From the NCBI RefSeq assembly GCF_016862795.1, contig NZ_BONQ01000081.1, forward strand, positions 1 to 64,000: a stretch of DNA of 64,000 bases. Reading direction: 5' to 3'. This document shows, piece after piece, positions 1-64,000 of the stretch; within the stretch, counting starts at the first letter, position 1; each line of letters opens with the position of its first letter. A program made the position numbers and the translations under genes. The notes below the pieces were generated by a model. It saw only the letters and a list, made by a program, of their open reading frames with translations. It made no database searches and was not told the origin of the DNA. The DNA comes from Dactylosporangium siamense (lineage in GTDB: Bacteria > Actinomycetota > Actinomycetes > Mycobacteriales > Micromonosporaceae).

Positions 1-99
1 GGGCCATTCGGCCCGCGCCGCCGCCGTGACTCGTAGGGTGGGTGGCGGATGACCCGCGCCCGGGAAAGGCGCTGCTCGAAGACGCGCCGCGGATCTCCG

Positions 100-1278
100 T
101 CACGACGCTGCGGTGACGTCCCGCGCCAGGCGCCGCTCGGCCAGGGCGGCGAGCAGCACGGCACCGTCGTGCAGGACGTCGTCGTCGAAGACCACGCGCG
201 GCGAGTGGTTGTGGTGCACCACCGGCTGGTCGCCGCCCGCGGCGCCGAGGAAGAGATAGGCGCCCGGCACCCGCTGCAACACGAGGGAGAAGTCCTCCGA
301 GCCAGGGTCGGGGTGCTCCATGTGGTGGAACCGTTCGGCGCCGAAGAGGTCGGCGGCGGTGTCGGCGACGAACGCGAACTCGGCGTCGTCGTTGACGGTC
401 ACCGGGTATTCGGTCTCGAACCGCACGTCGGCGTGCAGCCCGTGTGCGGCCGCGATGCCCTCGCACAGCCGGACCGAGTCCTCGGCGATCTGCTTCGCGG
501 CGGATGCGCTGAACGTGCGCACCGTGGCCTCGAAGACCGCCTCGTCCGGGATGACGTTGCGCAAGGTGCCGGCGTGGAAGGCGCCGACCGTCACGACCAC
601 CGGCTCGAACGGGCTGAACCGGCGCCCGACCATGGTCTGCAGCGCCAGCACCATCTCGCAGGCGGCCGGGATCGGGTCGCGGGCGTCGTGCGGCGCCGAA
701 CCGTGCCCGCCCAGGCCGACGACCCGCACGAACAGCCCCGCCGCGGCGGACATCAGCGGACCGGGCCGGCCCGCGAACACCCCTCGCGGGAAGTCGGTCA
801 CCACGTGCAGCCCGTAAGCGGCGTCGGCCGGCCGCCCGGCGGCCTCCAGCACCCCCTCGTCGATCATCAACCCGGCGCCGTTGTGCCCCTCCTCGCCCGG
901 CTGGAACATGAACACGACGTCGCCGGCGAGCCCCTCGCGCCGCGCGGCGAGCAGGTGCGCCGCACCGACCAGCCCGGCGGTGTGCAGGTCATGACCGCAG
1001 GCGTGCATGACCCCGGGGACCGTGGACGCGAACGGCACGTCGGCCAGCTCGGCGACCGGCAGGGCGTCCATGTCACCGCGCAGCAGCACGACCGGCCCGG
1101 GCCGCCCGCCGCGCAGCACCGCCGTGACCGACGACAGCGCCCGGCCGGTGCTCACCTCCAGCGGTAGGCCCTCCAGCGCCGCGAGGACCCGCCGCTGGGT
1201 GCGCGGCAGGTCCAGGCCGATCTCGGGGTGGCGGTGCAGGTCGCGGCGCAGCTCGATGAGGTCTTCACGCAGTCCCAT
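100..1278 (-). CDS. M20 family metallo-amidohydrolase
   Basis: Cytoplasmic zinc-dependent amidohydrolase of the M20D type (hippurate hydrolase / N-acyl-amino-acid amidohydrolase), expected to cleave an amide bond in an N-acylated amino acid; the actual substrate cannot be read from the sequence. The 392-residue product shows the family landmarks in order: RDLHRHPEIG near residue 10, LLRGDMDALPV, the metal-binding CGHDLHTA, the catalytic QPGEEGHNGAG and GSEDFSLVLQ near the C-terminus. Length is normal for the family. The frame stays open upstream to 1410, but family-like sequence begins exactly at MGLREDLIEL, so ATG at 1278 is taken as the start. There is no signal peptide. It is transcribed divergently from the MMPL gene across about 106 bp. 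Confidence 0.9.
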   Translation of the reverse strand: MGLREDLIELRRDLHRHPEIGLDLPRTQRRVLAALEGLPLEVSTGRALSSVTAVLRGGRPGPVVLLRGDMDALPVAELADVPFASTVPGVMHACGHDLHTAGLVGAAHLLAARREGLAGDVVFMFQPGEEGHNGAGLMIDEGVLEAAGRPADAAYGLHVVTDFPRGVFAGRPGPLMSAAAGLFVRVVGLGGHGSAPHDARDPIPAACEMVLALQTMVGRRFSPFEPVVVTVGAFHAGTLRNVIPDEAVFEATVRTFSASAAKQIAEDSVRLCEGIAAAHGLHADVRFETEYPVTVNDDAEFAFVADTAADLFGAERFHHMEHPDPGSEDFSLVLQRVPGAYLFLGAAGGDQPVVHHNHSPRVVFDDDVLHDGAVLLAALAERRLARDVTAAS

Positions 1279-1384
1279 CCCGGTACGGTACCGACTCGGG
1301 CCGCGTCCATCAGGGGCATCCGTTTCCGTCCGTCCCGCGCAGGGTACCCGCGTGCACACGCGACGGACGATCGGAGCACGACCG

Positions 1385-3709
1385 GTGACCGAGCCCAGCA
1401 CGCCCAGCACGCCCCGCAGCCGGTGGTATCCGAGCCGGCTGCTGCAGTGGTATGCCCGGGCCGTCGTCGCGCTGCGCTGGCCGATCGTCGCGTTCTGGGT
1501 GGCCGCGGTCGCCGCGACGGTCGCCTGGTTCCCGGCCTACGGCAACAGCGGCAACGACCTGGAGCAGCTGATCGCGGTCGACAACCCCGCGGTCCGCAGC
1601 GAGCTGCAGTCGCTCGACAAGTTCGGGTTCCCGGTGCTGAGCCGGGTCGCCGTGGTGCAGCGCAACCCGGCCGGGCTGTCGACCGCGACGCAGACGAAGG
1701 CGGTCGCGCGGGCCAAGGCGGTCACCGACGGCGCCTACCCGGACGCCAAGCCGATCGTCGCCGCGGTGCCGGTCATGAACACCCTCGGGCTGTTCCCCGG
1801 CTCGGCCGAGGACGGCACGACCATCGTGACGCTGCTGTTCACCGACCCGAGCGTCACGTTCGTCGGCCAGCACGAGGCGGCCGAAGCGTTCGTGGCGAAC
1901 CACTTCGACGCCGACGAGGGCGTGGTCGGCATCACCGGCTCCGTGCCGGCCCGGGTCGAGCAGACCCGGCTCGTGCTGTCGTCCCTGCCGAGGCTCGAAC
2001 TGATCACCGTCATCGCCGTGTTCCTGATCATCGCGTTCGTGTTCCGCTCGTTCGTCACGCCCGTGCTCGCCCTGGCGGTGGCCGGCGTGGCGATCATCCT
2101 CACGCTGCACCTCGGCGGCGCGCTCGCCGACCGGCTGGGGGTGCCGGTCCCGCAGGAGACCCAGCCGCTCCTGGTCGCCCTGCTGCTCGGCGTCGTGACC
2201 GACTATGTCGTCTTCTATTTCGCCGGTGTACGGACACAGCTGGCCGAAGGCGCGTCCCGGCTCGACGCGGCCCGGCAGGCCACCGCCCGGTTCACGCCGA
2301 TCGTCGCGACCGCCGGGGCGACCGCAGCCGCCGGCACCGCCGCGCTGCTCGTCGCCGACTCACCGGCGTTCCGGGCGTTCGGGCCCGGCATGGCCCTTGC
2401 CATCCTTATCGGCATGCTCGTCGCGATCACCCTGGTGCCGGCGCTGCTGGCGATCGCGGGCTCCGCCGCCTTCTGGGCGCCCTTCCGCCGCCGGCGCCCC
2501 GTCGCGCCGGTTGCGGAGGGCGCGTCCTCGCCGTTCTCCAAGCCGGTGGAAACGTCGGAACGCCCGCGCAAGGGCTGGTCGTGGCTGCTGACCCGCCGCT
2601 GGTTCGCCGCCCCGGCGCTGCTGGTGCTCGTCGCCGCCCTGCTCACCATGGCCTCGCCGGTGCTGCACATGCGGCTCGGCGTGTCGTTCGTCGAGGCGCT
2701 GCCGACGAACAACTCCACCCGCCAGGCCGCGACCCAGGCGCAGACCGGCTTCGCCGACGGCATCCTGTCACCCACCGAGCTGCTGGTGCAGGGCAACGGC
2801 GTCGCCGGCCGCGCCACCGAACTGGCCGCCCTGCAACAGTCGCTCACCCAGGTGCCCGGGGTCGCCGGCGTGCTCGGACCCGCCACCGATGAGCTCCCAC
2901 CGGGATTCAACCTGTTCCGGGCCGAGGACGGCACCGCCGTGCGGTTCCTGCTGGTCCTGTCCGACGAGCCGCTCGGCGCCACCGCCGTGCGGACCCTGAC
3001 CCGGCTGGACCGCGACCTGCCCGGCCTGCTGCGGACCGCCGGCCTCGACGGCACCCAGGCCAGCATGGGCGGCGACACCGCCGTCGCCAAGGTCATCGTC
3101 GACCAGACCATGCACGACCTCGGCCGCATCGCCGTCGCGGCCCTCATCGCCAACCTCGTGTTCCTGATGCTGTTCCTGCGCGCCCTCATCGCCCCGATCG
3201 GCCTGCTCGCCTGCAGCGTCCTCGCCATCGGCGCGACCCTGGGCCTGACGACCTGGCTCTTCCAGGACGTCTACCACGCCGACGGGCTCACCTTCTACGT
3301 CCCGTTCGCCGCGGCCGTCCTGCTGGTCGCACTCGGCTCGGACTACAACATCTTCGGCATCGGACCGGCCTGGCGCGAGGCCCGCGGCCGCCCACTGCGC
3401 GAGGCGCTCGCGATCACGCTGCCACAGTCGGCACACGCCATCCGTACCGCCGCCGTCACCCTCGCGGTGAGCCTCGGCCTGCTCGCCCTCGTGCCGTTGC
3501 GACCCTTCCGGGAACTCGCCTTCGCCCTCGCGGTCGGCATCCTCATCGACGCCTTCATCGTGCGCTCCCTGCTGGCCCCGATGCTGCTGTCCATGCTGGG
3601 CCGCGCGGTCGAGCCCGCGTCCGCCACCGAGCCGCCGCCCGTCGTCCCGGCCGCCCGGGCGCCGGAGCCGGCGGCCCTGCCGACGGAGGCGCCACCCGAA
3701 CGGGCCTGA
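1385..3709 (+). CDS. MMPL/RND family membrane transporter
   Basis: A 774-residue inner-membrane protein of the MMPL branch of the RND superfamily, normally lipid or small-molecule exporters driven by the proton gradient. It has the two-fold architecture of the family: one membrane helix near residue 30, a periplasmic-type loop, a cluster of helices from about residue 200, then the same pattern again. Each half carries the conserved Asp-Tyr pair used for proton relay (VTDYVVFYF in the first half, GSDYNIFGI in the second). The C-terminus is a short Pro/Ala-rich cytoplasmic tail. The frame is open far upstream over the antisense of the M20 gene; GTG at 1385 gives a start with normal composition (VTEPSTPSTP...). 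The cargo is unknown. The MFS gene follows after 65 bp on the same strand. Confidence 0.9.
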   Translation: MTEPSTPSTPRSRWYPSRLLQWYARAVVALRWPIVAFWVAAVAATVAWFPAYGNSGNDLEQLIAVDNPAVRSELQSLDKFGFPVLSRVAVVQRNPAGLSTATQTKAVARAKAVTDGAYPDAKPIVAAVPVMNTLGLFPGSAEDGTTIVTLLFTDPSVTFVGQHEAAEAFVANHFDADEGVVGITGSVPARVEQTRLVLSSLPRLELITVIAVFLIIAFVFRSFVTPVLALAVAGVAIILTLHLGGALADRLGVPVPQETQPLLVALLLGVVTDYVVFYFAGVRTQLAEGASRLDAARQATARFTPIVATAGATAAAGTAALLVADSPAFRAFGPGMALAILIGMLVAITLVPALLAIAGSAAFWAPFRRRRPVAPVAEGASSPFSKPVETSERPRKGWSWLLTRRWFAAPALLVLVAALLTMASPVLHMRLGVSFVEALPTNNSTRQAATQAQTGFADGILSPTELLVQGNGVAGRATELAALQQSLTQVPGVAGVLGPATDELPPGFNLFRAEDGTAVRFLLVLSDEPLGATAVRTLTRLDRDLPGLLRTAGLDGTQASMGGDTAVAKVIVDQTMHDLGRIAVAALIANLVFLMLFLRALIAPIGLLACSVLAIGATLGLTTWLFQDVYHADGLTFYVPFAAAVLLVALGSDYNIFGIGPAWREARGRPLREALAITLPQSAHAIRTAAVTLAVSLGLLALVPLRPFRELAFALAVGILIDAFIVRSLLAPMLLSMLGRAVEPASATEPPPVVPAARAPEPAALPTEAPPERA

Positions 3710-3774
3710 ACCTTCGACGCCGATCGCTACGCTGTGACCATGGGGGCGGCGGGCGTCGTGTCGCATGATCCGCC

Positions 3775-4956
3775 ATGACGCTCCTGACGCGACGCGTGGC
3801 CATGCCTGCCGTGCTGTCCGTCCTGCTGTCCCGCCGCGCGTTCCCCGTCGCCTGCAGTTCCCTGATCGCCAGGCTGCCCAAGGGCATCACGCCGCTGGCG
3901 GTCGTCATCCTCATCCACCAGACGACCGGCTCCTACGCGATCGCCGGGGCCATCGCCGCCGGGACCGCGTTCGGCGACGCGCTGACCACCCCGGTCCAGG
4001 GCCGCCTGCTCGACCGGTTCGGCCGCGGCGCTGTCCTGATTCCTTCGGCCATGGTGTACGCGGTCGCGCTGGCCCTGTTGCCCCTGCTGGCGCTGCGCCA
4101 CGCGCCGACCGCCGCCGTGCTCGCCTGCGCCCTGCTCGCCGGATCGGGCTTCCCACCCATCTCCGGCAGCATGAAGGCGCTGTGGCCACGGCTCGTCACG
4201 GACACCGTGGCCGTCGGCACCGCGTACGCCGCCGAATCCCTGATCCAGCAGATCCTGCTGCTGATCGCGCCGCTGCTGGCCAGCGCGCTGATCACCTGGT
4301 TCGCGCCGGCCGCCGCGCTGTGGGCTGCGGCGGCCGCGACCCTGCTCGGCACGGTGTCGTTCGTGGCCTTCGCCGCCCGCGTCGACGCGGGCACGGCACC
4401 GGGCCCGCACCGCCCCGGCAGCGCCCTGCGGGTGCCGGCCATCCGGCTGCTGGTCGCCGCCACGTTGGTGCAGGGCCTGATCTTCGGCGCCCTTCCCGTG
4501 GTGCTGTCCGGCCTGGCCGCGCACGCCGGCGCACCCGACGTCGCCGGGCTGCTGCTGGCCGCCTGGATCTGCGGTGGCGTGCTCGGCAGCTTCCGCGCCT
4601 CCCGGGCCGCGTTCCCGTCCGCCCTGGCCCGGCTCGCCGCCGCGCTGGCGGCACCGGCGGTCGTGGCGGCGGTCACCGGTGGCCGCCTCGTGCCGGTGGC
4701 GCTCGCGTTCGGGGTGGCCGGACTGTTCCTCACCCCGGTCGCCGCGGCCAGCTACGTCATCGTCGACGACACCGCGCCGCCCGGGCGCCGCACCGAGGCG
4801 TTCACCTGGCTGTCGACCGCCCTCGCGGTCGGCGGCTCGGCCGGGTCGGCGCTGGCCGGGGCGAGCATCGACGGGCTCGGCATCCTGCCCGCCGTGTTCC
4901 TGCCCACGGCCGCCGCGGGCCTCGCGGCCCTGGTCGCCACCCGTCTCAGGAGGTGA
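3775..4956 (+). CDS. Major facilitator superfamily transporter
   Basis: A 393-residue polytopic membrane protein with the length and about twelve hydrophobic segments of an MFS transporter. The loop between helices 2 and 3 holds the recognisable MFS signature region (TPVQGRLLDRFGRGAVLIP, around residues 78-97), and the N- and C-halves repeat the six-helix pattern. The substrate cannot be deduced; single-gene MFS proteins of this size in actinomycetes are often exporters. The start ATG at 3775 is the only reasonable one. Its 3' end overlaps the 3' end of the convergent TetR gene by 11 bp, so the two transcripts are complementary at their tails. It may be cotranscribed with the MMPL gene upstream. 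Confidence 0.88.
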   Translation: MTLLTRRVAMPAVLSVLLSRRAFPVACSSLIARLPKGITPLAVVILIHQTTGSYAIAGAIAAGTAFGDALTTPVQGRLLDRFGRGAVLIPSAMVYAVALALLPLLALRHAPTAAVLACALLAGSGFPPISGSMKALWPRLVTDTVAVGTAYAAESLIQQILLLIAPLLASALITWFAPAAALWAAAAATLLGTVSFVAFAARVDAGTAPGPHRPGSALRVPAIRLLVAATLVQGLIFGALPVVLSGLAAHAGAPDVAGLLLAAWICGGVLGSFRASRAAFPSALARLAAALAAPAVVAAVTGGRLVPVALAFGVAGLFLTPVAAASYVIVDDTAPPGRRTEAFTWLSTALAVGGSAGSALAGASIDGLGILPAVFLPTAAAGLAALVATRLRR

Positions 4957-5515
4957 GGCCCGGGGCCCGCACACCGTGGAGCAGCAGGTCGATGAGGCGG
5001 GTGGCCAGTGCGCGCTGCCCCTCTTCCCCGGCGATCATCGTCACGCCGCCGAGCGCCATCAGCACGTCGTTGGCGTCGACACCGGGCCGGATCACGCCGG
5101 CGGCCGCGCCGGCGTCGAGGAGCGTGGCGATCGCGGCGCGCAGCCGGGCGCGGGTGTGCAGCCGGTCCGCCTCGGACAGCAGCACCGGCCGCAGCAGGTC
5201 GGCCATGCCGTGCTTGGCGGCCATGAAGTCGACGAACCGCTCCATCCAGCCCCGCAGCGCGTCCGCCGGGCCGAGCGCCCGCAGCAGCTCGGCGGCGGCG
5301 TCGCACAGCACGGTGACCTCGTGCTCGTAGACCGCCTCGACCAGTGCCTCGCGGGTCGGGAAGTGCCGGTAGAGGGTGCCAACCCCCACGCCGGCCTCCT
5401 TGGCGACGGCCTTGAGCGACGTCTGGGTCCCGTCCCGGGCGAACGCCACCGCGGCGACCGAAAGCAGTCGCTCCTGGTTGCCGCGCGCGTCGGCCCGCAG
5501 CGGCCGTTCGGTCAT
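4946..5515 (-). CDS. TetR family transcriptional regulator
   Basis: A 189-residue TetR-type repressor. The N-terminal helix-turn-helix is clear (LSVAAVAFARDGTQTSLKAV followed by AKEAGVGVGTLYRHFPTREA, residues about 18-60), and the remainder is an all-helical ligand-binding and dimerisation domain typical of the family. It is divergent from the short-chain dehydrogenase gene at 5633; the 117-bp intergenic region contains two copies of an inverted-repeat operator word (5549 and 5580), so it most probably represses itself and the dehydrogenase until an inducer binds. The inducer is unknown. The gene ends 11 bp inside the convergent MFS gene. Confidence 0.92.
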   Translation of the reverse strand: MTERPLRADARGNQERLLSVAAVAFARDGTQTSLKAVAKEAGVGVGTLYRHFPTREALVEAVYEHEVTVLCDAAAELLRALGPADALRGWMERFVDFMAAKHGMADLLRPVLLSEADRLHTRARLRAAIATLLDAGAAAGVIRPGVDANDVLMALGGVTMIAGEEGQRALATRLIDLLLHGVRAPGLTS

Positions 5516-5545
5516 CGCATCCTCCGTCGAGCTCCACCGGGTGGT

Positions 5546-5596
5546 AAACGGACGCGGGTCCGGTTATGCTCGAAGTAACCGGACGCGGGTCCGTTT
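5546..5596. promoter_or_regulatory. Double TetR operator
   Basis: Two exact copies of CGGACGCGGGTCCG (5549-5562 and 5580-5593; arms CGGAC/GTCCG) lie 31 bp apart, start to start. They face each other so that the whole 51-bp block from AAACGGAC to GTCCGTTT is itself a near-perfect dyad centred about 5571. The position between divergent tetR and dehydrogenase genes makes it the likely operator for both. Two sites about three helical turns apart suggest cooperative binding of two TetR dimers; that part is inference. Confidence 0.85.
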
Positions 5597-5632
5597 CTAG
5601 CGTAACTCCCCACGGAGCACGGAGGTGCTGCC

Positions 5633-6601
5633 ATGCCCATCCCATTCGGTGCCACATCCACGGCGGCCGAGGTCCTTGCCGGCGTCGACCTCAGCGGCAA
5701 ACGCGTGATCGTGACCGGCGCGTCGTCCGGCCTCGGCGCCGAGACCGCCCGTGCCCTCGCCGCCGTCGGTGCCGAGGTCACCCTCGCCGTCCGGGACGTC
5801 GCCGCCGGTTCGCGGGCCGCCGCCGCCATGGCCGGCCGGGTGTTCGTCGCCCCACTCGACCTCGCCGACCCCGGTTCGGTGGCCGCGTTCGTCGCCGGCT
5901 GGTCCGGCCCGCTGCACGCGCTGGTCAACAACGCCGGGATCATGGCGACCCCGTTGCTGCGCACCCCACAGGGCTGGGAGCTGCAGTTCGCCGTCAACCA
6001 CCTCGGGCACTTCGCGCTCGCGACCGGGCTGTGCGCCGCCCTCGCCGCCGCCGGCCGGTCCCGGGTCGTCGTCGTCAGCTCGGTCGGCCACGTCAACGCC
6101 GGTGTCGACTTCGACGACGTCAACTTCGACCACCGCCCGTACGACCCGTGGCTGGCCTACGGCCAGTCCAAGACGGCCAACGTCCTCTTCGCGGTGGAAG
6201 CGGCCCGGCGGTGGGCCGGCGACGGCATCGCGGTCAACGCGCTCAACCCCGGCCGGATCACGGCGACCAACCTCGGCCGGCACGTCGGCGACCTCGGCAA
6301 CGCACCGGCGTCGTTCGACCCCACCAGCTCCGACGTGTCCTGGAAGAGCATCGAACAGGGCGCGGCCACCTCGGTCCTGCTGGCCGGCTCCCCACTGGTG
6401 GACGGCGTCACCGGCCGCTACTTCGAGGACTGCCAGGAAGCCGGCCCGCACCAGCCGGGCATCCGCCGCGGCGTGGCGGCCTATGCCATGGACCCTTCCG
6501 CGGCCGCCCGGCTGTGGCAGCTCTCGATCGACCTGCAGCTGCACCTCGACGCCCATTTCCGTGAGCGCGACGGCCTCCAGATCCACCGGGTCGGACCGTA
6601 G
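5633..6601 (+). CDS. Short-chain dehydrogenase/reductase
   Basis: A 322-residue NAD(P)-dependent oxidoreductase of the classical short-chain family, slightly longer than usual because of a C-terminal extension, as in the retinol-dehydrogenase-like or protochlorophyllide-reductase-like group. Visible landmarks are the cofactor-binding TGASSGLG near residue 29, the NNAG motif, and the catalytic YGQSK with an upstream serine in VVVSSVGH. No signal peptide or membrane segment. ATG at 5633 follows GGAGGTGCTGCC, a good ribosome-binding site. It is probably controlled by the divergent TetR regulator through the double operator immediately upstream, which suggests a role in handling a specific, possibly toxic, carbonyl or alcohol; the substrate is not inferable. 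Confidence 0.9.
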   Translation: MPIPFGATSTAAEVLAGVDLSGKRVIVTGASSGLGAETARALAAVGAEVTLAVRDVAAGSRAAAAMAGRVFVAPLDLADPGSVAAFVAGWSGPLHALVNNAGIMATPLLRTPQGWELQFAVNHLGHFALATGLCAALAAAGRSRVVVVSSVGHVNAGVDFDDVNFDHRPYDPWLAYGQSKTANVLFAVEAARRWAGDGIAVNALNPGRITATNLGRHVGDLGNAPASFDPTSSDVSWKSIEQGAATSVLLAGSPLVDGVTGRYFEDCQEAGPHQPGIRRGVAAYAMDPSAAARLWQLSIDLQLHLDAHFRERDGLQIHRVGP

Positions 6602-6715
6602 GGCGGCCCGTGCCCAACGGCAACCATCAATCCGTGCGGGCGGGCGCGGCGGCACCACGGGGCGGCGGCGATGGGGGATGATGCGGGAGGCTCGCGACAC
6701 ACTCGGGGGAGCGTC

Positions 6716-8098
6716 ATGGATGAGCGTGCGTCGGACTTCGTCACCACCTTCAAGGCCTTCCTGGAGGAGGTCATCAGCACGCACCGGGCTCCGCAGGACA
6801 GCGACGGCCCGGCGCTCCTGCCGGTCCTCAGCGGGCACCTCGGCGCCGATCCGCGGCGGCTGCCCGTCGTCACCGAGGACGTCCCGCCGCACCAGTTCGT
6901 CGACCTCGACATCGCGCTCGACGAGGTGCAGCGGCGGGCCGAGGTGCACGAGACCATCGGGATTGGTGGCGGGGATCAGCGCCGGCACCAGTCGTTGAGC
7001 GAGATCCTGCACCACGCGGGGCAGTACGGGCAGTATCCGGTCGGCGCGGTGGACTACGCCAGCATCGCCACCGGGCCGGACACGTCGCGCCAGGCCGTGT
7101 CGTTCGGTTTGCGGTTGTTCCGGCACGACGGTGCCGCCGTCGCCGTGCTGCAACGCACAGCGGAGCCCCGATTCGGTCAGGCCACCGCGCGGATGGAGAT
7201 CGTCACCACGGTCGACGGCGTCGCGGCGGGGCTGATCGAGACCGTCCGGGCGCTGATGCTGGAGCGCTCGGTGCTGCGCGGGCAGGTGCTGTCGCTGGGC
7301 GTTTCGGCCTACGAGCGCGGCGTCGGCCAGATCACGTTCCACCGCCGTCCCGCCGTGGTGCGCGCCGACATCATCCTGCCGGAGGGCGTCCTGGAGCGGG
7401 TGCACCGCCACGTCGCCGGCATCGCCGAGCACCGCGACCGGCTGCGCTCCGCCGGGCAGCACCTCAAGCGCGGGCTGCTGCTGTACGGGCCGCCCGGCAC
7501 CGGCAAGACGCACACCGTGCGGTACCTGCTGTCGAACCTTCCGGACGTCACCGTGATCCTGCTGGCCGGGCCGGCGATCGCCTTCGTCGCGGAGGCGGCC
7601 AAGATGGCGCGGGCGCTGCAGCCGGCCCTCGTCGTGCTCGAGGACTGCGACCTCGTCGCCGAGAGCCGCGACCTGCAGCACGGGCCGCAGCCGCTGCTGT
7701 TCGCGGTCCTGGAGACCCTCGACGGCCTCGGCGACGACGCGGACGTCGCGTTCCTGCTCACCACCAACCGGATCGGTGTGCTGGAGCCCGCCCTGGCGCA
7801 GCGCCCCGGCCGGGTCGACCTGGCGGTCGAGATCCCACTGCCCGACGAGGACGCCCGCCGCCGCCTCATGCGCCTGTACGCCCGCGACCTGCCGTTCACG
7901 CCGGCCGCCCTGGACCGCGCCGCCGGACGGGCGGTGGGCGTCACCGCGTCGTTCGTGAAGGAGCTCCTGCGCCGCTCGGTGCTCATCGCCGCGGAGGCCG
8001 GCCACGACCCGGACGACGGTGACCTGGCCGCGGCCCTGGACGAGATGCTGTCGCAGGCCGAGTCGATCACCCGCTCCCTGCTCGGCACCACCGCCTGA
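6716..8098 (+). CDS. AAA family ATPase
   Basis: A 460-residue soluble protein with one classical AAA ATPase module in the C-terminal half. Walker A GPPGTGKT is at residues 258-265, Walker B VVLED at 306-310, a sensor-1 region LLTTNR follows, and RPGRVD supplies the arginine-finger-type residues, so it should be active and probably hexameric. The N-terminal 250 residues match nothing I recognise and presumably select the client. The frame opens at 6671, but ATG at 6716 is preceded at good spacing by GGGGGAG and starts MDERASDFV, so it is preferred. No operon partner is evident: the next gene is convergent. Remodelling of a protein complex is the general expectation; the specific role is unknown. 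Confidence 0.88.
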   Translation: MDERASDFVTTFKAFLEEVISTHRAPQDSDGPALLPVLSGHLGADPRRLPVVTEDVPPHQFVDLDIALDEVQRRAEVHETIGIGGGDQRRHQSLSEILHHAGQYGQYPVGAVDYASIATGPDTSRQAVSFGLRLFRHDGAAVAVLQRTAEPRFGQATARMEIVTTVDGVAAGLIETVRALMLERSVLRGQVLSLGVSAYERGVGQITFHRRPAVVRADIILPEGVLERVHRHVAGIAEHRDRLRSAGQHLKRGLLLYGPPGTGKTHTVRYLLSNLPDVTVILLAGPAIAFVAEAAKMARALQPALVVLEDCDLVAESRDLQHGPQPLLFAVLETLDGLGDDADVAFLLTTNRIGVLEPALAQRPGRVDLAVEIPLPDEDARRRLMRLYARDLPFTPAALDRAAGRAVGVTASFVKELLRRSVLIAAEAGHDPDDGDLAAALDEMLSQAESITRSLLGTTA

Positions 8099-8144
8099 CC
8101 ATCGCCGAAGAGCTACTCGTCCAGCCGGCCCGGTCAGGTGTGGT

Positions 8145-9032
8145 TCACAGGACGTCGGCATGCGGCAGGTACGGTGCGAGGGGGCCGGTGTCGCCCTGGC
8201 GGCACAGCGGTCCCATCGGGGCGAGGTTCAGCCCCGCGCGGAGCGCCACGTCGATCGCCCACTGCTGATCGGCCCGGAGGATCTCCACCGTCACGGCATG
8301 CTCACCGCTCTCGGCCAGCGCCGCCCACAGCAGTTCCACGGCGGCGGTGGTGCTCGTGGCAGCCACCGTCTTCGGCGTACCGGCGTCGATGAGGGCGTAA
8401 CCGCGCTCCCGGCGGTCGTCCAGCACCAGCAACCGCGCTCCAGCCCCGAGAAGCACCTCCAGGTCAGGGCCGTGCGCCGCGCCGCGAACGCGGCGGTCGA
8501 CCTCGGCGGCGAGCTCCAGGTCGCCGGCGCCGCCGGCGCGGGCCCGACCCGCGGCCGGCAGCGCGGCACGACGCACCATGCCGGCCGCCTGCAGCGCCGG
8601 TTCGAGCGCGAACCCGGCCCGCTGGTAGCACCGCATCGCCTGCGGATCCAGCGATGAGTGCAGCAGCCGGCCGCGCGCGTCGGGGCCGTAGCGCAACGCC
8701 GCCCCGAGCAGCCGCCGGCCGACGCCCCGGCCCTGCTGACCCGGCCGGACGTGCAGGTGCGCCAGATACCACAGTCCCTCGCGCAGTCCCGCCATCGCCG
8801 CACCGCACACCTGGCCGTCCACCGTGGCGACCCACGCGCCGGCAGCGTCCAGGTCGAGCAGCTGACCCACGATGGCGGCGCCGCTGTTGGAGCTCGGCGC
8901 GGCCGGCCCGCCATCGGGCTCCGCGGGCGCACCGAGGCGCCGCTGCAGGTCATCGATCGCGGCCCGCGTCGACGCGCGCATGCCCGGCCGGTCCGCCGCG
9001 GTCATGGGCCGGATGATCAGGTCGTCGTCCAT
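8145..9032 (-). CDS. GNAT family N-acetyltransferase
   Basis: A 295-residue acetyltransferase of the GNAT superfamily. The acetyl-CoA-binding signature is visible around residues 95-108 (HVRPGQQGRGVGRRLLGAAL), preceded by the beta-strand pair GAWVATVDGQVCGAAM and followed by SLDPQAMRCYQRAGF, all typical of the fold. The protein is nearly twice the length of a single GNAT domain; the C-terminal 130 residues (with LLVLDDRRERGYALID and a segment on activity in small-molecule groups) may be a second, degenerate GNAT-like domain. It is cytoplasmic and convergent with the AAA ATPase gene. The acceptor substrate is unknown. Confidence 0.88.
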   Translation of the reverse strand: MDDDLIIRPMTAADRPGMRASTRAAIDDLQRRLGAPAEPDGGPAAPSSNSGAAIVGQLLDLDAAGAWVATVDGQVCGAAMAGLREGLWYLAHLHVRPGQQGRGVGRRLLGAALRYGPDARGRLLHSSLDPQAMRCYQRAGFALEPALQAAGMVRRAALPAAGRARAGGAGDLELAAEVDRRVRGAAHGPDLEVLLGAGARLLVLDDRRERGYALIDAGTPKTVAATSTTAAVELLWAALAESGEHAVTVEILRADQQWAIDVALRAGLNLAPMGPLCRQGDTGPLAPYLPHADVL

Positions 9033-9365
9033 CGCAGGACATTCCCGTGTGCCCGCTCCACCTCAGCGTCCACAGTGGACGCCTCCTCCACCCGTGAGCA
9101 GACTGTGTCGTGCATGTCGGCCAGCGTAGTCGCAGTGGCCGTGTCCCGGTCGGCGGCACGGAGGCCGGCGCGTAGCTGCCGCCGCACTTCGCGTGTGGCG
9201 AGCTCTCACCCTGCCGGGCCAGGCCGGCCCAGCAGGCGCCGTTACCCCACCGATCTCGCGGGCATTGTCGCCCGCGCTGATACCCGACAGTGCCGTTCGT
9301 CCTCGCGGTGTCGGATTGTCGCCGTGGCCAGTGACGGCCCGCCGTGCCGGCATCACGCTGCGGAC
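9033..9365. other. Intergenic region, no gene seen
   Basis: This 333-bp stretch separates the divergent GNAT gene and the small Asp-rich gene. I see no credible reading frame with actinomycete codon bias, no RNA gene and no clear promoter. It contains a 13-bp palindrome GTCCACAGTGGAC at 9068-9080, but the same word also occurs inside a coding sequence near 33430, so it is not treated as an operator. Confidence 0.5.
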
Positions 9366-9806
9366 ATGACCGAATACTCCGACGTGTTCGACGAGCACGC
9401 TCACCACACCGTCCTCGACAGCGTCGTGGGTGACGAGACCACGACCATCGACCAGGACGTGCCCCACCTGCCGACCCACGACGACCCGGACGTGCTCTAC
9501 GACGACCGCGACGGTGACGGCGTCGCCGACACGATCTACCGGGACCTCGACCACGACGGCCGCATCGACGACGTCATCTACAACCCGACCGAGCCGGGCA
9601 CCCTGCCGGTCATCCACACGGAGACCGGCGCCTTCGGCGAGGAGGTCGACGGCCTCGGCGACGCGATCGACCTCGACGGCGACGGCGACATGGACAAGGT
9701 CGTGATGGACCCGGTCGGCGGGCGCTCGCTGGTCCTCGTGGACACCGACGGCGACCACGACGCGGACCGCAAGTATCACGTCAGCAGCGAAATCCACGAC
9801 GTCTGA
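9366..9806 (+). CDS. Small acidic protein with DxDGDG calcium-binding-like motifs
   Basis: A 146-residue, strongly acidic protein of unknown function without signal peptide or membrane segment. It carries several aspartate-rich loops of the EF-hand/dockerin type: DDRDGDGVADT (residues 46-56), DLDHDGRIDDV shortly after, DLDGDGDMDKV (about 101-111) and DTDGDHDADRK (about 126-136). Such loops usually bind calcium. The frame is open from 8658 over the antisense of the GNAT gene, but the real product begins at ATG 9366 (MTEYSDVFDEH), where composition changes abruptly. It ends 7 bp before the convergent, damaged response-regulator gene. A cytosolic calcium-binding or buffering role is possible; I cannot assign a function. 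Confidence 0.78.
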   Translation: MTEYSDVFDEHAHHTVLDSVVGDETTTIDQDVPHLPTHDDPDVLYDDRDGDGVADTIYRDLDHDGRIDDVIYNPTEPGTLPVIHTETGAFGEEVDGLGDAIDLDGDGDMDKVVMDPVGGRSLVLVDTDGDHDADRKYHVSSEIHDV

Positions 9807-9813
9807 CCACCCT

Positions 9814-10504
9814 TTACACCAGACCGGTCTCGTACGCGGCGACGACCAGCTGGGCGCGGTCATGCGCGCCGAGCTTCATCATCGCGCGGTTGACGTGGGT
9901 CTTCACGGTGTGCGGACTGACGACCAGGTGCGCGGCGATCTCGTCGTTCGAGCGGCCGGTGGCGACGAGGGCGACGACCTCGCGCTCCCGCTCGGTCAGG
10001 CCGGCGAGGCGGTCACCGTCGAAGGTGTGCGTCCGGTCCGGGCGGGCCAGGAACCGGGCGATCAGCCCGCGTAACGCCGCCGGTGACAGCAGCGCGTCGC
10101 CGCGGTGGATCGTGCGGATGGCGGCCAGCAGCTCGGCGGGTTCGGTGCTCTTGCCGAGGAAGCCGCTGGCGCCCGCGCGCAGCGCCTGGAAGACGTAGTC
10201 GTCGATCTCGAACGTGGTCAGGATCAACACCCGCTGGTGAGCGGGCCGCGGATCGGTGGTGATCATGCGAGTGGCGGCGAGGCCATCGAGGCCAGGCATG
10301 CGGATGTCCATCAGCACCACGTCGGCCCGGGTGCTCCGCGACCGCCTCCCGCCCGTTGGACGCCTCCCCGACGACCGTGATGTCGGCCGCCGCGTCCACG
10401 AACACCCGGAACCCGCTGCGGATCAACGGCTGATCGTCGGCCAGCAGGACCCGGATCGGCCCGCCGTCCCCGGCCGATTCCTCATCGCCGTCGCGGGAGC
10501 TCAT
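9814..10504 (-). pseudogene. NarL/LuxR-type response regulator, frameshifted
   Basis: Two adjoining frames together make one response regulator. The N-terminal receiver half starts at ATG 10504 (IRVLLADDQPLIRSGFRVFV) and runs to GREAVAE; about 10330 the coherent sequence switches to another frame and continues as DVVLMDIRMPGLDG, which holds the phospho-acceptor Asp, then LTEREREVVALVATGRSNDE and the LuxR helix-turn-helix to 9814. Restoring the frame needs net +1 or -2 bases. Comparison with the usual spacing between the two halves suggests about eight bases are missing between two GCGGAG words. As written, no full-length regulator is made. A sequencing or assembly error is the alternative. 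ATGA overlap with the upstream kinase gene shows they were one operon. Confidence 0.8.
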
Positions 10505-11940
10505 CGCGCCGTCCTGGGAAGCACCGCGGTGACCCGGAACCCTCCGCCGGGGTTCGACCCGGCCCGGAGTGTGCCGCCCAGCGCCGCCACCCGCTCGCGC
10601 ATCCCGATCAGCCCGAGCCCGCCTTGCACCGGATCGTCGTCCCCGCCGGACATCGGCTCGTCGGCACCGCGTGGCTCGCGCACTCCGAGAAGCCCGAGCC
10701 CGCCGGACACCGGACCCCCGCCGCCGGACACCGAACCCCCGCCGCCGGACACCGAACCGCCGGTGGCGGACACCGCATCGGCGTCCGGTCGCGCCGACCC
10801 ACGCACCGAGTCCTGCGCCGACTTTCGTGCCGACCCACGCGCCGACTCCCGCGCTGAGTCACGCGCTGAGTCACGCGCCGAGCCGCGCACTGAGTCACGC
10901 GCCGAGCCGCGCACTGAGTCACGCGCCGAGCCGCGCACTGAGTCACGCGCCGAGCCGCGCGACGGGGCGGCGGAGTTGTCGACGACGATGTGTAACGCGT
11001 CGTCGCGGAAGCGCAGCGTCACACGGACGGGGACCGGGCCCGCGTGCTTCCGCACGTTCGTCAGCGCCTCCTGCACGACCCGATACGCCGTGAGGTCGAC
11101 CGGCACGGTCACCGTGCGGTCGTCGCCCGACACCGACGCCTCCACCATCAGCCCCGAACGGCGGAACGTGGCGAGCAGGTCGGGCAGGCCGGCCAGCCCG
11201 GTCACCGGCTGGGTCGGCGTGAGCTGCTCGCCCGGGCGGCGGAGCAGGCCGATCGTGTCGCGCAGCTCGCCGAGGGCGGTCTGGCTCGCGTGCCGGACGT
11301 GGCCCAGCGCCTCGCGGGCACCGACCGGTGACGCGTCGAGCAGGTGCGCGGCCACGCCCGCCTGCACGTGGATCAGCGCCAGCTGATGACCGACCACGTC
11401 GTGCAGGTCGCGGGCGATGCGCAGCCGCTCGTCGGTGACCCGGCGGGCGGCCTCGGCGTCGCGGTCGTGCTCGGCCTGCCGGGCCCGCGCCTCGACCTCG
11501 GCGAGATACTCGCGGCGGCTGCGGGCGCCGTCGCCGGCCGCGACCGCGAGACCGCCCAGCGCGGCCAGGGCCAGATTCTCCGCGCCGAGCCACGACGACG
11601 GCTTCACGAGCATGTGCAGCCCGGCGAACGCCAGGACCGCCAGCACGCCGATCGTCAGCGCGCGGCGCCGGCTGCCGGACTCGGCGAGGGTGTAGAGCGC
11701 GATCAGCGGGGCGGCGAGGATGAGCACACCACCGTTGCCGTGGTGCACGACCAGGTAGACCTCGGCGGCGACGGAGCTGACCAGGAACACGGTGAACGGC
11801 GTGCGCCGCCGGGCGACGAGCGCGCCGCAGGCGACGGCGGCGGGCACGAGACCGGCCGCCGGCACACCGCGGGTCGTCACCAGCGCCACGACGCACACGA
11901 CCGCCGCGATGGCGAGGTCGGTGACGAATGGACGGCGCAT
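10501..11940 (-). CDS. Membrane sensor histidine kinase (NarL-partner type)
   Basis: A 479-residue histidine kinase of the HisKA_3 class. About five membrane helices occupy residues 8-140, followed by a short coiled linker and the dimerisation/phospho-acceptor segment LRIARDLHDVVGHQLALIHV (His about residue 181). The ATPase domain has the N box (EALTNVRKHAG) and a terminal G box (GGLGLIGMRERVAALGG), but about 100 residues separate them instead of the usual 25 or so: an S-A-R-D-S-V-R-G octapeptide expansion, then a Gly/Ser stretch, then a second, imperfect G box (GGLGLLGVREPRG). Such an insert falls in the ATP-lid region and may impair catalysis. Start chosen at ATG 11940, where the membrane segment begins. 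Its response-regulator partner is frameshifted, so the pair may be decaying. An ABC transporter is divergent from it and may be the former target. Confidence 0.85.
   Translation of the reverse strand: MRRPFVTDLAIAAVVCVVALVTTRGVPAAGLVPAAVACGALVARRRTPFTVFLVSSVAAEVYLVVHHGNGGVLILAAPLIALYTLAESGSRRRALTIGVLAVLAFAGLHMLVKPSSWLGAENLALAALGGLAVAAGDGARSRREYLAEVEARARQAEHDRDAEAARRVTDERLRIARDLHDVVGHQLALIHVQAGVAAHLLDASPVGAREALGHVRHASQTALGELRDTIGLLRRPGEQLTPTQPVTGLAGLPDLLATFRRSGLMVEASVSGDDRTVTVPVDLTAYRVVQEALTNVRKHAGPVPVRVTLRFRDDALHIVVDNSAAPSRGSARDSVRGSARDSVRGSARDSVRGSARDSARDSARESARGSARKSAQDSVRGSARPDADAVSATGGSVSGGGGSVSGGGGPVSGGLGLLGVREPRGADEPMSGGDDDPVQGGLGLIGMRERVAALGGTLRAGSNPGGGFRVTAVLPRTAR
10866..10961. repeat. 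24-bp tandem repeat inside the histidine kinase gene
   Basis: Four head-to-tail copies of a 24-bp unit (CTGAGTCACGCGCCGAGCCG plus four bases) start at 10866, 10890, 10914 and 10938, with degenerate partial copies running back to about 10800. The unit is a multiple of three and encodes S-A-R-D-S-V-R-G on the minus strand, so it expands the kinase without breaking its frame. Near-identity of the copies indicates recent slippage. Confidence 0.92.
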
Positions 11941-12049
11941 GCAGACACCGTAGACCGGGCGTACGACAGAAAACGTCGCCCAGCCGCGGTATCCGACATC
12001 CCGCAGCGGGGCGACGACGCCGGCCCGGAAACCCGGCAGCCTGTGGCGC

Positions 12050-12760
12050 ATGGCAGACGGCGTCGACGTGCGAATACACGCACTCAGCAAACACTTCAAG
12101 CAGGTCAGAGCGGTTGACAACCTCACCTTCGACGTCCCGCCCGGGACGGTCACCGGGTTCCTGGGACCGAACGGATCGGGCAAGACCACGACGCTGCGGA
12201 TGCTGCTCGGTCTGGTCAGGCCGACCGCCGGCAGCGCGCTCATCGGCGGCCGTGCCTATGCCGACCTCCCCGACCCCCGCCGGACCGTCGGCGCGGTCCT
12301 CGAGACCGCCGGTTTCCATCCTGGCCGCCGCGGCCGCGACCACCTGCGGATCGTCGCGCAGGCCGCCAGGATCCCGCAGCGGCGGGTCGACGAGGTCCTC
12401 GGCGAGGTCGGCCTCGACGACGCCGCGGACCGCCGGGTGGGCGGCTACTCCCTCGGCATGCGCCAACGGCTGGCCCTGGCGGGCGCCCTACTGGGGGAAG
12501 GCGGAGGGCGGCCCCGGCTCCTGGTGCTCGACGAACCCAGCAACGGCCTCGACCCGGGCGGCATGGCCTGGCTCCGGGACCTGATCACCGCCAAGGCCGC
12601 CGCCGGCCACACCGTCGTGATCTCCAGCCACGTGCTGGCCGAGGTGTCCCGGATCGCCGACCACATCGTCATCGTGCGCGACGGCCGGCTGCGGTACGCC
12701 GGTCCGGCCGCCGCGATGACCAAGACCCTTGAGGAGACGTTCGCCGATGCTACGAGCTGA
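12050..12760 (+). CDS. ABC transporter ATP-binding protein
   Basis: A 236-residue ATPase subunit of an ABC-2-type transporter. Walker [10 protein letters not shown] is at about residues 39-47, the signature segment is [16 protein letters not shown], and Walker [14 protein letters not shown] and the switch histidine in [10 protein letters not shown] follow, so it should be catalytically complete. Its stop lies 14 bp inside the permease gene at 12747, showing translational coupling to the membrane subunit. The arrangement resembles exporters for peptides or antibiotics (bcrA-like). It is divergent from the damaged kinase operon. The exported substrate is unknown. Confidence 0.92.
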
Positions 12761-13424
12761 GCTCATGAAACTCACCACCACGAGGGCGCCGTGGCTGCTG
12801 CTCGCCGCCGCCCAGCTCGTGGTGATCGTCGGGGTGAGCGGCGCCGACGACGCGGTGAAGGGCGTCGCGCACGTCGGCCTCGCCAGCATGTTCCCGCTGA
12901 TGCTCGGCATCATGGCGGTCGCCGGGGAGTACCGCCACCAGACCGTCACCGACACGTACCTGACCACGCCGCACCGCGGGCGGGTCATCGCCGCCAAGCT
13001 CGTCGTGCACACCGGCGCCGGGCTGGGCTTCGGCCTGGTCGGCGCGGCGGTCGCGCTGGGCACCACCGCGGCGCTGCAACGCTTCGAGCTGACCGCCGAG
13101 CTGACCCGGACCGTCGTCGGCGCCGTCTGCTGGAACACCGTGTTCGCCGCCATCGGCGTCGGGGTCGGCGCGATGATCCGCAACCAGGTCGCCGCGATCG
13201 CCGCCGCGCTCGCCTGGCTGGCGCTCGTCGAGGGTGTCGTCGCGGAGCTCGTCGGCCGGGACGCCGCGCGGTGGTTGCCGTTCACCGCCGGCACCGCACT
13301 CGGCAACCTGCCCCTGGACGTCGATCTGTCCCAAGCGGCTGCGGCGTCGGTACTGACGAGCTACGCAATCGCACTCACCGTCCTTGCGGTCGCCACGACC
13401 GTACGCCGGGACGCGTTGCCCTGA
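12747..13424 (+). CDS. ABC-2 type transporter permease
   Basis: A 225-residue membrane protein with about six hydrophobic helices, the partner of the preceding ATPase. [20 protein letters not shown] at the N-terminus is the usual beginning of this permease family (LxxExxKLxTxR). ATG at 12747 overlaps the ATPase gene by 14 bp; an in-frame start 18 bp upstream is less likely. The last 50 bp of this gene, together with the 24 bp that follow, recur imperfectly at 20983-21056, beyond the RHS locus (see the repeat entries), which marks this 3' end as a recombination boundary. Confidence 0.9.
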
Positions 13425-13450
13425 GGGTCCAGAAGGGCCGGTTGGCGAAG
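13377..13450. repeat. Left copy of duplicated permease/Hsp70 junction
   Basis: The first 50 bp (end of the permease gene including its TGA) match 20983-21032 at 44 positions; the next 24 bp match 21033-21056 at 18. On the plus strand this copy is intact permease coding sequence ([15 protein letters not shown]-stop). On the minus strand the part after the stop reads F-A-N-R-P-F, resembling the F-A-Y-R-P-S end of the Hsp70-like protein encoded at 21035. The copy therefore looks like a remnant of a permease-versus-Hsp70 convergent junction. Confidence 0.75.
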
Positions 13451-13600
13451 ATTACGCTCAGTAGTTGTTTTCGGGGGTGTATCGAGGCTGGTTCCGGTCG
13501 TCGCGCTCACGGGCGGGCCGCAGGGCGTTTCGGCACATTGCGCTTCGTGATGCGGCCCCGCGCCTGGTTGCGCAACCCGCGGCAAATTCCGTAGCTTGCT

Positions 13601-13632
13601 CATCGCCGCAGGCCAGAGGGTCTGCGGCGATG
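13601..13632 (+). promoter_or_regulatory. Leader hairpin upstream of the RHS gene
   Basis: CATCGCCGCAG (13601-13611) and CTGCGGCGATG (13622-13632) form a perfect 11-bp stem with a 10-base loop. It ends about ten bases before the GGGGGAA ribosome-binding site (13642) of the giant RHS gene. If transcribed, it would sit in the 5' leader, where it could stabilise the message or control translation; no known riboswitch class is recognised. Confidence 0.6.
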
Positions 13633-13655
13633 TGCTGCTACGGGGGAATGTCTGC

Positions 13656-16600
13656 ATGTCCGCAACTGTGTTCGGGTTGGTCGGCGGGCACCGCCGTTCG
13701 CCGGTCGGCTGGCGGGTGTTCTGCGCGGCCGTGGCGGGCGCGGTCGCGTCGTCACTCTTCGTGGTGGCCCCCGGGTTCGCTGCCCCGGCCGCGCCCGCCA
13801 CGGCCGCCGCCGCGCCGGCGACGTCCGTCCCGGTGCGGTCGGCGAGCGCGCGAGCGGCGTCGAAGGCGGGTTCCCAGACGAGTCCCGCGTGGACCGCCGG
13901 CGCGCAGGCGTGGCCGGCCGGTGGTGACGCCGTCATAGCGGTCAACACCGGCGCTGCCGGGGCGGCGACGGCACGCTCGGCCCTGGCATCGTCCGCCAGC
14001 GGCAAGGCCGGCGGGCTCGGACTGGCCGTGCGGGGCAGCGGCGGGAATCCGCTCAACGAGCGTGCGCTGGTGCACGGCGCCGTCACGGCGGCGGGCCCGG
14101 GGTCGGTGCGGGTGTCAGTGGCGGACCGCGCGACGACCGACGCCGCCGGTGTCCGGGGCGTGCTGTTCACCGTGGTGCGGGCCGACGGTGCCGCCGGCAC
14201 CGGCCAGGTCGCGCTGGACCTCGACTATGCCGGGTTCGCCAACGCCTACGGCGGCGACTACGGCGGCAGGTTGCGGCTCGTCCGGCTGCCCAGCTGCGTG
14301 CTGACGACGCCGTCGCTGCCGCAGTGCCGGATCCAGACACCCGTGTCCGGGGTGGTCAACACGACCGCGGACCAGGTCCTGTCCGCGGAGGCGGTCGACG
14401 TCGGCGACGGCACCCGGGCCACGACGTTCGCCGGGAAGCCCGCCAGCGCGGCGACGACCCCGGCGGCGGGCGCGTGGGGGCCCAGCGAGACCGACGTCCG
14501 CAAGCACTCCGGCGGTGCCGCGGACGCCCGTTCGACGAACGGCACGCCGCAGACGACGGCCGCGTCGATGAGCGACCAGCCGGTCTACGCGATGGCCGCC
14601 AGCGCGTCCTCCGTGTCCGGCAGCTACGCACACACGACGCTGTCGCAGACCGCCACCTGGGGTGCCGGCACGCAGGGCGGCGAGTTCGCCTACACCGTGC
14701 CGTTGACGATGCCGGCGGTGTCCGCCGGGCCGACGCCGAAGCTGACGCTGGCCTATTCGTCGAACTCGGTGGACGGCAAGACGACGTCGACGAACAACCA
14801 GGCGTCGTGGGTCGGTGAGGGCTGGGACCTGCAGACGGGCTTCATCGAGCGCTCCTACCGGGCCTGCACCGACGACGGCGGCACGACCGGGGACCTGTGC
14901 TGGTTCACCGACAAGGTGATCACGATGGTGCTCAACGGCAGGTCGACCCGGCTCATCAAGGACGACAACACCGGCGTGTGGAAGCCCGAGGCCGACGACG
15001 GCTCGAAGGTCGAGCTGCTCATCAACGACGTCGCCAACGGTGACTACTTCAAGGAGTACTGGAAGGTCACCACGCAGGACGGCACGCAGTACTACTTCGG
15101 CAAGCACAAGCGGTACACGACGGATCCCGACGCGACGAACTCGGTGCAGAAGGTGCTCGTGTACGGCAACAACGCCGGCGAGCCGTGCAACGTGGCGGGG
15201 CAGCCGTGGAACTCCGGGTGTGACCGCGCGTACCGGTGGAACCTCGACTACGTCGTGGACCCCGCCGGCAACTCGATGACGTACTTCTACGAGCGCTACC
15301 AGGGCAAGTACGGCAACTTCAACGGCGCCAACAACTGGGTGTACGACCTGACGTCGCGGCTCAAGCGCATCGACTACGGCGCCCGCGCCGGCAGCGAGGG
15401 CACCTCGGCGCCGGTCGCCCGGGTCAACCTCGTGGAGAACCCCCGCTGCGACCCGACCTCCAGCGGCTGCAGCTCGTACCCCGACGTGCCGTGGGACCAG
15501 TACTGCCCGACGACGCAGACCGCGCCGTGCTCGCAGTACACGCCGACGTACTGGACGCCGTGGCAGCTGGCGATGATCTACTCCGAGGTGTACGACGCGG
15601 CGACGAGCACCTACCGGCAGGTCGACTCGTACTACCTGACCAAGACGTTCCCGAGCCCGCTGGACGGCACTGCGGCGGCGCTGTGGTTCAGCGCCCTGCA
15701 GCACACCGGCAAGGCCGGCGGCACGGGCAACGACATCACGTTGCCGACCATGACGTTCACCGGTGAGGCGAAGGCGAACCGGGTCAACAACGGCACCAGC
15801 AACCACTACCGGATGACGCTGGTCTCGACCGGCACCGGCGAGGAGGTCGAGGTCACCTACGCGCCGACGGAGTGCACCGCGGCGACCGTCGGCACCTACT
15901 CGGTGGACCAGAACACCCACCTGTGCTTCCCGGGCGACGGCTCCTGGTTCCACAAGTACGTCGTCGCGAAGGTCACCGACCGGGACCTCATCAACGCGAC
16001 GGAGGAGGTGACCTCGTACACGTACTCCACGGCCGGCAGCACCGTTCCCGCGCTGTGGCGGCTGGACAGCAACGAGGCCGCGCCGTCGCACTCGTACACC
16101 GACTTCGCCGGCTACCCGACCGTCACCACGAAACGCGGTCCGACCGGCGGCCAGCAGAGCATCACCGAGAAGCTGTACTTCCGCAGCCTCGCCGGCGACA
16201 AGCTCACCAACGGCACCGAGCGGCAGGTGTGGGTCGTCGACTCGACCGGCACCCAGACCTACGACTACGGGCAGATCCGCGGGTCGGTCCGGGAGGAGCG
16301 CACCTACGACGGCTCGACGATGACCGGCAAGACCCTGCACTCGCTGCGGTTCGCCGGGCCGAACGGCTACGACAACCCGACCGCGACCCGCACCGGCACC
16401 TGGTCCGGCGCGGTGCCGGCGAAGGCCTACCAGACCGTCGAGTACGAGACGCTGACCCGGACGCTGCTCCCCGGCGGGACGTGGCGGTGGACGCGACAGG
16501 CCCGCGACTTCGACATCTACGGCCTGCCGGTGAAGGTCACCGACTACGCCGACGCGGGCACCGCCGCCACCGCGGACAACGCCGGCAAGACCGCCGACGA

Positions 16601-19600
16601 CACCTGCACCATGATCAGTTACGCGGCCCGCACCACGGCCAGGTGGATGGTGAGCTACCCGTCGCAGAGCATCACCACGGACTGCGCGGCCAGCCCGTCC
16701 GGCGCCAACTACCTGTCCGGCAGCCAGACGCTGTACGACGGTGGCGCCGTGGGCGTGGCACCGACGAAGGGCCTGGTCACCAGCAGCAACACCCTCGCTA
16801 CGGTGTCCGGCACGACGCTGACCTGGGCGCAGGCGGGCCGCACCGACTACGACGCGCTCGGCCGGGTCACCGGCGACTACGACGCGCTGGGCCACGGCAC
16901 CACCACGGCCTACACGCCGGCGGGCGGCGGACCGGTCACCTCCATGACGGTGACCAACGCGCTCGGCCACGCCAGCACCGCGACGATCGACCCGGCCCGC
17001 GGCGACGTGACCCGGATCGTGGACGCCAACAGCAAGGCCACCGTCATGCAGTACGACTCGCTGGGCCGGCGCACGAAGGTGTGGCTGGCGGGCCGGGCGA
17101 CCAACCTCACGCCCGACCTGGAGTACGGCTACACGCTGCGCAACACCGCCGCCAACGCGGTGAGCACGAAGAAGCTCGGCCCGAACGGCAACGTGGTCAC
17201 CAGCTACGAGCTGTACGACGGCCGGCTGCGACTGCGGCAGACGCAGGCACCGGCGCCCCAGGCCGTCGGCGGCCGCGCGATCACCGACACCACGTACGAC
17301 GCGCGTGGCCTGACCGCGAAGACGTCCAGCTTCTGGAACAACGCCGCACCGGCCGACACGATCGCCGCGTTCAACGACACCGACGTGCTCAACCAGCACC
17401 GGTACTCCTACGACAACCTCGAACGGCAGACCACCGACGCGCTGTACTCCGCGAACGCGCTGAAATGGCAGACGAGCACCCTCTACCAGGGCGACCGCAC
17501 GTCGGTGACGCCCCCGGCCGGTGGCGTCACCACGCAGAAGGTGTTCGACGCCCGGGGCAACACCACGGAGCTGCGCCAGTACACCAGCACCAACCTGAGC
17601 GGCACGTACACGTCGACCGGATACACGTACGACCGGCTGAACCGGCTGACGAAGGTCACCGACGCCGCCGGCAACGAGTGGGGCACCACCTACGACGTGC
17701 GCGGACGGGTCACCCAGAGCACCGATCCCGACAAGGGCGCGACCGGCTTCACATATGACGCGGCGGGCCGGATGCAGACGTCCACCGACGCCCGGCCGGT
17801 CACGCTCACCTACGAGTACGACAACCTCGACCGCAAGACGGCCGTGTACGACGGGCCGAACACCAGCGGGTTCAAGCGCGCCAAGTGGGTGTACGACACC
17901 ATCGCCAAGGGGCAGCTGACCTCGTCGACCCGATACGTCGGCACGGACAGCTTCACCACGACGGTCACCGGCTACGACGACGGCTACCGCGCGCTCGGCT
18001 CCACCACGACGATCGCGTCCAGCACCGCCAACCCGGGGCTGCCGGACGGCACGTACACGACCGGCACCACGTACAACGTCGACGGGTCGGTGGCGACCGT
18101 CACCTACCCGGCAGCCGGCGCGCTGACCGCGGAGACGGTGACCACGACGTACGACACCACCGGGCACGTCCTGACCGTGGCGAGCCCAGCCACGACCTAC
18201 GTGTCCAGCTCCAGCTACTACTGGTTCGGCGCCATCTACCAGCAGGTGCTGGGCAGCGGCACGAAGCAGGTCCGGCGCACGACCAGCATGGACGAGGCGA
18301 CCAACCGGCTGGTGTCCAACGCCACCGAGACCCAGAACCAGACCACGAGCACCAACTGGGACCTGAAGCTCAAGGAGCAGTACGGCTACGACCCGGCCGG
18401 CAACGTCAAGAGCATCAACGAGGTCAACGCCGCCGGCGGCACCGTCGCCAACCAGTGCTTCACCTACAACGTGCAGCGGCAGTTCGCCGAGGCGTGGACG
18501 ACGGCGAGCAGCACCTGCCAGGCGAGCCCTTCCACCGCGGTGATGGGCGGCACCGACCCGTACTGGACGACCTTCACGTACGACACCACGAGCGCGAACC
18601 GGACGAAGGAGGTCCGGCACACGACCGCCGGCACCCAGACCACCCGGACCTACGCCTACCCGTCGACCGGGAAGCGGCACACGCTGACCAGCGTCACCGC
18701 CACGGGCGACACCACCGGCACCGACAGCTACCTGTACGACAACGCGGGCAACACCAGGAGCCGCACCATCAGCGGCAAGCCGGCCCAGACGTTGACCTGG
18801 GACAACGAGGGGCACCTCGGCACCGTCGCCGACAGCGCCGGCACCACCACCTACATCTACGACGCCGACGGCAACCGGCTGATCGCCCGGGAACCCGCGG
18901 GAGCCACCGTCTACCTGCCCGGGTTCGAGGTGCGCAAGGCCGGCGGCACGGTGACCTGCACCCGCTACTACGGCACCGTCGCGAGCCGCACCGCGACCGG
19001 CGTGACCTGGCTCGGCACCGATCACCACAACACGGGGCAGGTCGCCGTCGACGCCGGTACCCTCGCCACCACCCGCCGAAAGACGGACCCGTTCGGCAAC
19101 CCGCGCGGCGCCGACCCCACGTGGCCCAACTCCCGCGGCTTCGTCGACGGCACCCGCGACGGCACCGGCCTCACCCACCTCGGGGCGCGCGAGTACGAAC
19201 CCGGCACCGGCCGGTTCATCTCCGACGACACCGTCGCCGACTACACCGACCCGCAGCAGATCAACGGCTACTCGTACGCGAACGGCAACCCGGTCACCTC
19301 GTCGGACCCGAGCGGTCTGTGGAACGACCACGACCCCAAGGACACGCCCGCCTACGAGCCGCCGTGCACCATCTACAACACGGAGAACTGCGGCCCGCCG
19401 AACTACGGCGGGGGCACCCCGCCCAAGGGCGGGCCGTCCAAGCCGTGCACGAAGGCGAGCTGCGACCCGTGCAAGAACCAGGGCCGCAACCCGACCTGCG
19501 CAACGCCGGGGCAGCTCGAGGTGAAGGCCGAGCAGGACGCGAAGGTCCTGCGGATGAAGCTCGGCTGCCTGGCCCTCTTCGGCGTCGCCTGCGCGTTCCT

Positions 19601-20081
19601 CATCAACCCGAAGATGAAGAGCTCCTACGAGCAGGCGTGGTGCTACGAGGTGGGGATGGTGAAGTGCAAACGCGGCATCGGGGCGATGCAGGAAGCGACC
19701 GCCTACGCCGACTCGTTGCAGAACCAGGGCGGCTGGTCGGGCGCGGATGCGAACGCCGTGAAGCACGCGTACTGGATGGCGCTCATGGCCAGCGACGGGT
19801 TCACCGCCAGCGAGGCCGAGAACCTCGGCGTAGCGCATGAGCTGGGCGCGATCCAGTCCCGGACCCAGGAGGGCGAGAAGGGCGGCAACCCGAACATCGA
19901 CTACGGCGAAGGCGAGTCGGACCTCGACCTGCACAACAACAAGGTCGGCTTCCAGGTCGGTGCGTCCGGTAAGACCGGTGACGAGTTGAAGGCCGCCGTG
20001 ACTGCTACGGTCTACGAGAGAGGCGGTGCCAGCTGCATGCAGGCCGGTATCTGCACGTACTCGTGGGATGCGAAGCATTAG
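13656..20081 (+). CDS. Secreted RHS/YD-repeat protein with polymorphic toxin-like C-terminus
   Basis: A 2141-residue exported giant protein. Residues 1-44 form a signal peptide (hydrophobic run VFCAAVAGAVASSLFVVAPG, then AFAAPA). A long beta-rich N-terminal region includes YTVPLTMPAVSAGPTPKLTL and SWVGEGWDLQ, as in SpvB-like parts of actinobacterial RHS proteins. Many YD repeats follow (for example YDALGRVTGDYDALGH), building the RHS shell, then the RHS core (residues about 1790-1889: HLGAREYEPGTGRFISDD, YSYANGNPV, DPSGLW). After DPSGLW the sequence changes completely into a 252-residue unique tail with a Cys/Pro-rich linker, a hydrophobic helix near 1967-1983 and a compact domain with NAVKHAYWMALM, VAHELG and DLHNNKVG. 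That domain resembles an uncharacterised HAYW/AHE/DNN family seen at toxin C-termini. ATG 13656 has a strong GGGGGAA site. Probably an intercellular competition protein; activity unknown. Confidence 0.9.
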   Translation: MSATVFGLVGGHRRSPVGWRVFCAAVAGAVASSLFVVAPGFAAPAAPATAAAAPATSVPVRSASARAASKAGSQTSPAWTAGAQAWPAGGDAVIAVNTGAAGAATARSALASSASGKAGGLGLAVRGSGGNPLNERALVHGAVTAAGPGSVRVSVADRATTDAAGVRGVLFTVVRADGAAGTGQVALDLDYAGFANAYGGDYGGRLRLVRLPSCVLTTPSLPQCRIQTPVSGVVNTTADQVLSAEAVDVGDGTRATTFAGKPASAATTPAAGAWGPSETDVRKHSGGAADARSTNGTPQTTAASMSDQPVYAMAASASSVSGSYAHTTLSQTATWGAGTQGGEFAYTVPLTMPAVSAGPTPKLTLAYSSNSVDGKTTSTNNQASWVGEGWDLQTGFIERSYRACTDDGGTTGDLCWFTDKVITMVLNGRSTRLIKDDNTGVWKPEADDGSKVELLINDVANGDYFKEYWKVTTQDGTQYYFGKHKRYTTDPDATNSVQKVLVYGNNAGEPCNVAGQPWNSGCDRAYRWNLDYVVDPAGNSMTYFYERYQGKYGNFNGANNWVYDLTSRLKRIDYGARAGSEGTSAPVARVNLVENPRCDPTSSGCSSYPDVPWDQYCPTTQTAPCSQYTPTYWTPWQLAMIYSEVYDAATSTYRQVDSYYLTKTFPSPLDGTAAALWFSALQHTGKAGGTGNDITLPTMTFTGEAKANRVNNGTSNHYRMTLVSTGTGEEVEVTYAPTECTAATVGTYSVDQNTHLCFPGDGSWFHKYVVAKVTDRDLINATEEVTSYTYSTAGSTVPALWRLDSNEAAPSHSYTDFAGYPTVTTKRGPTGGQQSITEKLYFRSLAGDKLTNGTERQVWVVDSTGTQTYDYGQIRGSVREERTYDGSTMTGKTLHSLRFAGPNGYDNPTATRTGTWSGAVPAKAYQTVEYETLTRTLLPGGTWRWTRQARDFDIYGLPVKVTDYADAGTAATADNAGKTADDTCTMISYAARTTARWMVSYPSQSITTDCAASPSGANYLSGSQTLYDGGAVGVAPTKGLVTSSNTLATVSGTTLTWAQAGRTDYDALGRVTGDYDALGHGTTTAYTPAGGGPVTSMTVTNALGHASTATIDPARGDVTRIVDANSKATVMQYDSLGRRTKVWLAGRATNLTPDLEYGYTLRNTAANAVSTKKLGPNGNVVTSYELYDGRLRLRQTQAPAPQAVGGRAITDTTYDARGLTAKTSSFWNNAAPADTIAAFNDTDVLNQHRYSYDNLERQTTDALYSANALKWQTSTLYQGDRTSVTPPAGGVTTQKVFDARGNTTELRQYTSTNLSGTYTSTGYTYDRLNRLTKVTDAAGNEWGTTYDVRGRVTQSTDPDKGATGFTYDAAGRMQTSTDARPVTLTYEYDNLDRKTAVYDGPNTSGFKRAKWVYDTIAKGQLTSSTRYVGTDSFTTTVTGYDDGYRALGSTTTIASSTANPGLPDGTYTTGTTYNVDGSVATVTYPAAGALTAETVTTTYDTTGHVLTVASPATTYVSSSSYYWFGAIYQQVLGSGTKQVRRTTSMDEATNRLVSNATETQNQTTSTNWDLKLKEQYGYDPAGNVKSINEVNAAGGTVANQCFTYNVQRQFAEAWTTASSTCQASPSTAVMGGTDPYWTTFTYDTTSANRTKEVRHTTAGTQTTRTYAYPSTGKRHTLTSVTATGDTTGTDSYLYDNAGNTRSRTISGKPAQTLTWDNEGHLGTVADSAGTTTYIYDADGNRLIAREPAGATVYLPGFEVRKAGGTVTCTRYYGTVASRTATGVTWLGTDHHNTGQVAVDAGTLATTRRKTDPFGNPRGADPTWPNSRGFVDGTRDGTGLTHLGAREYEPGTGRFISDDTVADYTDPQQINGYSYANGNPVTSSDPSGLWNDHDPKDTPAYEPPCTIYNTENCGPPNYGGGTPPKGGPSKPCTKASCDPCKNQGRNPTCATPGQLEVKAEQDAKVLRMKLGCLALFGVACAFLINPKMKSSYEQAWCYEVGMVKCKRGIGAMQEATAYADSLQNQGGWSGADANAVKHAYWMALMASDGFTASEAENLGVAHELGAIQSRTQEGEKGGNPNIDYGEGESDLDLHNNKVGFQVGASGKTGDELKAAVTATVYERGGASCMQAGICTYSWDAKH

Positions 20082-20959
20082 TGAGGCTCTTGCGCAGCGG
20101 CGCGCCGCGGCTGCTCGGTGTGCTTGCCCTCGCGCTGTCCGCGGTGACAGCGTGCGGGCAGCCACCGCTGCAGCCGGGCGCCGCCGGGTTCGTCTGGATG
20201 GGCGACGACCACATCTACTCCGTGGCGAAGAACCAGGCGAACGAGGCGGGCCACCTGCGGCGCACCGATCGCGGCCTGCACACGCAGAACGTGCGGCTGC
20301 CCGACGGGTGCTGGATCGACCTCAACGCCGGCGCGATCGGCCGGGTCGACGACCACCGGTTCGCCGTCGTGCTGGCCTGCGGGTCGCCAGCGCTGTACGT
20401 GTACGACACGGCGAGCCGGCAGTTCGAGCGGCGGCCGGCACCGTCGATCGGTGACCCGCTGATCGCCCTCGAGCCGGGCATGACGACGGGATTCCAGGCC
20501 GACGCCTGCTCGGTGCGGCGGCTGCGGTGGGACGGCCACGAGTACACCGGTGCGCCGGTGGACCTGGGGCCGACCTGCGTGCACGGCAACGGCGTGACCT
20601 CCCTCGCGCTGGTCACCCTCGACGGGCGGCAGCAGCTGCTGTTCACGGCGGTCACCGGCCGCGACGAGGACCGCTGGACGATCCTCGCCCTCGACGTGCG
20701 GACCGGCCAGAGCCGCGTGCTCCGCGACAACGTCGCCGGCACGAGCCGCGCGGTCTGGGCGGTCGCCTCAACCGACGGCGGCACCCTGTTCGTGACCAGC
20801 TCGGAGGGCATCGCACGGGTCGACGTCAGGTCCGGCCGCACGGAGCAGGTCCGCGCCGGCGCCTTCTACCGGCTCGGCCTGTCCCCGGACGGCAGGACGC
20901 TGTTCGCCCAGCGCTTCGACGGCGACACGGCGGCATACGAGTTCATTGCCGTCAGCTGA
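20081..20959 (+). CDS. Lipoprotein, beta-propeller-like; candidate immunity protein
   Basis: A 292-residue exported lipoprotein: the N-terminus (VRLLRSGAPRLLGVLALALS then AVTAC) has a basic start, hydrophobic core and a lipobox ending in the Cys that would be acylated. The mature part is rich in short beta-strand repeats (IYSVAKNQ, VWAVASTDGGTLFVTSSEG, RLGLSPDGRTLFAQRF), as in WD40/PD40-like propellers. GTG at 20081 shares one base with the stop of the RHS gene (TAGTG), so the two are translationally coupled; the open frame 18 bp further upstream lacks such a signal. Position directly after a polymorphic toxin-like tail is where immunity proteins are normally found, and a membrane-anchored extracellular lipoprotein could neutralise a toxin arriving from neighbours. 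This role is inference. Confidence 0.8.
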   Translation: MRLLRSGAPRLLGVLALALSAVTACGQPPLQPGAAGFVWMGDDHIYSVAKNQANEAGHLRRTDRGLHTQNVRLPDGCWIDLNAGAIGRVDDHRFAVVLACGSPALYVYDTASRQFERRPAPSIGDPLIALEPGMTTGFQADACSVRRLRWDGHEYTGAPVDLGPTCVHGNGVTSLALVTLDGRQQLLFTAVTGRDEDRWTILALDVRTGQSRVLRDNVAGTSRAVWAVASTDGGTLFVTSSEGIARVDVRSGRTEQVRAGAFYRLGLSPDGRTLFAQRFDGDTAAYEFIAVS

Positions 20960-20982
20960 CCGGATGGCCCGGAGAGCACGCA

Positions 20983-21056
20983 ACCGTCCTCGCGGTCGCC
21001 ACGACCCTCCGCCGGCACGCGCTGCCCCGAGGATTCACGAGGGGCGGTAGGCGAAG
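20983..21056. repeat. Right copy of duplicated permease/Hsp70 junction
   Basis: This 74-bp block matches 13377-13450 at 62 positions. On the plus strand it reads [16 protein letters not shown], the very end of an ABC permease like the one at 12747, but without its stop codon and without any other permease sequence upstream. On the minus strand its right part is the functional end of the Hsp70-like gene (stop at 21035-21037). The 5' boundary is abrupt at 20983. Confidence 0.75.
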
Positions 21057-23458
21057 TCGGTGAACGACGCGGTGGCGCCGACGTTGCGCCACGTCGTCAG
21101 CAGGCTGATGAACGCCGTCGAGGCCCGCCCGGCCGGCGACGACACGGTCCGGCTGTCACCGGCCCGGTTGTTCACGGTCACCGTGACGGAGGAGGCGGTG
21201 ACGACCACGGTGACGGCGTAGAACCCCGAACCGGGCGTCACCTGGTCCGTCCAGTGGTCGTTCTCGAGCACCGTGTTGTCGTTGACCTTCACCAGCTCGA
21301 TCCAGCCGTCGCCGCAGACGTTGACGTATTCGTACGCCGTGCCGTCTCCGGTGGTGTGCACGGCCACCCCGCCGCAGCCACTGCGGTTGCTGGTCGTCTC
21401 CGGTCCAGCCATCCGGCCGACGGCGAACGACACCGTGTACGCCTCGGGCAGCCGCTGCCCCGACAGCGACATCCGCAGCTCGGCGTACGAGCGCAGGAAC
21501 CCGTCGTCCCAGCCGACCTGCTTCTTCAAGGCCGTGGCGTCCGCCGCGCAGGTGACGTCGCCACGCACGGCCCGCCACTGCACGCGCGAGTCGGTCTCCT
21601 GGCAGCCCGGAGTGCCGCGTTCGACGGAGACCACCGGCCGGGCCGTCGAGCCGCCCGTCGGCGAGACGACGACCACCGGATTGGTGGCGGACGAGCTCGC
21701 GACGGTCGGGCCGGGCGTGGTCGGGGCCGCGGTGGTGGGGTCGGCCGATGCGGGCACGGAGATCGCCGGCCCGGCGCCGCTGCCCGTCTCCGCCTCGCCC
21801 CGAGGACCGCGCTGCTGCGACCAGAACAGCAGACCGGTGGCGATCAGGACCAGCAGGACGAGCGCTCCGGCGAGCAGCGGTGCGGAACGTCGCCGGGCGG
21901 GGACGGCGGGCACCGCCGGAGGAGATGCGGTCGGCCGAGACGGCCCGCCCGGGCGAGTCGGCCCGGTCAGGCGAGACGGCCCGGCCGGACGAGACGTGGT
22001 CGCCGTCGTCGGCCGGGTCGTCGCGGGCGGCGCCGGCGTCACAGCCGGCACGCCGGTCAGCGGCGCCTTGACCGGCGTCGCCGCCACGATTGGCACCCCC
22101 GTCGGTGGCGAGGAGACGGGCGGTGTGACGACCGGCGGTGCCGAGGCCGGCCGTGCCGAGACAGGCGGTGTGGAGGCCGGCCGTGCGGAGACGGGTGGTG
22201 CCGGCGCTGGCCGTGCGGAGACGGGTGGTGCCGGCGCTGGCCGTGCGGAGAAGGGTGGTGCCGAGGTCGGTGGTGTGGAGACGGGCGGTGCGGGGGCGGG
22301 CGGTGTGGAGACCGGTGGTGCGGAGGTCGGCGATGCCATCGCCGGTGCCGAGGCCGGCGGACGGGAAGGGGCCGCGGGGAGCGCGGATGTCGGCAGCTCC
22401 GTCGTGGCGTGCAGGCTGCCGTACGCCACCACGAGCTCCGGCTGCTCGATCACCGTCGGCGCCACCCCCAACGCCCGGTGCAGCAGTTGCGCCGCCAGCG
22501 GGATCCGGCTGGAACCGCCGACGAGCAGCACCCCGGCGAGTTCGTCCGCCGGCACGCCCGCGGCCTGCACGGTGGCCAGGGTCAGCGCGACGGTCCGGTC
22601 CAGATGGCCCCGCGCGGCCTGCTCGAACTCCTCGCGGGTGACGTGCGCGTCGACCTCCACCAGGGGAATGTGGACGTCGGCCGAAGCGTGCCGGCTCAGC
22701 TGTTCCTTCGTCGCCCTGGCGTCCAGCCACAGGAACCGCCGGGCGCGCTGGTCGGCGGTCGTCACCGGGTGGTCGAGCCGGTGCCACGCCTCGGGCGCCG
22801 AACCGGCGGTCGCGTCGCGCAACCGGGCGACGACCACGGCGTCGAGGTCGTCGCCGCCGACGTCGGCCAGTCCGTCAGCGGCGAGGACCTCCACCCCGTC
22901 GGCCGCCTGCCGCACGACGCTGACGTCGAACGTGCCGGCGCCGAAGTCGTACACCACCAGGCACTTCCCGGGAGGGAACGTCGCGCCGAGGACGGACGCG
23001 AAGTAGCCGGCGGCGGCGACCGGTTCGCGGATCAGCTTCACGTCGCCCAGCCCGGCCCCGCGCGCCGCCGAAGCGAGGACCGCGAGCCTCGTCCGGCTCC
23101 ACGCGGCCGGGCAGGTCAGCACCGTTTCCGCGGGGTCGTCACCGCCCACCCGGCGGGCCTCCTCCAGCACCCGCCGCAGGACGGCGGTGAGCAGCTCGAC
23201 GACCGGCACGGCACGGTCGCCGAGCCAGACGGTGTCGTCGTCGATGCGCTGCTTGGGGCTGGGTTCGAACGCGGCAGGATGGACGCCGGCCGAGCGCGCC
23301 GCGTCCGCTCCCGTCAACAGCTGCCCGCCGGCGCCCGCGAACACGGCCGACGGCAGCAGCGGGGACGCGTCGAACAGCAGCGCGCTGACCGGCCCGTCGC
23401 CGCGGCGCAGGCAGCCGACGGTGGTGGACGTGCCCAGGTCGATGCCGAGTCGGAGCAT
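21035..23458 (-). CDS. Hsp70-like ATPase with membrane span and extracytoplasmic domain
   Basis: An 807-residue protein with an N-terminal actin/Hsp70-type ATPase domain (residues 1-370): phosphate-1 loop GIDLGTSTTVG, phosphate-2 loop VYDFGAGTFDVSVV and adenosine motif LLVGGSSRIPLAAQLL. There is no Hsp70 substrate-binding domain. Instead a long Pro/Ala/Thr-rich linker (about 375-520) leads to one membrane helix (APLLAGALVLLVLIATGLLF, about 524-546) and an outside domain of 260 residues, Cys-containing and beta-rich (YTVSFAVGRMAGPET, GTAYEYVNVCGDGWIEL, VTVVVTASSVTVTVNN), like concanavalin/laminin-G folds. This topology suggests a receptor with a cytoplasmic actin-fold ATPase. ATG 23458 follows the kinase gene stop by one base, so it belongs to the two-component operon. 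Confidence 0.87.
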   Translation of the reverse strand: MLRLGIDLGTSTTVGCLRRGDGPVSALLFDASPLLPSAVFAGAGGQLLTGADAARSAGVHPAAFEPSPKQRIDDDTVWLGDRAVPVVELLTAVLRRVLEEARRVGGDDPAETVLTCPAAWSRTRLAVLASAARGAGLGDVKLIREPVAAAGYFASVLGATFPPGKCLVVYDFGAGTFDVSVVRQAADGVEVLAADGLADVGGDDLDAVVVARLRDATAGSAPEAWHRLDHPVTTADQRARRFLWLDARATKEQLSRHASADVHIPLVEVDAHVTREEFEQAARGHLDRTVALTLATVQAAGVPADELAGVLLVGGSSRIPLAAQLLHRALGVAPTVIEQPELVVAYGSLHATTELPTSALPAAPSRPPASAPAMASPTSAPPVSTPPAPAPPVSTPPTSAPPFSARPAPAPPVSARPAPAPPVSARPASTPPVSARPASAPPVVTPPVSSPPTGVPIVAATPVKAPLTGVPAVTPAPPATTRPTTATTSRPAGPSRLTGPTRPGGPSRPTASPPAVPAVPARRRSAPLLAGALVLLVLIATGLLFWSQQRGPRGEAETGSGAGPAISVPASADPTTAAPTTPGPTVASSSATNPVVVVSPTGGSTARPVVSVERGTPGCQETDSRVQWRAVRGDVTCAADATALKKQVGWDDGFLRSYAELRMSLSGQRLPEAYTVSFAVGRMAGPETTSNRSGCGGVAVHTTGDGTAYEYVNVCGDGWIELVKVNDNTVLENDHWTDQVTPGSGFYAVTVVVTASSVTVTVNNRAGDSRTVSSPAGRASTAFISLLTTWRNVGATASFTDFAYRPS
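22201..22260. repeat. 30-bp tandem repeat in the Hsp70-like linker
   Basis: Two head-to-tail 30-bp units (22201-22230 and 22231-22260) differ at one base and are flanked by more diverged copies from about 22130 to 22330. They encode the Pro/Ala/Ser-rich linker of the Hsp70-like protein on the minus strand, so the linker length probably varies between strains. Confidence 0.85.
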
Positions 23459-23459
23459 G

Positions 23460-25358
23460 TCAAAGCCTTTCGCCGGGGACGAACGGGATGTCGGCGACGA
23501 CGGTGGTTCCCGACGGTCCGATGTGGATCTGCAGCACGCCGCCGAGGTGCTCGACGCGTTCCCGCATCGTGGTAAGCCCGACGCCGGACACCCATGGCCG
23601 GCGCGGTTCGCCGCCGTCGTCGACCGTGATCCGCAGCAGCGGCCCGGCGAGCACCCGGAGGTCGACGGCGGCGGTGGTGACGCCGGCGTGTCGGGCCACG
23701 TTGGTGACCGCCTCGACGATGACCCGGTAGGCGGCGACCTCGGCCGCGGCGGGCAGCGCGGGCAGCGGCCGGGGCGTGGTGACGTCGACCCGCAGCGCGT
23801 CGCCGTCGGCGTTGCGCAGGTGGGCGATCTGCTGCCGGACGGCGTTGACGAGGCCGAGCTCGTCGAGGGCGGCGGGCCGCATGCCATACACGATCCGGCG
23901 GATCTCGGTGATCGCATCGGTGGCGTCGCAGCGCAGCTGCCGCAGGATCTTCTCGGCCTGATCCGGTTCGGCGTGCAGGAGATTGGCGGCGGCGTCGGCG
24001 TTGTAGACGATGCCGGTCAGCGTGGGGCCCAGCCCGTCGTGCAGGTCGCGGCGCATGCGGCGGCGGTCGTCCTCCAGGGCGTGCACGACCTGTCCCCGTG
24101 AGGTGCGCAGCTGCTCGGCGAGCCGGTTCGCGCGCAGCAGCTGCGCCAGCGGCCCGGCGACCAGATCGAGCGCCGCGGTCGTGGTCGCCGGGAGCCGGGT
24201 CAGCTCGCCCGGCAACGCGACGACGAGGTCACCGACGTGCTCGGTGTCCGCGGTGAGCGCGGTGACGACGCCGGCCCGGGGCCCGAGGTGCCCGGCGGCC
24301 GCGATGACCTCGTCGCCCTGGCGTAGGACGACACCCGGCACGGCGAGGGCCGCGCGCAGCGTCTCCAGCCACTGCGTCGGCGTCGACCCGGCGGCCAGGT
24401 GGGTGCCCAGCTGCCCGAGCGCGCCGATCGGGTCGGCGCGTCCGCCGAAGAGCATCTCGTCCATGCTCGTGCGGACCCACCGCATGAGCGGGTGGAAGCT
24501 CGTGGCGACGGCGAGCGCCAGCACCAGCCGGACGCCGCGACCGGCCGGTGCGCCGGTGATCGTCTCGACGGTGGCCTCGCCGCCCTCGTAGCCGGCCGCG
24601 ACCGTCGCCAGCGTGACCGTCAGGACCGCGCTGCGGTGGATGACCTCACGGACGTCGACCACCCGGGGATCGACCGAGGCGACCGCAACGGTCAGCGGCA
24701 GGCTGAGCGACAGCACCGCCATCACGACCGCGAGCGTCAGGGATCCCGCGTCGTTGAGGGCGACCGCCAGCAGCGCGCCGCCGGCCACGGCGACCGTGAG
24801 CCCGAGGATCAGCCACAGGAGTTGTCGGCGCTGGTCGCCGGAGGTCAGTTCGAACAGGATCCAGCCCTCGCCCAGCAGCAGCGCGGCCGCAGCGGTCGCG
24901 GCGAGCAGGGCGGTGCGGGTCGCGCCGGCGGTCACGGCGACCGCGGACACCGTCCCGGCGGCGAGCATGGTGCGGCCGAGGACGCGCATGAGCCGCGGCG
25001 ACGGCTTCGGGTCGATGACGGCGAGCAGCGCCGACGGGACGACGACGAGGACCGCGGCGACCCAGACGCCGTCGGCCAGGTGGGGCCGGCCGGCCGCGTG
25101 CAGCAGCACCACGGCGAACATCGCCGCCGCGGCGAGCACCATCCACCGTCCCGGTCGCGACGACCGGTCCAGGGCCGTCACCACGCATCCGGCGGAGGCG
25201 AAGCCGATGCCCGCCACCAGTTGCCAGATCACCGCCCAGACCCGTCCGGGCGCCGCCGGGGCATACCAGAGCGCACCGAGCGCGGCGACGGCAAGCAGCC
25301 CGGTCCCGCCGATCGTCGATGCCGGCGCCCAGAGGACGCGGGCGGCGGTGGCGTTCAT
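23460..25358 (-). CDS. Membrane sensor histidine kinase
   Basis: A 632-residue histidine kinase of the HisKA_3 class. The N-terminal 300 residues hold about eight membrane helices (GGTGLLAVAALGALWYAP onward), then a GAF-like region near 310-410, the phospho-acceptor segment RRMRRDLHDGLGPTLTGIVY (His about residue 440), and an ATPase domain with VIVEAVTNVARHAG (N box) and VSGVGLTTMRERVEHLGG (G box). All catalytic elements are intact, unlike the kinase at 10501. Its start ATG overlaps the stop of the response regulator (ATGA, 25355-25358), and the Hsp70-like gene follows after one base, forming a three-gene operon regulator-kinase-Hsp70. The stimulus is unknown; the neighbours point to envelope sensing. 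Confidence 0.9.
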   Translation of the reverse strand: MNATAARVLWAPASTIGGTGLLAVAALGALWYAPAAPGRVWAVIWQLVAGIGFASAGCVVTALDRSSRPGRWMVLAAAAMFAVVLLHAAGRPHLADGVWVAAVLVVVPSALLAVIDPKPSPRLMRVLGRTMLAAGTVSAVAVTAGATRTALLAATAAAALLLGEGWILFELTSGDQRRQLLWLILGLTVAVAGGALLAVALNDAGSLTLAVVMAVLSLSLPLTVAVASVDPRVVDVREVIHRSAVLTVTLATVAAGYEGGEATVETITGAPAGRGVRLVLALAVATSFHPLMRWVRTSMDEMLFGGRADPIGALGQLGTHLAAGSTPTQWLETLRAALAVPGVVLRQGDEVIAAAGHLGPRAGVVTALTADTEHVGDLVVALPGELTRLPATTTAALDLVAGPLAQLLRANRLAEQLRTSRGQVVHALEDDRRRMRRDLHDGLGPTLTGIVYNADAAANLLHAEPDQAEKILRQLRCDATDAITEIRRIVYGMRPAALDELGLVNAVRQQIAHLRNADGDALRVDVTTPRPLPALPAAAEVAAYRVIVEAVTNVARHAGVTTAAVDLRVLAGPLLRITVDDGGEPRRPWVSGVGLTTMRERVEHLGGVLQIHIGPSGTTVVADIPFVPGERL

Positions 25359-26038
25359 GAGACCGCCGGGGTGGGCCGGTCGTCGGCGCGACCCAGACCT
25401 TCCCGGCGGGCCCGCTCGATGGCCTCGGCGCGGCTGGCGACCCGCAGCTTCGCGAAGATCGTCGAGACGTGGTTCGAGACCGTCTTGGGAGTGACACCGA
25501 GGTCGGCGGCGATCGCGGCGTTGCCGTGGCCCTGCGCGACCCGGTCCAGGATGTCCCGCTCGCGTGGGGTCAGGTCCGGCAGGCCCGTGCCGGCCGGCTG
25601 CGCGGCGCTGAGGAAGCCGATCAGGCGGCCGGCGATCCCCGGACCGATCACCACGTGCCCGGTCACGACCGAGCGGACGGCGGAGAGCAGCTCGTCCTGG
25701 TGCGACCCCTTCAACAGGTAACCCCGGGCGCCGGCGCGCATCGCCGCCAGGACGCTGTCATCGTCCTCGAACATGGTCAGCACCAGCACCGCGACATCGG
25801 GGAGCAGCACCCCGAGCCGCCGGGTCGCCTCGATGCCGTTGAGGTCCGGCATCTGCAGATCCATGATGACGACGTCGGGGCGGGTCAGCTGCGCCTCGCG
25901 CAACGCCTGCGTGCCGGTGCTCGCCTCCGCCACGACCTCGATCCCGGGCAGCGACGTCAGCAGCGCGGTGATGCCCCGACGGACCACCAGGTGATCGTCT
26001 GCGATGAGGACGCGGATCGGCGCTGCATCGGCGGTCAT
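25355..26038 (-). CDS. NarL/FixJ-type response regulator
   Basis: A 227-residue DNA-binding response regulator. The receiver domain shows IRVLIADDHLVVRRGI with its acidic pair, the phospho-acceptor Asp in VIMDLQMPDLNG, the Thr of VLVLTMFEDD and the Lys of YLLKGS. The C-terminal LuxR-type helix-turn-helix is LTPRERDILDRVAQGHGNAA followed by IAADLGVTPKTVSNHVSTIF. It is complete. ATG 26038 was chosen because receiver homology begins a few residues later; the longer open frame upstream is non-coding in composition. It is the first gene of an operon with the kinase and Hsp70-like protein, divergent from the small membrane protein gene, which may be one of its targets. Confidence 0.93.
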   Translation of the reverse strand: MTADAAPIRVLIADDHLVVRRGITALLTSLPGIEVVAEASTGTQALREAQLTRPDVVIMDLQMPDLNGIEATRRLGVLLPDVAVLVLTMFEDDDSVLAAMRAGARGYLLKGSHQDELLSAVRSVVTGHVVIGPGIAGRLIGFLSAAQPAGTGLPDLTPRERDILDRVAQGHGNAAIAADLGVTPKTVSNHVSTIFAKLRVASRAEAIERARREGLGRADDRPTPAVS

Positions 26039-26196
26039 GAGCTGATGATGGCGGCCGCACCGATGCGGTGGGACCCCCGCCGACCCGGGAATGTCCGGGA
26101 ACCTTTCCCGGTCCGCCCGGGACGCCGCCCGATGCGGCCCGATCGTCGGATGCTCCAAGCTGTGTCACATCACGCACCGCTGGTAAGGAGCTGACC

Positions 26197-26577
26197 GTGG
26201 AGACCACCGTCAAGAACAAGATCGGCCTGACCCTGGCGGCACTGCTGGCGATCGGCGACGTCGTCACCCCGTTCACACCTCCGCTTGCCGCCGACGAGGC
26301 GACCAACGGCCCGCCGTTCGCGGTGATCGTCGCGGGAGCGGTCCTCGGCGTGATCACGCTTGTCTGCGCGGTCCACATGTGGCGCACCGGCAACCGGATC
26401 AGCGCGCGGCTCATCGCCGGCACCCGCATCCTGTCAGCCCTGTCCGCGATGCCCGCGTTCATCGTGTCCGGCATCCCGCCGATCGTCGTGGCGCTCGTTG
26501 CGGCCGGGGTACTGCTGACGGTCCTCAGCGTGGTGCTCGTCCTGTCCCGGCCCACCGGGGTGACCGCCGAGAGCTGA
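26197..26577 (+). CDS. Small four-helix membrane protein of unknown function
   Basis: A 126-residue protein that is almost entirely membrane helices: IGLTLAALLAIGDVVTPF, FAVIVAGAVLGVITLVCAV, a third segment with RILSALSAMPAFIV, and IVVALVAAGVLLTVLSVVLV. GTG at 26197 is preceded by AAGGAG at ideal spacing and defines the start; the frame opens further upstream but without a ribosome-binding site. I do not recognise a characterised family. It lies divergent from the response regulator gene and upstream of the peptidoglycan-binding protein, so it may be a regulated component of the same envelope system. Its stop codon falls in the first unit of a short tandem repeat. Confidence 0.82.
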   Translation: METTVKNKIGLTLAALLAIGDVVTPFTPPLAADEATNGPPFAVIVAGAVLGVITLVCAVHMWRTGNRISARLIAGTRILSALSAMPAFIVSGIPPIVVALVAAGVLLTVLSVVLVLSRPTGVTAES

Positions 26578-26638
26578 ACCCGGCCGAGAGCTGAACTGTC
26601 CACCGAGAGCTGAACCCGGCCGAGAGCTGCACCGGCCG
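26567..26638. repeat. Short tandem repeat spanning a stop codon
   Basis: The 10-mer CCGAGAGCTG occurs at 26567, 26584, 26603 and 26620, making two 36-bp units each built of a 17- and a 19-bp step. The first copy contains the stop codon of the small membrane protein gene (GAGAGCTGA). Slippage of the coding end into the intergenic region is the simplest origin. Confidence 0.85.
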
Positions 26639-26719
26639 CACACCAACTGAAGTCATGCCACCGGGCCGCCTGCCGTCGCGCGGTTGCCCGGCATACCACC
26701 ACGCCTTCGGGAGGCAACG

Positions 26720-27658
26720 ATGCGGCTATTGCGGACCGTGCTGGCCACCGTGGCCCTGTTCGGCCTGTTCGGGGTGGTCTTCGGCGCCGACGACGGCGAC
26801 GCGGACGAGGACCAGGTCGCCGTCGAGCTGGACGGGCTGCGCGGCTGCGGCGCGATGCGATCCGGCGACGGCCGCCGGGACTGCGTGCGGCACCTGCAAC
26901 GGGTGCTGCAGGTGCGCGGCGCGCCGCTCGAACCGAGCGGCAACTACCTGGACGACACGACCAGATACGTGACCGAGTTCCAGACGGGGCAAGGGCTGCG
27001 GGCCGACGGCGCCGTCGACCGGCGGACCCTCGACGCCCTGACCGACCTGCCCGGCGACGGCCGCGGCTGGGACCTGCGTCGCGACTGCGTCTCATTGCGT
27101 GGCCCGGCCGGCACCGCGCCGGGTTCCGCCGGGGGCTGCGTCGTGACGTTGCGGGACCGGCTGGCCGGCCGCGGTGTCCCGGCCGGCCGCGGCGCCGACT
27201 TCGACGACGCCGCCACCGCGGCCGTGCGGACGTTTCAGCAGCGGGCCGGTCTGCCCGTCGTCGGCGTCGCCGGCCCGCAGACCCGCCTGGCGCTGTCCCT
27301 GCCACAACCGGCGTCCGGCGCCGTGGCATCGGGCTGCACCCCGCGCGGTTGCCTGATCGTCATCGGCCGCGCCTACACCCGTGACGCCGCCGCCGTGATC
27401 CCCGAGGACCCGTTCCTGCGCGGCGTGCTCGCGGACGTGATCAGCGGCATCGCCTGTGCCCAGGTCCGCGCCGTGCCCGCCGTCGCGGTCGGGTGCCAGG
27501 CGGTCGGCAGCTACATCGTCGACACCCTCGCCGAGGCGCTGAAGACCGCCGCCACCCGCGGTGCCTGCGTGCAGGTCAAGGTCGGCTACCCGGCCGGGCG
27601 GGACACGTGGTCACCGTTGAGCATCGCGCCCTACAACGGCGCCAACTGCCGGGACTGA
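26720..27658 (+). CDS. Secreted protein with two peptidoglycan-binding domains
   Basis: A 312-residue exported protein: MRLLRTVLATVALFGLFGVV is a signal peptide. Two PG_binding_1 domains follow, the first about residues 55-105 (CVRHLQRVLQVRGAPL ... VTEFQTGQGLRADGAVDRRT) and the second about 135-185 (VVTLRDRLAGRGVPAG ... VRTFQQRAGLPVVGVAGPQT). Paired cysteines near both suggest disulfides. The C-terminal 120 residues (Cys-containing, ending VGYPAGRDTWSPLSIAPYNG) match no family I know and contain no obvious hydrolase motif. GGGAGG precedes ATG 26720. It ends 10 bp from the convergent second Hsp70-like gene. It probably attaches to the cell wall and could be a ligand or partner of the receptor-like proteins on either side. 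Confidence 0.85.
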   Translation: MRLLRTVLATVALFGLFGVVFGADDGDADEDQVAVELDGLRGCGAMRSGDGRRDCVRHLQRVLQVRGAPLEPSGNYLDDTTRYVTEFQTGQGLRADGAVDRRTLDALTDLPGDGRGWDLRRDCVSLRGPAGTAPGSAGGCVVTLRDRLAGRGVPAGRGADFDDAATAAVRTFQQRAGLPVVGVAGPQTRLALSLPQPASGAVASGCTPRGCLIVIGRAYTRDAAAVIPEDPFLRGVLADVISGIACAQVRAVPAVAVGCQAVGSYIVDTLAEALKTAATRGACVQVKVGYPAGRDTWSPLSIAPYNGANCRD

Positions 27659-27668
27659 GGCAGTGCGG

Positions 27669-30104
27669 TCACAACAGGCCGGCCATGTCCCACACGCGGG
27701 TCGAGCTGTCCAGGCCCCCGGTGATGAGGCGCGTGCCGTCCGCGGTCACGGTCAGGCAGTAGACGGAGGTGAACGTCGATGTCGCCAGCAGCTGGTAGGT
27801 TGTCGCGTCCCACAACCGCATCGCGTTGTCCGGATCCGTGGTGGTCACGATCCCCGCGCCGTTCGGGCCGAAGAGCACCTCCTTGACCTTCTTCTGGCCC
27901 GAGGCGACGGCCTTCAGTTCGGTGCCGGCGACGACGTCCCAGACGCGGAACATGCCGTCGGAGCCTCCGGAGACCAGCTTCGTCGCGTCAGGGCTGAACG
28001 AGACGCCCCGTGCGCCGTCGGTGTGGGCCTGCACGGTCCTGTTGAGGGCGCCGTTGGCGACGTTCCAGATCCAGACCTTGCCACTGTCCGCGGCGGCGGC
28101 GAGCAGCGTGCCGGACTTGTCGAAGGTGATGCCGCGCATGCCGTCACCGTTGGTGCCGAGGGTCAGCCGCTCCTTACGGGTGGCGACGTCCCACAGCACC
28201 ACCCCGCCGTTTTCGCGCCCGACGGCGAGCAGGGTGCTGTCGGGGCTGAACTTGACCGTCGCGCCCGACCCGGCGTACCCGCCGCCGATCCTGCCGATCT
28301 GAGCCTTCGACCCGACCTCCTTGACGGTGACGCCGGCCTCGGCGGCGAACGCCACGACCTGGCCGTTCGGGCTGAGCGCGACGGTGTCGATCGTCTGCAG
28401 GGCGTTCCTGGTGTCGTGCAGGACCACGCCGTCCGTCTTGCCCTGCTGGCGCAGCCGGACGGTGCCGTCGAGGCTGCTGGTGGCGTACAGCGATCCGTCG
28501 GGCGTGACGCTGACCCCGGTCACGTAGCTGGCGTTGGCGTCGGTGATCTCGAGCTGCCGGAACTCCGGGATCCGCGGGGTCGGTGAGGCGGATCGGGTGG
28601 GGGAGGAGCCGCCGTCGTTCGGAGTGTTCCCGCCGTTGCCGGCGCCGGGGAGATAGATGGCGGCCGCGACGACCGCCGCGAGCACCACGACGGCGATCGC
28701 CACCCGGCGGCCCGGACGGTTCGGGGGCGGCCCCGGTAGCGCAGGCACAACGGCCGGTGACCGCACCGCCGTGCCGGCCGGTGCCGGCACCGCAGCGACA
28801 CCTGGCTCCTCCGCGGAAGCGGCATCCGGCACGGCAGCGGGAGCGGCATCCGGTTCCGCAGCCGGATCGGCATCCGGCACCGCAACGGGAGCGGCGGCTG
28901 GCACGGCAGCGGGAGCCGGCTCCGGCACAGGTTCGGGCGGCGTCGCCGACGCCGGGGAGCCGAGCGTCACGTCCGACGGCACGAGCTGCACTGAAGGCTC
29001 CGCGACCGGGAGCCGCGGCGCCGGGTAGACGACGGGCAACGCCATCGATGCCGGCGCCGGAGCGACGCGCAGGCTGCCCTCGGCGACGACCAGCTCGGGC
29101 CGTTCCCGGACGACCGGCGCGACACCCAGGGCCTGGTGCAGCAGCGTCGCCGCGAGGGGGATGCGGGACGACCCGCCAACCAGGAACACGGCCCGCTCGG
29201 GTGCTTTCCCGGCGGCCCGGACGACGGCGCGGGTCGCGGTGACGGTGCGGTCCAGGATCGGCCGGGCGAGCTGCTCCAGCTGGTCCCGTCCGAGCGGCAC
29301 GTCGGTGGCGAACAACGGCACGTGGATGAGCGTCGAGGCGGTCCGCGACAGCATCTCCTTGCCGGTCCGCACGTCGTCCCACAGCATCCGGGCCAGCCGC
29401 CGGTCCTCGCCGGTGACCGGCTGCGCCAGCCTGGCCCACCGCTCCGGGTCCCGCGACGCGAAGACGGTCCCGAGGTACGCGACGACGGCCGCGTCCACGT
29501 CGAGCCCGCCGGTGTCCTCCAGCCCCCGTTCGGCGAGCACCTCGAACCCGTCGGCGGTGCGGCGCACTACGGATGCGTCGAAGGTGCCGGCGCCGAAGTC
29601 GTACACCACCACCTGCGAACCGACGGCAAGACCCGCGGCGAACGCGTGGGCGGCGGCGACGGGCTCCGCGACCAGCGTGACGGTCCCGAGCCCGGCGGCG
29701 GCCGCGGCCTCAGCCAGCAGCCCGCGGCGGGCCGTTCCCCACCCGGCCGGGCAGGTGACCGTCACGTCCTCGACCGCCTCCCCGGCGACCCTGGAAGCCT
29801 CCACGGCAACCCGTCGGAACACGGCCGCGACCAGGACCACCGAGGAGACCTCGGCCCCGCCGAGCAGGACGGTGCCCTCGTCGATGACCCGTTTCGGGTT
29901 CGGCTCGAACGCCTCCGGCAGCGCCCGCGCCGCGTGCAGCGCGTCCCGCCCGACCAGCAGCTCCCCGTCCGCGGTCCGGCACACCGCCGACGGGAGCAGC
30001 TCCGAGCCGTCGAACAGCAGCGGCCTGGCCTGCTCCCCGCCGGTGGCGAGCACCGCGACGGTGTTGAAGGTGCCGAAGTCGATGCCGAGCCGGGTGCCTG
30101 CCAC
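27669..30104 (-). CDS. Hsp70-like ATPase with membrane span and WD40 domain
   Basis: An 811-residue protein built like its neighbour at 21035: an N-terminal Hsp70/actin-type ATPase (GIDFGTFNTVAV, VYDFGAGTFDASVV, FLVGGSSRIPLAATLL; residues 1-360), a Pro/Ala/Glu-rich linker of about 100 residues, one membrane helix (VAIAVVVLAAVVAAAIYLPG, about 463-485), and then WD40-type repeats to the end (SVTPDGSLYATSSLDGTVRL, VSFSPDATKLVSGGSDGMFR and others), which should fold as a beta propeller outside the membrane. The substrate-binding domain of true Hsp70 is absent. The frame begins at a TTG at 30143; GTG at 30104 is preferred because the ATPase sequence starts there (VAGTRLGIDFG). Probably paralogous to the protein at 21035 in its ATPase part, with a different sensor fused on. 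Confidence 0.87.
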   Translation of the reverse strand: MAGTRLGIDFGTFNTVAVLATGGEQARPLLFDGSELLPSAVCRTADGELLVGRDALHAARALPEAFEPNPKRVIDEGTVLLGGAEVSSVVLVAAVFRRVAVEASRVAGEAVEDVTVTCPAGWGTARRGLLAEAAAAAGLGTVTLVAEPVAAAHAFAAGLAVGSQVVVYDFGAGTFDASVVRRTADGFEVLAERGLEDTGGLDVDAAVVAYLGTVFASRDPERWARLAQPVTGEDRRLARMLWDDVRTGKEMLSRTASTLIHVPLFATDVPLGRDQLEQLARPILDRTVTATRAVVRAAGKAPERAVFLVGGSSRIPLAATLLHQALGVAPVVRERPELVVAEGSLRVAPAPASMALPVVYPAPRLPVAEPSVQLVPSDVTLGSPASATPPEPVPEPAPAAVPAAAPVAVPDADPAAEPDAAPAAVPDAASAEEPGVAAVPAPAGTAVRSPAVVPALPGPPPNRPGRRVAIAVVVLAAVVAAAIYLPGAGNGGNTPNDGGSSPTRSASPTPRIPEFRQLEITDANASYVTGVSVTPDGSLYATSSLDGTVRLRQQGKTDGVVLHDTRNALQTIDTVALSPNGQVVAFAAEAGVTVKEVGSKAQIGRIGGGYAGSGATVKFSPDSTLLAVGRENGGVVLWDVATRKERLTLGTNGDGMRGITFDKSGTLLAAAADSGKVWIWNVANGALNRTVQAHTDGARGVSFSPDATKLVSGGSDGMFRVWDVVAGTELKAVASGQKKVKEVLFGPNGAGIVTTTDPDNAMRLWDATTYQLLATSTFTSVYCLTVTADGTRLITGGLDSSTRVWDMAGLL

Positions 30105-30146
30105 CCCGGAACTATATGGGGTCGGACGCACCCGGCTCGGCAACCA

Positions 30147-31886
30147 TCAGGACAGTTGGATGGTCCACTGCTGGTTGGTGCCGCCGCCGTACGGCCACTG
30201 GATGACCTTGGCGCCGTCGGCGGTGGAGGCGGCGTTGACGTCGGCGGACTTGCCGCTGTGGCGGGCGGTGAGCCGGTAGTAGCCGCTGCCGGCGTCGGCG
30301 ATGGTCCACTGCTGGTTCGCGGAGCTGCTGTAGGTCCACTGGATGAGCGGGGCGCCGTCGGCGGTGGAGGCCTGGTCGACGTCGAGGGCCTTGCCGCTGC
30401 CGGCGTTGATCACCTTGTAGTAGCCGCTACCGGCGTCCTGCAGGTACCAGCGCTGGTTGGCGGCGCCGGTGTAGGTGCGCTGGTCGATGGTGGTGCCGTC
30501 GGTGGTGCCGGCCGGGTAGACCTCCAGCGCCTTGCCGCTCTTGCGGTTGAGGAGTTGATACGTCCTGGTCGGGTCGAACGTGGCTGCGCTGCCGCCCGCG
30601 GTGATGACCACGTTGTACGCGTTGGCGGCGGCCAGGTTCGGCACGGTCACGGTGATCTGGCCGTTGGCGACGGTCGCCGTGGTGCGGGACAGCTGGGTGG
30701 GGCCGTTGGAAACACCCGCGCCCGAGTTCGCGAGGGCGGAGACGGTGACGGTGACGGTGCTGCCGAAGGACGCCGAGGCGAAGCCCTTGACGACGACGTC
30801 GGTGCTGCCGGCCGCGCCGCCGAGGATGACGCTCGCCTGCTGCTTGCCGTCGTCGAGCGAGGCGAGGGCCTGCAGGGCGCCGGTCTGGTTGGGCAGCGTC
30901 GTGCGGACCGTGCTGCCGGTCATGTTGCCGTACCAGTTGTAGAGGTACCAGGCGCTGGCCTTCTGGGTGCCGCCCGGGGTGAGCAGCTCGTTGAGGGTGC
31001 CGGCCGGGGTCCAGTACGCGAGGCAGCCGTACACCTTGCTGGTCTCGAAGCGGGACAGGTACTGCACCAGGTTGCCGGGGATGCCCATGTCGACGTTCTG
31101 CCGGCCGTACTCGTTGATGTTCACCGGCAGCCGGCCGATGCCCAGGTCGGACTCGATGCGGCGGTAGTCGTCGTAGTTGGTGTACCAGTTGGCCAGGGCC
31201 GCGTTGTCCAGCGCGTGCCAGGTGGTCATCTGCGGCACGACGTTGTTGTTCTTCGCGAAGGTGTAGAACGTGCGCATCGCCGCGCTGTTGTAGCTCAGGA
31301 AGTTCGGGCCGGCGATGACCGCGGTCGGGTCGATGGAGCGGATCCGTTGGTACGCGGCCTTCCAGTCGTTGAGCAGCTGGGTCAGCTTGGTGCCGCTGTT
31401 GGCGTACCAGATCCAGTCCGGCTCGTTGAACGGCACGTAGATGAACCTGCTGCGGTTCGGGTTGGCCACGACCTTGTTGGTGATAGCGGTGACGTGGTTG
31501 AGGTATTCGCTGATGCCGTTGTTCGGGTACGGCCACTGGGCGTAGTCGTCCTGCATGTAGATCATGACGGCCTTCCCGCCGGCCTGCAGGAAGTCGGGCG
31601 CCACGTCGAAGGCGTCACCCTCGGCGTGCTGCAGGCCGCCCGGCGGCTTCTGCCCGGTGTACTGGGGCTTGAGGCCGGCCAGCATCGACGGGCCGGGCTG
31701 GTTGTCGAAGGCGAGGCCGTAGAGCCAGCCGGTGGCGCCGTGCATGACCGCGCCGGTGCCGGCGGACAGGTCCACGGTGACGACCGGGTTGGCGGCGAGG
31801 CCGGGCACCGGCTGGACGACCAGCCCGAGCACGGTGGCGGTCACGCCCGTTACGAGGGCGCGCAGGAGGAAGGAACGTCGCCGCAT
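30147..31886 (-). CDS. Secreted clan-A glycoside hydrolase with ricin-type CBM13
   Basis: A 579-residue exported enzyme. MRRRSFLLRALVTGVTATVL looks like a Tat signal (RRxFL). The catalytic part (about 35-340) has a TIM-barrel style with VPFNEPDWIWY, holding the acid/base Glu in a Asn-Glu-Pro motif, and VNINEYG near 240, a likely nucleophile Glu; GH39-like is the nearest call but the family is not certain. A short beta domain follows, then three ricin QxW-type subrepeats (about 440-579: YQLLNRKSGKALEVYPAGTT, YYKVINAGSGKALDVDQAST, YYRLTARHSGKSADVNAAST). GAAAGGAG precedes ATG 31886; the upstream ATG at 31907 would place the ribosome-binding site inside the gene. Divergent from the PL11 lyase with shared operators between; likely acts on plant cell-wall polysaccharide. 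Confidence 0.85.
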   Translation of the reverse strand: MRRRSFLLRALVTGVTATVLGLVVQPVPGLAANPVVTVDLSAGTGAVMHGATGWLYGLAFDNQPGPSMLAGLKPQYTGQKPPGGLQHAEGDAFDVAPDFLQAGGKAVMIYMQDDYAQWPYPNNGISEYLNHVTAITNKVVANPNRSRFIYVPFNEPDWIWYANSGTKLTQLLNDWKAAYQRIRSIDPTAVIAGPNFLSYNSAAMRTFYTFAKNNNVVPQMTTWHALDNAALANWYTNYDDYRRIESDLGIGRLPVNINEYGRQNVDMGIPGNLVQYLSRFETSKVYGCLAYWTPAGTLNELLTPGGTQKASAWYLYNWYGNMTGSTVRTTLPNQTGALQALASLDDGKQQASVILGGAAGSTDVVVKGFASASFGSTVTVTVSALANSGAGVSNGPTQLSRTTATVANGQITVTVPNLAAANAYNVVITAGGSAATFDPTRTYQLLNRKSGKALEVYPAGTTDGTTIDQRTYTGAANQRWYLQDAGSGYYKVINAGSGKALDVDQASTADGAPLIQWTYSSSANQQWTIADAGSGYYRLTARHSGKSADVNAASTADGAKVIQWPYGGGTNQQWTIQLS

Positions 31887-31951
31887 CGAGCGGCTCCTTT
31901 CAAGCATGAAACCGGGCGTGGCGGGCGCGGTATCGAAGTCGGTGTGACGGA

Positions 31952-31980
31952 AGTGTGAGCGGTCACATCTGATGTGTCAA
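31952..31980 (-). promoter_or_regulatory. Promoter with overlapping LacI-type and GntR-type operators
   Basis: On the minus strand TTGACA (31980-31975) and CACACT (31957-31952) are separated by 17 bp, a plausible promoter for the clan-A hydrolase. The spacer contains TGTGAGCGGTCACA (31954-31967, LacI-type) overlapping ACATCTGATGT (31965-31975, the perfect GntR-type word) by three bases. A degenerate word ACGTCATATGT at 32075-32085 lies nearer the divergent PL11 gene. Confidence 0.75.
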
Positions 31981-32127
31981 GCGACCATACATGAGATGAA
32001 TCCGAGCGACGGACCGTGAAAGTTTCAGGTCTGTAGTGGTCTGTCCGGATTGATTCGTTGCTACATCGAGCCAGACGTCATATGTTCCCCGCGTTGGAAC
32101 CCGCCAGTCCACAGTGGAGGAAACATC

Positions 32128-34449
32128 GTGAAACCCACCCGGCCGCGCCGTGCGCGTGGCTTCCTGGCGCTCGGCGCGGCGACCGTGCTCGCGGGCGTCG
32201 GCGCCGTCGTCATCCTGCCGGCCGCCGACGCCGCCACCGTCGACACCGGCGCCTACTACCAGCTCGTTTCCCGTTCCAGCGGCAAGGCCGTCCAGGTGAC
32301 CGGCGGCTCCACCGCCGACAACGCCGCCGTGACCCAGGGCGACGCCGACACCGCGGCGGCCTATCAGCAGTTCCAGTTCGTCGACGCCGGCGGTGGGTAC
32401 TACCGGCTGCGCGCCCGGCACAGCGGCAAGGTGCTCGACGTCGCGGCCCGGTCCACGGTGGACGGTGCCGACGTCGTGCAGTACACCGACAACAACGGGA
32501 CCAACCAGCAGTTCCGGCTCGCCGACTCGGCGGACGGGGCGGTGCGCCTGGTGAACCGCAACAGCGGCAAGGTCCTCGACGTCTGGGAGAACTCGTCGGC
32601 CGCCGGCGCGCGGATCTCGCAGTACACCGACAACGACTCGGCGAACCAGCAGTGGCGGCTGGTCAAGCTCGGCACCGTGGACCCCGGGCCACCCGCGGGC
32701 GCGCGGCAGGTGGAGCGGCTGGACCGGGGCGTCACCAGCGTCCGGTCCGGCTCCGGGAACCTCGTCAGCTGGCGCCTGCTGGGCACCGACCCGGCGGCCG
32801 TCGCGTTCAACCTGTACCGCGGCTCGACGAGGCTCAACGCCGCACCGCTGACCGCGTCGACGAACTACCTCGACCAGGGCGCCGCCACCGACGCGTCCTA
32901 CACCGTGCGGGCCGTCGTCAACGGCGCCGAGCAGGCCGCCTCGCCCGCCTCACTGCGCTTCACCGGCGGCGGCTACCTCGACGTGCCGCTGCAGGTGCCG
33001 GCCGGCGGCACCACGCCGAGCGGTGAGGCGTACACCTACTCGGCCAACGACACCAGCGTCGGCGACGTGGACGGCGACGGCCGCTACGAGTTCATCGTGA
33101 AGTGGGAGCCGTCCAACGCCAAGGACAACTCGCAGTCCGGGTACACCGGCAACGTCTACCTCGACGCGTACCGCCTCGACGGGACCCGGCTGTGGCGGAT
33201 CGACCTGGGCCGCAACATCCGGGCCGGGGCGCATTACACGCAGTTCCAGGTGTACGACTATGACGGCGACGGCCGGGCCGAGGTCGCGGCGAAGACCGCC
33301 GACGGGACCCGCGACGGCCGCGGCACGGTCATCGGCAGCGCGTCCGCCGACCACCGCACGTCCGGCGGCTACATCCTGTCCGGCCCCGAGTACCTCACCG
33401 TCTTCAACGGGCTCACCGGCGCCGCGATGTCCACAGTGGACTACGTGCCGGCGCGCGGGACCGTGTCGGCGTGGGGTGACTCCTACGGCAACCGGGTCGA
33501 CCGCTTCCTGGCCGGCACCGCGTACCTCGACGGGAAACGGCCGAGCCTCATCATGTCGCGCGGCTACTACACCCGGACGGTCATCACCGCGTGGGACTTC
33601 CGCAACGGCGCGCTGACCCGGCGGTGGACCTTCGACAGCAACACCGCCGGCAGCCAGTACGCCGGGCAGGGCAACCACCAGCTGGCCGTCGCCGACGTCG
33701 ACGCCGACGGCAAGGACGAGATCGTCTTCGGCGCCATGTGCGTCGACGACAACGGCGCGGCGCTGTGGAACACCCGCAACGGCCACGGCGACGCCCTGCA
33801 CGTCGGGGACCTCGACCCGGCCCGGCCGGGCCTGGAGGTGTTCAAGGTGTCCGAGGACGCGTCGAAGCCGAGCTCCTGGTTCGCCGACGCCCGAACCGGG
33901 CAGATCCTGTGGTCCACCCCCGCCGCCGGCGACAACGGCCGCGGCGTCTCCGACGACATCTGGGCCGGCAGCCCCGGCGCGGAGTCCTGGTCCGCCGCCG
34001 GCGGCGACGGCATCCGCAACACCAGGGGCACGATCGTTGGCCGCAAGCCGTCGTCGATGAACTTCACCGTCTGGTGGGACGCCGACCCGGTCCGGGAACT
34101 GCTCGACGGGACCAGGATCGACAAGTACGGCACGTCCGGGGAGACCCGGCTGCTGACGGCCGCCGGGGTCTCGTCGAACAACAGCACCAAGTCGACCCCG
34201 AACCTGTCCGGCGACCTGTTCGGCGACTGGCGGGAGGAGGTCGTCTGGCGCACCTCGGACAGCCGGGCCCTGCGCGTCTACAGCACCACCAGCCTGACCG
34301 ACCGGCGGATCCCGACGCTCATGCACGACGTGCAGTACCGCACCGCGATCGCCTGGCAGAACACCGCCTACAACCAGCCGCCGCACCCGAGCTTCTTCAT
34401 CGGCAACGGCATGACCACGCCGCCGCAGCCGTCGGTCTACACCCCGTGA
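32128..34449 (+). CDS. Secreted rhamnogalacturonan lyase, family PL11, with CBM13
   Basis: A 773-residue exported polysaccharide lyase. VKPTRPRRARGFLALGAATV onward is a signal peptide ending ADA. Residues about 38-185 are a ricin-type carbohydrate-binding module with three subrepeats (YYQLVSRSSGKAV, YYRLRARHSGKVLDV, VRLVNRNSGKVLDV). A short fibronectin-like linker leads to the PL11 catalytic propeller from about residue 290: TSVGDVDGDGRYEFIVKWEP, YTGNVYLDAYRLDGTRLWRI, VYDYDGDGRAEVAAKTADGT, VADVDADGKDEIVFGA and GDLFGDWREEVVW are hallmark segments, the Asp-rich loops binding calcium. It should cleave the rhamnose-galacturonate backbone of rhamnogalacturonan I by elimination. GTG 32128 has GGAGGAAAC upstream. 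It is followed by a strong terminator. Confidence 0.93.
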   Translation: MKPTRPRRARGFLALGAATVLAGVGAVVILPAADAATVDTGAYYQLVSRSSGKAVQVTGGSTADNAAVTQGDADTAAAYQQFQFVDAGGGYYRLRARHSGKVLDVAARSTVDGADVVQYTDNNGTNQQFRLADSADGAVRLVNRNSGKVLDVWENSSAAGARISQYTDNDSANQQWRLVKLGTVDPGPPAGARQVERLDRGVTSVRSGSGNLVSWRLLGTDPAAVAFNLYRGSTRLNAAPLTASTNYLDQGAATDASYTVRAVVNGAEQAASPASLRFTGGGYLDVPLQVPAGGTTPSGEAYTYSANDTSVGDVDGDGRYEFIVKWEPSNAKDNSQSGYTGNVYLDAYRLDGTRLWRIDLGRNIRAGAHYTQFQVYDYDGDGRAEVAAKTADGTRDGRGTVIGSASADHRTSGGYILSGPEYLTVFNGLTGAAMSTVDYVPARGTVSAWGDSYGNRVDRFLAGTAYLDGKRPSLIMSRGYYTRTVITAWDFRNGALTRRWTFDSNTAGSQYAGQGNHQLAVADVDADGKDEIVFGAMCVDDNGAALWNTRNGHGDALHVGDLDPARPGLEVFKVSEDASKPSSWFADARTGQILWSTPAAGDNGRGVSDDIWAGSPGAESWSAAGGDGIRNTRGTIVGRKPSSMNFTVWWDADPVRELLDGTRIDKYGTSGETRLLTAAGVSSNNSTKSTPNLSGDLFGDWREEVVWRTSDSRALRVYSTTSLTDRRIPTLMHDVQYRTAIAWQNTAYNQPPHPSFFIGNGMTTPPQPSVYTP

Positions 34450-34471
34450 ACCCGTTCTGAACCGTCTGCTC

Positions 34472-34503
34472 GGATGGCCCGCGGCGCCCGCCGCGGGCCA
34501 TCC
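34472..34503 (+). terminator. Terminator hairpin after the PL11 gene
   Basis: GGATGGCCCGCGGCG (34472-34486) pairs perfectly with CGCCGCGGGCCATCC (34489-34503): a 15-bp stem, about 20 bp after the PL11 stop. The tail is not T-rich (GCCGTTTCC), as is common in actinomycetes. Confidence 0.85.
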
Positions 34504-34617
34504 GCCGTTTCCGGAGACCGTCAGCGTCATTCATCCGACTTTTGGGGGATGCCGCCGTGGTCCGGGTTTCGTCACAGCGCGCAAACTCGTTGTTTCCCAA
34601 GCAGCGGGAGATGGCTC

Positions 34618-34659
34618 TGGACGTCCGGGTTGCGGTCAGGGTACAAATACATCAGATGT
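34618..34659 (+). promoter_or_regulatory. Promoter and GntR-type operator of L-fuconate dehydratase gene
   Basis: TGGACG (34618-34623) and TACAAA (34642-34647) with an 18-bp spacer form a candidate promoter. The perfect word ACATCAGATGT (34649-34659) begins one base after the -10 element, where a bound repressor would block initiation. The same arrangement occurs at 48555. No LacI-type word is present here. Confidence 0.72.
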
Positions 34660-34747
34660 TCGTCGTGAGTGATGCGGTTCGCGCCCTCACGTCCCCCCGA
34701 ACGACGCGTGCCGCGAGGCGGCGCCGATCAACATTCCAGGAGCACCG

Positions 34748-36055
34748 GTGACTGAGCGCATCTCGTCTGTGGACACCTTTGACGTGCGGTTTCCCACATC
34801 ACGTCACCGGGACGGTTCGGATGCGATGAACCCGTTCCCGGACTACTCCGCGGCCTACGTGGTGCTGCGCACGACGGCCGGCGCGGAGGGCTTTGGTCTG
34901 ATCTTCACGGTGGGCCGCGGCACGGAGATCGAGGTCGCCGCGGTGCGGTCGCTCGCCGGGATGGTGGTCGGCGCATCGGTCGAGGAGCTGATCGCCGACC
35001 CCGGCGCCCTGGCGCGGCGGATGATCGGCGACAGCCAGATCCGCTGGCTCGGCCCGGAGAAAGGCGTCGTGCACATGGCCGCCGGTGGGCTCGTCAACGC
35101 GGTCTGGGACCTGGCCGCCCGGCGGGCCGGGAAGCCGCTGTGGCAGCTGCTGGCCGGCATGACACCGGAGGCGCTCGTCGCTCAGATCGACTTCCGGTAC
35201 CTGCGTGACGCGCTCACCGAGCACGAGGCCGTCGCGTTGCTCCGCGGTGGTGTGTCCGGGCGCGAGGAGCGCACGCGGTTGCTGCTCGAGGAGGGGTATC
35301 CGGCGTATACCACCACGCCCGGCTGGCTCGGCTACGACGACGACAAGCTGGCCCGGCTGTGCAAGGAAGCGGTCGACGACGGCTACGAGCTGATCAAGCT
35401 GAAGGTCGGCGGCGACCTGGCCGACGACGTGCGCCGGATGGGGATCGCCCGGCAGGCGGTGGGGCCGAAGATCCGCATCGCGGTGGACGCGAACCAGATC
35501 TGGGGCGTCGGCGAGGCGATCGCGTGGATGCGAGAGCTGCGGGTGTTCGACCCGTACTGGATCGAGGAGCCGACGTCCCCGGACGACATCCTGGGCCACG
35601 CGGCGGTGCGGCAGGGCGTCGCGCCGGTCCTGGTGGCGACGGGCGAGCACGTGCACAACGCCGTGATGTTCAAGCAGTTGCTGCAGGCCGGCGCGCTGGA
35701 CGTGGTGCAGATCGACGCCTGCCGGGTCGGCGGGGTGAACGAGAACCTGGCGATCCTGTTGCTGGCGGCCAAGTTCGGCGTGCCGGTGTGCCCGCACGCC
35801 GGCGGGGTCGGGCTGTGCGAGCTGGTGCAGCACCTGGCGATGTTCGACTTCGTGGCGGTGTCCGGGTCGACCGACAACCGGGCGATCGAATACGTCGACC
35901 ACCTGCACGAGCACTTCGTCGACCCGGTCCGGGTCAGCGCCGGCCGGTATCTGGCGCCGACGGCACCGGGGATGAGCGCGGAGATGGTCGCCGGTTCGGT
36001 GGCGGCGTACCGGTTCCCCGACGGCCCGGAGTGGGCCGCGGCGACGGCCGCCTGA
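34748..36055 (+). CDS. L-fuconate dehydratase (enolase superfamily)
   Basis: A 435-residue cytoplasmic enzyme of the mandelate-racemase branch of the enolase superfamily. It dehydrates L-fuconate to 2-keto-3-deoxy-L-fuconate. The N-terminal [20 protein letters not shown] and [11 protein letters not shown] are highly specific for L-fuconate dehydratases. The barrel shows the base-bearing [10 protein letters not shown], the three magnesium ligands ([25 protein letters not shown]) and the terminal [20 protein letters not shown]. Length matches the family. GTG 34748 follows AGGAGCACC. It is the central step of the L-fucose route completed by genes at 48588-51705 and 58205, and its promoter carries the same operator word as theirs. 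The LacI gene follows 9 bp downstream and is probably cotranscribed. Confidence 0.92.
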
Positions 36056-36064
36056 AACCCCGGT

Positions 36065-37093
36065 ATGCGACCGAGGCGCGGGCCACGATTGCGCCCCGCG
36101 ACCATGGACGACGTGGCAAGGCTCGCCGGAGTGTCGCATCAGACCGTCTCGCGCGTCCTCAACGAACACGTGAGAGTCGCACCGGAGACGCGCGCCCGGG
36201 TGCTGGCCGCGATCCACACGCTGGACTACCGGCCGAACACCCTCGCCCGGGCGCTCGTCACCGGGCGCTCGGGCGCCCTGGGCGTGGTCAGCTTCGACAC
36301 CACGCTCTACGGGCCCGCCTCGACCCTGCAGGGCATCGAGCGGGCCGCGCACGAGGCCGGCTACTTCCTGTCGATCGCCACCACCCGGGAGTCCAGCGAA
36401 CGGTCGCTGTCCGACGCGATCGAGCGGCTGCGCCGCCAGTCGGTGGAGGGCATCGTGGTGATCACCCCGGAGGCCTCCGCGGTCCGTGCCCTGCAGCGGC
36501 TGCCGGACCTGCCGATCGTGGCGGTGGAGGGCATGCCGGACGTCGCGGCGCCGATCGTCACGGTCGACCAGGTCGCCGGCGCGGCCGCGGCCACCCGCCA
36601 CCTGCTGGACCTCGGGCATCCGACGGTGTGGCACATCAGCGGCCCACCGGACTGGTTCGAGGCCCGCGGTCGCGAACGCGGTTGGCGCACCGCGTTGCGG
36701 GAGGCCGGGGTGCCGGTCAACCCGCCGCTGGTCGGTGACTGGAGCGCGCGGTCCGGATATCTGCACGGCCGCGTCATCGCCCAGGTGCCGCACCTGTCGG
36801 CGGTGTTCGCCGCCAACGACCAGATGGCCCTCGGGCTGCTGCGGGCCCTGCGCGAGGCCGGCCGGGACGTCCCGGGCGACGTGAGCGTCATCGGCTTCGA
36901 CGACATCCCCGAGGCGACGTTCTTCGCGCCGCCGCTCACCACGGTCCGGCAGGACTTCGCCGAGGTCGGCCGGCGCAGCCTCGGGCTGCTCCTGGCCCAG
37001 CTGGACGGCGCGCCCCGGCAGGCGCAGGCCGTCGTCGTGCCGGTCGAGCTGGTGGTGCGCGACAGCACCGCACCACGAAGGGGAGCACCGTGA
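36065..37093 (+). CDS. LacI family transcriptional regulator
   Basis: A 342-residue sugar-responsive repressor. The N-terminal LacI helix-turn-helix and hinge are clear (TMDDVARLAGVSHQTVSRVL, then ARALVTGRSGALGVV), followed by a periplasmic-binding-protein-like effector domain with GIVVITPEASA, VAVEGMPDVAAPIVTVDQVA, HISGPPDWFEARGRERGW, VFAANDQMALGLLRALRE and VSVIGFDDIPEATFFAPPLT. It is the only LacI-type gene in the window, so the four palindromic TGTGAGCG/CGCTCACA words upstream of the clan-A hydrolase, GH27, CUT1 binding protein and GH43 genes are most simply assigned to it. The effector is probably a plant-polysaccharide sugar; which one is unknown. Its 3' end lies in a bidirectional terminator. 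Confidence 0.92.
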   Translation: MRPRRGPRLRPATMDDVARLAGVSHQTVSRVLNEHVRVAPETRARVLAAIHTLDYRPNTLARALVTGRSGALGVVSFDTTLYGPASTLQGIERAAHEAGYFLSIATTRESSERSLSDAIERLRRQSVEGIVVITPEASAVRALQRLPDLPIVAVEGMPDVAAPIVTVDQVAGAAAATRHLLDLGHPTVWHISGPPDWFEARGRERGWRTALREAGVPVNPPLVGDWSARSGYLHGRVIAQVPHLSAVFAANDQMALGLLRALREAGRDVPGDVSVIGFDDIPEATFFAPPLTTVRQDFAEVGRRSLGLLLAQLDGAPRQAQAVVVPVELVVRDSTAPRRGAP

Positions 37094-37105
37094 GGCGCTC
37101 CCCTT
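37078..37105. terminator. Bidirectional terminator between lacI-type and dehydrogenase genes
   Basis: AAGGGGAGC (37078-37086) and GCTCCCCTT (37097-37105) form a 9-bp stem with a 10-base loop, overlapping the stop codon of the LacI gene and lying 12 bp from the stop of the convergent dehydrogenase gene. Confidence 0.8.
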
Positions 37106-37116
37106 GCCGGGCATGA

Positions 37117-38115
37117 TCAGGACGTGATCAGTACCTTGAGGCCGGCGCGGCCGGCCGCCGTCTGGAACGCCTCCGCCGAGTCGAGCAGCGTGAAGCGGTG
37201 CGTGACGAGTGAGCCGACGTCGATCCGGCCACTGCGGACCAGGTCGATCGCGCGCGGGTACACCTCGTGCATCCGGCGGGACAGCGCCAGCGTCAAACCC
37301 TTGCGCCGGGCCGGTCCCGCGGGAAACGTGGTCTGATCCTCGTCCGGGATCCCGACGAGCACGACCCGGCCCCCGGGACGGGCCGCCCGCACCGAGGTGC
37401 GCACCGCGTCGTCGTTGCCGGCCACCTCGAACGCCACGTCGACGTCGGCGCCGTCGAGGACGTCCGCACCGGTGTCGAGCATCGCCTGGTCCGCGCCGTA
37501 GCGGCGCGCCGCCGCGACCCGGTGTTCCAGGCGGTCCACGGCCAGCACCCGGGTGGCCCCGGCGACCCGGGCCAGCTGCACGAGCAGCAGCCCGATCGGG
37601 CCGCAGCCGACGACCGCGACCGACCCGCCGAGGCGCAGATGCCCGAGGCCGACGGCGTGGATCGCCACGCCCAGGGGCTCGAGCATCGCGCCGTCGGCGT
37701 CGGACAGGCCGTCGGGCAGCGGGTGCAGCAGTTCGGTCGGCCAGGCGATCCACTCCCGCAGCGCCCCGTCGAGCTCGCCGTGCCCGGCGAAGCGGACCTG
37801 CGGGCACAGGTTGCCGTGCCCGGCACGGCAGTGCTCACAGCGCGTGCACGGGATCGCCGGGTCGACCGCGACCCGCCGGCCGTGCAGCGGACCGCCTTCC
37901 ACGACGCCGGCGAACTCGTGCCCGGGGACGACCGGCTGCCGCAGCTGCGCGTCGCCGATCCCGCCGTGGGAGAACCAGTGCAGGTCCGAGCCGCAGATGC
38001 CGACCGCGGTGACCCGCACCAGGCTCATCCCGTCGCCGGGCACGGGCCGGGGCTCGGCGGCGCACCGCAGGTCCCCGACACCGTGCAACCGCATCGCCAA
38101 CCCCTGATCGGTCAT
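37117..38115 (-). CDS. Zinc-dependent alcohol/polyol dehydrogenase
   Basis: A 332-residue medium-chain dehydrogenase, like L-idonate 5-dehydrogenase or sorbitol dehydrogenase. Catalytic-zinc ligands are in GICGSDLHWF and PGHEFAG, the structural zinc cluster is CTRCEHCRAGHGNLC, and the NAD fold starts at VAVVGCGPIGLLLVQLA. ATG 38115 is chosen because GGAGGAG sits six bases before it. An in-frame ATG at 38148 overlaps the GH27 stop (ATGA) and would give eleven more residues; that coupling is a real alternative. It follows the GH27 gene in one operon and should therefore be under the same LacI-type operator. It may oxidise a sugar or sugar acid released in this region; the substrate is not certain. 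Confidence 0.88.
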   Translation of the reverse strand: MTDQGLAMRLHGVGDLRCAAEPRPVPGDGMSLVRVTAVGICGSDLHWFSHGGIGDAQLRQPVVPGHEFAGVVEGGPLHGRRVAVDPAIPCTRCEHCRAGHGNLCPQVRFAGHGELDGALREWIAWPTELLHPLPDGLSDADGAMLEPLGVAIHAVGLGHLRLGGSVAVVGCGPIGLLLVQLARVAGATRVLAVDRLEHRVAAARRYGADQAMLDTGADVLDGADVDVAFEVAGNDDAVRTSVRAARPGGRVVLVGIPDEDQTTFPAGPARRKGLTLALSRRMHEVYPRAIDLVRSGRIDVGSLVTHRFTLLDSAEAFQTAAGRAGLKVLITS

Positions 38116-38144
38116 GCCGGCTCCTCCGTTGGGCTGCGTTCCGG

Positions 38145-39401
38145 TCATGTGCCCATCATCCGGAACAGGGCACTGCCGTGCGCGGGCAGGTCCACCGGCA
38201 GCTCGGCCGGCAGCGCGCCGAGGTCCTGCCCGGTCCACAGCTCGACGGCCCGGGTGCCGGGCGGGCAGCCCAGCGAGCCCAGCGCGACGGACCCGGTCAG
38301 CGGCCCGTCGCCGGTGGCGAAGACCGCGACGTAGCGGCTGCCGCCGTCGCCGTCGGCGGTCCACACCGCGAGGTCGCCCTCGCGGAGGACCTGCCGGTTG
38401 CCGGTGCTGCGCTTGAGCACGGCCAGCACCGCGTCGTTCGTCAGCAGCTCGAGCGTCCGCGGGTCGCTGCGCGGCAGGTCACCGCCGAACATCAGCGGGG
38501 AGCGGGCGATGCACCACAGTGTCATGAGGGTGCGCTGCTCGTCCCAGGTCAGCAGCGAGTCGCGGTCGACGCCGCGTTCCGCGCGGATGCCGACCCGCCC
38601 GAGGGGCAGCATGTCGGCGTCCGGCCAGGAGCCCGGGCCGGCGAGGTGGGCCCACCGCGCGCACCGGTCGAACTGGTCGTAGACGTCCTCCCAGCGGTCC
38701 CACAGGTCGTCGGAGACGCGCCACATGTCGGCGTTGGCCCGCAGGTGCGCGTCGTGTTCCAGGGACAGGTCCCGGCCCGGGGACAGGCTGAGGACCATGT
38801 CCCGGCCGCAGCCGCGCAACGCCGTGGAGAACGCGGCGATCTCCCGGTCGTGGTACGGGCCGAGCATGTCGTCGACCTTGACGAAGTCGACGCCCCACGC
38901 CGCGAACATCGCCAGGAGCGAGTCGTAGTAGGCCTGCGCGCCGGGGTGGTCGTGGTTCAGCCCGACGTTGTCGGTGTTCCAGTCGCAGGTTGAGGTCCCG
39001 TCGGCGACGTCGCGCGCGCCGTAGGGGGTGCCGAGCACCGGCAGGTTGTCCCGGACGGCGAGCCGGGGGATGCCGCGCATGATGTGCACGCCGAACTTGA
39101 GGCCCAGCTCGTGGATCCGCCCGGCCAGGGGGCCGAATCCCTGTCCCCCGGCCGCGGACGGGAAGCGGTGTTCGACCGGCTGCGGCCGGCCGTGGCCGTC
39201 GAGCACCAGCGGCGCGTCGTCGTTGTAGCCGCCGGCGCGGGCGGTCGGCTCGTACCACTGGATGTCCACGACGACGGTGTCCCAGCCGTGCGGCAGCAGC
39301 TTCGCGGCCATGAACTCGGCGTTGGCGAGCACCTCGGCCTCGGTGACGGTGGTGCCGTAACAGTCCCAGCTGTTCCAGCCCATGGGCGGTGTGGTGGTCA
39401 A
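38145..39401 (-). CDS. Glycoside hydrolase family 27 (alpha-galactosidase-type)
   Basis: A 418-residue enzyme of family GH27, which contains alpha-galactosidases and beta-L-arabinopyranosidases. MTTTPPMGWNSWDCYGTTVT is the family's opening motif; VDFVKVDDMLG carries the nucleophile Asp and MWRVSDDLWDRW the acid/base Asp; GSWPDADMLPLG and RSPLMFGGDL follow as expected. No signal peptide, so it acts on imported oligosaccharides. The start is TTG at 39401 with AAGGAG five bases before it; no ATG fits as well. Divergent from the sequence containing a perfect TGTGAGCGCTCACA palindrome 26 bp upstream, and in an operon with the zinc dehydrogenase downstream. Confidence 0.9.
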   Translation of the reverse strand: MTTTPPMGWNSWDCYGTTVTEAEVLANAEFMAAKLLPHGWDTVVVDIQWYEPTARAGGYNDDAPLVLDGHGRPQPVEHRFPSAAGGQGFGPLAGRIHELGLKFGVHIMRGIPRLAVRDNLPVLGTPYGARDVADGTSTCDWNTDNVGLNHDHPGAQAYYDSLLAMFAAWGVDFVKVDDMLGPYHDREIAAFSTALRGCGRDMVLSLSPGRDLSLEHDAHLRANADMWRVSDDLWDRWEDVYDQFDRCARWAHLAGPGSWPDADMLPLGRVGIRAERGVDRDSLLTWDEQRTLMTLWCIARSPLMFGGDLPRSDPRTLELLTNDAVLAVLKRSTGNRQVLREGDLAVWTADGDGGSRYVAVFATGDGPLTGSVALGSLGCPPGTRAVELWTGQDLGALPAELPVDLPAHGSALFRMMGT

Positions 39402-39426
39402 CGTCGCTCCTTGTCGGGTTGCGGGG

Positions 39427-39440
39427 TGTGAGCGCTCACA
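39427..39440. promoter_or_regulatory. LacI-type operator of the GH27 gene
   Basis: TGTGAGCGCTCACA is a perfect 14-bp palindrome 26 bp upstream of the TTG start of the GH27 gene. It is the best copy of the LacI-type word in the window and stands without the GntR-type word. Confidence 0.82.
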
Positions 39441-39478
39441 TATTGGCGGGCAAAGAGGAGCCGGGCGCGAAGGCCGGG

Positions 39479-40234
39479 TCAGCCGCGGGCGCGCCGCCGG
39501 CCCGTCGCGCCGGTCGTCGGGACGACCGGGTGTGCGGTGCGGCCCGACGCCATCTGGGACCGCACGAAGTCCTCGACGCCGGCGACGTGCACGGCGGCGC
39601 GGATGCGGGCCAGCTCGGGGTCCCGTGCGGTGAGCGCGGCCAGGATGGCGCGGTGCTCGCCGAGGGTCCGCCGCGCCGCGCCCTCGTCGGCGAGCTCCCG
39701 CCAGAGCCGCGCGCGCATGGTCTGCCCCGACAGTGACTCGGTCAGGGACGCGAGCACCGGGTTGCCGGCGACGCGCACGATCAGCCGGTGGAAGGCCTGG
39801 TCGTGCTCCAGCAGCGCGTCATGGTCGACGTCGGCGGCCACGAGCAGGTGCTCCGCGGCGTCGAGGATCTGCCCCAGCTCGGCCAGCTCGGCCGGTTGGA
39901 TGCGCACCGCGGCCTGGCTCGTCGCGTGTGATTCCAGGGCCCGCCGGGTCTCCAGCAGGAACAGCTCGGCGCTGTCCTGATGCAGGTCCATCGTGATGGA
40001 CAGCGAGCCGAGCAGCTGGTGCGGCTCGAGGCTGGTGACATAGGTGCCGTCGCCCTGCCGGGTGTCCAGGACGCCGATCAGGGTCAGCGCCCGGACCGCC
40101 TCGCGGAGGGTGCCCCTGGACAGGCCGAGCTCGGCGGCGAGGTCCTTCTCCACCGGCAGCCGATCACCGGCCCGGAGGCGACCGTCGAGGATCATCGCCT
40201 TGATGCCCCCGACGGCGTCGTCGCTCAGCGCCAC
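39479..40234 (-). CDS. GntR family regulator, FadR/FCD subfamily
   Basis: A 251-residue GntR-type regulator: a winged helix-turn-helix (KAMILDGRLRAGDRLPVEKD, AAELGLSRGTLREAVRALTL, GVLDTRQGDGTYVTSL; residues 10-70) followed by a helical FCD ligand domain with the metal-site elements DQAFHRLIVRVAGN and LGEHRAILAAL. The recognition helix (SRGTLREAVRAL) differs from that of the two paralogues at 47781 and 59085 (SRSGVREAVKVL), so it should read a different or related operator. Start is GTG 40234. It is divergent from the GH95-GH51 operon, and the word TCATTCGATGA at 40256 lies between, a candidate site for its own control. Confidence 0.9.
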   Translation of the reverse strand: MALSDDAVGGIKAMILDGRLRAGDRLPVEKDLAAELGLSRGTLREAVRALTLIGVLDTRQGDGTYVTSLEPHQLLGSLSITMDLHQDSAELFLLETRRALESHATSQAAVRIQPAELAELGQILDAAEHLLVAADVDHDALLEHDQAFHRLIVRVAGNPVLASLTESLSGQTMRARLWRELADEGAARRTLGEHRAILAALTARDPELARIRAAVHVAGVEDFVRSQMASGRTAHPVVPTTGATGRRRARG

Positions 40235-40255
40235 CGCGCACCAGCCTTCCGGAAT

Positions 40256-40266
40256 TCATTCGATGA
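40256..40266. promoter_or_regulatory. Variant operator word TCATTCGATGA
   Basis: TCATTCGATGA (arms TCAT/ATGA) lies 22 bp upstream of the GntR gene at 40234 and 136 bp upstream of the GH95 start. The identical 11-mer recurs at 44235-44245, across the stop codon of the GH51 gene. It shares its right half with the GATGT/GATGA half of the common GntR-type word. Assignment to the GntR protein at 39479 is inference. Confidence 0.5.
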
Positions 40267-40401
40267 CTGTCGGACCCGAGCGTAGAGATCCGCGAAGTTG
40301 CGTGTCAAGATGGCTGCCCTGAGCCCCGGTGGCATGATCACTGGCGTTGGTAGATCGCGAGTGGTTGGATGAATTCACCGGCCTACGACGAAGGAAGCGC
40401 A

Positions 40402-42720
40402 ATGCCATACCCCTCTGAGACGCACCGGCGGTTGTGGTACGACCGGCCCGCCCGAACCTGGATGGAGGCCCTGCCACTGGGCAACGGCCGGCTCGGCGCG
40501 ATGGTGTTCGGCGGCGTGGACACCGAACGCGTCGCGCTCAACGTCGACAGCCTGTGGTCCGGCGTGCCCCGCGACGCGGGCGTCACCGGCGGCCCGGCCG
40601 CCCTGGCCGCGGTCCGCGGCCACCTGCGCGACGGGGACCGGGTCGCGGCCGGCGCCGCCTCGATCGACCTGCAGGGGCCCAACAGCGAGTCGTTCCAGCC
40701 GCTGGGCGACCTGATCGTGCGCCACGAGCGGCCGCGGACCGGCGACTACCGCCGCGACCTCGACCTGGGCCGGGCCCTGGCGACGGTCACCGCCGGATCC
40801 GGCTACCGCAGCGTGGCGTACTGCTCCGCGCCGGACGGTGTCACCGTCGTGCGGCTGCGGGCCGATCACGACGACCCCCTGGACTTCACGGTGTCGCTGC
40901 GCCACCCGCACACCGACGACCCGCCGCCCGGGACGCCCGGCCCGGCGACGCTGCTGCTCGGCGGACGGGCCCCGGCGCACGTGTCGCCGCCGCACGCGGG
41001 CCGTGCGGACCCGGTGCGCTACGAGCCCGGCATCGGCACGCGGTTCGTGTTCGGGGTCAGGGTGGTGCCCGCCGACGGCAGCGTCGAACCGGCCGGTGCC
41101 GGGCTGCGGGTGCGCGGCGCCACCGACGTCACGCTGCTGGTGGCGGCCGAGACCGGGTACGTCGACTGGGACGTGCCACCGCACGAGGACGCGGCCCGGC
41201 TCGCCGCGGCCGTGACCACGACCCTGGACCGGGCGGCCGCGATCCCCGCCGACGAACTGCGGGAGCGCCACGAGGCCGACCACGGCGCGCTCTTCGACCG
41301 GGTGGCGTTGCGCGTGCCCGGTGGCGACGCGGACCGCCTGCCCACCGACGAGCGGCTGCGCCGCCTCCGAGACGGCGCGCCGGACACCGACCTCGCCGCG
41401 CTGCTCTTCGACTACGGCCGCTACCTGCTCATCGCCTCGTCCCGCCCGGGCACGCTGCCGGCGAACCTGCAGGGCGTGTGGAACGAGGAGGTGCAGCCGT
41501 CGTGGAGCAGCAACTTCACCAGCAACATCAACGTCCAGATGAACTACTGGCCGGCGGAGACGACCAACCTGGCCGAGTGCCACGAGCCGCTGTTCGACCT
41601 CGTCGAGCGGCTGGCGGTCTCCGGTGCCCGCACGGTGCGGTCGCTGTACGACTGCGCCGGCTGGACCGTGCACCACAACGTCGACATCTGGTGCACCTCC
41701 TGGCCGGTCGGCGAGGGTGAGGGCGACCCAATGTATGCCATGTGGCCGATGGGCGGCCCGTGGCTGGTCCGGCACCTGGTCGACCACGCGGAGTTCGCCG
41801 GCGCTGACAAGGGCGCCGCGCGGGACTGGCCGCTGCTGCGCGGCGCCACCGAGTTCGTCCTGGACTTCCTGCACGAGGACGGCCACGGCCGGCTCGTCAG
41901 CAGTCCGTCCACGTCACCGGAGAACACCTTCCTCGACCCGGCCGGCCGTCAGGTCTCGCTCGACGTCATGACCACCATGGACATCTGGCTCGTCCGGGAC
42001 CTGTTCCGCTGCACCCTTGCGGCGCAACAGTGCACCGGGGACCTCCGCGACCGGATCCAGCAGGCCCTGGCGCGACTGCCGGAGCCTCGCATCGGCGCCG
42101 ACGGCCGGTTGCTGGAGTGGTCCGGGCCGTTCCCGGAGTTCGAGCCCGGGCACCGACACGTGTCGCACCTCTACGCGCTGTACCCGGGCGAGGAGATCGA
42201 CGTCGAGGACACCCCGGAGCTGGCCGGCGCGGCCCGCCGGTCGCTGCTGGGCAGGCTGGACGCCGACGGCGGCAGCACCGGCTGGAGCCGGGCCTGGGCG
42301 ATCTGCCTGTGGGCCAGGCTCGGCGACGGCGCCGCGGCGGAGCGGAGCATCACCACGCTGCTGCAGCGGTACACGGCCGCCAACATGTACGACGTGCACC
42401 CGGTGGACATCTTCCAGATCGACGGCACGTTCGGCGCGACGGCCGGCATCGCCGAGATGCTGGTGCAGAGCCACCGCGGCCGGATCCGGCTGCTGCCCGC
42501 TCTGCCCCCGGCCTGGCCCGACGGATCGGTGCGCGGCCTGCGGGCCCGCGGGCCGGTGCTCGTCGACCTGGAGTGGCGCGACGGTCTGCTCACCCAGGCG
42601 ACGCTGACCGCCGACCGGGACCGGCAGGTGGCGCTCGGGCTGCCCGACGGGGTCAAGGGCCCGGCCGAACTGACCCTGCGTGCCGGCGTTCCTGAAACGG
42701 TGATCTTCAATGTCTCGTGA
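40402..42720 (+). CDS. Alpha-L-fucosidase, family GH95
   Basis: A 772-residue inverting alpha-L-fucosidase that releases L-fucose from alpha-1,2- and related linkages. The N-terminal [20 protein letters not shown] and [10 protein letters not shown] are the GH95 opening. Catalytic features known from the bifidobacterial enzyme are visible: the Asn pair in [12 protein letters not shown] (N375 and N377), the acid Glu in SPENTF (E507), and the Asp in [17 protein letters not shown]. Length is normal. No signal peptide, so it acts on imported fucosylated oligosaccharides. The frame opens at ATG 40369, but GAAGGAAG precedes ATG 40402, which is preferred. It overlaps the GH51 gene by 11 bp, so both are made together; the freed fucose feeds the fucose pathway genes in this region. 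Galactosidase activity exists in some GH95 members. Confidence 0.92.
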
Positions 42721-44245
42721 GGACATGCGAACGGTCCTGCACTGCCATCCGGCGTTCCCGGTGGGTCCCGTCCGGCCGCGGCTCTTCGGGTCGTTCGTGG
42801 AGCACTTCGGCCGCTGCGTCTACGGCGGCATCTACGAGCCCGGGCATCCCAAGGCCGACGAGGAGGGCCTGCGCGGCGACGTGCTCGACCTGGTCCGGGA
42901 GCTGGGCGTCACCGTGGTGCGCTACCCGGGCGGCAACTTCGTCTCCGGGTACCGCTGGGAGGACGGCGTCGGCCCGGTGCGGGACCGCCCGGTCCGGCTG
43001 GACGGGTCCTGGCGCAGCGTCGAGACCAACCGGTTCGGGCTCGGCGAGTTCGCCGGCTGGGCGGCGAAGGCCGGCGTCGAGACGATGCTGGCGGTCAACC
43101 TCGGCACCCGCGGCGTGCAGGAGGCCCTGGACCTTCTGGAGTACGCGAACCATCCGGGCGGCACCCGGCTGTCCGACCAGCGGGTCGCCGACGGCACCGG
43201 GGACCCACTCGGCATCCGGATGTGGTGCCTGGGCAACGAGATGGACGGGCCCTGGCAGACGGGGCACAAGACCGCCACCGAATACGGGCGGCTGGCCGCG
43301 GAGACGGCCCGGGCGATGCGCATGCTCGACCCGGGCCTGGAGCTCGTCGCCTGCGGCAGCAGCGGCTCCGGCATGCCGACGTTCGGCGAATGGGAGCACA
43401 CCGTCCTCGAGCTCGCCTACGACCTGGTCGATCACGTGTCGGCGCACGCGTACTACGAGGCGACCCCGGAGGATCCCGGCAGCTTCCTTGCCTCCGCCGT
43501 CGACATGGACCGGATGATCGAAGCGGTCGTGGCGACCGCCGACGCGGTCGGTGCGAAGCTCAAGAGCCGCAAGCGCATCATGGTCTCGTTCGACGAGTGG
43601 AACGTCTGGTATCAGTCCCGGCTCGGCGACTGCCTGCCGAAGGACTGGACGGTCGCACCGAGGATCAGCGAGGACGCCTACACCGTGTCCGACGCGGTGG
43701 TGGTCGGCAACCTGCTCATCTCACTGCTGCGGCACGCCGACCGGGTCGCGGCCGCCTGCCAGGCGCAACTGGTCAACGCGATCGCCCCGATCCGGGCCGA
43801 GCCCGGCGGGCCGGCGTGGCGGCAGACGATCTTTCATCCCTTCGCGCAGGCCGCACGGCACGCCCGGGGCACGGTCCTGCAGACGCGGCTGTCCGGGCCG
43901 ACGTACGAGACGGCCCGCTACGGCGAGGTGCCGGTGGTGGACGCGACCGCGGTCCACGACGCCGACGCCGGCCTGCTGACCGTGTTCGCGGTGAGCCGGC
44001 ACCGCACCGAGCCGGTGCCGCTGCGGCTGGACCTGGCCGCCCTGCCCGGCTACGACCTGGTCGAGCACTCGGTGCTGGCCGACCCGGATCCCCTGGCCGT
44101 CAACAGCCGGGCCGAACCCGAGCGGGTCACTCCGGGCGATGCGACCGGGGCGGCGAGGCGGACGGAGACGGCGCTGGACGTGACGCTGCCGCCGACGTCG
44201 TGGAACGTGCTCCGGCTGCGCACGAACGAGGGAGTCATTCGATGA
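42710..44245 (+). CDS. Alpha-L-arabinofuranosidase, family GH51
   Basis: A 511-residue retaining arabinofuranosidase. Family landmarks are [20 protein letters not shown] near the N-terminus, [20 protein letters not shown], the acid/base Glu in [23 protein letters not shown], and the nucleophile Glu in [11 protein letters not shown]. The C-terminal part is the usual beta-sandwich. There is no signal peptide, so it trims imported arabino-oligosaccharides inside the cell, complementing the two secreted GH43 enzymes at 51763-54593. ATG 42710 lies inside the end of the GH95 gene (11-bp overlap), implying translational coupling. The stop codon lies within a TCATTCGATGA operator-like word. Confidence 0.94.
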
Positions 44246-44358
44246 TTCGGTTGCAGACGTCAGACCTGCGCGGGTGGGGTTCGGCTGGAAGGCCGGCCGT
44301 CAAACGGGCAGAAGTGCTGTTCGATAACGGTTTCGTGCATCGAGCTGGTAACGGCGCC

Positions 44359-44446
44359 TTGACATCGATCGGACTGCGATCTACGGTTCCGGCATCACTC
44401 ATCAGATGAATGAGCGTTCGCGGTGCCAAGTTTGTTAGCGCTCACA
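44359..44446 (+). promoter_or_regulatory. Promoter and two operators for the CUT1 sugar transporter
   Basis: TTGACA (44359-44364) and TACGGT (44382-44387) are separated by 17 bp. TCATCAGATGA, a perfect-arm form of the GntR-type word, lies at 44399-44409, about where transcription would begin, and TGTTAGCGCTCACA, a LacI-type word, at 44433-44446 in the leader. The remainder of the 301-bp gap from 44246 holds no gene that I can see. Confidence 0.75.
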
Positions 44447-44546
44447 CCCCCGCGCCAGGCGCTGCGAACTCTGATCGACACCCTGAGCACCCCCACCGGA
44501 AGCGCGAGCCTGTGCGCCGCGCTCCGGCCATCCAGGAAGGACGCAG

Positions 44547-45857
44547 ATGGCTCTCAACGTTGACAGGCGGAGGTTCCTCATCGGGACCCTCGGCGTCGCC
44601 GCCGCCGGCGCGCTGTCGGCCTGCGGCTCACCCGGCGACGACGGCGACACCAAGACCGGCGCCGCCGCCGACAAGGACGTCGACAAGCTGGTGTTCCTCA
44701 CCAACGCCGACGACCCCACCGCGAAGCCGATCAGCGAGAAGTACACCAAGACCAAGGTCGAGGTCCGCCAGACCGACTCGTCGACCTACGCCGACAACTT
44801 CCCCCGGATCGCGACCGCCTCGGACGCACCCAACATCGCCGGGTTCTTCATCGACGGCGGGCGGTTCACCGACCTCGCCAAGGGTGGCAAACTGCTGGAC
44901 CTCACCGACGTGTGGGAGTCCTCCGGGCTGAACAAGGCCGTTCCCGACCTGATCAAGAAGAAGTACCTGGAGTTCACCGGCGACGGCAAGGTCTACGGCG
45001 TGCCGACGAACACCAGCCGCTACGGCTGCCTGTTCTACCGCAAGTCGGTGCTGCAGGCGGCGGGCGTGACCCCGCCGGCCAACCACGTCTGGGCCTCCGA
45101 GGCGGAGTGGAACGCGGCGTGCGACAAGCTCAAGGCCGCCGGCATCGAGCCGCTCAGTGTCGGCGGCAAGGACGGGTATCCGCTGTCGCACCTGCAGGAC
45201 GGCCTGCTGTCCTCGGTGATGGCGCCGGACCTCATCAACTCCCCACTGAAGATCGACTACAACTCGCCGGAGTGGAAGGCGCCGGTGCAGAAGCTGCTCG
45301 AGTGGAACCAGAAGGGCTACTTCTCCCGCGGCTTCCTGGGCCGCTCCACCGACCAGGGCAACACGCTGTTCGGGCAGAAGAAGGTCGGCTTCTCCACCGG
45401 CATGAACGTCTGGCAGCCGCTCGTGGTCAAGGCCGGCACGCCGGTCGAGGACCTCGACTGGTGCCTGCTGCCGCCCATCGGCGCGTTGCCGGCGAAGATG
45501 TCGATCTACGCCGGTGGCGGTGTGGTGATCCCGGCCATCGCCGGCGGGCACAAGCAGGCCAAGGAGTTCATGAGCTACCTCGTCTCGCCCGAGGCGGCCC
45601 TGGACGGCGCGAAGATCGGTCAGGCGGTCCCGGCCCGCACCGACGTCCCCGGCCTGCAGGACGCGCTCGGCCCGATCGGCGGCTCGATGGTCGAGTTCGC
45701 CAACCAGAAGGACCGGTCCCAGTTCGGCTGGGACGACCCGGCGCCGACTGACATGATCGAGTACGACCGGAACAACCTGCAGGCGGTGCTCGCCGGGACG
45801 CTGACCGTCGACGCGTTCTGCGCCGAGCTCGAGAAGCTCAAGGCCAAGAAACGCTGA
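44547..45857 (+). CDS. ABC sugar transporter substrate-binding lipoprotein (CUT1)
   Basis: A 436-residue extracellular sugar-binding protein of the family-1 (maltose-binding-like) type. The N-terminus has both a twin-arginine-like RRRFLIGTLG and a lipobox (AAGALSAC), so it is probably exported and anchored as a lipoprotein. Typical internal features include DGKVYGVPTNTSRYGCLFYR, LFGQKKVGFSTGMNVWQPL and KQAKEFMSYLVSPEAA. GGAAGGA precedes ATG 44547. It heads a three-gene operon with two permeases, with gaps of 2 and -4 bp. The doubled control (GntR- and LacI-type sites) and the neighbouring cytosolic GH95, GH51 and GH27 suggest it captures fucosylated or arabinosylated pectin oligosaccharides; the exact ligand is inference. 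Confidence 0.92.
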   Translation: MALNVDRRRFLIGTLGVAAAGALSACGSPGDDGDTKTGAAADKDVDKLVFLTNADDPTAKPISEKYTKTKVEVRQTDSSTYADNFPRIATASDAPNIAGFFIDGGRFTDLAKGGKLLDLTDVWESSGLNKAVPDLIKKKYLEFTGDGKVYGVPTNTSRYGCLFYRKSVLQAAGVTPPANHVWASEAEWNAACDKLKAAGIEPLSVGGKDGYPLSHLQDGLLSSVMAPDLINSPLKIDYNSPEWKAPVQKLLEWNQKGYFSRGFLGRSTDQGNTLFGQKKVGFSTGMNVWQPLVVKAGTPVEDLDWCLLPPIGALPAKMSIYAGGGVVIPAIAGGHKQAKEFMSYLVSPEAALDGAKIGQAVPARTDVPGLQDALGPIGGSMVEFANQKDRSQFGWDDPAPTDMIEYDRNNLQAVLAGTLTVDAFCAELEKLKAKKR

Positions 45858-45859
45858 CG

Positions 45860-46849
45860 ATGAACCAATCAGACCGGATGCTCACCGCACCCGACGCGCC
45901 GCGCCGGCAGCCCACGGCAACGCGCGCCGCAGCCACCGCGGCCCCCCTCGCCGGGGGGCCGCGGCCCCGCCGTGGCCGCAACGTCACCAGAAGCCTCACC
46001 CGGGTGCTCGTGTTCGGGGCGCCGGCCGGGCTGCTGATGGCCGTCTTCCTCGTCTACCCGATCGTGCAGAGCTTCCGGTTCAGCGTGTACGACTGGGACG
46101 GCATCAGCAAGGCGACCTGGATCGGCCTCGGCAACTACCAGGAACTCGTGCAGGACGCCCTGTTCCGCAAGGTCGTCGGCAACAGCCTGCTCCTCGCGGT
46201 CCTCGGCACCATCGGGTCGATGGTCGTCGGGCTGCTGTGGGCCTACGGGATCGAACGCCGGCTGCCGGGCTGGCGCTCCTACCGGTTCCTGCTGTTCATC
46301 CCGGTCATCATGCCGATCACCATCTCCGCGCTGCTGTGGGCGCTGCTGCTGGACGTGCAGGGCCCGGTCAACCAGGCGATCGGATGGTTCGGGGTCGACC
46401 TGCCGCCGGACTGGCTCGGCGACTACCGCGTCGCCCCGTGGGTGGTCATCTTCGTGTCGATCTGGCAGGCGAGCGGCTTCACGATGCTGCTGATCCTCGG
46501 CGCGATGGAGGACGTCCCGGCGGAGCTGCACGACGCGGCGTCGCTGGACGGGGCGAGTGCCCTGCGACGGCTGGTCTCGATCGTCGTCCCGTACATCAGG
46601 GGCACCCTCGGGACGCTGACCATCGTGCAGTTCATCGGGCTGCTCAAGGCGTTCGACATCGTGTTCGCCCTCACCGCGGGCGGGCCCGGCAACGCCACCG
46701 ACGTGCTCGGCACCTACCTGGTGCAGAAGGCCTTCGCCGAGGGCCGCTACGGCTACGGCTCAGCCGTCGCGGTCGGGATGACCGTGATCATGCTGGTGGT
46801 CAGCGTCGTGTTCTACCGCAGGCTGCTCGGAAAGGACGAGGAACAGTGA
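45860..46849 (+). CDS. ABC sugar transporter permease (CUT1, MalF-like)
   Basis: A 329-residue membrane subunit with six helices after a Pro/Arg-rich cytoplasmic N-terminus. PAGLLMAVFLVYPIVQSFRF SVYDWDG-type sequence opens the first helix, and the EAA-like loop that contacts the ATPase is visible as PAELHDAASLDGASALRRLV. It starts two bases after the binding-protein gene stop and overlaps the next permease gene by 4 bp (GTGA). No ATP-binding gene follows, so a shared MsiK-type ATPase encoded elsewhere is expected, as is usual in actinomycetes. Confidence 0.92.
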   Translation: MNQSDRMLTAPDAPRRQPTATRAAATAAPLAGGPRPRRGRNVTRSLTRVLVFGAPAGLLMAVFLVYPIVQSFRFSVYDWDGISKATWIGLGNYQELVQDALFRKVVGNSLLLAVLGTIGSMVVGLLWAYGIERRLPGWRSYRFLLFIPVIMPITISALLWALLLDVQGPVNQAIGWFGVDLPPDWLGDYRVAPWVVIFVSIWQASGFTMLLILGAMEDVPAELHDAASLDGASALRRLVSIVVPYIRGTLGTLTIVQFIGLLKAFDIVFALTAGGPGNATDVLGTYLVQKAFAEGRYGYGSAVAVGMTVIMLVVSVVFYRRLLGKDEEQ

Positions 46850-47748
46850 CGGTAGCGATCCGGCCGGCGCCGTCCGGTAATGTCCGGCGGCGCCAGTCCG
46901 CGGCGGCGGACACGCCACTGGCACGGTTCGGCCGGGCCGTCGGCGTCGTCGGGCTCGTCCTGTGCGCCGCGGCCACCGCGCTGCCGCTGGTGCTGCTCAT
47001 CTTCAACGCGCTCAAGGGCAGCGGCGAGGTTCTCGCCGACCCGATCGGCCCGCCCGTCCCGCCCCACTTCGGCAACCTCACGGACGCCTGGTCGCAGGGG
47101 CCCTCCGGGGCGCCGCTGGCGCAGAACTTCCTCAACAGCGTCATCGTGACCAGCGGCACGGTCGCGCTGGTCACCGTGCTCGCCGCGTTCGCCGGTTACG
47201 CGCTGGGCGGCTTCTCGTTCCCCGGCGAGAAGTGGGTCACGCAGGGCATCCTGATCCTGCTGGCGGTGCCGGTGCAGGCCACCCTCATCCCGGTCTTCGA
47301 CATGCTGGACGGCGCGGGCCTGCGCAACACGTACACCGGCATCATCCTCGTCTACGGTGCGTTCTGGATGCCGTTCAGCGTGCTGCTGCTGCGCGCCGCG
47401 TTCCGGGCCTTCCCGCGGGCGTTGCTGGAGGCCGCCCGGGTCGACGGCGCGGGTGAGCTGAGGATCTTCTTCCAGGTCGTGCTGCCGGTGCTGCGCGGCC
47501 CCATCGCGGGCGTCGCGATCGTCAACGCGATCGGCATCTGGAGCGAGCTGCTCTTCTCCTACGTGCTGCTGACCGACCCCAGCAAGCAGACGCTCCCCGC
47601 GGCGATCATCGCGTATCAGGGCGTCTTCATCACCGACTACCGCCTGCTCTACGCCGGTCTGCTCATCTCGGTGGCGCCGGTGCTGATCTTCTACGCCTTC
47701 ATGTCGCGGATCATCCGCAAGGGCATGAGCGCGGGCTCCTTCCGCTGA
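46846..47748 (+). CDS. ABC sugar transporter permease (CUT1, MalG-like)
   Basis: A 300-residue membrane subunit, partner of the preceding permease. It has six helices and the canonical EAA loop RALLEAARVDGAGELRIFFQ. GTG 46846 overlaps the stop of the previous gene (GTGA) and has GGACGAGG upstream; the frame is open far upstream but that part is out-of-frame shadow of the other permease. The operon ends here with a bidirectional hairpin against the convergent GntR gene. Confidence 0.92.
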   Translation: MTVAIRPAPSGNVRRRQSAAADTPLARFGRAVGVVGLVLCAAATALPLVLLIFNALKGSGEVLADPIGPPVPPHFGNLTDAWSQGPSGAPLAQNFLNSVIVTSGTVALVTVLAAFAGYALGGFSFPGEKWVTQGILILLAVPVQATLIPVFDMLDGAGLRNTYTGIILVYGAFWMPFSVLLLRAAFRAFPRALLEAARVDGAGELRIFFQVVLPVLRGPIAGVAIVNAIGIWSELLFSYVLLTDPSKQTLPAAIIAYQGVFITDYRLLYAGLLISVAPVLIFYAFMSRIIRKGMSAGSFR

Positions 47749-47758
47749 CCCGCCGCGC

Positions 47759-47785
47759 CGTAGGCCTGGTCAACCCGGGCCTACG
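47759..47785. terminator. Bidirectional terminator
   Basis: CGTAGGCC (47759-47766) pairs with GGCCTACG (47778-47785), an 8-bp stem extended by flanking G-C bases. It separates the CUT1 permease gene from the convergent GntR gene and includes the GntR stop codon (47781-47783). Confidence 0.75.
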
Positions 47786-48464
47786 CCGCGGACAGCACCG
47801 TGCGCAGCCACGACTCCGACGTGTTGACGTGCAGCAGTGCGCTGGCCTGGGCGAGCAGCGGATCCCGGGAGCGCAGCGCCAGGTAGATCGCCTCGTGCTC
47901 GCTGAGCGTGACGTGCGCCGAGTTGCCCTCGATCAGCCCGCGCCACACCCTGGCCCGCAGGGTCTGCCCGGACAGGCCGTCGAGCAGGGAGGTCAGTGTC
48001 TCGTTGCCGGTGGCGGCGATGACGGTGCGGTGGAAGGCCGCGTCGTAGCCGATGAGCCGCTCCGCGTCGTCCTTGGCGGCCCGCATGTCCTCCAGGATCT
48101 GGCCGAGCTCGTCGAGCTCCGCGTCCGACATCCGTAGCGCGGCCGCGCCGGTGGCGGCCGGCTCCAGCATCCGGCGGACCTCCATCACCTCCATGAGCGT
48201 GTCGTCGCGCAGCAGCTCGACCGCGACGCCCAGCCCTTCCAGCAGCAGCCGCGGCGCGAGGCTGGTGACGTAGGTGCCGTCGCCGCGCCGCACGTCCAGC
48301 ACGCGGGCGGCCTCGAGGACCTTCACGGCTTCCCGGACGCCGCTGCGGGAGATCCCCATCTGCGTGGAGAGCTGGGCCTCGGTCGGCAGCCGCGAACCCG
48401 GTGGCAGTTCGCCGAGCTGGATCATCGTGCGCAGCCGGGTGATGGCGTCGTCGGTCAGTGCCAC
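47781..48464 (-). CDS. GntR/FadR-type regulator, paralogue A
   Basis: A 227-residue FCD-domain GntR regulator. The winged helix-turn-helix is RTMIQLGELPPGSRLPTEAQ, STQMGISRSGVREAVKVLEA, RVLDVRRGDGTYVTSLAPR (residues 12-70); the C-terminal helical domain has the ligand/metal-site elements DAAFHRTVIAATGN and LSEHEAIYLAL. It is nearly identical to the protein at 59085: the recognition helix and wing are the same residue for residue, so both should bind the same DNA word. Start is GTG 48464. It is divergent from the aldo/keto reductase operon, whose promoter carries ACATCAGATGT, and a degenerate copy (ACATCATATCT, 48491) lies on its own side, consistent with autoregulation. Confidence 0.92.
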   Translation of the reverse strand: MALTDDAITRLRTMIQLGELPPGSRLPTEAQLSTQMGISRSGVREAVKVLEAARVLDVRRGDGTYVTSLAPRLLLEGLGVAVELLRDDTLMEVMEVRRMLEPAATGAAALRMSDAELDELGQILEDMRAAKDDAERLIGYDAAFHRTVIAATGNETLTSLLDGLSGQTLRARVWRGLIEGNSAHVTLSEHEAIYLALRSRDPLLAQASALLHVNTSESWLRTVLSAA

Positions 48465-48490
48465 TCAGTGCTCCTCGTCTCGGGCGACAG

Positions 48491-48565
48491 ACATCATATC
48501 TAACCAGTGGTGTTACCGGTCCTATGGACACGTGGGGGGTGCTGGCCTATAAAGACATCAGATGT
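48491..48565 (+). promoter_or_regulatory. Promoter and GntR-type operators of the fucose catabolic operon
   Basis: TGGACA (48525-48530) and TATAAA (48548-48553) with a 17-bp spacer make the best promoter in the window. The perfect word ACATCAGATGT (48555-48565) starts one base after the -10 element and ends 22 bp before the aldo/keto reductase ATG. A degenerate copy, ACATCATATCT (48491-48501), lies towards the divergent GntR gene. No LacI-type word is present. Confidence 0.8.
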
Positions 48566-48587
48566 TTCCTGAGTTTGGAAGGACGTC

Positions 48588-49517
48588 ATGGAGTACCGCC
48601 AACTCGGCACCACCGGCCTGCGGGTCTCGATGCTCGGCTACGGCGCCTCGCCGCTCGGCGGGGTCTTCGAAGCCATCGACGAACGGGACGGCATCCGGAC
48701 CGTCCACACCGCGCTCGACCTCGGCGTCAACATCATCGACGTCTCGCCGTACTACGGCCGGACCGCCGCCGAAACCGTGCTGGGCAAGGCCCTGCGGGGC
48801 GTCGACCGGTCCAGCTACGTGCTGGCGACCAAGGCCGGCCGCTACGACACCGACACGTTCGACTTCTCCGCGGCCCGGGTGGTCGCCAGCGTCGAGGAGA
48901 GCCTCGCCCGGCTCGGCACCGACCACCTCGACCTGATCCAGTGCCACGACATCGAGTTCGGCGACCTGGACCAGATCGTCTCCGAGACGCTGCCGGCCCT
49001 GCGCGTGCTGCAGGACGAGGGCAAGGTGCGCTTCGTCGGCGTCACCGGCTACCCCGTCGCCGCGCTGACCCGCGTCGCCGCCGCGACCGACGTCGACACG
49101 GTGCTGTCCTACTGCCGCTACACACTGCTGGACCGGGCCCTGCTCGACGCGGCCCCGGCGCTCGACGCGGCCGGCACCGCGGTCATGAACGCCTCGCCGC
49201 TGGGCATGGGGCTGCTGTCGGACCGCGGCGCCCCGGACTGGCACCCCGCCCCGCGGGCGGTGCGCGAGGCGTCGGCCGCCGCCGCCCGGCTGTGCGCCGA
49301 CCGGGGCGTGGACATCGCCCAGGTCGCGATCCGGTTCGCCGCCGAGCCACCGGTGTTCGCGACCACCTTCGTCGGCACCGCCGACCCCGGCAACATGGCC
49401 CGCAACGTGCGCTGGGCCCTCGAGCCGGTCGACCCCGCGCTGATCGCCGAGATCGAGCAGGTGCTGGCCCCGGTGCTCGGCTACACGTGGCCCAGCGGCC
49501 GGACGGAGAACAGCTGA
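48588..49517 (+). CDS. Aldo/keto reductase, probable L-fucose dehydrogenase
   Basis: A 309-residue NAD(P)-dependent aldo/keto reductase of the L-fucose / D-threo-aldose 1-dehydrogenase group, which oxidises the anomeric carbon of L-fucose to the lactone. MEYRQLGTTGLRVSMLGYGA is the family opening; the catalytic tetrad is visible as D in IIDVSPYYG, Y in the same motif, K in LATKAGRY and H in LIQCHDIEFG. ATG 48588 follows GGAAGGACGT. It heads an operon with a mutarotase (one-base gap), a zinc dehydrogenase and a short-chain dehydrogenase. Specificity for L-fucose is inferred from the co-regulated L-fuconate dehydratase and fuconolactonase. Confidence 0.88.
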   Translation: MEYRQLGTTGLRVSMLGYGASPLGGVFEAIDERDGIRTVHTALDLGVNIIDVSPYYGRTAAETVLGKALRGVDRSSYVLATKAGRYDTDTFDFSAARVVASVEESLARLGTDHLDLIQCHDIEFGDLDQIVSETLPALRVLQDEGKVRFVGVTGYPVAALTRVAAATDVDTVLSYCRYTLLDRALLDAAPALDAAGTAVMNASPLGMGLLSDRGAPDWHPAPRAVREASAAAARLCADRGVDIAQVAIRFAAEPPVFATTFVGTADPGNMARNVRWALEPVDPALIAEIEQVLAPVLGYTWPSGRTENS

Positions 49518-49518
49518 C

Positions 49519-49848
49519 ATGCGCCGATACGGATCCGTCATCCGCCTCCGGCCCGAGCGGCGCGAGGAGTACCTGCGCCTGCACGCCGAGGTGTGGCCCA
49601 GCGTCGAGGCGACGCTGCGGGCCGCGAACATCCGCAACTACACGATCTTCCTGCACGGCGACCTGCTGTTCGGCTACTACGAGTACGTCGGCGACGACCA
49701 CGACGCCGACCAGGCCCGCATCGCCGCCGACCCGACGACCCAGCAGTGGTGGGCCTTGACCGACCCCTGCCAGGAGCCGGTTGCCGACGGCGAATGGTGG
49801 GCCCCGATGCAGGAGGTCTGGCACCTCAACGAGGAGACGAGCACATGA
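49519..49848 (+). CDS. L-fucose/L-rhamnose mutarotase family protein
   Basis: A 109-residue enzyme of the RhaM-type mutarotase family (dimeric alpha-beta barrel), which interconverts the alpha and beta anomers of 6-deoxy sugars so that the dehydrogenase receives the correct form. MRRYGSVIRLRPERREEYLR, LHAEVWPSVEATLRAANIRN, YTIFLHGDLLFGYYEY and DPTTQQWW are diagnostic, and the conserved His in RLHAEVWP is the expected catalytic residue. Length is typical. It begins one base after the aldo/keto reductase stop, and L-fucose is the likely substrate from context, although this family is usually named for rhamnose. Confidence 0.9.
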   Translation: MRRYGSVIRLRPERREEYLRLHAEVWPSVEATLRAANIRNYTIFLHGDLLFGYYEYVGDDHDADQARIAADPTTQQWWALTDPCQEPVADGEWWAPMQEVWHLNEETST

Positions 49849-49853
49849 CCGGG

Positions 49854-49925
49854 CCGGAGCGAAGCGGAGTGACCGGGCATCAGGGGCGCAGTCTTGGGTC
49901 AGGACGACGCCGGAGCGAAGCGGAG
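49854..49925. repeat. Repeated 16-mer in the gap before the zinc dehydrogenase
   Basis: CCGGAGCGAAGCGGAG occurs at 49854-49869 and 49910-49925, 56 bp apart, filling most of the 85-bp gap between two otherwise tightly packed operon genes. The second copy supplies the GGAGG ribosome-binding site of the downstream gene. GGAGCGAAGCG-type words are frequently dispersed in actinomycete intergenic DNA, so this may be a small interspersed repeat. Confidence 0.75.
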
Positions 49926-49933
49926 GTGGCGGC

Positions 49934-50959
49934 ATGACCCGCAGCGCCCAGTATCTCGGCGACCGGACCTTCGCGGTCGCCGGCACCGAGCCCGTCCCGC
50001 CCGGGCCCGGCGAGGTCCGCGTGGACGTCGCGTACACCGGCATCTGCGGCACCGACCTGCACATCGCGCACGGCGCCATGGACCACCGGGTGAGCGTGCC
50101 GGCCGTCATCGGCCACGAGATGTCGGGCCGGATCGCCGAGCTCGGCCCGGGCGTCGACGGCTGGACCGTCGGCGACCACGTCACCGTGATGCCGCTGTCC
50201 TGGTGCGGGCAGTGCCCCGCCTGCCTGGCCGGGCACCGGCACATCTGCCACCGGCTCGTCTTCATCGGCATCGACGCTCCGGGGGCCATGCAGAACACGT
50301 GGACGGTCCCGGCCGCGGTGCTCGTGCGGCTCCCCGCGGACCTGCCGCTGGACCGGGCGGCGCTGATCGAGCCGACCGCGGTCGCCGTGCACGACGTGCG
50401 CCGGTCCCGGCTGCGCGCCGGTGAGCACGCCGTGGTGGTCGGCGCGGGCCCGGTCGGACTGCTCATCGGCAAGGTCGCCCAGGCCACCGGCGCCGAGGTG
50501 CTGGTGCTCGAACTGGACCCGCACCGCCGCGAGGTGGCGGCCGGGCTCGGACTGTCCACCGTGGACCCGGCCGCGGTCGACGTGGTGCGGCACGTGCAGG
50601 ACTGGACCGGCGGTGCGGGCGCGGCCGTCGCGTTCGAGGTCTCCGGCTCGGCCGGCGGCGTCGGTACGGCGTCCGACGTCCTTGCCGTCCGGGGACGGCT
50701 CGTCGTCGTCGCCATCCACCCGAAGCCCCGCGAGGTCGACCTGCACCGGGTCTTCTGGCGCGAGCTGGAGCTCCTCGGCGTGCGGGTCTACGACCGCGCC
50801 GACTTCGAGGAGGCGGTCCGGCTGGTCGCCGCCGAGGAGGTCCCGGCCGACCGGCTGATCTCCCGCGTCTTCCCCCTGGAGGCCGCGACGGAGGCGTTCA
50901 CCGCCCTGGAGAGCGGTGGCGTGGTCAAGGTGCTCATCGACTGTGGAGGCGACGCGTGA
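49934..50959 (+). CDS. Zinc-dependent medium-chain dehydrogenase
   Basis: A 341-residue medium-chain alcohol dehydrogenase resembling threonine or butanediol dehydrogenases. Catalytic-zinc ligands are in TGICGTDLHIAHG and IGHEMSG; the structural cluster is CGQCPACLAGHRHIC; the NAD-binding motif is VVVGAGPVGLLIGKVA. GGAGGTGG precedes ATG 49934. It is the third gene of the fucose operon and overlaps the next gene by 4 bp (GTGA). It might oxidise a keto-deoxy acid intermediate or a related sugar acid; a second zinc dehydrogenase at 37117 belongs to the GH27 operon. Which substrate each uses cannot be decided from sequence. Confidence 0.9.
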   Translation: MTRSAQYLGDRTFAVAGTEPVPPGPGEVRVDVAYTGICGTDLHIAHGAMDHRVSVPAVIGHEMSGRIAELGPGVDGWTVGDHVTVMPLSWCGQCPACLAGHRHICHRLVFIGIDAPGAMQNTWTVPAAVLVRLPADLPLDRAALIEPTAVAVHDVRRSRLRAGEHAVVVGAGPVGLLIGKVAQATGAEVLVLELDPHRREVAAGLGLSTVDPAAVDVVRHVQDWTGGAGAAVAFEVSGSAGGVGTASDVLAVRGRLVVVAIHPKPREVDLHRVFWRELELLGVRVYDRADFEEAVRLVAAEEVPADRLISRVFPLEAATEAFTALESGGVVKVLIDCGGDA

Positions 50960-51705
50960 ACCTGTTCGACCTGACCGGACGGACCGCCGTGGTCACCGGC
51001 TGCCGCCGCGGCATCGGCCTGGCGATGGCGGACGCCCTCGCCGCGGCCGGCGCCGACATCATCGGTGTCAGCGCCGCCCTCGAGGACGGCGGCAGCGAGG
51101 TCGCCCGGCGAGTCGAGGCGCACGGCCGGGCCTTCACCCCGCACCGGGTCGACCTCGCCGACCGGGCCGCGGTGGCCGCGTTCGCCGCCGCCCTGGGCCC
51201 GGTGGACATCCTGGTCAACAACGCCGGCACCATCCGCCGGGCACCGGCCGCCGAGCACAGCGACGCCGACTGGGACCTCGTCCTGGAGGTCGACCTCTCC
51301 GCGCAGTTCGTCCTGGCCCGTGAGGTCGGCCGGGGCATGCTCCAGCGCGGCCGGGGCCGGATCATCTTCACCGCCTCGATGCTGAGCTTCCAGGGCGGCG
51401 TCAACGTCCCCGGCTACGCCGCGGCCAAGTCCGGCATCGCCGGGCTGACCCGGGCCCTGGCCAACGAGTGGGCCGGCCGGGGCGTCAACGTCAACGCCAT
51501 CGCCCCCGGTTACATCGCCACCGACAACACCCAGGCGCTGCAGGACCAGCCCGAACGCAACAAGGCCATCCTGGACCGGATCCCGGCCGGCCGGTGGGGC
51601 CGTCCCGAGGACATCGCTGGGGCCACGGTGTTCCTGGCCTCCGACGCCGCCGCCTACGTGCACGGCACGATCCTCGCGGTGGACGGCGGCTGGCTGGCCC
51701 GGTGA
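50956..51705 (+). CDS. Short-chain dehydrogenase, KduD-like or 2-keto-3-deoxy-L-fuconate dehydrogenase
   Basis: A 249-residue classical short-chain dehydrogenase. The cofactor motif is TGCRRGIG, then NNAG, the catalytic Ser in IFTASMLSFQGG and YAAAK. The C-terminal RIPAGRWGRPEDIAGATVFL and HGTILAVDGGWLAR are very like KduD, which oxidises 2-keto-3-deoxy-D-gluconate from pectin. Because it sits in an L-fucose operon, oxidation of 2-keto-3-deoxy-L-fuconate to the 2,4-diketo acid is the other possibility; both fit a region that handles pectin and fucose. GTG 50956 overlaps the previous stop (GTGA) with GGAGG upstream. Last gene of the operon; a terminator follows. Confidence 0.9.
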   Translation: MNLFDLTGRTAVVTGCRRGIGLAMADALAAAGADIIGVSAALEDGGSEVARRVEAHGRAFTPHRVDLADRAAVAAFAAALGPVDILVNNAGTIRRAPAAEHSDADWDLVLEVDLSAQFVLAREVGRGMLQRGRGRIIFTASMLSFQGGVNVPGYAAAKSGIAGLTRALANEWAGRGVNVNAIAPGYIATDNTQALQDQPERNKAILDRIPAGRWGRPEDIAGATVFLASDAAAYVHGTILAVDGGWLAR

Positions 51706-51723
51706 CCCAGCTGACCCCCGGAT

Positions 51724-51750
51724 GGCGCGGGACCGGTGCGGTCCCGCGCC
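51724..51750. terminator. Bidirectional terminator
   Basis: GGCGCGGGACC (51724-51734) and GGTCCCGCGCC (51740-51750) form a perfect 11-bp stem with a 5-base loop between the convergent short-chain dehydrogenase and GH43 genes. Confidence 0.85.
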
Positions 51751-51762
51751 ACCGGTGGTGGT

Positions 51763-53190
51763 TCAGCTGTTGGGCCAGCCGTCGGAGCCCCAGGTGATCG
51801 TGCCGAAGCCGAGGACCGAGCCGCCGCTGTTGGGGTAGTAGTGATAGGAGTAGTAGTCCTTGCCGCCCTCGGTCAGCACGCCGATGTGGCCGGGGCCGTG
51901 GCGGGTGCTGGTGGAGGAGATGAACTTGGCGCTGCGTTCGGTGTAGGGACCGGTGACCGATGTCGAGCGGGCCACGTGCACCACGTAGGTGCTGGAGGCG
52001 CCGGAGCAGCAGCCGCCGGTGTTCCAGAACAGGTAGTAGTAGCCGCTGTGATACTGCACGTAGGCCGCCTCGCAGCCGCAGCTCTGCACCGTGTGGACCT
52101 GGTTGTCCGAGCGCAGGCCGGTGTTCTTGTTCAGTGCGACGATGTTCAGCGCGGTGTCCCGGGTGGAGCCGTAGCCGGAGCCGAACGCCATCCACATGTC
52201 GCCGTTGGCGTCGAAGAACGGCGCCGGGTCGATCGCGTTGTAGGTGTTGGCGGTCGGCGTCTTGGCGATGACGACGCCGCGGTCGGTCCACCTGTAGTTC
52301 GACGAGGCCGGGTTGAGGGTGGGGCTGGTGGCCAGGCCGATCGCCGAGCGCGTGCCGTTGTCCCAGTTCGCGACGGAGTAGTACAGGCTGAACAGGCCGG
52401 TGTTGGGGTTCCAGATGATGTCCGGCGCCCACACGTCGTGGCCGTCGTTGGCCGGCACGGCGTTGCGCACCGACGCGGGGATGCCGTTGGGGAACACGGC
52501 CGGGGTCTGCTGCCAGGTGGTGCCGTTGGTGGTGTACCAGCCGGGCAGGTTGCCGCCGGTGGAGTAGAAGAAGTGTGCGTTGCCGTCCCTGATGAGGCGG
52601 GACGGGTCGTGGGTGCCGAGGTTGCCCGGGATGCTCGGCGGCGTGCCGCCGGGCGTGGTGCCGTTGACCTTGACCAGCTGCCACTGCTGGTTGGTGCCGC
52701 CGCTGTAGGTCCACTGGATGACGTTCGCGCCGTCGGCGGTGGCGCCGCCCTCGACGTCGAGGGCCTTGCCGCTCTTGCGGTTCAGCAGCCGCACGAAGCC
52801 GTTGTTGGTGTCGGTGACGGACCACTGCTGGTTGGTGGCGTTGTTGTCGGCCCACTGGATGACGTCGCCGCCGTCGGCGGTGCTGCCCGCGTTGACGTCC
52901 AGGACCTTGCCGGAGTGCCGGGCCTTCAGCCGGTACCAGCCGCTGCCGGACGAGACGAACTGGAACTGCTGGTTGGCAGCGGCGCTGTTGGCGGCCCACT
53001 GCACGGCGTCGTCGCCGTCGGCGGTGCCGGCCTCGTAGATGTCGAGGGCCTTGCCGGTGCCGCGGTTGAGCAGTTGGTACCAGGCGGCGGTGTCGATGGT
53101 CGCGGCGCTGGCGGGCGCCATGGCGAAGGCGGTGACACCACCGACGACGGCGAGCGCCGTGGCCCCATACACGAGATGGTGGATTTTCAT
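51763..53190 (-). CDS. Secreted GH43 arabinan endo-1,5-alpha-L-arabinosidase-type enzyme with CBM13
   Basis: A 475-residue exported enzyme: signal peptide MKIHHLVYGATALAVVGGVT to ASA, then a ricin-type module with three subrepeats (about 38-165; WYQLLNRGTGKALDIYEAGT, WYRLKARHSGKVLDVNAGST, FVRLLNRKSGKALDVEGGAT), then a GH43 five-bladed propeller from about 180. Catalytic residues are apparent: base Asp in GTHDPSRLIRDG, the modulating Asp in NAIDPAPFFDANG and the acid Glu in CGCEAAYVQYHSGYYYLFW. These features are closest to endo-arabinanases, which cut the arabinan side chains of pectin. The start is ATG 53190; the frame remains open upstream antisense-like through the next gene but without meaning. 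It lies 23 bp behind the second GH43 gene in the same operon. Confidence 0.9.
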   Translation of the reverse strand: MKIHHLVYGATALAVVGGVTAFAMAPASAATIDTAAWYQLLNRGTGKALDIYEAGTADGDDAVQWAANSAAANQQFQFVSSGSGWYRLKARHSGKVLDVNAGSTADGGDVIQWADNNATNQQWSVTDTNNGFVRLLNRKSGKALDVEGGATADGANVIQWTYSGGTNQQWQLVKVNGTTPGGTPPSIPGNLGTHDPSRLIRDGNAHFFYSTGGNLPGWYTTNGTTWQQTPAVFPNGIPASVRNAVPANDGHDVWAPDIIWNPNTGLFSLYYSVANWDNGTRSAIGLATSPTLNPASSNYRWTDRGVVIAKTPTANTYNAIDPAPFFDANGDMWMAFGSGYGSTRDTALNIVALNKNTGLRSDNQVHTVQSCGCEAAYVQYHSGYYYLFWNTGGCCSGASSTYVVHVARSTSVTGPYTERSAKFISSTSTRHGPGHIGVLTEGGKDYYSYHYYPNSGGSVLGFGTITWGSDGWPNS

Positions 53191-53213
53191 GAAACTTCCA
53201 GACGTCAGAGGGA

Positions 53214-54593
53214 TCAGCGAGTCGGGTGGACGGTGTTGATGGCGCCGTTGGCGGCGAACGTCAGCCGGTCGACGCACACCTCGCGGTGGGTGCCGTCGCC
53301 GCCGGGGATGGCGAAGCGGTGGTAGGCGATGTACCACTCGTCGCGGCCGGGCACCTGGACCACCGAGCTGTGCCCGGTGCCGAGGATGCCCTTGCCGGTG
53401 TCCTTGGCCAGCACGGGATTGCCGGCCGCCTTGGTGAACGGACCCAGGGGTGAGCTCGCGGTGGCGTAGCTGACCCGGTAGTCGGCGCTGCGCGTGTCGT
53501 CCTCGGAGTACATGAGGTAGTAGGTGCCGTTGCGCTTGAACACGTTGGACGCCTCCCGGTAGCCGGCCGGCGTGACCCGGGTCGGCGCGGTCGCCAGCGC
53601 CGTCATGCTGCTGCTCAGCCGGGCGACCTCGGCCCGGCCGGAGCCGAAGTACAGGTACGCGGTGCCGTCGTCGTCGACGAACACGTCGGGGTCGATCTCC
53701 TGCTCGCCGTACTGGTTGGTGCGCACGAGCGGCGCGCCGAGCGCGTCGACGAACGGCCCGCCGGGCGAGCTCGAGCGGGCGACGCCGATCTGCTGGCAGG
53801 CGCTGAAGTACAGCCAGTAGACGCCGTTGCGGTGGACGATGGTCGGCGCCCATGCCTTCGCGTGGCACCAGCTCACGTCCGCCAGGTCGAGAACGACGCC
53901 GTTGTCGGTCCACACGGCCAGGTCGGGAGAGGAGAACGCCCGGAACCTGGTGCCGCTCCAGTCGGCGTAGCCGTCGCTGGTCGGGTAGATCCAGTACCGG
54001 CCGGCGAGGTACTCGATCTGCGGGTCGGCGAAGTAGCCCGGGATCACCGGGTTCTTCAGGGCCGTGCCGCCGGTCACCCGCCGCAACTGCCACTGCTGGT
54101 TGGTGCCGTTGGTGTCGGTGTACTGGGAGATCACCGCGCCGTCGGCGGTGGAGCGACCCCAGACGTCCAGGGCCTTGCCGCTGTTGCGGTTGACCAGGCG
54201 GACGTAGCCGGAGTCCGAGTCGACCAGCCGGAACTGCTGGTTGACGGCCGCGTTGTCGGTGTACTGCACCACGCTCGCACCGTCCGCGGTGGACCGGGCC
54301 GCGACGTCGACGACCTTGCCGCTGTGGCGGGCCCGCAGCCGGTGGTAGCCGCCGCCGGCGTCGACGAACTGCCACTGCTGCGACAGCGCGGCGGTGTCCA
54401 CTGTGTACTGCACGATGCGGGCGTTGTCGCCGGTCGAGGCGTTCTCCACGGCGACGGCCTTGCCGCTGCTGCGCGAGACGAGCTGGTAGTAGGCGGTCGG
54501 GTCCACCGTCGCGGCGTCGACGGGCCGGGTGACGACCACGATGGCGCCGACGGTGACCGCGACCGTCAGCAGCGCGCGGGTTGAACCTTTCAT
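53214..54593 (-). CDS. Secreted GH43 arabinofuranosidase-type enzyme with CBM13
   Basis: A 459-residue exported enzyme: signal peptide (MKGSTRALLTVAVTVGAIVV), ricin module (about 30-160) and a GH43 propeller from about 175. The catalytic triad is visible as Asp in GYFADPQIEYLAGRYW, Asp in EIDPDVFVDDDGTAYLYFGS and Glu in YREASNVFKRNGTYYLMYSE. It probably removes arabinofuranose from arabinan or arabinogalactan. The ricin module is strikingly similar to that of the PL11 lyase (shared AYYQLVSRSSGKAV, LRARHSGKV, DVAARST, VRLVNRNSGK), suggesting a recent module copy. The start ATG 54593 lies within a GntR-type operator word, so a bound repressor would cover the start codon. First gene of a two-gene operon. 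Confidence 0.9.
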   Translation of the reverse strand: MKGSTRALLTVAVTVGAIVVVTRPVDAATVDPTAYYQLVSRSSGKAVAVENASTGDNARIVQYTVDTAALSQQWQFVDAGGGYHRLRARHSGKVVDVAARSTADGASVVQYTDNAAVNQQFRLVDSDSGYVRLVNRNSGKALDVWGRSTADGAVISQYTDTNGTNQQWQLRRVTGGTALKNPVIPGYFADPQIEYLAGRYWIYPTSDGYADWSGTRFRAFSSPDLAVWTDNGVVLDLADVSWCHAKAWAPTIVHRNGVYWLYFSACQQIGVARSSSPGGPFVDALGAPLVRTNQYGEQEIDPDVFVDDDGTAYLYFGSGRAEVARLSSSMTALATAPTRVTPAGYREASNVFKRNGTYYLMYSEDDTRSADYRVSYATASSPLGPFTKAAGNPVLAKDTGKGILGTGHSSVVQVPGRDEWYIAYHRFAIPGGDGTHREVCVDRLTFAANGAINTVHPTR

Positions 54594-54704
54594 CAGATGT
54601 TCCGTTCATGATCTGCGGTGCCGCACGACACAGATCCTTGATCGGCGGGGCGGCGGACCCCGGCGGGTGTGGCGATTGTTACCGCTCACATGAGTGGAAG
54701 TCAA
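54590..54704 (-). promoter_or_regulatory. Promoter, LacI-type and GntR-type operators of the GH43 operon
   Basis: On the minus strand TTGACT (54704-54699) and TAACAA (54681-54676) have a 17-bp spacer. The LacI-type word TGTTACCGCTCACA (54677-54690) fills the spacer up to the -10 element, so binding would exclude RNA polymerase. The GntR-type word TCATCAGATGT (54590-54600) overlaps the start codon of the GH43 gene, about 80 bp downstream. Confidence 0.75.
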
Positions 54705-54782
54705 CCGCGGGGACCCTTTGCGGGCCACTGGGCGATGCCGGAAGGAATCTTCCTCACGGGCCGGTGGTCGCGCGTCGCGAGG

Positions 54783-54819
54783 TTGACACTGTTCAATGAT
54801 GCGGCTAGACATCTGATCT
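54783..54819 (+). promoter_or_regulatory. Orphan promoter with GntR-type operator
   Basis: TTGACA (54783-54788) and TAGACA (54806-54811) with a 17-bp spacer, overlapped by ACATCTGATCT (54809-54819; one mismatch to the common word). The layout is the same as at 58140-58176 (TTCAGA, 17 bp, TAGACA, operator). Yet no credible gene follows on the plus strand before the convergent binding-protein gene ending at 55201. Confidence 0.55.
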
Positions 54820-55200
54820 ATCTGCGAGAAGGGGGCCGATCGAGGCTGGTGTTCCTGACCTGGCAACGAGGCTGAAGACCGGCATGGCCGCCGGCAACAT
54901 CCGGTTCTGAAAGAAGTCCTGATGACAGTCGTGCCTTATCTGGAAGGCAGTCCAACGCTCACTGCCCTGCGCGCCAGCCTCCGGGAGGGCCCTCCGGGAC
55001 GAGGGCGCCTCGCACAGAATCTCGGACGCCCCGTGCAACCGACGTCACGCTGCTCGCGACCCGCGCGGTTCGAGCTGCGCTTCGGGTGACGGCCGGCCGC
55101 CTGCGCTTCGAATGACGGGGGCGGCGGCCTGCGCCTGGGGTGACGGCCGGCGGCGCCGCGACCGCCATCGCGACGCCGCCGGTCCCTACCGGAGGATTGC
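54820..55200. other. Intergenic region without a recognised gene
   Basis: Downstream of the orphan promoter I see only very short open frames, the first being GTG-initiated and under ten codons. The right part contains three imperfect repeats (55075-55154). A short untranslated RNA is possible but no conserved structure is recognised. Confidence 0.5.
55075..55154. repeat. Three imperfect 26-28 bp tandem repeats
   Basis: Units beginning CTGCGCTTCGGGTGACGG (55075-55100), CTGCGCTTCGAATGACGG (55101-55128) and CTGCGCCTGGGGTGACGG (55129-55154) follow one another in the intergenic DNA just beyond the stop of the CUT2 binding-protein gene. They may act as part of a transcription end or be slippage products. 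Confidence 0.75.
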
Positions 55201-56142
55201 CTACTTGAACTTTGCCACGTTGTCCTTCGTCACCATCTCCGTGCCGGTGTCGACGGCCGCCTTGACCGTCTCGCCCCTCGCCGCGGCGACCGCGGTCTCG
55301 ATGCCGAGCGAGCCCATCTTGGCCGGGAACTGCGCCACCGACGCGGCCTGCGTGCCGGCCTCGATCGCCTTGATCTCGTCGGGCGAGGCGTCGAAGCCGA
55401 CGACGACGGGCTTCTTGCCGGCCGCCTTGACCGCCTGCAGGGCGCCGGTGATCGGCGGGCCGCACGCGCCGTAGATGGCCGCGACGTCCGGGTTGGCGGT
55501 CAGGATGTCCTGGGCGGCGTTGAGTCCCTTGGTCTCGTCGCAGTCCGTCGCCGGCTCCGCGACGACCTTGGCCGCGCCGGCCAGGCCCTCCTTCAGGCCC
55601 TTGACCCGGTCGTCCAGGGACGGGTTGCCGAGGCGGCCCTGCAGGATCGCGATGGTCGAGCCGGCGGGCAGCTGCTTGGCGAGCCACTGCCCGGCGAGCT
55701 TGCCACCGGCGAGGTTGTCCGTGGCCACGACCGACGACTTGCCGGACCAGCCGGGGATGTCGTTGTCGATCAGCACCACCTTGATGCCGGCCTTCACCGC
55801 CTTGTCCAGCGCGCCCTGGACGTTGGGGCTGGTCGGGGTGATCGCGATCGCCTTCACGCCCTGCGTGATCATGTTCTCGATGATGGCGATCTCGCCCTCG
55901 TCGTCGGTGCCGCTCTTGCCCTGGCCGTAGACGACCTCGACGTCGGCGTGCGCCGCGTCGTACTGCTTCACCGCGTCGACCATCGTGTCGTAGAAGTCGA
56001 CGGGGAACTTCGTGATCAGGCCGACCTTGATGGCGCCGCCGCCGGCAGCATTGTCACTGCCGCCGCCGCTGTCGCCGCAGCCGGCGAGCGGTAAGGCCAG
56101 CGCCACCGCCAGTACGGCCGCCAGTCTCGGAACACGGTCCAT
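55201..56142 (-). CDS. ABC sugar transporter substrate-binding lipoprotein (CUT2, RbsB-like)
   Basis: A 313-residue extracellular sugar-binding protein of the ribose-binding type. A signal peptide with lipobox (LALPLAGC) anchors it. Typical features are KVGLITKFPVDFYDTMVDAV, IAIIENMITQGVKAIAITPT, VVLIDNDIPGWSGKSSVVAT, VAAIYGACGPPITGALQAVK and VVVGFDASPDEIKAIEAGTQ. It is the last gene of an operon with the permease (56958) and ATPase (56200). CUT2 systems carry monosaccharides; L-fucose is a reasonable ligand because the divergent gene encodes the fuconolactonase and the shared intergenic region has the GntR-type operator, but this is inference. Confidence 0.92.
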   Translation of the reverse strand: MDRVPRLAAVLAVALALPLAGCGDSGGGSDNAAGGGAIKVGLITKFPVDFYDTMVDAVKQYDAAHADVEVVYGQGKSGTDDEGEIAIIENMITQGVKAIAITPTSPNVQGALDKAVKAGIKVVLIDNDIPGWSGKSSVVATDNLAGGKLAGQWLAKQLPAGSTIAILQGRLGNPSLDDRVKGLKEGLAGAAKVVAEPATDCDETKGLNAAQDILTANPDVAAIYGACGPPITGALQAVKAAGKKPVVVGFDASPDEIKAIEAGTQAASVAQFPAKMGSLGIETAVAAARGETVKAAVDTGTEMVTKDNVAKFK

Positions 56143-56199
56143 GGGGTGTTCGTCCCTTCGCTGGGAATGGTGATGAGGGGTTGTGCGGGTCGGGACGGG

Positions 56200-56961
56200 T
56201 CAGACCCCGCCGACGATCAGGGAGACGATCTTCTGCTGGTTCTCCGGCGTCGGCCGCTCTTCGCCGACCTTGCGGCCCCGGCGCATGACGACCGCCCGGT
56301 CGGCGATCTCCATGACGTGGTCCATGGCGTGCGACACGACGATGACCGCGCGGCCCTCGCCGCGCAGCCGCAGGATGAGGTCGAGCACCCGGCGCGACTC
56401 GCGCAGCCCGAGCGCGGCCGTGGGCTCGTCGAGGATGACGATGCTGGAGGCGAAGGCGGCGGCCCGGGCCACCGCGATGGCCTGGCGCTGCCCGCCGGAC
56501 AGCAGCCCCACGCCGGCGCGCTGATCGGGGAGCCCGACCTGCAACCGGCTCAGGACCTCGGCGGTCGATTCCGACATGGCGCGCCGGCGCAGCAGCCGCA
56601 GCCCGCGCGGCAGCCAGCGGGGTCCGGCGTCCTCCCGGCCCGCGTAGAAGTTCGCCGCCGGGTCGAGGTTGTCGAAGAGCGCCAGGTCCTGGTAGACGGT
56701 CTCGATCCCGGCGCCGCGGGCGTCGGCGGGGGAGCCGAGCGAGACGGCGGTGCCGTCGATCTCCACGGTCCCGGCGTCGAACTGGTGGACGCCGCTGACG
56801 CACTTGATGAGCGTCGACTTGCCGGCGCCGTTGTCGCCGAGCAGCGCGAGCACCTCGCCGTGGGCGACCTCGAGGTCGACCGCGTCGAGCGCCACGACGG
56901 CGCCGAACCGTTTCGTCGCCCCGGCGATCCGCAGGGCGGGCGGGGCGGTGCCGGCGGTCAT
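56200..56961 (-). CDS. ABC sugar transporter ATP-binding protein (CUT2)
   Basis: A 253-residue ATPase with one nucleotide-binding domain: Walker A GDNGAGKST (about 37-45), signature LLSGGQRQAIAVARA, Walker B IVILDEPTAALG and switch His in VIVVSHAMDHV. RbsA-type partners of CUT2 systems usually have two fused domains of about 500 residues; this one has only one and would act as a homodimer, as in FrcA-like systems. ATG 56961 overlaps the stop of the permease gene by 4 bp (56958-56961). Confidence 0.92.
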   Translation of the reverse strand: MTAGTAPPALRIAGATKRFGAVVALDAVDLEVAHGEVLALLGDNGAGKSTLIKCVSGVHQFDAGTVEIDGTAVSLGSPADARGAGIETVYQDLALFDNLDPAANFYAGREDAGPRWLPRGLRLLRRRAMSESTAEVLSRLQVGLPDQRAGVGLLSGGQRQAIAVARAAAFASSIVILDEPTAALGLRESRRVLDLILRLRGEGRAVIVVSHAMDHVMEIADRAVVMRRGRKVGEERPTPENQQKIVSLIVGGV

Positions 56962-57995
56962 GCCGCGACCGCCCGCATCACCTGGAAGCGCCGTTCGAGG
57001 GCGCCGCGGATGACGTCGAGCTCGACGGCGATCAGGATGACCACGCCGATGACGATCGGCTGGATGAACGCGTCGACGTTGAGCAGGTTCATCGCGTTGC
57101 GGATGACGCCGATCATCAGTGCGCCGACGAGCGCGTTGGCCACCGACCCGCGCCCGCCGAGGAAGCTGGCGCCGCCGATCACCACGGCGGCGATCGCGTC
57201 GAGCTCGGCGAGCTCGCCGAAGGTGGGCGAACCGGCGTTGAGCCGGCCGGCGGTGATGATCGCGGCGATGCCGGCGGCGAGGCCGCTCAGCACGTAGACC
57301 GAGATGAGCACCCCGTTGACCGGGATCGCCGCGCGCCGGGCGCCGTCCGGGTTGCCGCCGACGGCGTAGATCCACCGTCCCCAGACGAGGCGGGTGGTCA
57401 GCAGCAGCACGAGCAGGGCGAGGGCGGCGACGAGCAGGGTCGAATACGGCAGCCAGCCGATCGAGGTGCCGCCGATGAGCTGGACGACGTCGGGCATCCC
57501 GCGGTGCGGCTGCCCACCGGCCAGCCAGAGCGCCAGGCCGTGGGCGACGCTCAGCGTGGCGAGGGTGACGATGAACGGGTGCGGCAGCCGCCCCCAGACC
57601 AGTGCGACACCGTTGACGGTGCCGACGGCGAGGCCGGTGCCGAGCATCGCGAGCACCACCAGCGTCGCTGACGGCACCGCCTCGTAGGTGAGCGCGCCGA
57701 CCACCGCGGCGAGCGCGACCGTCGAGCCGACCGAGAGGTCGATGCCACGGGTGATGATCACCAGCAGCTGGGCCATGGCGAGGATCGCGATGACCGCGGT
57801 CTGCGCGAGGACGTTGCCGAGGTTGCGGGTGGTGAAGAAGACCGGGGAGAGCGCGCTGGCGGTCACGACGACCGCGACGAGCATCAGGAGAGGGCCGGTG
57901 CGGATCAGCGCCAGCGCGAGCCGGGGGCCGCGGGCGCGGGTGGTGGGTGGTGGACCGGTCGCGGCGGTGCGCGGCCGAGCGGTGCTGAGCGCCAT
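56958..57995 (-). CDS. ABC sugar transporter permease (CUT2, RbsC-like)
   Basis: A 345-residue membrane subunit of the ribose-type. After a basic N-terminus there are about nine to ten helices. Diagnostic segments include VIITRGIDLSVGSTVALAAV, YAVGGNPDGARRAAIPVNGV and ELDAIAAVVIGGASFLGGRG, the last being the loop that contacts the ATPase. AGGAGGAGGCG precedes ATG 57995; the frame extends upstream to 58220 without coding character. First gene of the transporter operon, divergent from the fuconolactonase gene. Confidence 0.92.
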   Translation of the reverse strand: MALSTARPRTAATGPPPTTRARGPRLALALIRTGPLLMLVAVVVTASALSPVFFTTRNLGNVLAQTAVIAILAMAQLLVIITRGIDLSVGSTVALAAVVGALTYEAVPSATLVVLAMLGTGLAVGTVNGVALVWGRLPHPFIVTLATLSVAHGLALWLAGGQPHRGMPDVVQLIGGTSIGWLPYSTLLVAALALLVLLLTTRLVWGRWIYAVGGNPDGARRAAIPVNGVLISVYVLSGLAAGIAAIITAGRLNAGSPTFGELAELDAIAAVVIGGASFLGGRGSVANALVGALMIGVIRNAMNLLNVDAFIQPIVIGVVILIAVELDVIRGALERRFQVMRAVAA

Positions 57996-58139
57996 CGCCT
58001 CCTCCTTCGTCCTGGCGGGAAACGGGTGACGGGATTTGCAAAGAAGTGATGAGATGTTTTGATACGCCTGCCGGTGGGGGCCGTCAAGATTGGTCGACAA
58101 ACTCGCGTTGTAAACACCCATAAAGCAGACATAAAGGCA

Positions 58140-58176
58140 TTCAGATTTCCATATTGATGTGCTAGACATCAGATGA
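58140..58176 (+). promoter_or_regulatory. Promoter and GntR-type operator of the fuconolactonase gene
   Basis: TTCAGA (58140-58145) and TAGACA (58163-58168), 17-bp spacer, with ACATCAGATGA (58166-58176; one mismatch in the outermost position) overlapping the -10 element. A weaker half-site TGATGAGATGT (58047-58057) lies nearer the divergent CUT2 permease gene. The region from 57996 to 58204 is A+T-richer than its surroundings, as expected for a promoter region. Confidence 0.7.
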
Positions 58177-58204
58177 ATGGCAACTTTTGACGCAAGGAGC
58201 ACCG

Positions 58205-59071
58205 GTGATCGTTGACGCACACCACCACCTGTGGCGGCCCGAGCGCGGGTACACGTGGCTGGACGACCCGGACCTGGCCGCGATCCGCCGGCCCTTCACG
58301 CCGCAGGACCTGGGCGTCGAGCTGGCCCGCGCCGGGGTCCGGCACAGCGTCCTGGTGGAGGGCGGGCGGTGCCACGCCGATGAGGCGGCGGAGCACCTCG
58401 GCCACGCCGCCGACTCCGCGGCGAACGGCGGCCCGATCGCCGGGGTGGTGGCCTGGGCCGACGTCGCCGACCCGGACCTCGCCGCGACCCTGCGGGCCTA
58501 CCGCGGGCTGCGCGGCGGGGAGCTCCTGGTCGGCGTCCGGTCGCAGGTGCAGGGCGAGGTGGACCCGGACTACCTGGACCGCGCGGACGTCCGCCATGGC
58601 CTGGCGACCGTCGCCGCGGCCGGGCTCGCCTTCGACCTGGTCGTGCGGGTCGACCAGCTGGCCGCCGCGGCCCGGGCCGCGCAGGCGGTGCCGGAGCTGC
58701 GGCTCGTGCTCGACCACCTGGGCAAGCCGCGCATCGACGCCGGCGAGCCGGGGCTGCGCGCGTGGCTCGGGCCGTTCACCGAGCTTGCCGCGCGGCCCAA
58801 CGTGACCTGCAAGCTGTCCGGCATGGTCACCGAGGCGGGTGCACAGTGGACGGTCGAGGGCCTGCGGCCGTTCGTGGCGGCCGCCGTGGCGGCGTTCGGG
58901 ACGGACCGGCTGATGTTCGGCTCCGACTGGCCGGTGTGCCTGCTCGTCGCCGACTACGCCGGCGTGCTCGACGCGCTGCGGCAGGCGCTGCCGCCGCTGG
59001 ACCCGGCCGCGGTCGCGGCGGTCTTCGGCGCCACGGCGGTGCGGACCTACGGCCTCGCCGCGCCGTCGTGA
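58205..59071 (+). CDS. Amidohydrolase, probable L-fuconolactonase
   Basis: A 288-residue metal-dependent hydrolase of the amidohydrolase-2 (COG3618) family, the group that contains L-fuconolactonase; it would open L-fuconolactone to L-fuconate, between the aldo/keto reductase and dehydratase steps. VIVDAHHHLWRPERGYTWLD is the typical opening with the metal-binding HxH; further motifs are VRHSVLVEGGR, LRLVLDHLGKPRID, NVTCKLSGMVTEA and RLMFGSDWPVCLLV with the catalytic Asp. GTG 58205 has AAGGAG five bases upstream; the open frame 18 bp earlier begins with TTG and has no such site. Divergent from the CUT2 sugar transporter and controlled by the shared GntR-type word. Confidence 0.9.
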   Translation: MIVDAHHHLWRPERGYTWLDDPDLAAIRRPFTPQDLGVELARAGVRHSVLVEGGRCHADEAAEHLGHAADSAANGGPIAGVVAWADVADPDLAATLRAYRGLRGGELLVGVRSQVQGEVDPDYLDRADVRHGLATVAAAGLAFDLVVRVDQLAAAARAAQAVPELRLVLDHLGKPRIDAGEPGLRAWLGPFTELAARPNVTCKLSGMVTEAGAQWTVEGLRPFVAAAVAAFGTDRLMFGSDWPVCLLVADYAGVLDALRQALPPLDPAAVAAVFGATAVRTYGLAAPS

Positions 59072-59084
59072 GCCGCGCCGGGTT

Positions 59085-59789
59085 TCACCCGGTGGGTGGG
59101 GCGTCCGAGGACGTCGACAGGACGGTGCGCAGCCACGCCTCGGACGTGTTGACGTGCAGCAGCGCGCTCGCGTGGGCCAGCAGCTGATCCCGGGCGCACA
59201 GGGCCCGGTAGATCGCCTCGTGCTCGCTGAGCGTGATGTGGGCCGAGTTGCCCTCGATCAGCCCACGCCAGACCCGGGCCCGCACCGTGCGGCTGGACAG
59301 GCCGTCGAGCAGCGAGGTGAGGGTCTCGTTGCCCGTCGCGGCGATGACGGTGCGGTGGAAGGCGGTGTCGTACTGGATGAGCAGCTCGGCGTCGTCGGCC
59401 GCGTCGTGCATGTCGTCGAGGATCTTCTCCAGCTCGTCCAGGTCGCTGTCGCTCATGCGCAGCGCCGCCAGCCCGGTCGCGACCGGCTCGAGCATCCGCC
59501 GGACCTCCATCACCTCCAGCAGCGTGTCGTCGCGGAGCAGCTCGACGGCGAACCCGAGGCCCTCCAGCAGGAGCCGCGGCGCGAGGCTGGTGACGTACGT
59601 GCCGTCACCCCGGCGCACGTCCAGGACGCGGGCCGCCTCGAGGACCTTCACCGCCTCCCGCACGCCGCTGCGGGAGATGCCCATCTGCGCGGACAGCTGC
59701 TGCTCCGTGGGCAGGCGCGTGCCCGGCGGCAGCTCACCCGACTGGATCATGCTGCGGATCCTTGCGATGGCGTCGTCGGTCAGTGCCAC
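59085..59789 (-). CDS. GntR/FadR-type regulator, paralogue B
   Basis: A 234-residue FCD-domain GntR regulator, close paralogue of the protein at 47781 (roughly four residues in five the same by eye). The DNA-binding part reads RSMIQSGELPPGTRLPTEQQ, SAQMGISRSGVREAVKVLEA, RVLDVRRGDGTYVTSLAPR; from MGISRS to SLAPR it is identical to paralogue A. Differences lie mainly in the ligand domain (DTAFHRTVIAATGN, LSEHEAIYRAL) and a short C-terminal extension. Both probably bind ACATC-N-GATGT but could answer to different pathway intermediates. Start is GTG 59789. It is convergent with the fuconolactonase gene, 13 bp away. No copy of the operator word is found in its own upstream region. Confidence 0.92.
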   Translation of the reverse strand: MALTDDAIARIRSMIQSGELPPGTRLPTEQQLSAQMGISRSGVREAVKVLEAARVLDVRRGDGTYVTSLAPRLLLEGLGFAVELLRDDTLLEVMEVRRMLEPVATGLAALRMSDSDLDELEKILDDMHDAADDAELLIQYDTAFHRTVIAATGNETLTSLLDGLSSRTVRARVWRGLIEGNSAHITLSEHEAIYRALCARDQLLAHASALLHVNTSEAWLRTVLSTSSDAPPTG

Positions 59790-59829
59790 GGACTTCTCCC
59801 TCGAACCGGTGCTGAGCCCGTCATGGTAG

Positions 59830-61134
59830 TCATTCCCGCCGGCTGGGCGGTTCCGGCCGGGCCGGTCGGGTGGACCTCGAGCCGCTGTCCTCGCCGTCGA
59901 CGCGCCCGTCGTCGGCGACCGGCGGGCGGTCGTTCAGCCGGCGCCAGGACGGGAAGACGAACGGCGCGAGGGTGGTGACGAAATAGGCGCCGCCGAACAC
60001 CCACAGCGCCGGGTAGAGGCCCCACGCCTCGGTGAGGTAACCGCCGGCCAGCGCGCCGAACGGCAGGCCGAGCCAAGCGGTCGAGCGGGCCACGCCCAAC
60101 ACCCGGGCCCGCAGGTCGGGCGGGATCCGCTCGTACATCACCGCGCTCATGATCGGGTTCAGCGTGCCGCTGAACACCTCGGAGACGAACCAGACGGCGA
60201 GGATCAGCGGCAGCGAGTCCGACAGGGCCAGGACGGCGAACCGGGGCACCCCGCTGATCACGTAGGACACGCTGAACACCGACCACCGGGGCAGCCGCGG
60301 GCCGAGCCAGGCGCCGAGCAGGCTGCCGAGCACCGCCGCGCCACCGGCGACCCCGCTGATCAGGCCGAGCACGGCGGGGGTGCCGACCTCGTCGCGGATC
60401 CACACCGGCAGCATGACCTCGGCGAGGCCCTGGTCGAGCAGGTTGGTGACGGCGACCATGGTCATCATGCCGAGGATCAGCCGGTGCCCGCGGACGAACC
60501 GTAGCCCTTCGCCGAGGTCGCGGAGGTATCGGCGGACGCCCAGTCCCGGCACCGGGGTGGGCTCGGGGACCCGGATCCAGATCGTGGCGATGACCGCCGC
60601 CGCCGCGAACGTGCCCGCGTCGATGGCCACCACCGCCGGCGATCCGAACATCGCCACCAGGACGCCCGCGAGCGGTGCGCCCAGGAGCAGTGCCGTGCGG
60701 TTGGCCCCGGCGTTGACGCCGGCGGCCCGCTCCAGCGGGATCCCGCCGGCCTCGGCGGTCACGGGCACCAGGGGGCCGTTGGCGCAGTCCGCGACGCCGC
60801 GGCACACGCCGACGACCACGACCAACCCGATGAGCACCGGCAGCGTCAGGACGTCGAGCGCGTGGCAGAGGGGGATCACCGCGATCGCGGCGGCGGCCGC
60901 CGCGTTGCCCCACACGAACGAGCGGCGCAGCCCGAGCCGGTCGACCACCGGTCCGGCCAGCAGCTGCGTGGCGACGTAGGGCAGCAGCTGGGCGAAGACC
61001 ACGACACCGGTCTGCGCGGCGCTGCCGGTCGTGGTGAGCACCAGCCACGGGATGGCGATCGCCGACATCGAGGTGCCGGTCACCGACACCACGTACGCGC
61101 TGATCAGCGCGACGAACGGGCCTCGGCGCGGCAC
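59830..61134 (-). CDS. Major facilitator superfamily transporter
   Basis: A 434-residue membrane protein with about twelve helices, of the enterobactin-exporter/TetA-like MFS group (DHA3-type). Recognisable stretches are PWLVLTTTGSAAQTGVVVFA, LLAGPVVDRLGLRRSFVWGN (the helix 2-3 loop), RDLGEGLRFVRGHRLILGMM and RARVLGVARSTAWLGLPFGA. The last 35 residues are a polar Pro/Arg-rich tail. Start is GTG 61134. The gene lies 40 bp upstream of the GntR gene on the same strand and may be cotranscribed with it. Substrate unknown; exporters of this type often handle drugs or siderophores. Confidence 0.88.
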   Translation of the reverse strand: MPRRGPFVALISAYVVSVTGTSMSAIAIPWLVLTTTGSAAQTGVVVFAQLLPYVATQLLAGPVVDRLGLRRSFVWGNAAAAAAIAVIPLCHALDVLTLPVLIGLVVVVGVCRGVADCANGPLVPVTAEAGGIPLERAAGVNAGANRTALLLGAPLAGVLVAMFGSPAVVAIDAGTFAAAAVIATIWIRVPEPTPVPGLGVRRYLRDLGEGLRFVRGHRLILGMMTMVAVTNLLDQGLAEVMLPVWIRDEVGTPAVLGLISGVAGGAAVLGSLLGAWLGPRLPRWSVFSVSYVISGVPRFAVLALSDSLPLILAVWFVSEVFSGTLNPIMSAVMYERIPPDLRARVLGVARSTAWLGLPFGALAGGYLTEAWGLYPALWVFGGAYFVTTLAPFVFPSWRRLNDRPPVADDGRVDGEDSGSRSTRPARPEPPSRRE

Positions 61135-61421
61135 GGCGTCAGGAATGGGACAGCACGGTCGCGGCGGCGCGGGGCTCCCGCGGAGCGGTCGGGGTCACCG
61201 GCCGAGCCTAAGGCCTGTTTCATGATCCGGTTGGTGTCCGGGTACGAAGCGGTCCGGGGGTGTGCGTCGCGTCGTTCCGGCACGGTCCCTTGCCCGCGTG
61301 GCGGTGAGCGGGGGTCTCGTCCGGGGTTGTCGGGGGCACCTGTCCGGTAGTGCGCCGAGCACGCCGGCATCCACTGGCTCGGGCGCGGGCGCCGGGTCGC
61401 GGGTCAGCTGCGCGGCCCGGC

Positions 61422-61787
61422 TCAGCTGCGCGGCCCGGCCCAGCGGCGGACTTCCGCGTCGACCTCGCGTTGGTCGGCCGTCGCGTCCCGCCGGTCGGCG
61501 GCGCGGTCCCGCACGTCGGCGATCCGCTCCCGCTCGTCGGCGAGCGCATGGCGGGTGGCGGCGGCCAGGTCGCGCTCATCGGCGATCTGCTCGCGCTCGT
61601 CGGCGTCGGCGTCGCGGCGCTCGGCGGCGCTGAGCCTGGACTCGAAGTCGATGTCCCGTTGGTCCGCGGCGGCGTCGCGCTCGTCGGCCAGCAGGTCGCG
61701 CTCGCGGGCGAGCTGCTCCCAGATCGCCACCCGCCGCTCGTGGCCGGCAATGTCAGCGGCGTCCTCACCCCGGCTCATACTCTTCAT
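61422..61787 (-). CDS. Coiled-coil protein with repeated ADERD motifs
   Basis: A 121-residue, highly charged protein predicted to be one long alpha-helical coiled coil. Its core repeats an A-D-E-R-D / A-A-D-Q-R-D theme every seven residues (RERDLLADERDAAADQRDID, ADADEREQIADERDLAAATR, ADERERIADVRDRAADRRDA). No signal peptide or membrane helix. ATG 61787 overlaps the stop of the PadR gene (ATGA, 61784-61787), so it is coupled to that regulator; a second in-frame ATG at 61778 is possible. The function is unknown. Similar ADERD-rich segments occur as parts of actinobacterial signalling proteins; here it stands alone. Confidence 0.8.
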   Translation of the reverse strand: MKSMSRGEDAADIAGHERRVAIWEQLARERDLLADERDAAADQRDIDFESRLSAAERRDADADEREQIADERDLAAATRHALADERERIADVRDRAADRRDATADQREVDAEVRRWAGPRS

Positions 61788-62350
61788 CTTAGGCCGGGTT
61801 CGGGGAGTAATCCCAGCTCGGTGATCGTCCGGGTGAGCCAGGCGCGCTCCGCGTCGCGGGTGGCCCTGGCCACCTCGATCATGCCCTTGCGGAACGGGTC
61901 CGGCACATCGGCCGAGGTCAGCCTCCGGCCGCCCCGGGTGAAGAACGTGGCCGGCGCGTCCAGGAAGGCCAGCCGGCGGCGCAGCACCTCGGCCTGCGCG
62001 GCCGGCGACGGCAGGTGGCGCAGGAAGGCCAGGACGGTGAAGTAGCGGTTCCGGTCGGTGATGTCGACCTCGGACGGCTCGCGCAGGCGCCGCTGCAGCT
62101 CCGCCTCGCCGGCCTCCGTCAGCGACAGCGTCTGCCGCGGTGCGGCGGCGACGCCGGGCTCGACCCGGCGCTCCAGCTGGCCCGCTGCCTCCAGCCGGGC
62201 GATCGCCGGGTAGAGCGCGCCGTCGCTGACCGCCCGCACGTGGCCGGTCAGCGCCTTGATCCGCTCCTTGAGCTCGTAGCCGTGCAGCGGCTCCTCATGC
62301 AGGAATCCCAGGATCGCCAGCGCGAGCATGCCCGGCCTCCCGTCCGTCAT
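61784..62350 (-). CDS. PadR family transcriptional regulator
   Basis: A 188-residue PadR-type repressor. The N-terminal winged helix is typical (MLALAILGFLHEEPLHGYEL, KERIKALTGHVRAVSDGALY, PAIARLEAAGQLERRVEPG), with the wing RQTLSLTEAGEAELQRRL, and a C-terminal helical dimerisation part (FTVLAFLRHLPSPAAQAEVL, RRRLAFLDAPATFF). ATG 62350 is chosen because the PadR domain starts there; the frame upstream overlaps the operator region. Divergent from the MATE exporter gene, with a strong inverted repeat between them, so it probably represses the exporter until a toxic compound binds. It is translationally coupled to the coiled-coil gene. Confidence 0.92.
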   Translation of the reverse strand: MTDGRPGMLALAILGFLHEEPLHGYELKERIKALTGHVRAVSDGALYPAIARLEAAGQLERRVEPGVAAAPRQTLSLTEAGEAELQRRLREPSEVDITDRNRYFTVLAFLRHLPSPAAQAEVLRRRLAFLDAPATFFTRGGRRLTSADVPDPFRKGMIEVARATRDAERAWLTRTITELGLLPEPGLR

Positions 62351-62374
62351 TGCCGTCCGCTGGCCCAGCCTATA

Positions 62375-62413
62375 TCGTTTCGCGATACCTCGATTCGAGG
62401 TATTACGAAACGA
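62375..62413. promoter_or_regulatory. PadR-type operator, 39-bp inverted repeat
   Basis: TCGTTTCGCGATACCTCG (62375-62392) and CGAGGTATTACGAAACGA (62396-62413) are complementary except for two bases, with a 3-base centre. It lies between padR-type and MATE genes and reaches to within nine bases of the MATE start codon, covering its ribosome-binding region. Confidence 0.82.
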
Positions 62414-62421
62414 GGTACGTC

Positions 62422-63831
62422 GTGGGTCATCTCCGTCCACTGCTGCGGCTCGCACTGCCGAACTACGTCGCCCTGCTCTCCGCGGTCGTGGCCGGCATCG
62501 TCGACGTGGCCTGGGTGGCCCGGCTCGGCCCCGCCGCGGTCGCCGCGGTCGCCGTCGCGACGAACGTCGAGAACGCCCTGCTCGGCGTGATCCTGCTGGT
62601 CAACGGCGGGGTCGTGGTGGTGCTCGCGGGCCGGATCGCGGCCGGCGACCGCCCCGGCGCGCGGGCCGCGATCCGCGCGGCCTGGCGAATCTTCGCGGCG
62701 CTGACGCCGGTCGTCGTGCTCGCCGGCTGGGCGTTGCGCCGTCCCCTCGCGGCCCTCTTCCTGCCCGGACCCGGCGCGGCGAGCCTGGCCGTGGAGTACT
62801 TCGCGGTGTCGCTGCCGGCCGTCGCGATCTTCTACGCCCAGCAGGTCGTCGACGGCATCTTCGCCGGGCACGGCGACACCCGCACGCCCATGCGCCTGGC
62901 GCTGGTCGCCAATGCCCTGCTGGTGACGCTCGACCCCGTGGTGATCTACGGGTGGGGTCCAGCACCGGCATGTGGCGTCGTGGGTGCCGCCGTCGCGACC
63001 GCCTTCGGACGCGCGGTGGCGCTGGCGATCGGCCTGCTGCTCCTGCGCCGCCGTCGAGCGTTCACCGAGCCGGCGGGGCCGACCGGATCCGCGGTGCGGG
63101 CACTGGTGGCGACCGGGGCGCCGATCGCCGGGGACTTCCTGGTGCGGATGGCGGGCGCCCTTGCGGTCGTCGCACTGGTCGGCCGGTTCGGCGTGACGGC
63201 GGTCGCCGCGTACGGCATCGGCATGAAGGCGCTGTACTTCGCAACGATGGCCTTCTACGCGATCCGCAACGCCGCGACGATCCACACGCCGCGCGTCCTC
63301 GGCTCGGTCGGTGGCGAGGCCGGCGGCGCGGTCGGCGGCGAGGCGTCGGAGGCACGGCGGCAGGCGGTCGGGCGGCAGGTCCTGCGACTCGCCCTCGGCG
63401 CCGGCGTGCTGGCGGGCGTGGTGTTCGCCGGGTCGGCCGCGCCGCTCATGCGGCTCTTCACCGGCGACGCCCAAGTGATCGCCGCCGGCACGGTGTTCCT
63501 GCGCTGCGTCGGCGGCTACCTCGTGCCGATCGCCGGGGTGATCGCGCTCGGCGGCTTCCTCGTGGCGTCCGGGCGGGGCGCACGGCTGTTCGCGGTGACC
63601 GTCGTCGGGATCACCGCGCAGACCGTGCTCGGCTGGTCCCTCGCCACCGCGATCGGCCTGCCCGGCGTCTGGCTGGCCATGGGGCTGAGCGCGCTGCTGC
63701 AGCTCGGGCTCGTGCTGCGCCTGGCCCGGCTGGGCCCGCGCCGCCCGGCGGTCAGGAGCGCTGCCAGCCGAGCGCCGGTGCCACCGGGTGGACCACGTCG
63801 TGCAGGATCTGCTCATACCCGGTCCGGTTGA
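62422..63831 (+). CDS. MATE family multidrug efflux transporter
   Basis: A 469-residue polytopic protein with twelve helices of the multidrug and toxin extrusion (DinF/NorM-like) family, exporting cationic or aromatic compounds by ion antiport. Segments typical of the family include LALPNYVALLSAVVAGIVDV, PAVAIFYAQQVVDGIFAGHG and the second-half counterpart GGYLVPIAGVIALGGFLVAS. The frame opens at 62350 but that part overlaps the operator; GTG 62422 (VGHLRPLLRLALP) is preferred. The last 80 bp overlap the end of the convergent gene at 63752, adding a short unusual Arg/Pro-rich tail. Likely repressed by the divergent PadR regulator. Confidence 0.88.
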   Translation: MGHLRPLLRLALPNYVALLSAVVAGIVDVAWVARLGPAAVAAVAVATNVENALLGVILLVNGGVVVVLAGRIAAGDRPGARAAIRAAWRIFAALTPVVVLAGWALRRPLAALFLPGPGAASLAVEYFAVSLPAVAIFYAQQVVDGIFAGHGDTRTPMRLALVANALLVTLDPVVIYGWGPAPACGVVGAAVATAFGRAVALAIGLLLLRRRRAFTEPAGPTGSAVRALVATGAPIAGDFLVRMAGALAVVALVGRFGVTAVAAYGIGMKALYFATMAFYAIRNAATIHTPRVLGSVGGEAGGAVGGEASEARRQAVGRQVLRLALGAGVLAGVVFAGSAAPLMRLFTGDAQVIAAGTVFLRCVGGYLVPIAGVIALGGFLVASGRGARLFAVTVVGITAQTVLGWSLATAIGLPGVWLAMGLSALLQLGLVLRLARLGPRRPAVRSAASRAPVPPGGPRRAGSAHTRSG

Positions 63832-64000
63832 ACTCGTACGGCAGCTCGAGGCGCAGCTCCTGCACGGCCGCGTCGGCGCAGAGCCGGTCCACGATCTCGG
63901 CGCCGGTGCCGACGACGGCGCGGTGCTCGCGGAGGTGCGCGAGCCGCGCGGTCACGAAGTCGTCGATGCCCTCGCCGGAGACGAAGTCGCGGCCGGCCGA
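63752..64000 (-). CDS. C-terminal part of a probable luciferase-like (LLM) oxidoreductase
   Basis: The frame runs to the right edge of the window without interruption, so only the last 82 residues are seen (GRDFVSGEGIDDFVTARLAH, then VVGTGAEIVDRLCADAAVQE, LRLELPYEFNRTGYEQILHD, VVHPVAPALGW). The VGT-AEIVDRL segment followed by a strand and a YEQIL-type helix resembles the end of flavin- or F420-dependent luciferase-like monooxygenases. The start and catalytic part lie outside, so the assignment is tentative. Its 3' end overlaps the MATE gene by 80 bp. Confidence 0.55.
   Translation of the reverse strand, partial: SAGRDFVSGEGIDDFVTARLAHLREHRAVVGTGAEIVDRLCADAAVQELRLELPYEFNRTGYEQILHDVVHPVAPALGWQRS

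Follow-up and report, generated by a model that had tools for sequence, protein, structure and literature searches.

Two copies of a convergent permease/Hsp70 gene junction bracket an RHS-lipoprotein gene pair in Dactylosporangium siamense

An RHS locus in the 12.7-Mb genome of Dactylosporangium siamense raises the question of how RHS and other polymorphic toxin loci spread to new chromosomal places without a transposase. The DNA analysed here, referred to as the window, comprises positions 1-64000 of contig NZ_BONQ01000081.1 (C81). From left to right, a module consisting of a response regulator, a histidine kinase, an ABC ATPase and a permease (approximately 9814-13424) is followed by an RHS gene, a lipoprotein gene and, on the opposite strand, an Hsp70-like gene. 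The ABC transporter ATPase of this left-hand module is encoded by an open reading frame at 12050-12760 of the forward strand (PF00005, E 6.8e-27), and the ABC-2 type permease gene occupies 12747-13424 of the same strand (PF12679, E 1e-7). Within the response regulator gene (9814-10504, reverse strand) the reading frame is broken near 10.32 kb, the first part and the rest being open in different frames, which reflects either decay or an assembly error. The tail of the kinase gene contains tandem repeats of 12-bp units (10778-10981). On the right, the Hsp70-like gene is encoded at 21035-23458 of the reverse strand, with a start picked by the authors; it matches PF00012 (E 1.5e-28), has tail-domain homologues, and encodes a repeat-rich middle, a C-terminal extension and a membrane anchor (the last recognised by eye). 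Its middle includes tandem repeats of 15-bp units (22059-22396). Approximately 4 kb past the first there is another Hsp70-like gene (27669-30143, reverse strand), whose tail looks WD40-like by eye, and two parts of these genes match each other at 74% and 85% DNA identity.

The RHS/YD-repeat protein gene (13656-20081, forward strand; 2141 aa) encodes RHS repeats and an RHS-associated core, with matches to TIGR03696 (E 2.6e-15; 56.7 bits versus a cut-off of 32.5), TIGR01643 (E 1.5e-7), PF05593 and PF22322 (E 1.1e-11). Its ATG start was picked by the authors, and the open frame permits a start at 13596. An imperfect palindrome at 13589-13643 (56 bp, 79% inverted self-match, E 1.5e-4) ends 13 bases 5' of the RHS start. 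The C-terminal tip of the RHS protein carries DUF6973 (19527-20078), with conserved His, Trp, Ala-His-Glu and Asn-Asn, and it varies between loci: related tips with 28-34% identity are present in L189, L192, L193 and L216, the L215 tip matches over its first 47 residues only, and no match at E<=1e-3 was obtained in the remaining RHS loci compared. The predicted structure of the tip is all-helical (mean pLDDT 71); its best match in the PDB has an E value of 2.4, and a serum amyloid A chain is matched at E 4.1 with a probability of 0.13. This model gives only a hint of a lipocone-like toxin. The main text of the lipocone toxin paper (PMC12419801) does not name DUF6973; the immunity proteins of such toxins are reported there as membrane proteins or lipoproteins.

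The lipoprotein gene (20081-20959, forward strand) is an open reading frame with a V-T-A-C lipobox identified by eye, and is a candidate partner or immunity gene. Its GTG start, picked by the authors, overlaps the RHS stop codon as TAGTG, and because of this overlap the two genes may be translated together. Judging from this gene arrangement, the RHS protein may be a toxin with a C-terminal tip and the lipoprotein may protect the producer. The lipoprotein has no NCBIfam match, WD40 being reached only at E 0.027, and its structural model is poor (pLDDT 50). Homologues were found at E<=1e-3 in 11 of 300 family genomes including its own; the matches in other genomes are partial and reach 1.7e-5 at best. 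Among the other complete RHS loci compared, only the lipoprotein of L216 matches it (24% over 266 aa, pairwise E 7e-5).

The first-pass annotation had drawn attention to a 74-bp block at 13377-13450 that recurs at 20983-21056 with 62 matches. These coordinates, the length and the match count are exact, and the alignment is ungapped. The block consists of the last 16 codons of the permease gene including its stop (13377-13424), a 4-base spacer, and the last 22 bases of an Hsp70 gene (13429-13450). As that annotation had described, each copy joins the working end of one gene to a decayed end of the other. The left copy, owned by the permease gene, has the working permease end with its stop (13424) and a decayed Hsp70 end (F-A-N-R-P-F-W) that lacks a stop, and the right copy, owned by the Hsp70-like gene, has a decayed permease end in which the Asp and the stop are lost, together with the working Hsp70 end (F-A-Y-R-P-S-stop). 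The two differ at 12 of 74 positions (16% divergence), and the longest identical run is 15 bases. In a search of the same genome, the right copy scored E 5e-16 and the next-best match E 0.0097, so no third copy of the junction was found in this genome. The permease side has 42 matches in 48 positions (p ~2e-16 by base composition) and the Hsp70 side 17 in 22 (p ~6e-6), and 17 matches were reached in 10 of approximately 200,000 random pairs of 22-mers. Since each side is above chance, the homology runs through both stop codons.

The strength of this repeat is not unique in the window, as a scan of all offsets yielded eight others with 60-69 matches in 74, some of which fall in the two Hsp70-like genes and in repeated domains. 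A direct repeat of 677 bp (84% identity) is also present at 47791-48464 and 59116-59789. An apparent leftward extension of the 74-bp match by BLAST is unsupported, because 800 of 2000 shuffles extend equally far. Nor does the repeat behave as a terminator or structured RNA: on either strand, neither copy folds more stably than shuffled sequence (z -0.73 to 0.63), and the two terminator-like sites within 13300-21200 are both away from the junction copies. The leader of the RHS gene (13451-13655) contains no second piece from the neighbouring genes, and no other trace of the Hsp70 gene or of the kinase-permease module was found 5' of the RHS gene in the window, leaving an Hsp70 remnant of at most 22 bp.

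Comparison with homologues indicates in which copy some of the differences arose. The permease ends in Arg-Arg-Asp in 20 of 21 aligned rows; the remaining row, from D. vinaceum, is cut, and its open reading frame reads Arg-Asp. The right copy has His at the conserved Asp position, and given the conservation of Arg-Arg-Asp across permease relatives this His is derived. Similarly, at their last conserved position the Hsp70-tail homologues have Tyr at four of five usable places and Phe at the fifth, in contrast to the Asn of the left copy. Both changes that could be polarised by relatives, the Asp of the permease half and the Tyr of the Hsp70 half, are therefore in the orphaned half of a copy, although with only two such changes the chance of both falling as predicted is 1 in 4. 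The two missing stop codons are also in the gene-less halves, as judged solely by which gene works. Together, these observations support the conclusion that both copies are one convergent permease/Hsp70 junction present twice around the RHS-lipoprotein pair. Of the history first suggested for the locus, the single ancestral permease/Hsp70 junction is supported, as both halves are above chance and the polarised changes fit. Entry by recombination between junction copies is one of several routes that could leave an identical scar, which include a single crossover of a circle, an earlier tandem duplication, a repair-type duplication and a lost integrase.

The content of the bracket bears on the last of these routes. 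The reported absence of a transposase or integrase was borne out when the RHS gene, the lipoprotein gene and ten other open frames were scanned; the ten frames, which lie in or overlap the bracket, gave nothing in Pfam at E<=0.1. The 25 longest inverted pairs include none that links one end of the bracket to the other, as terminal inverted repeats would. As an insertion sequence or transposon the unit has no transposase, and its repeat is a 74-bp diverged direct repeat, not a short target duplication. As an integrase-dependent island it has no integrase gene, and there is a direct repeat at the 3' end of a gene that is kept whole, which here spans two gene ends. As an insert with duplicated flanks it has direct repeats of host sequence on either side. 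It is conceivable that an element integrated site-specifically at the permease 3' end and brought its own copy of that end, with the integrase since lost or acting from elsewhere, and an intact gene end on one side with a displaced end on the other is what such an event would leave. However, no integrase was found in the bracket, the copies diverge by 16%, the repeat takes in the Hsp70 end, and the genome has no third copy, all of which make this route highly improbable.

If the junction predates the RHS gene, relatives might carry it singly. Of 354 family genomes, 31 (its own included) have the permease at E<=1e-20, with 49-63% identity among relatives at E<=1e-45 and 36% for the two weakest listed. 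Within the genus, D. vinaceum is the only other species with a permease of >50% identity. At 30 family permease loci (own included; 1.5 kb on each side), no Hsp70 or lipoprotein gene was found at E<=1e-4, and no RHS gene apart from that of the window; at 48 permease loci in named genomes, with flanks of up to 10 kb, all three were absent at E<=1e-15. The order response regulator-kinase-ATPase-permease was found at 27 of these 48 named loci, and since none of the 48 carries RHS at E<=1e-15, RHS is not part of the permease module. Five of 354 family genomes, own included, have the Hsp70 tail domain (E<=1e-5), for which there was no match in the scan of named genomes or in PLSDB, where plasmid copies were sought. 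In the six short loci outside the window (1.5-kb flanks; one near a contig end), no permease was beside the Hsp70 tail. Thus, among the loci searched, the meeting of permease and Hsp70 was seen in this genome only, and a single junction without RHS was not found among the 30 family and 48 named permease loci.

The D. vinaceum permease locus shares nothing with the window beyond the module, and comparison of the window contig with 53 sampled D. vinaceum stretches gave four rows (three places) at >=62% and no collinear block. The right-hand genes also match the genus weakly (51% over 45 aa for the Hsp70 tail, and at most 40% for the kinase to the right of the Hsp70-like gene). Such weak matches would be in keeping with a history in which RHS already stood beside the permease, and a diverged permease end arrived on the right together with the Hsp70 gene by recombination with DNA of another strain; a divergence of 16% is plausible for copies from two species. 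That history is nonetheless very improbable, since the Hsp70-end remnant of the left copy (17/22) would need a further step.

The RHS-lipoprotein pair is instead probably an accessory toxin-type unit that was inserted where the permease and Hsp70-like genes met tail to tail, through an entry that doubled the flank. The unit would have entered at the convergent permease/Hsp70 junction, and its entry would have left the flanking DNA as two direct copies. The route may have been one crossover in which the resident junction recombined with a circle, or with DNA that had circularised, that carried RHS together with a flank copy of its own. Decay of the redundant halves would then have left the 74-bp junction alone still readable on the redundant side. 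With 12 differences in 74 positions and no identical run longer than 15 bases, the scar is either old or the join of copies that had already diverged, and for the same reason re-excision through the scar by homologous recombination should be rare. We infer that the RHS-lipoprotein unit is the newcomer, the flanks of the window having almost no synteny with the sampled D. vinaceum stretches. This counts against the insertion, as do the shortness of the Hsp70 remnant, the small number of polarised changes and the failure to find an empty site among the loci searched. Overall, insertion is the best reading, and it draws on one genome and one good parallel, L194, which came from a survey of other RHS loci.

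In this survey, the RHS core was found 14 times in the D. siamense genome at E<=1e-10 and 29 times in six of seven genus genomes at E<=1e-20. Loci with an open frame of >=2000 codons were taken (5 of 14 in D. siamense and 14 of 16 in relatives, 19 in all); the RHS core places left out have shorter frames, several of which are cut by contig ends. L225 was excluded for having no upstream DNA, so that 18 loci were tested for a direct repeat between the 3.5 kb 5' and the 3.5 kb 3' of the RHS frame, with shortened flanks for L222 (2.6 kb after the frame) and L193 (3.2 kb before it). A bracketing repeat at E<=1e-10 was found at three of the 18: the window (81 bp as BLAST aligns it, 83% identity), L194 (68 bp, 91%) and L216 (138 bp, 91%). 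The other 15 have no bracket at E<=1e-3. A candidate left edge of the unit, in the form of a shared RHS leader, was rejected, as six loci compared had no convincing DNA similarity 5' of the RHS frame.

Two controls were examined for comparison. In 20 same-genus regions at round coordinates, one of 100 placements gave a repeat at E<=1e-10, two at 1e-6 and 12 at 1e-3, and in 38 permease loci of other actinomycetes two of 164 placements reached E<=1e-10 and 16 reached 1e-3. One control bracket, in paralogous regulator genes, has an E value of 4e-20 and is stronger than that of the window; the three strongest control repeats are 76-78% identical, compared with 83-91% for the RHS brackets. Since placements within one region overlap, counts are given both ways, and since the window raised the question, they are also given without it. 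By placement, the comparison is 3/18 versus 3/264 (p 0.004), or 2/17 versus 3/264 (p 0.031) without the window; by region, it is 3/18 versus 3/58 (p 0.14), or 2/17 versus 3/58 (p 0.32). An enrichment of bracketing repeats at RHS loci is thus suggestive only, and a common mode of entry is possible.

L194, on contig C33 of the D. siamense genome, offers the closest parallel, and its RHS frame looks split in two. Reading towards RHS, a front gene ends at approximately 290 and the gene preceding RHS at approximately 868 (by eye), and the stretch that follows before RHS (878-1225) is made up of four pieces whose sources are genes on either side. The first is 68 bp of a DUF998 gene (91%), of which the intact gene (DUF998, E 2.1e-35) lies 3' of RHS. 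The next three are 103 bp (87%), 36 bp (92%) and 62 bp (92%) of the front gene, in source order. The sources of the pieces are at 8-245, at 12955-13033 and in L262. Two or more such matches were found in 3 of 280 control stretches of 450 bp. Because genes from both sides are represented in this stretch, the L194 repeat is what remains of a longer duplication. The segment from the front gene to DUF998 was thus once present in two direct copies, with RHS inside the second. The order fits one crossover between a resident DUF998 gene and a circle with the front-gene end, RHS and DUF998. It equally fits a tandem duplication in which RHS replaced part of the second copy.

A prior tandem duplication is the main rival for the window. 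The permease-Hsp70 segment would first have been doubled head to tail, with RHS later arriving in the redundant middle and the inner Hsp70 gene and second permease gene being lost except for their ends. The observed order is reproduced exactly, and the L194 order (front gene, next gene, DUF998 piece, front-gene pieces, RHS, DUF998 gene) is the one expected with RHS in the second copy. Yet the window retains just 74 bp of two whole genes, and one step more is needed than with a single crossover. Whole genes would be expected in the bracket after such a duplication, but L194 shows that duplicated copies can shrink to pieces; duplication before entry is therefore kept as a rival, which we consider unlikely.

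A second parallel, L216, is from another Dactylosporangium species. Its 138-bp repeat is at 3486-3622 and 12345-12481; the copy in front of RHS derives from the interior of a lipoprotein-like gene, of which a truncated, frame-broken remainder lies downstream (by eye), and a search of 20 kb on each side gave no additional piece. This duplication may have another cause. A repair-type event could also be considered for the window, in which a break at the junction was repaired with duplication of 74 bp and capture of unrelated RHS DNA, the copies being identical at birth. The block is ungapped with sharp ends, and the window has no longer remnants, both in keeping with such repair. However, 74 bp is long for end joining and L194 has a longer duplication, and this origin is very unlikely.

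Returning to insertion by crossover, a broader and more tentative proposal is that RHS units of Dactylosporangium are mobile cassettes lacking their own recombinase, that crossover entry doubles the flanking genes, and that the copies shrink to scars of 70-140 bp. The window, L194 and L216 would then be three fossils of one mode, which we regard as possible but doubtful. Because such a scar preserves the two broken halves of the junction, a single genome suffices to read the event and to predict the form of an empty relative. Should scars of this kind recur at RHS loci, they would provide a simple sequence test of the mode of entry across actinomycetes.

Among the matches listed in literature searches (titles and the starts of abstracts), there was no published report of a host gene junction flanking an RHS locus on both sides. 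Toxin units are known to recombine into place and leave remnants behind; as far as the literature was searched, a scar that consists of a host gene junction is a new form. In Rhs C-terminal displacement, as described by Jackson et al. (2009; PMC2935791), RHS loci expand as DNA is inserted without a known integrase, leaving fragments and large direct repeats, and a circular intermediate is discussed for Rhs tips. The window is similar in both the probable insertion without a known integrase and the direct repeats, but the repeats described there are pieces of the RHS core within the locus, whereas that of the window is a host gene junction outside the RHS locus. Similarly to the entry proposed here, toxin-immunity modules of Vibrio T6SS clusters (Kirchberger et al. 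2017; PMC5361080) enter by homologous recombination, and perhaps also by homology-facilitated illegitimate recombination, and leave remnants; those modules enter at existing effector genes, in contrast to the unrelated convergent gene pair at which the window's unit lies. The CDI locus transposon of Burkholderia thailandensis (PMC6350997) also carries a polymorphic toxin locus on a movable unit, and it passes through a circle, the stage proposed here. It is approximately 210 kb and IS-bounded, whereas no transposase was found in the bracket of the window. Finally, circularised incoming DNA integrates by single crossing-over in E. coli (PMC3240628). That case was shown with plasmids in conjugation, whereas the route for the window is proposed from sequence, but a circle entering homologous DNA in this way would place that DNA on both sides of the insert, as in the window.
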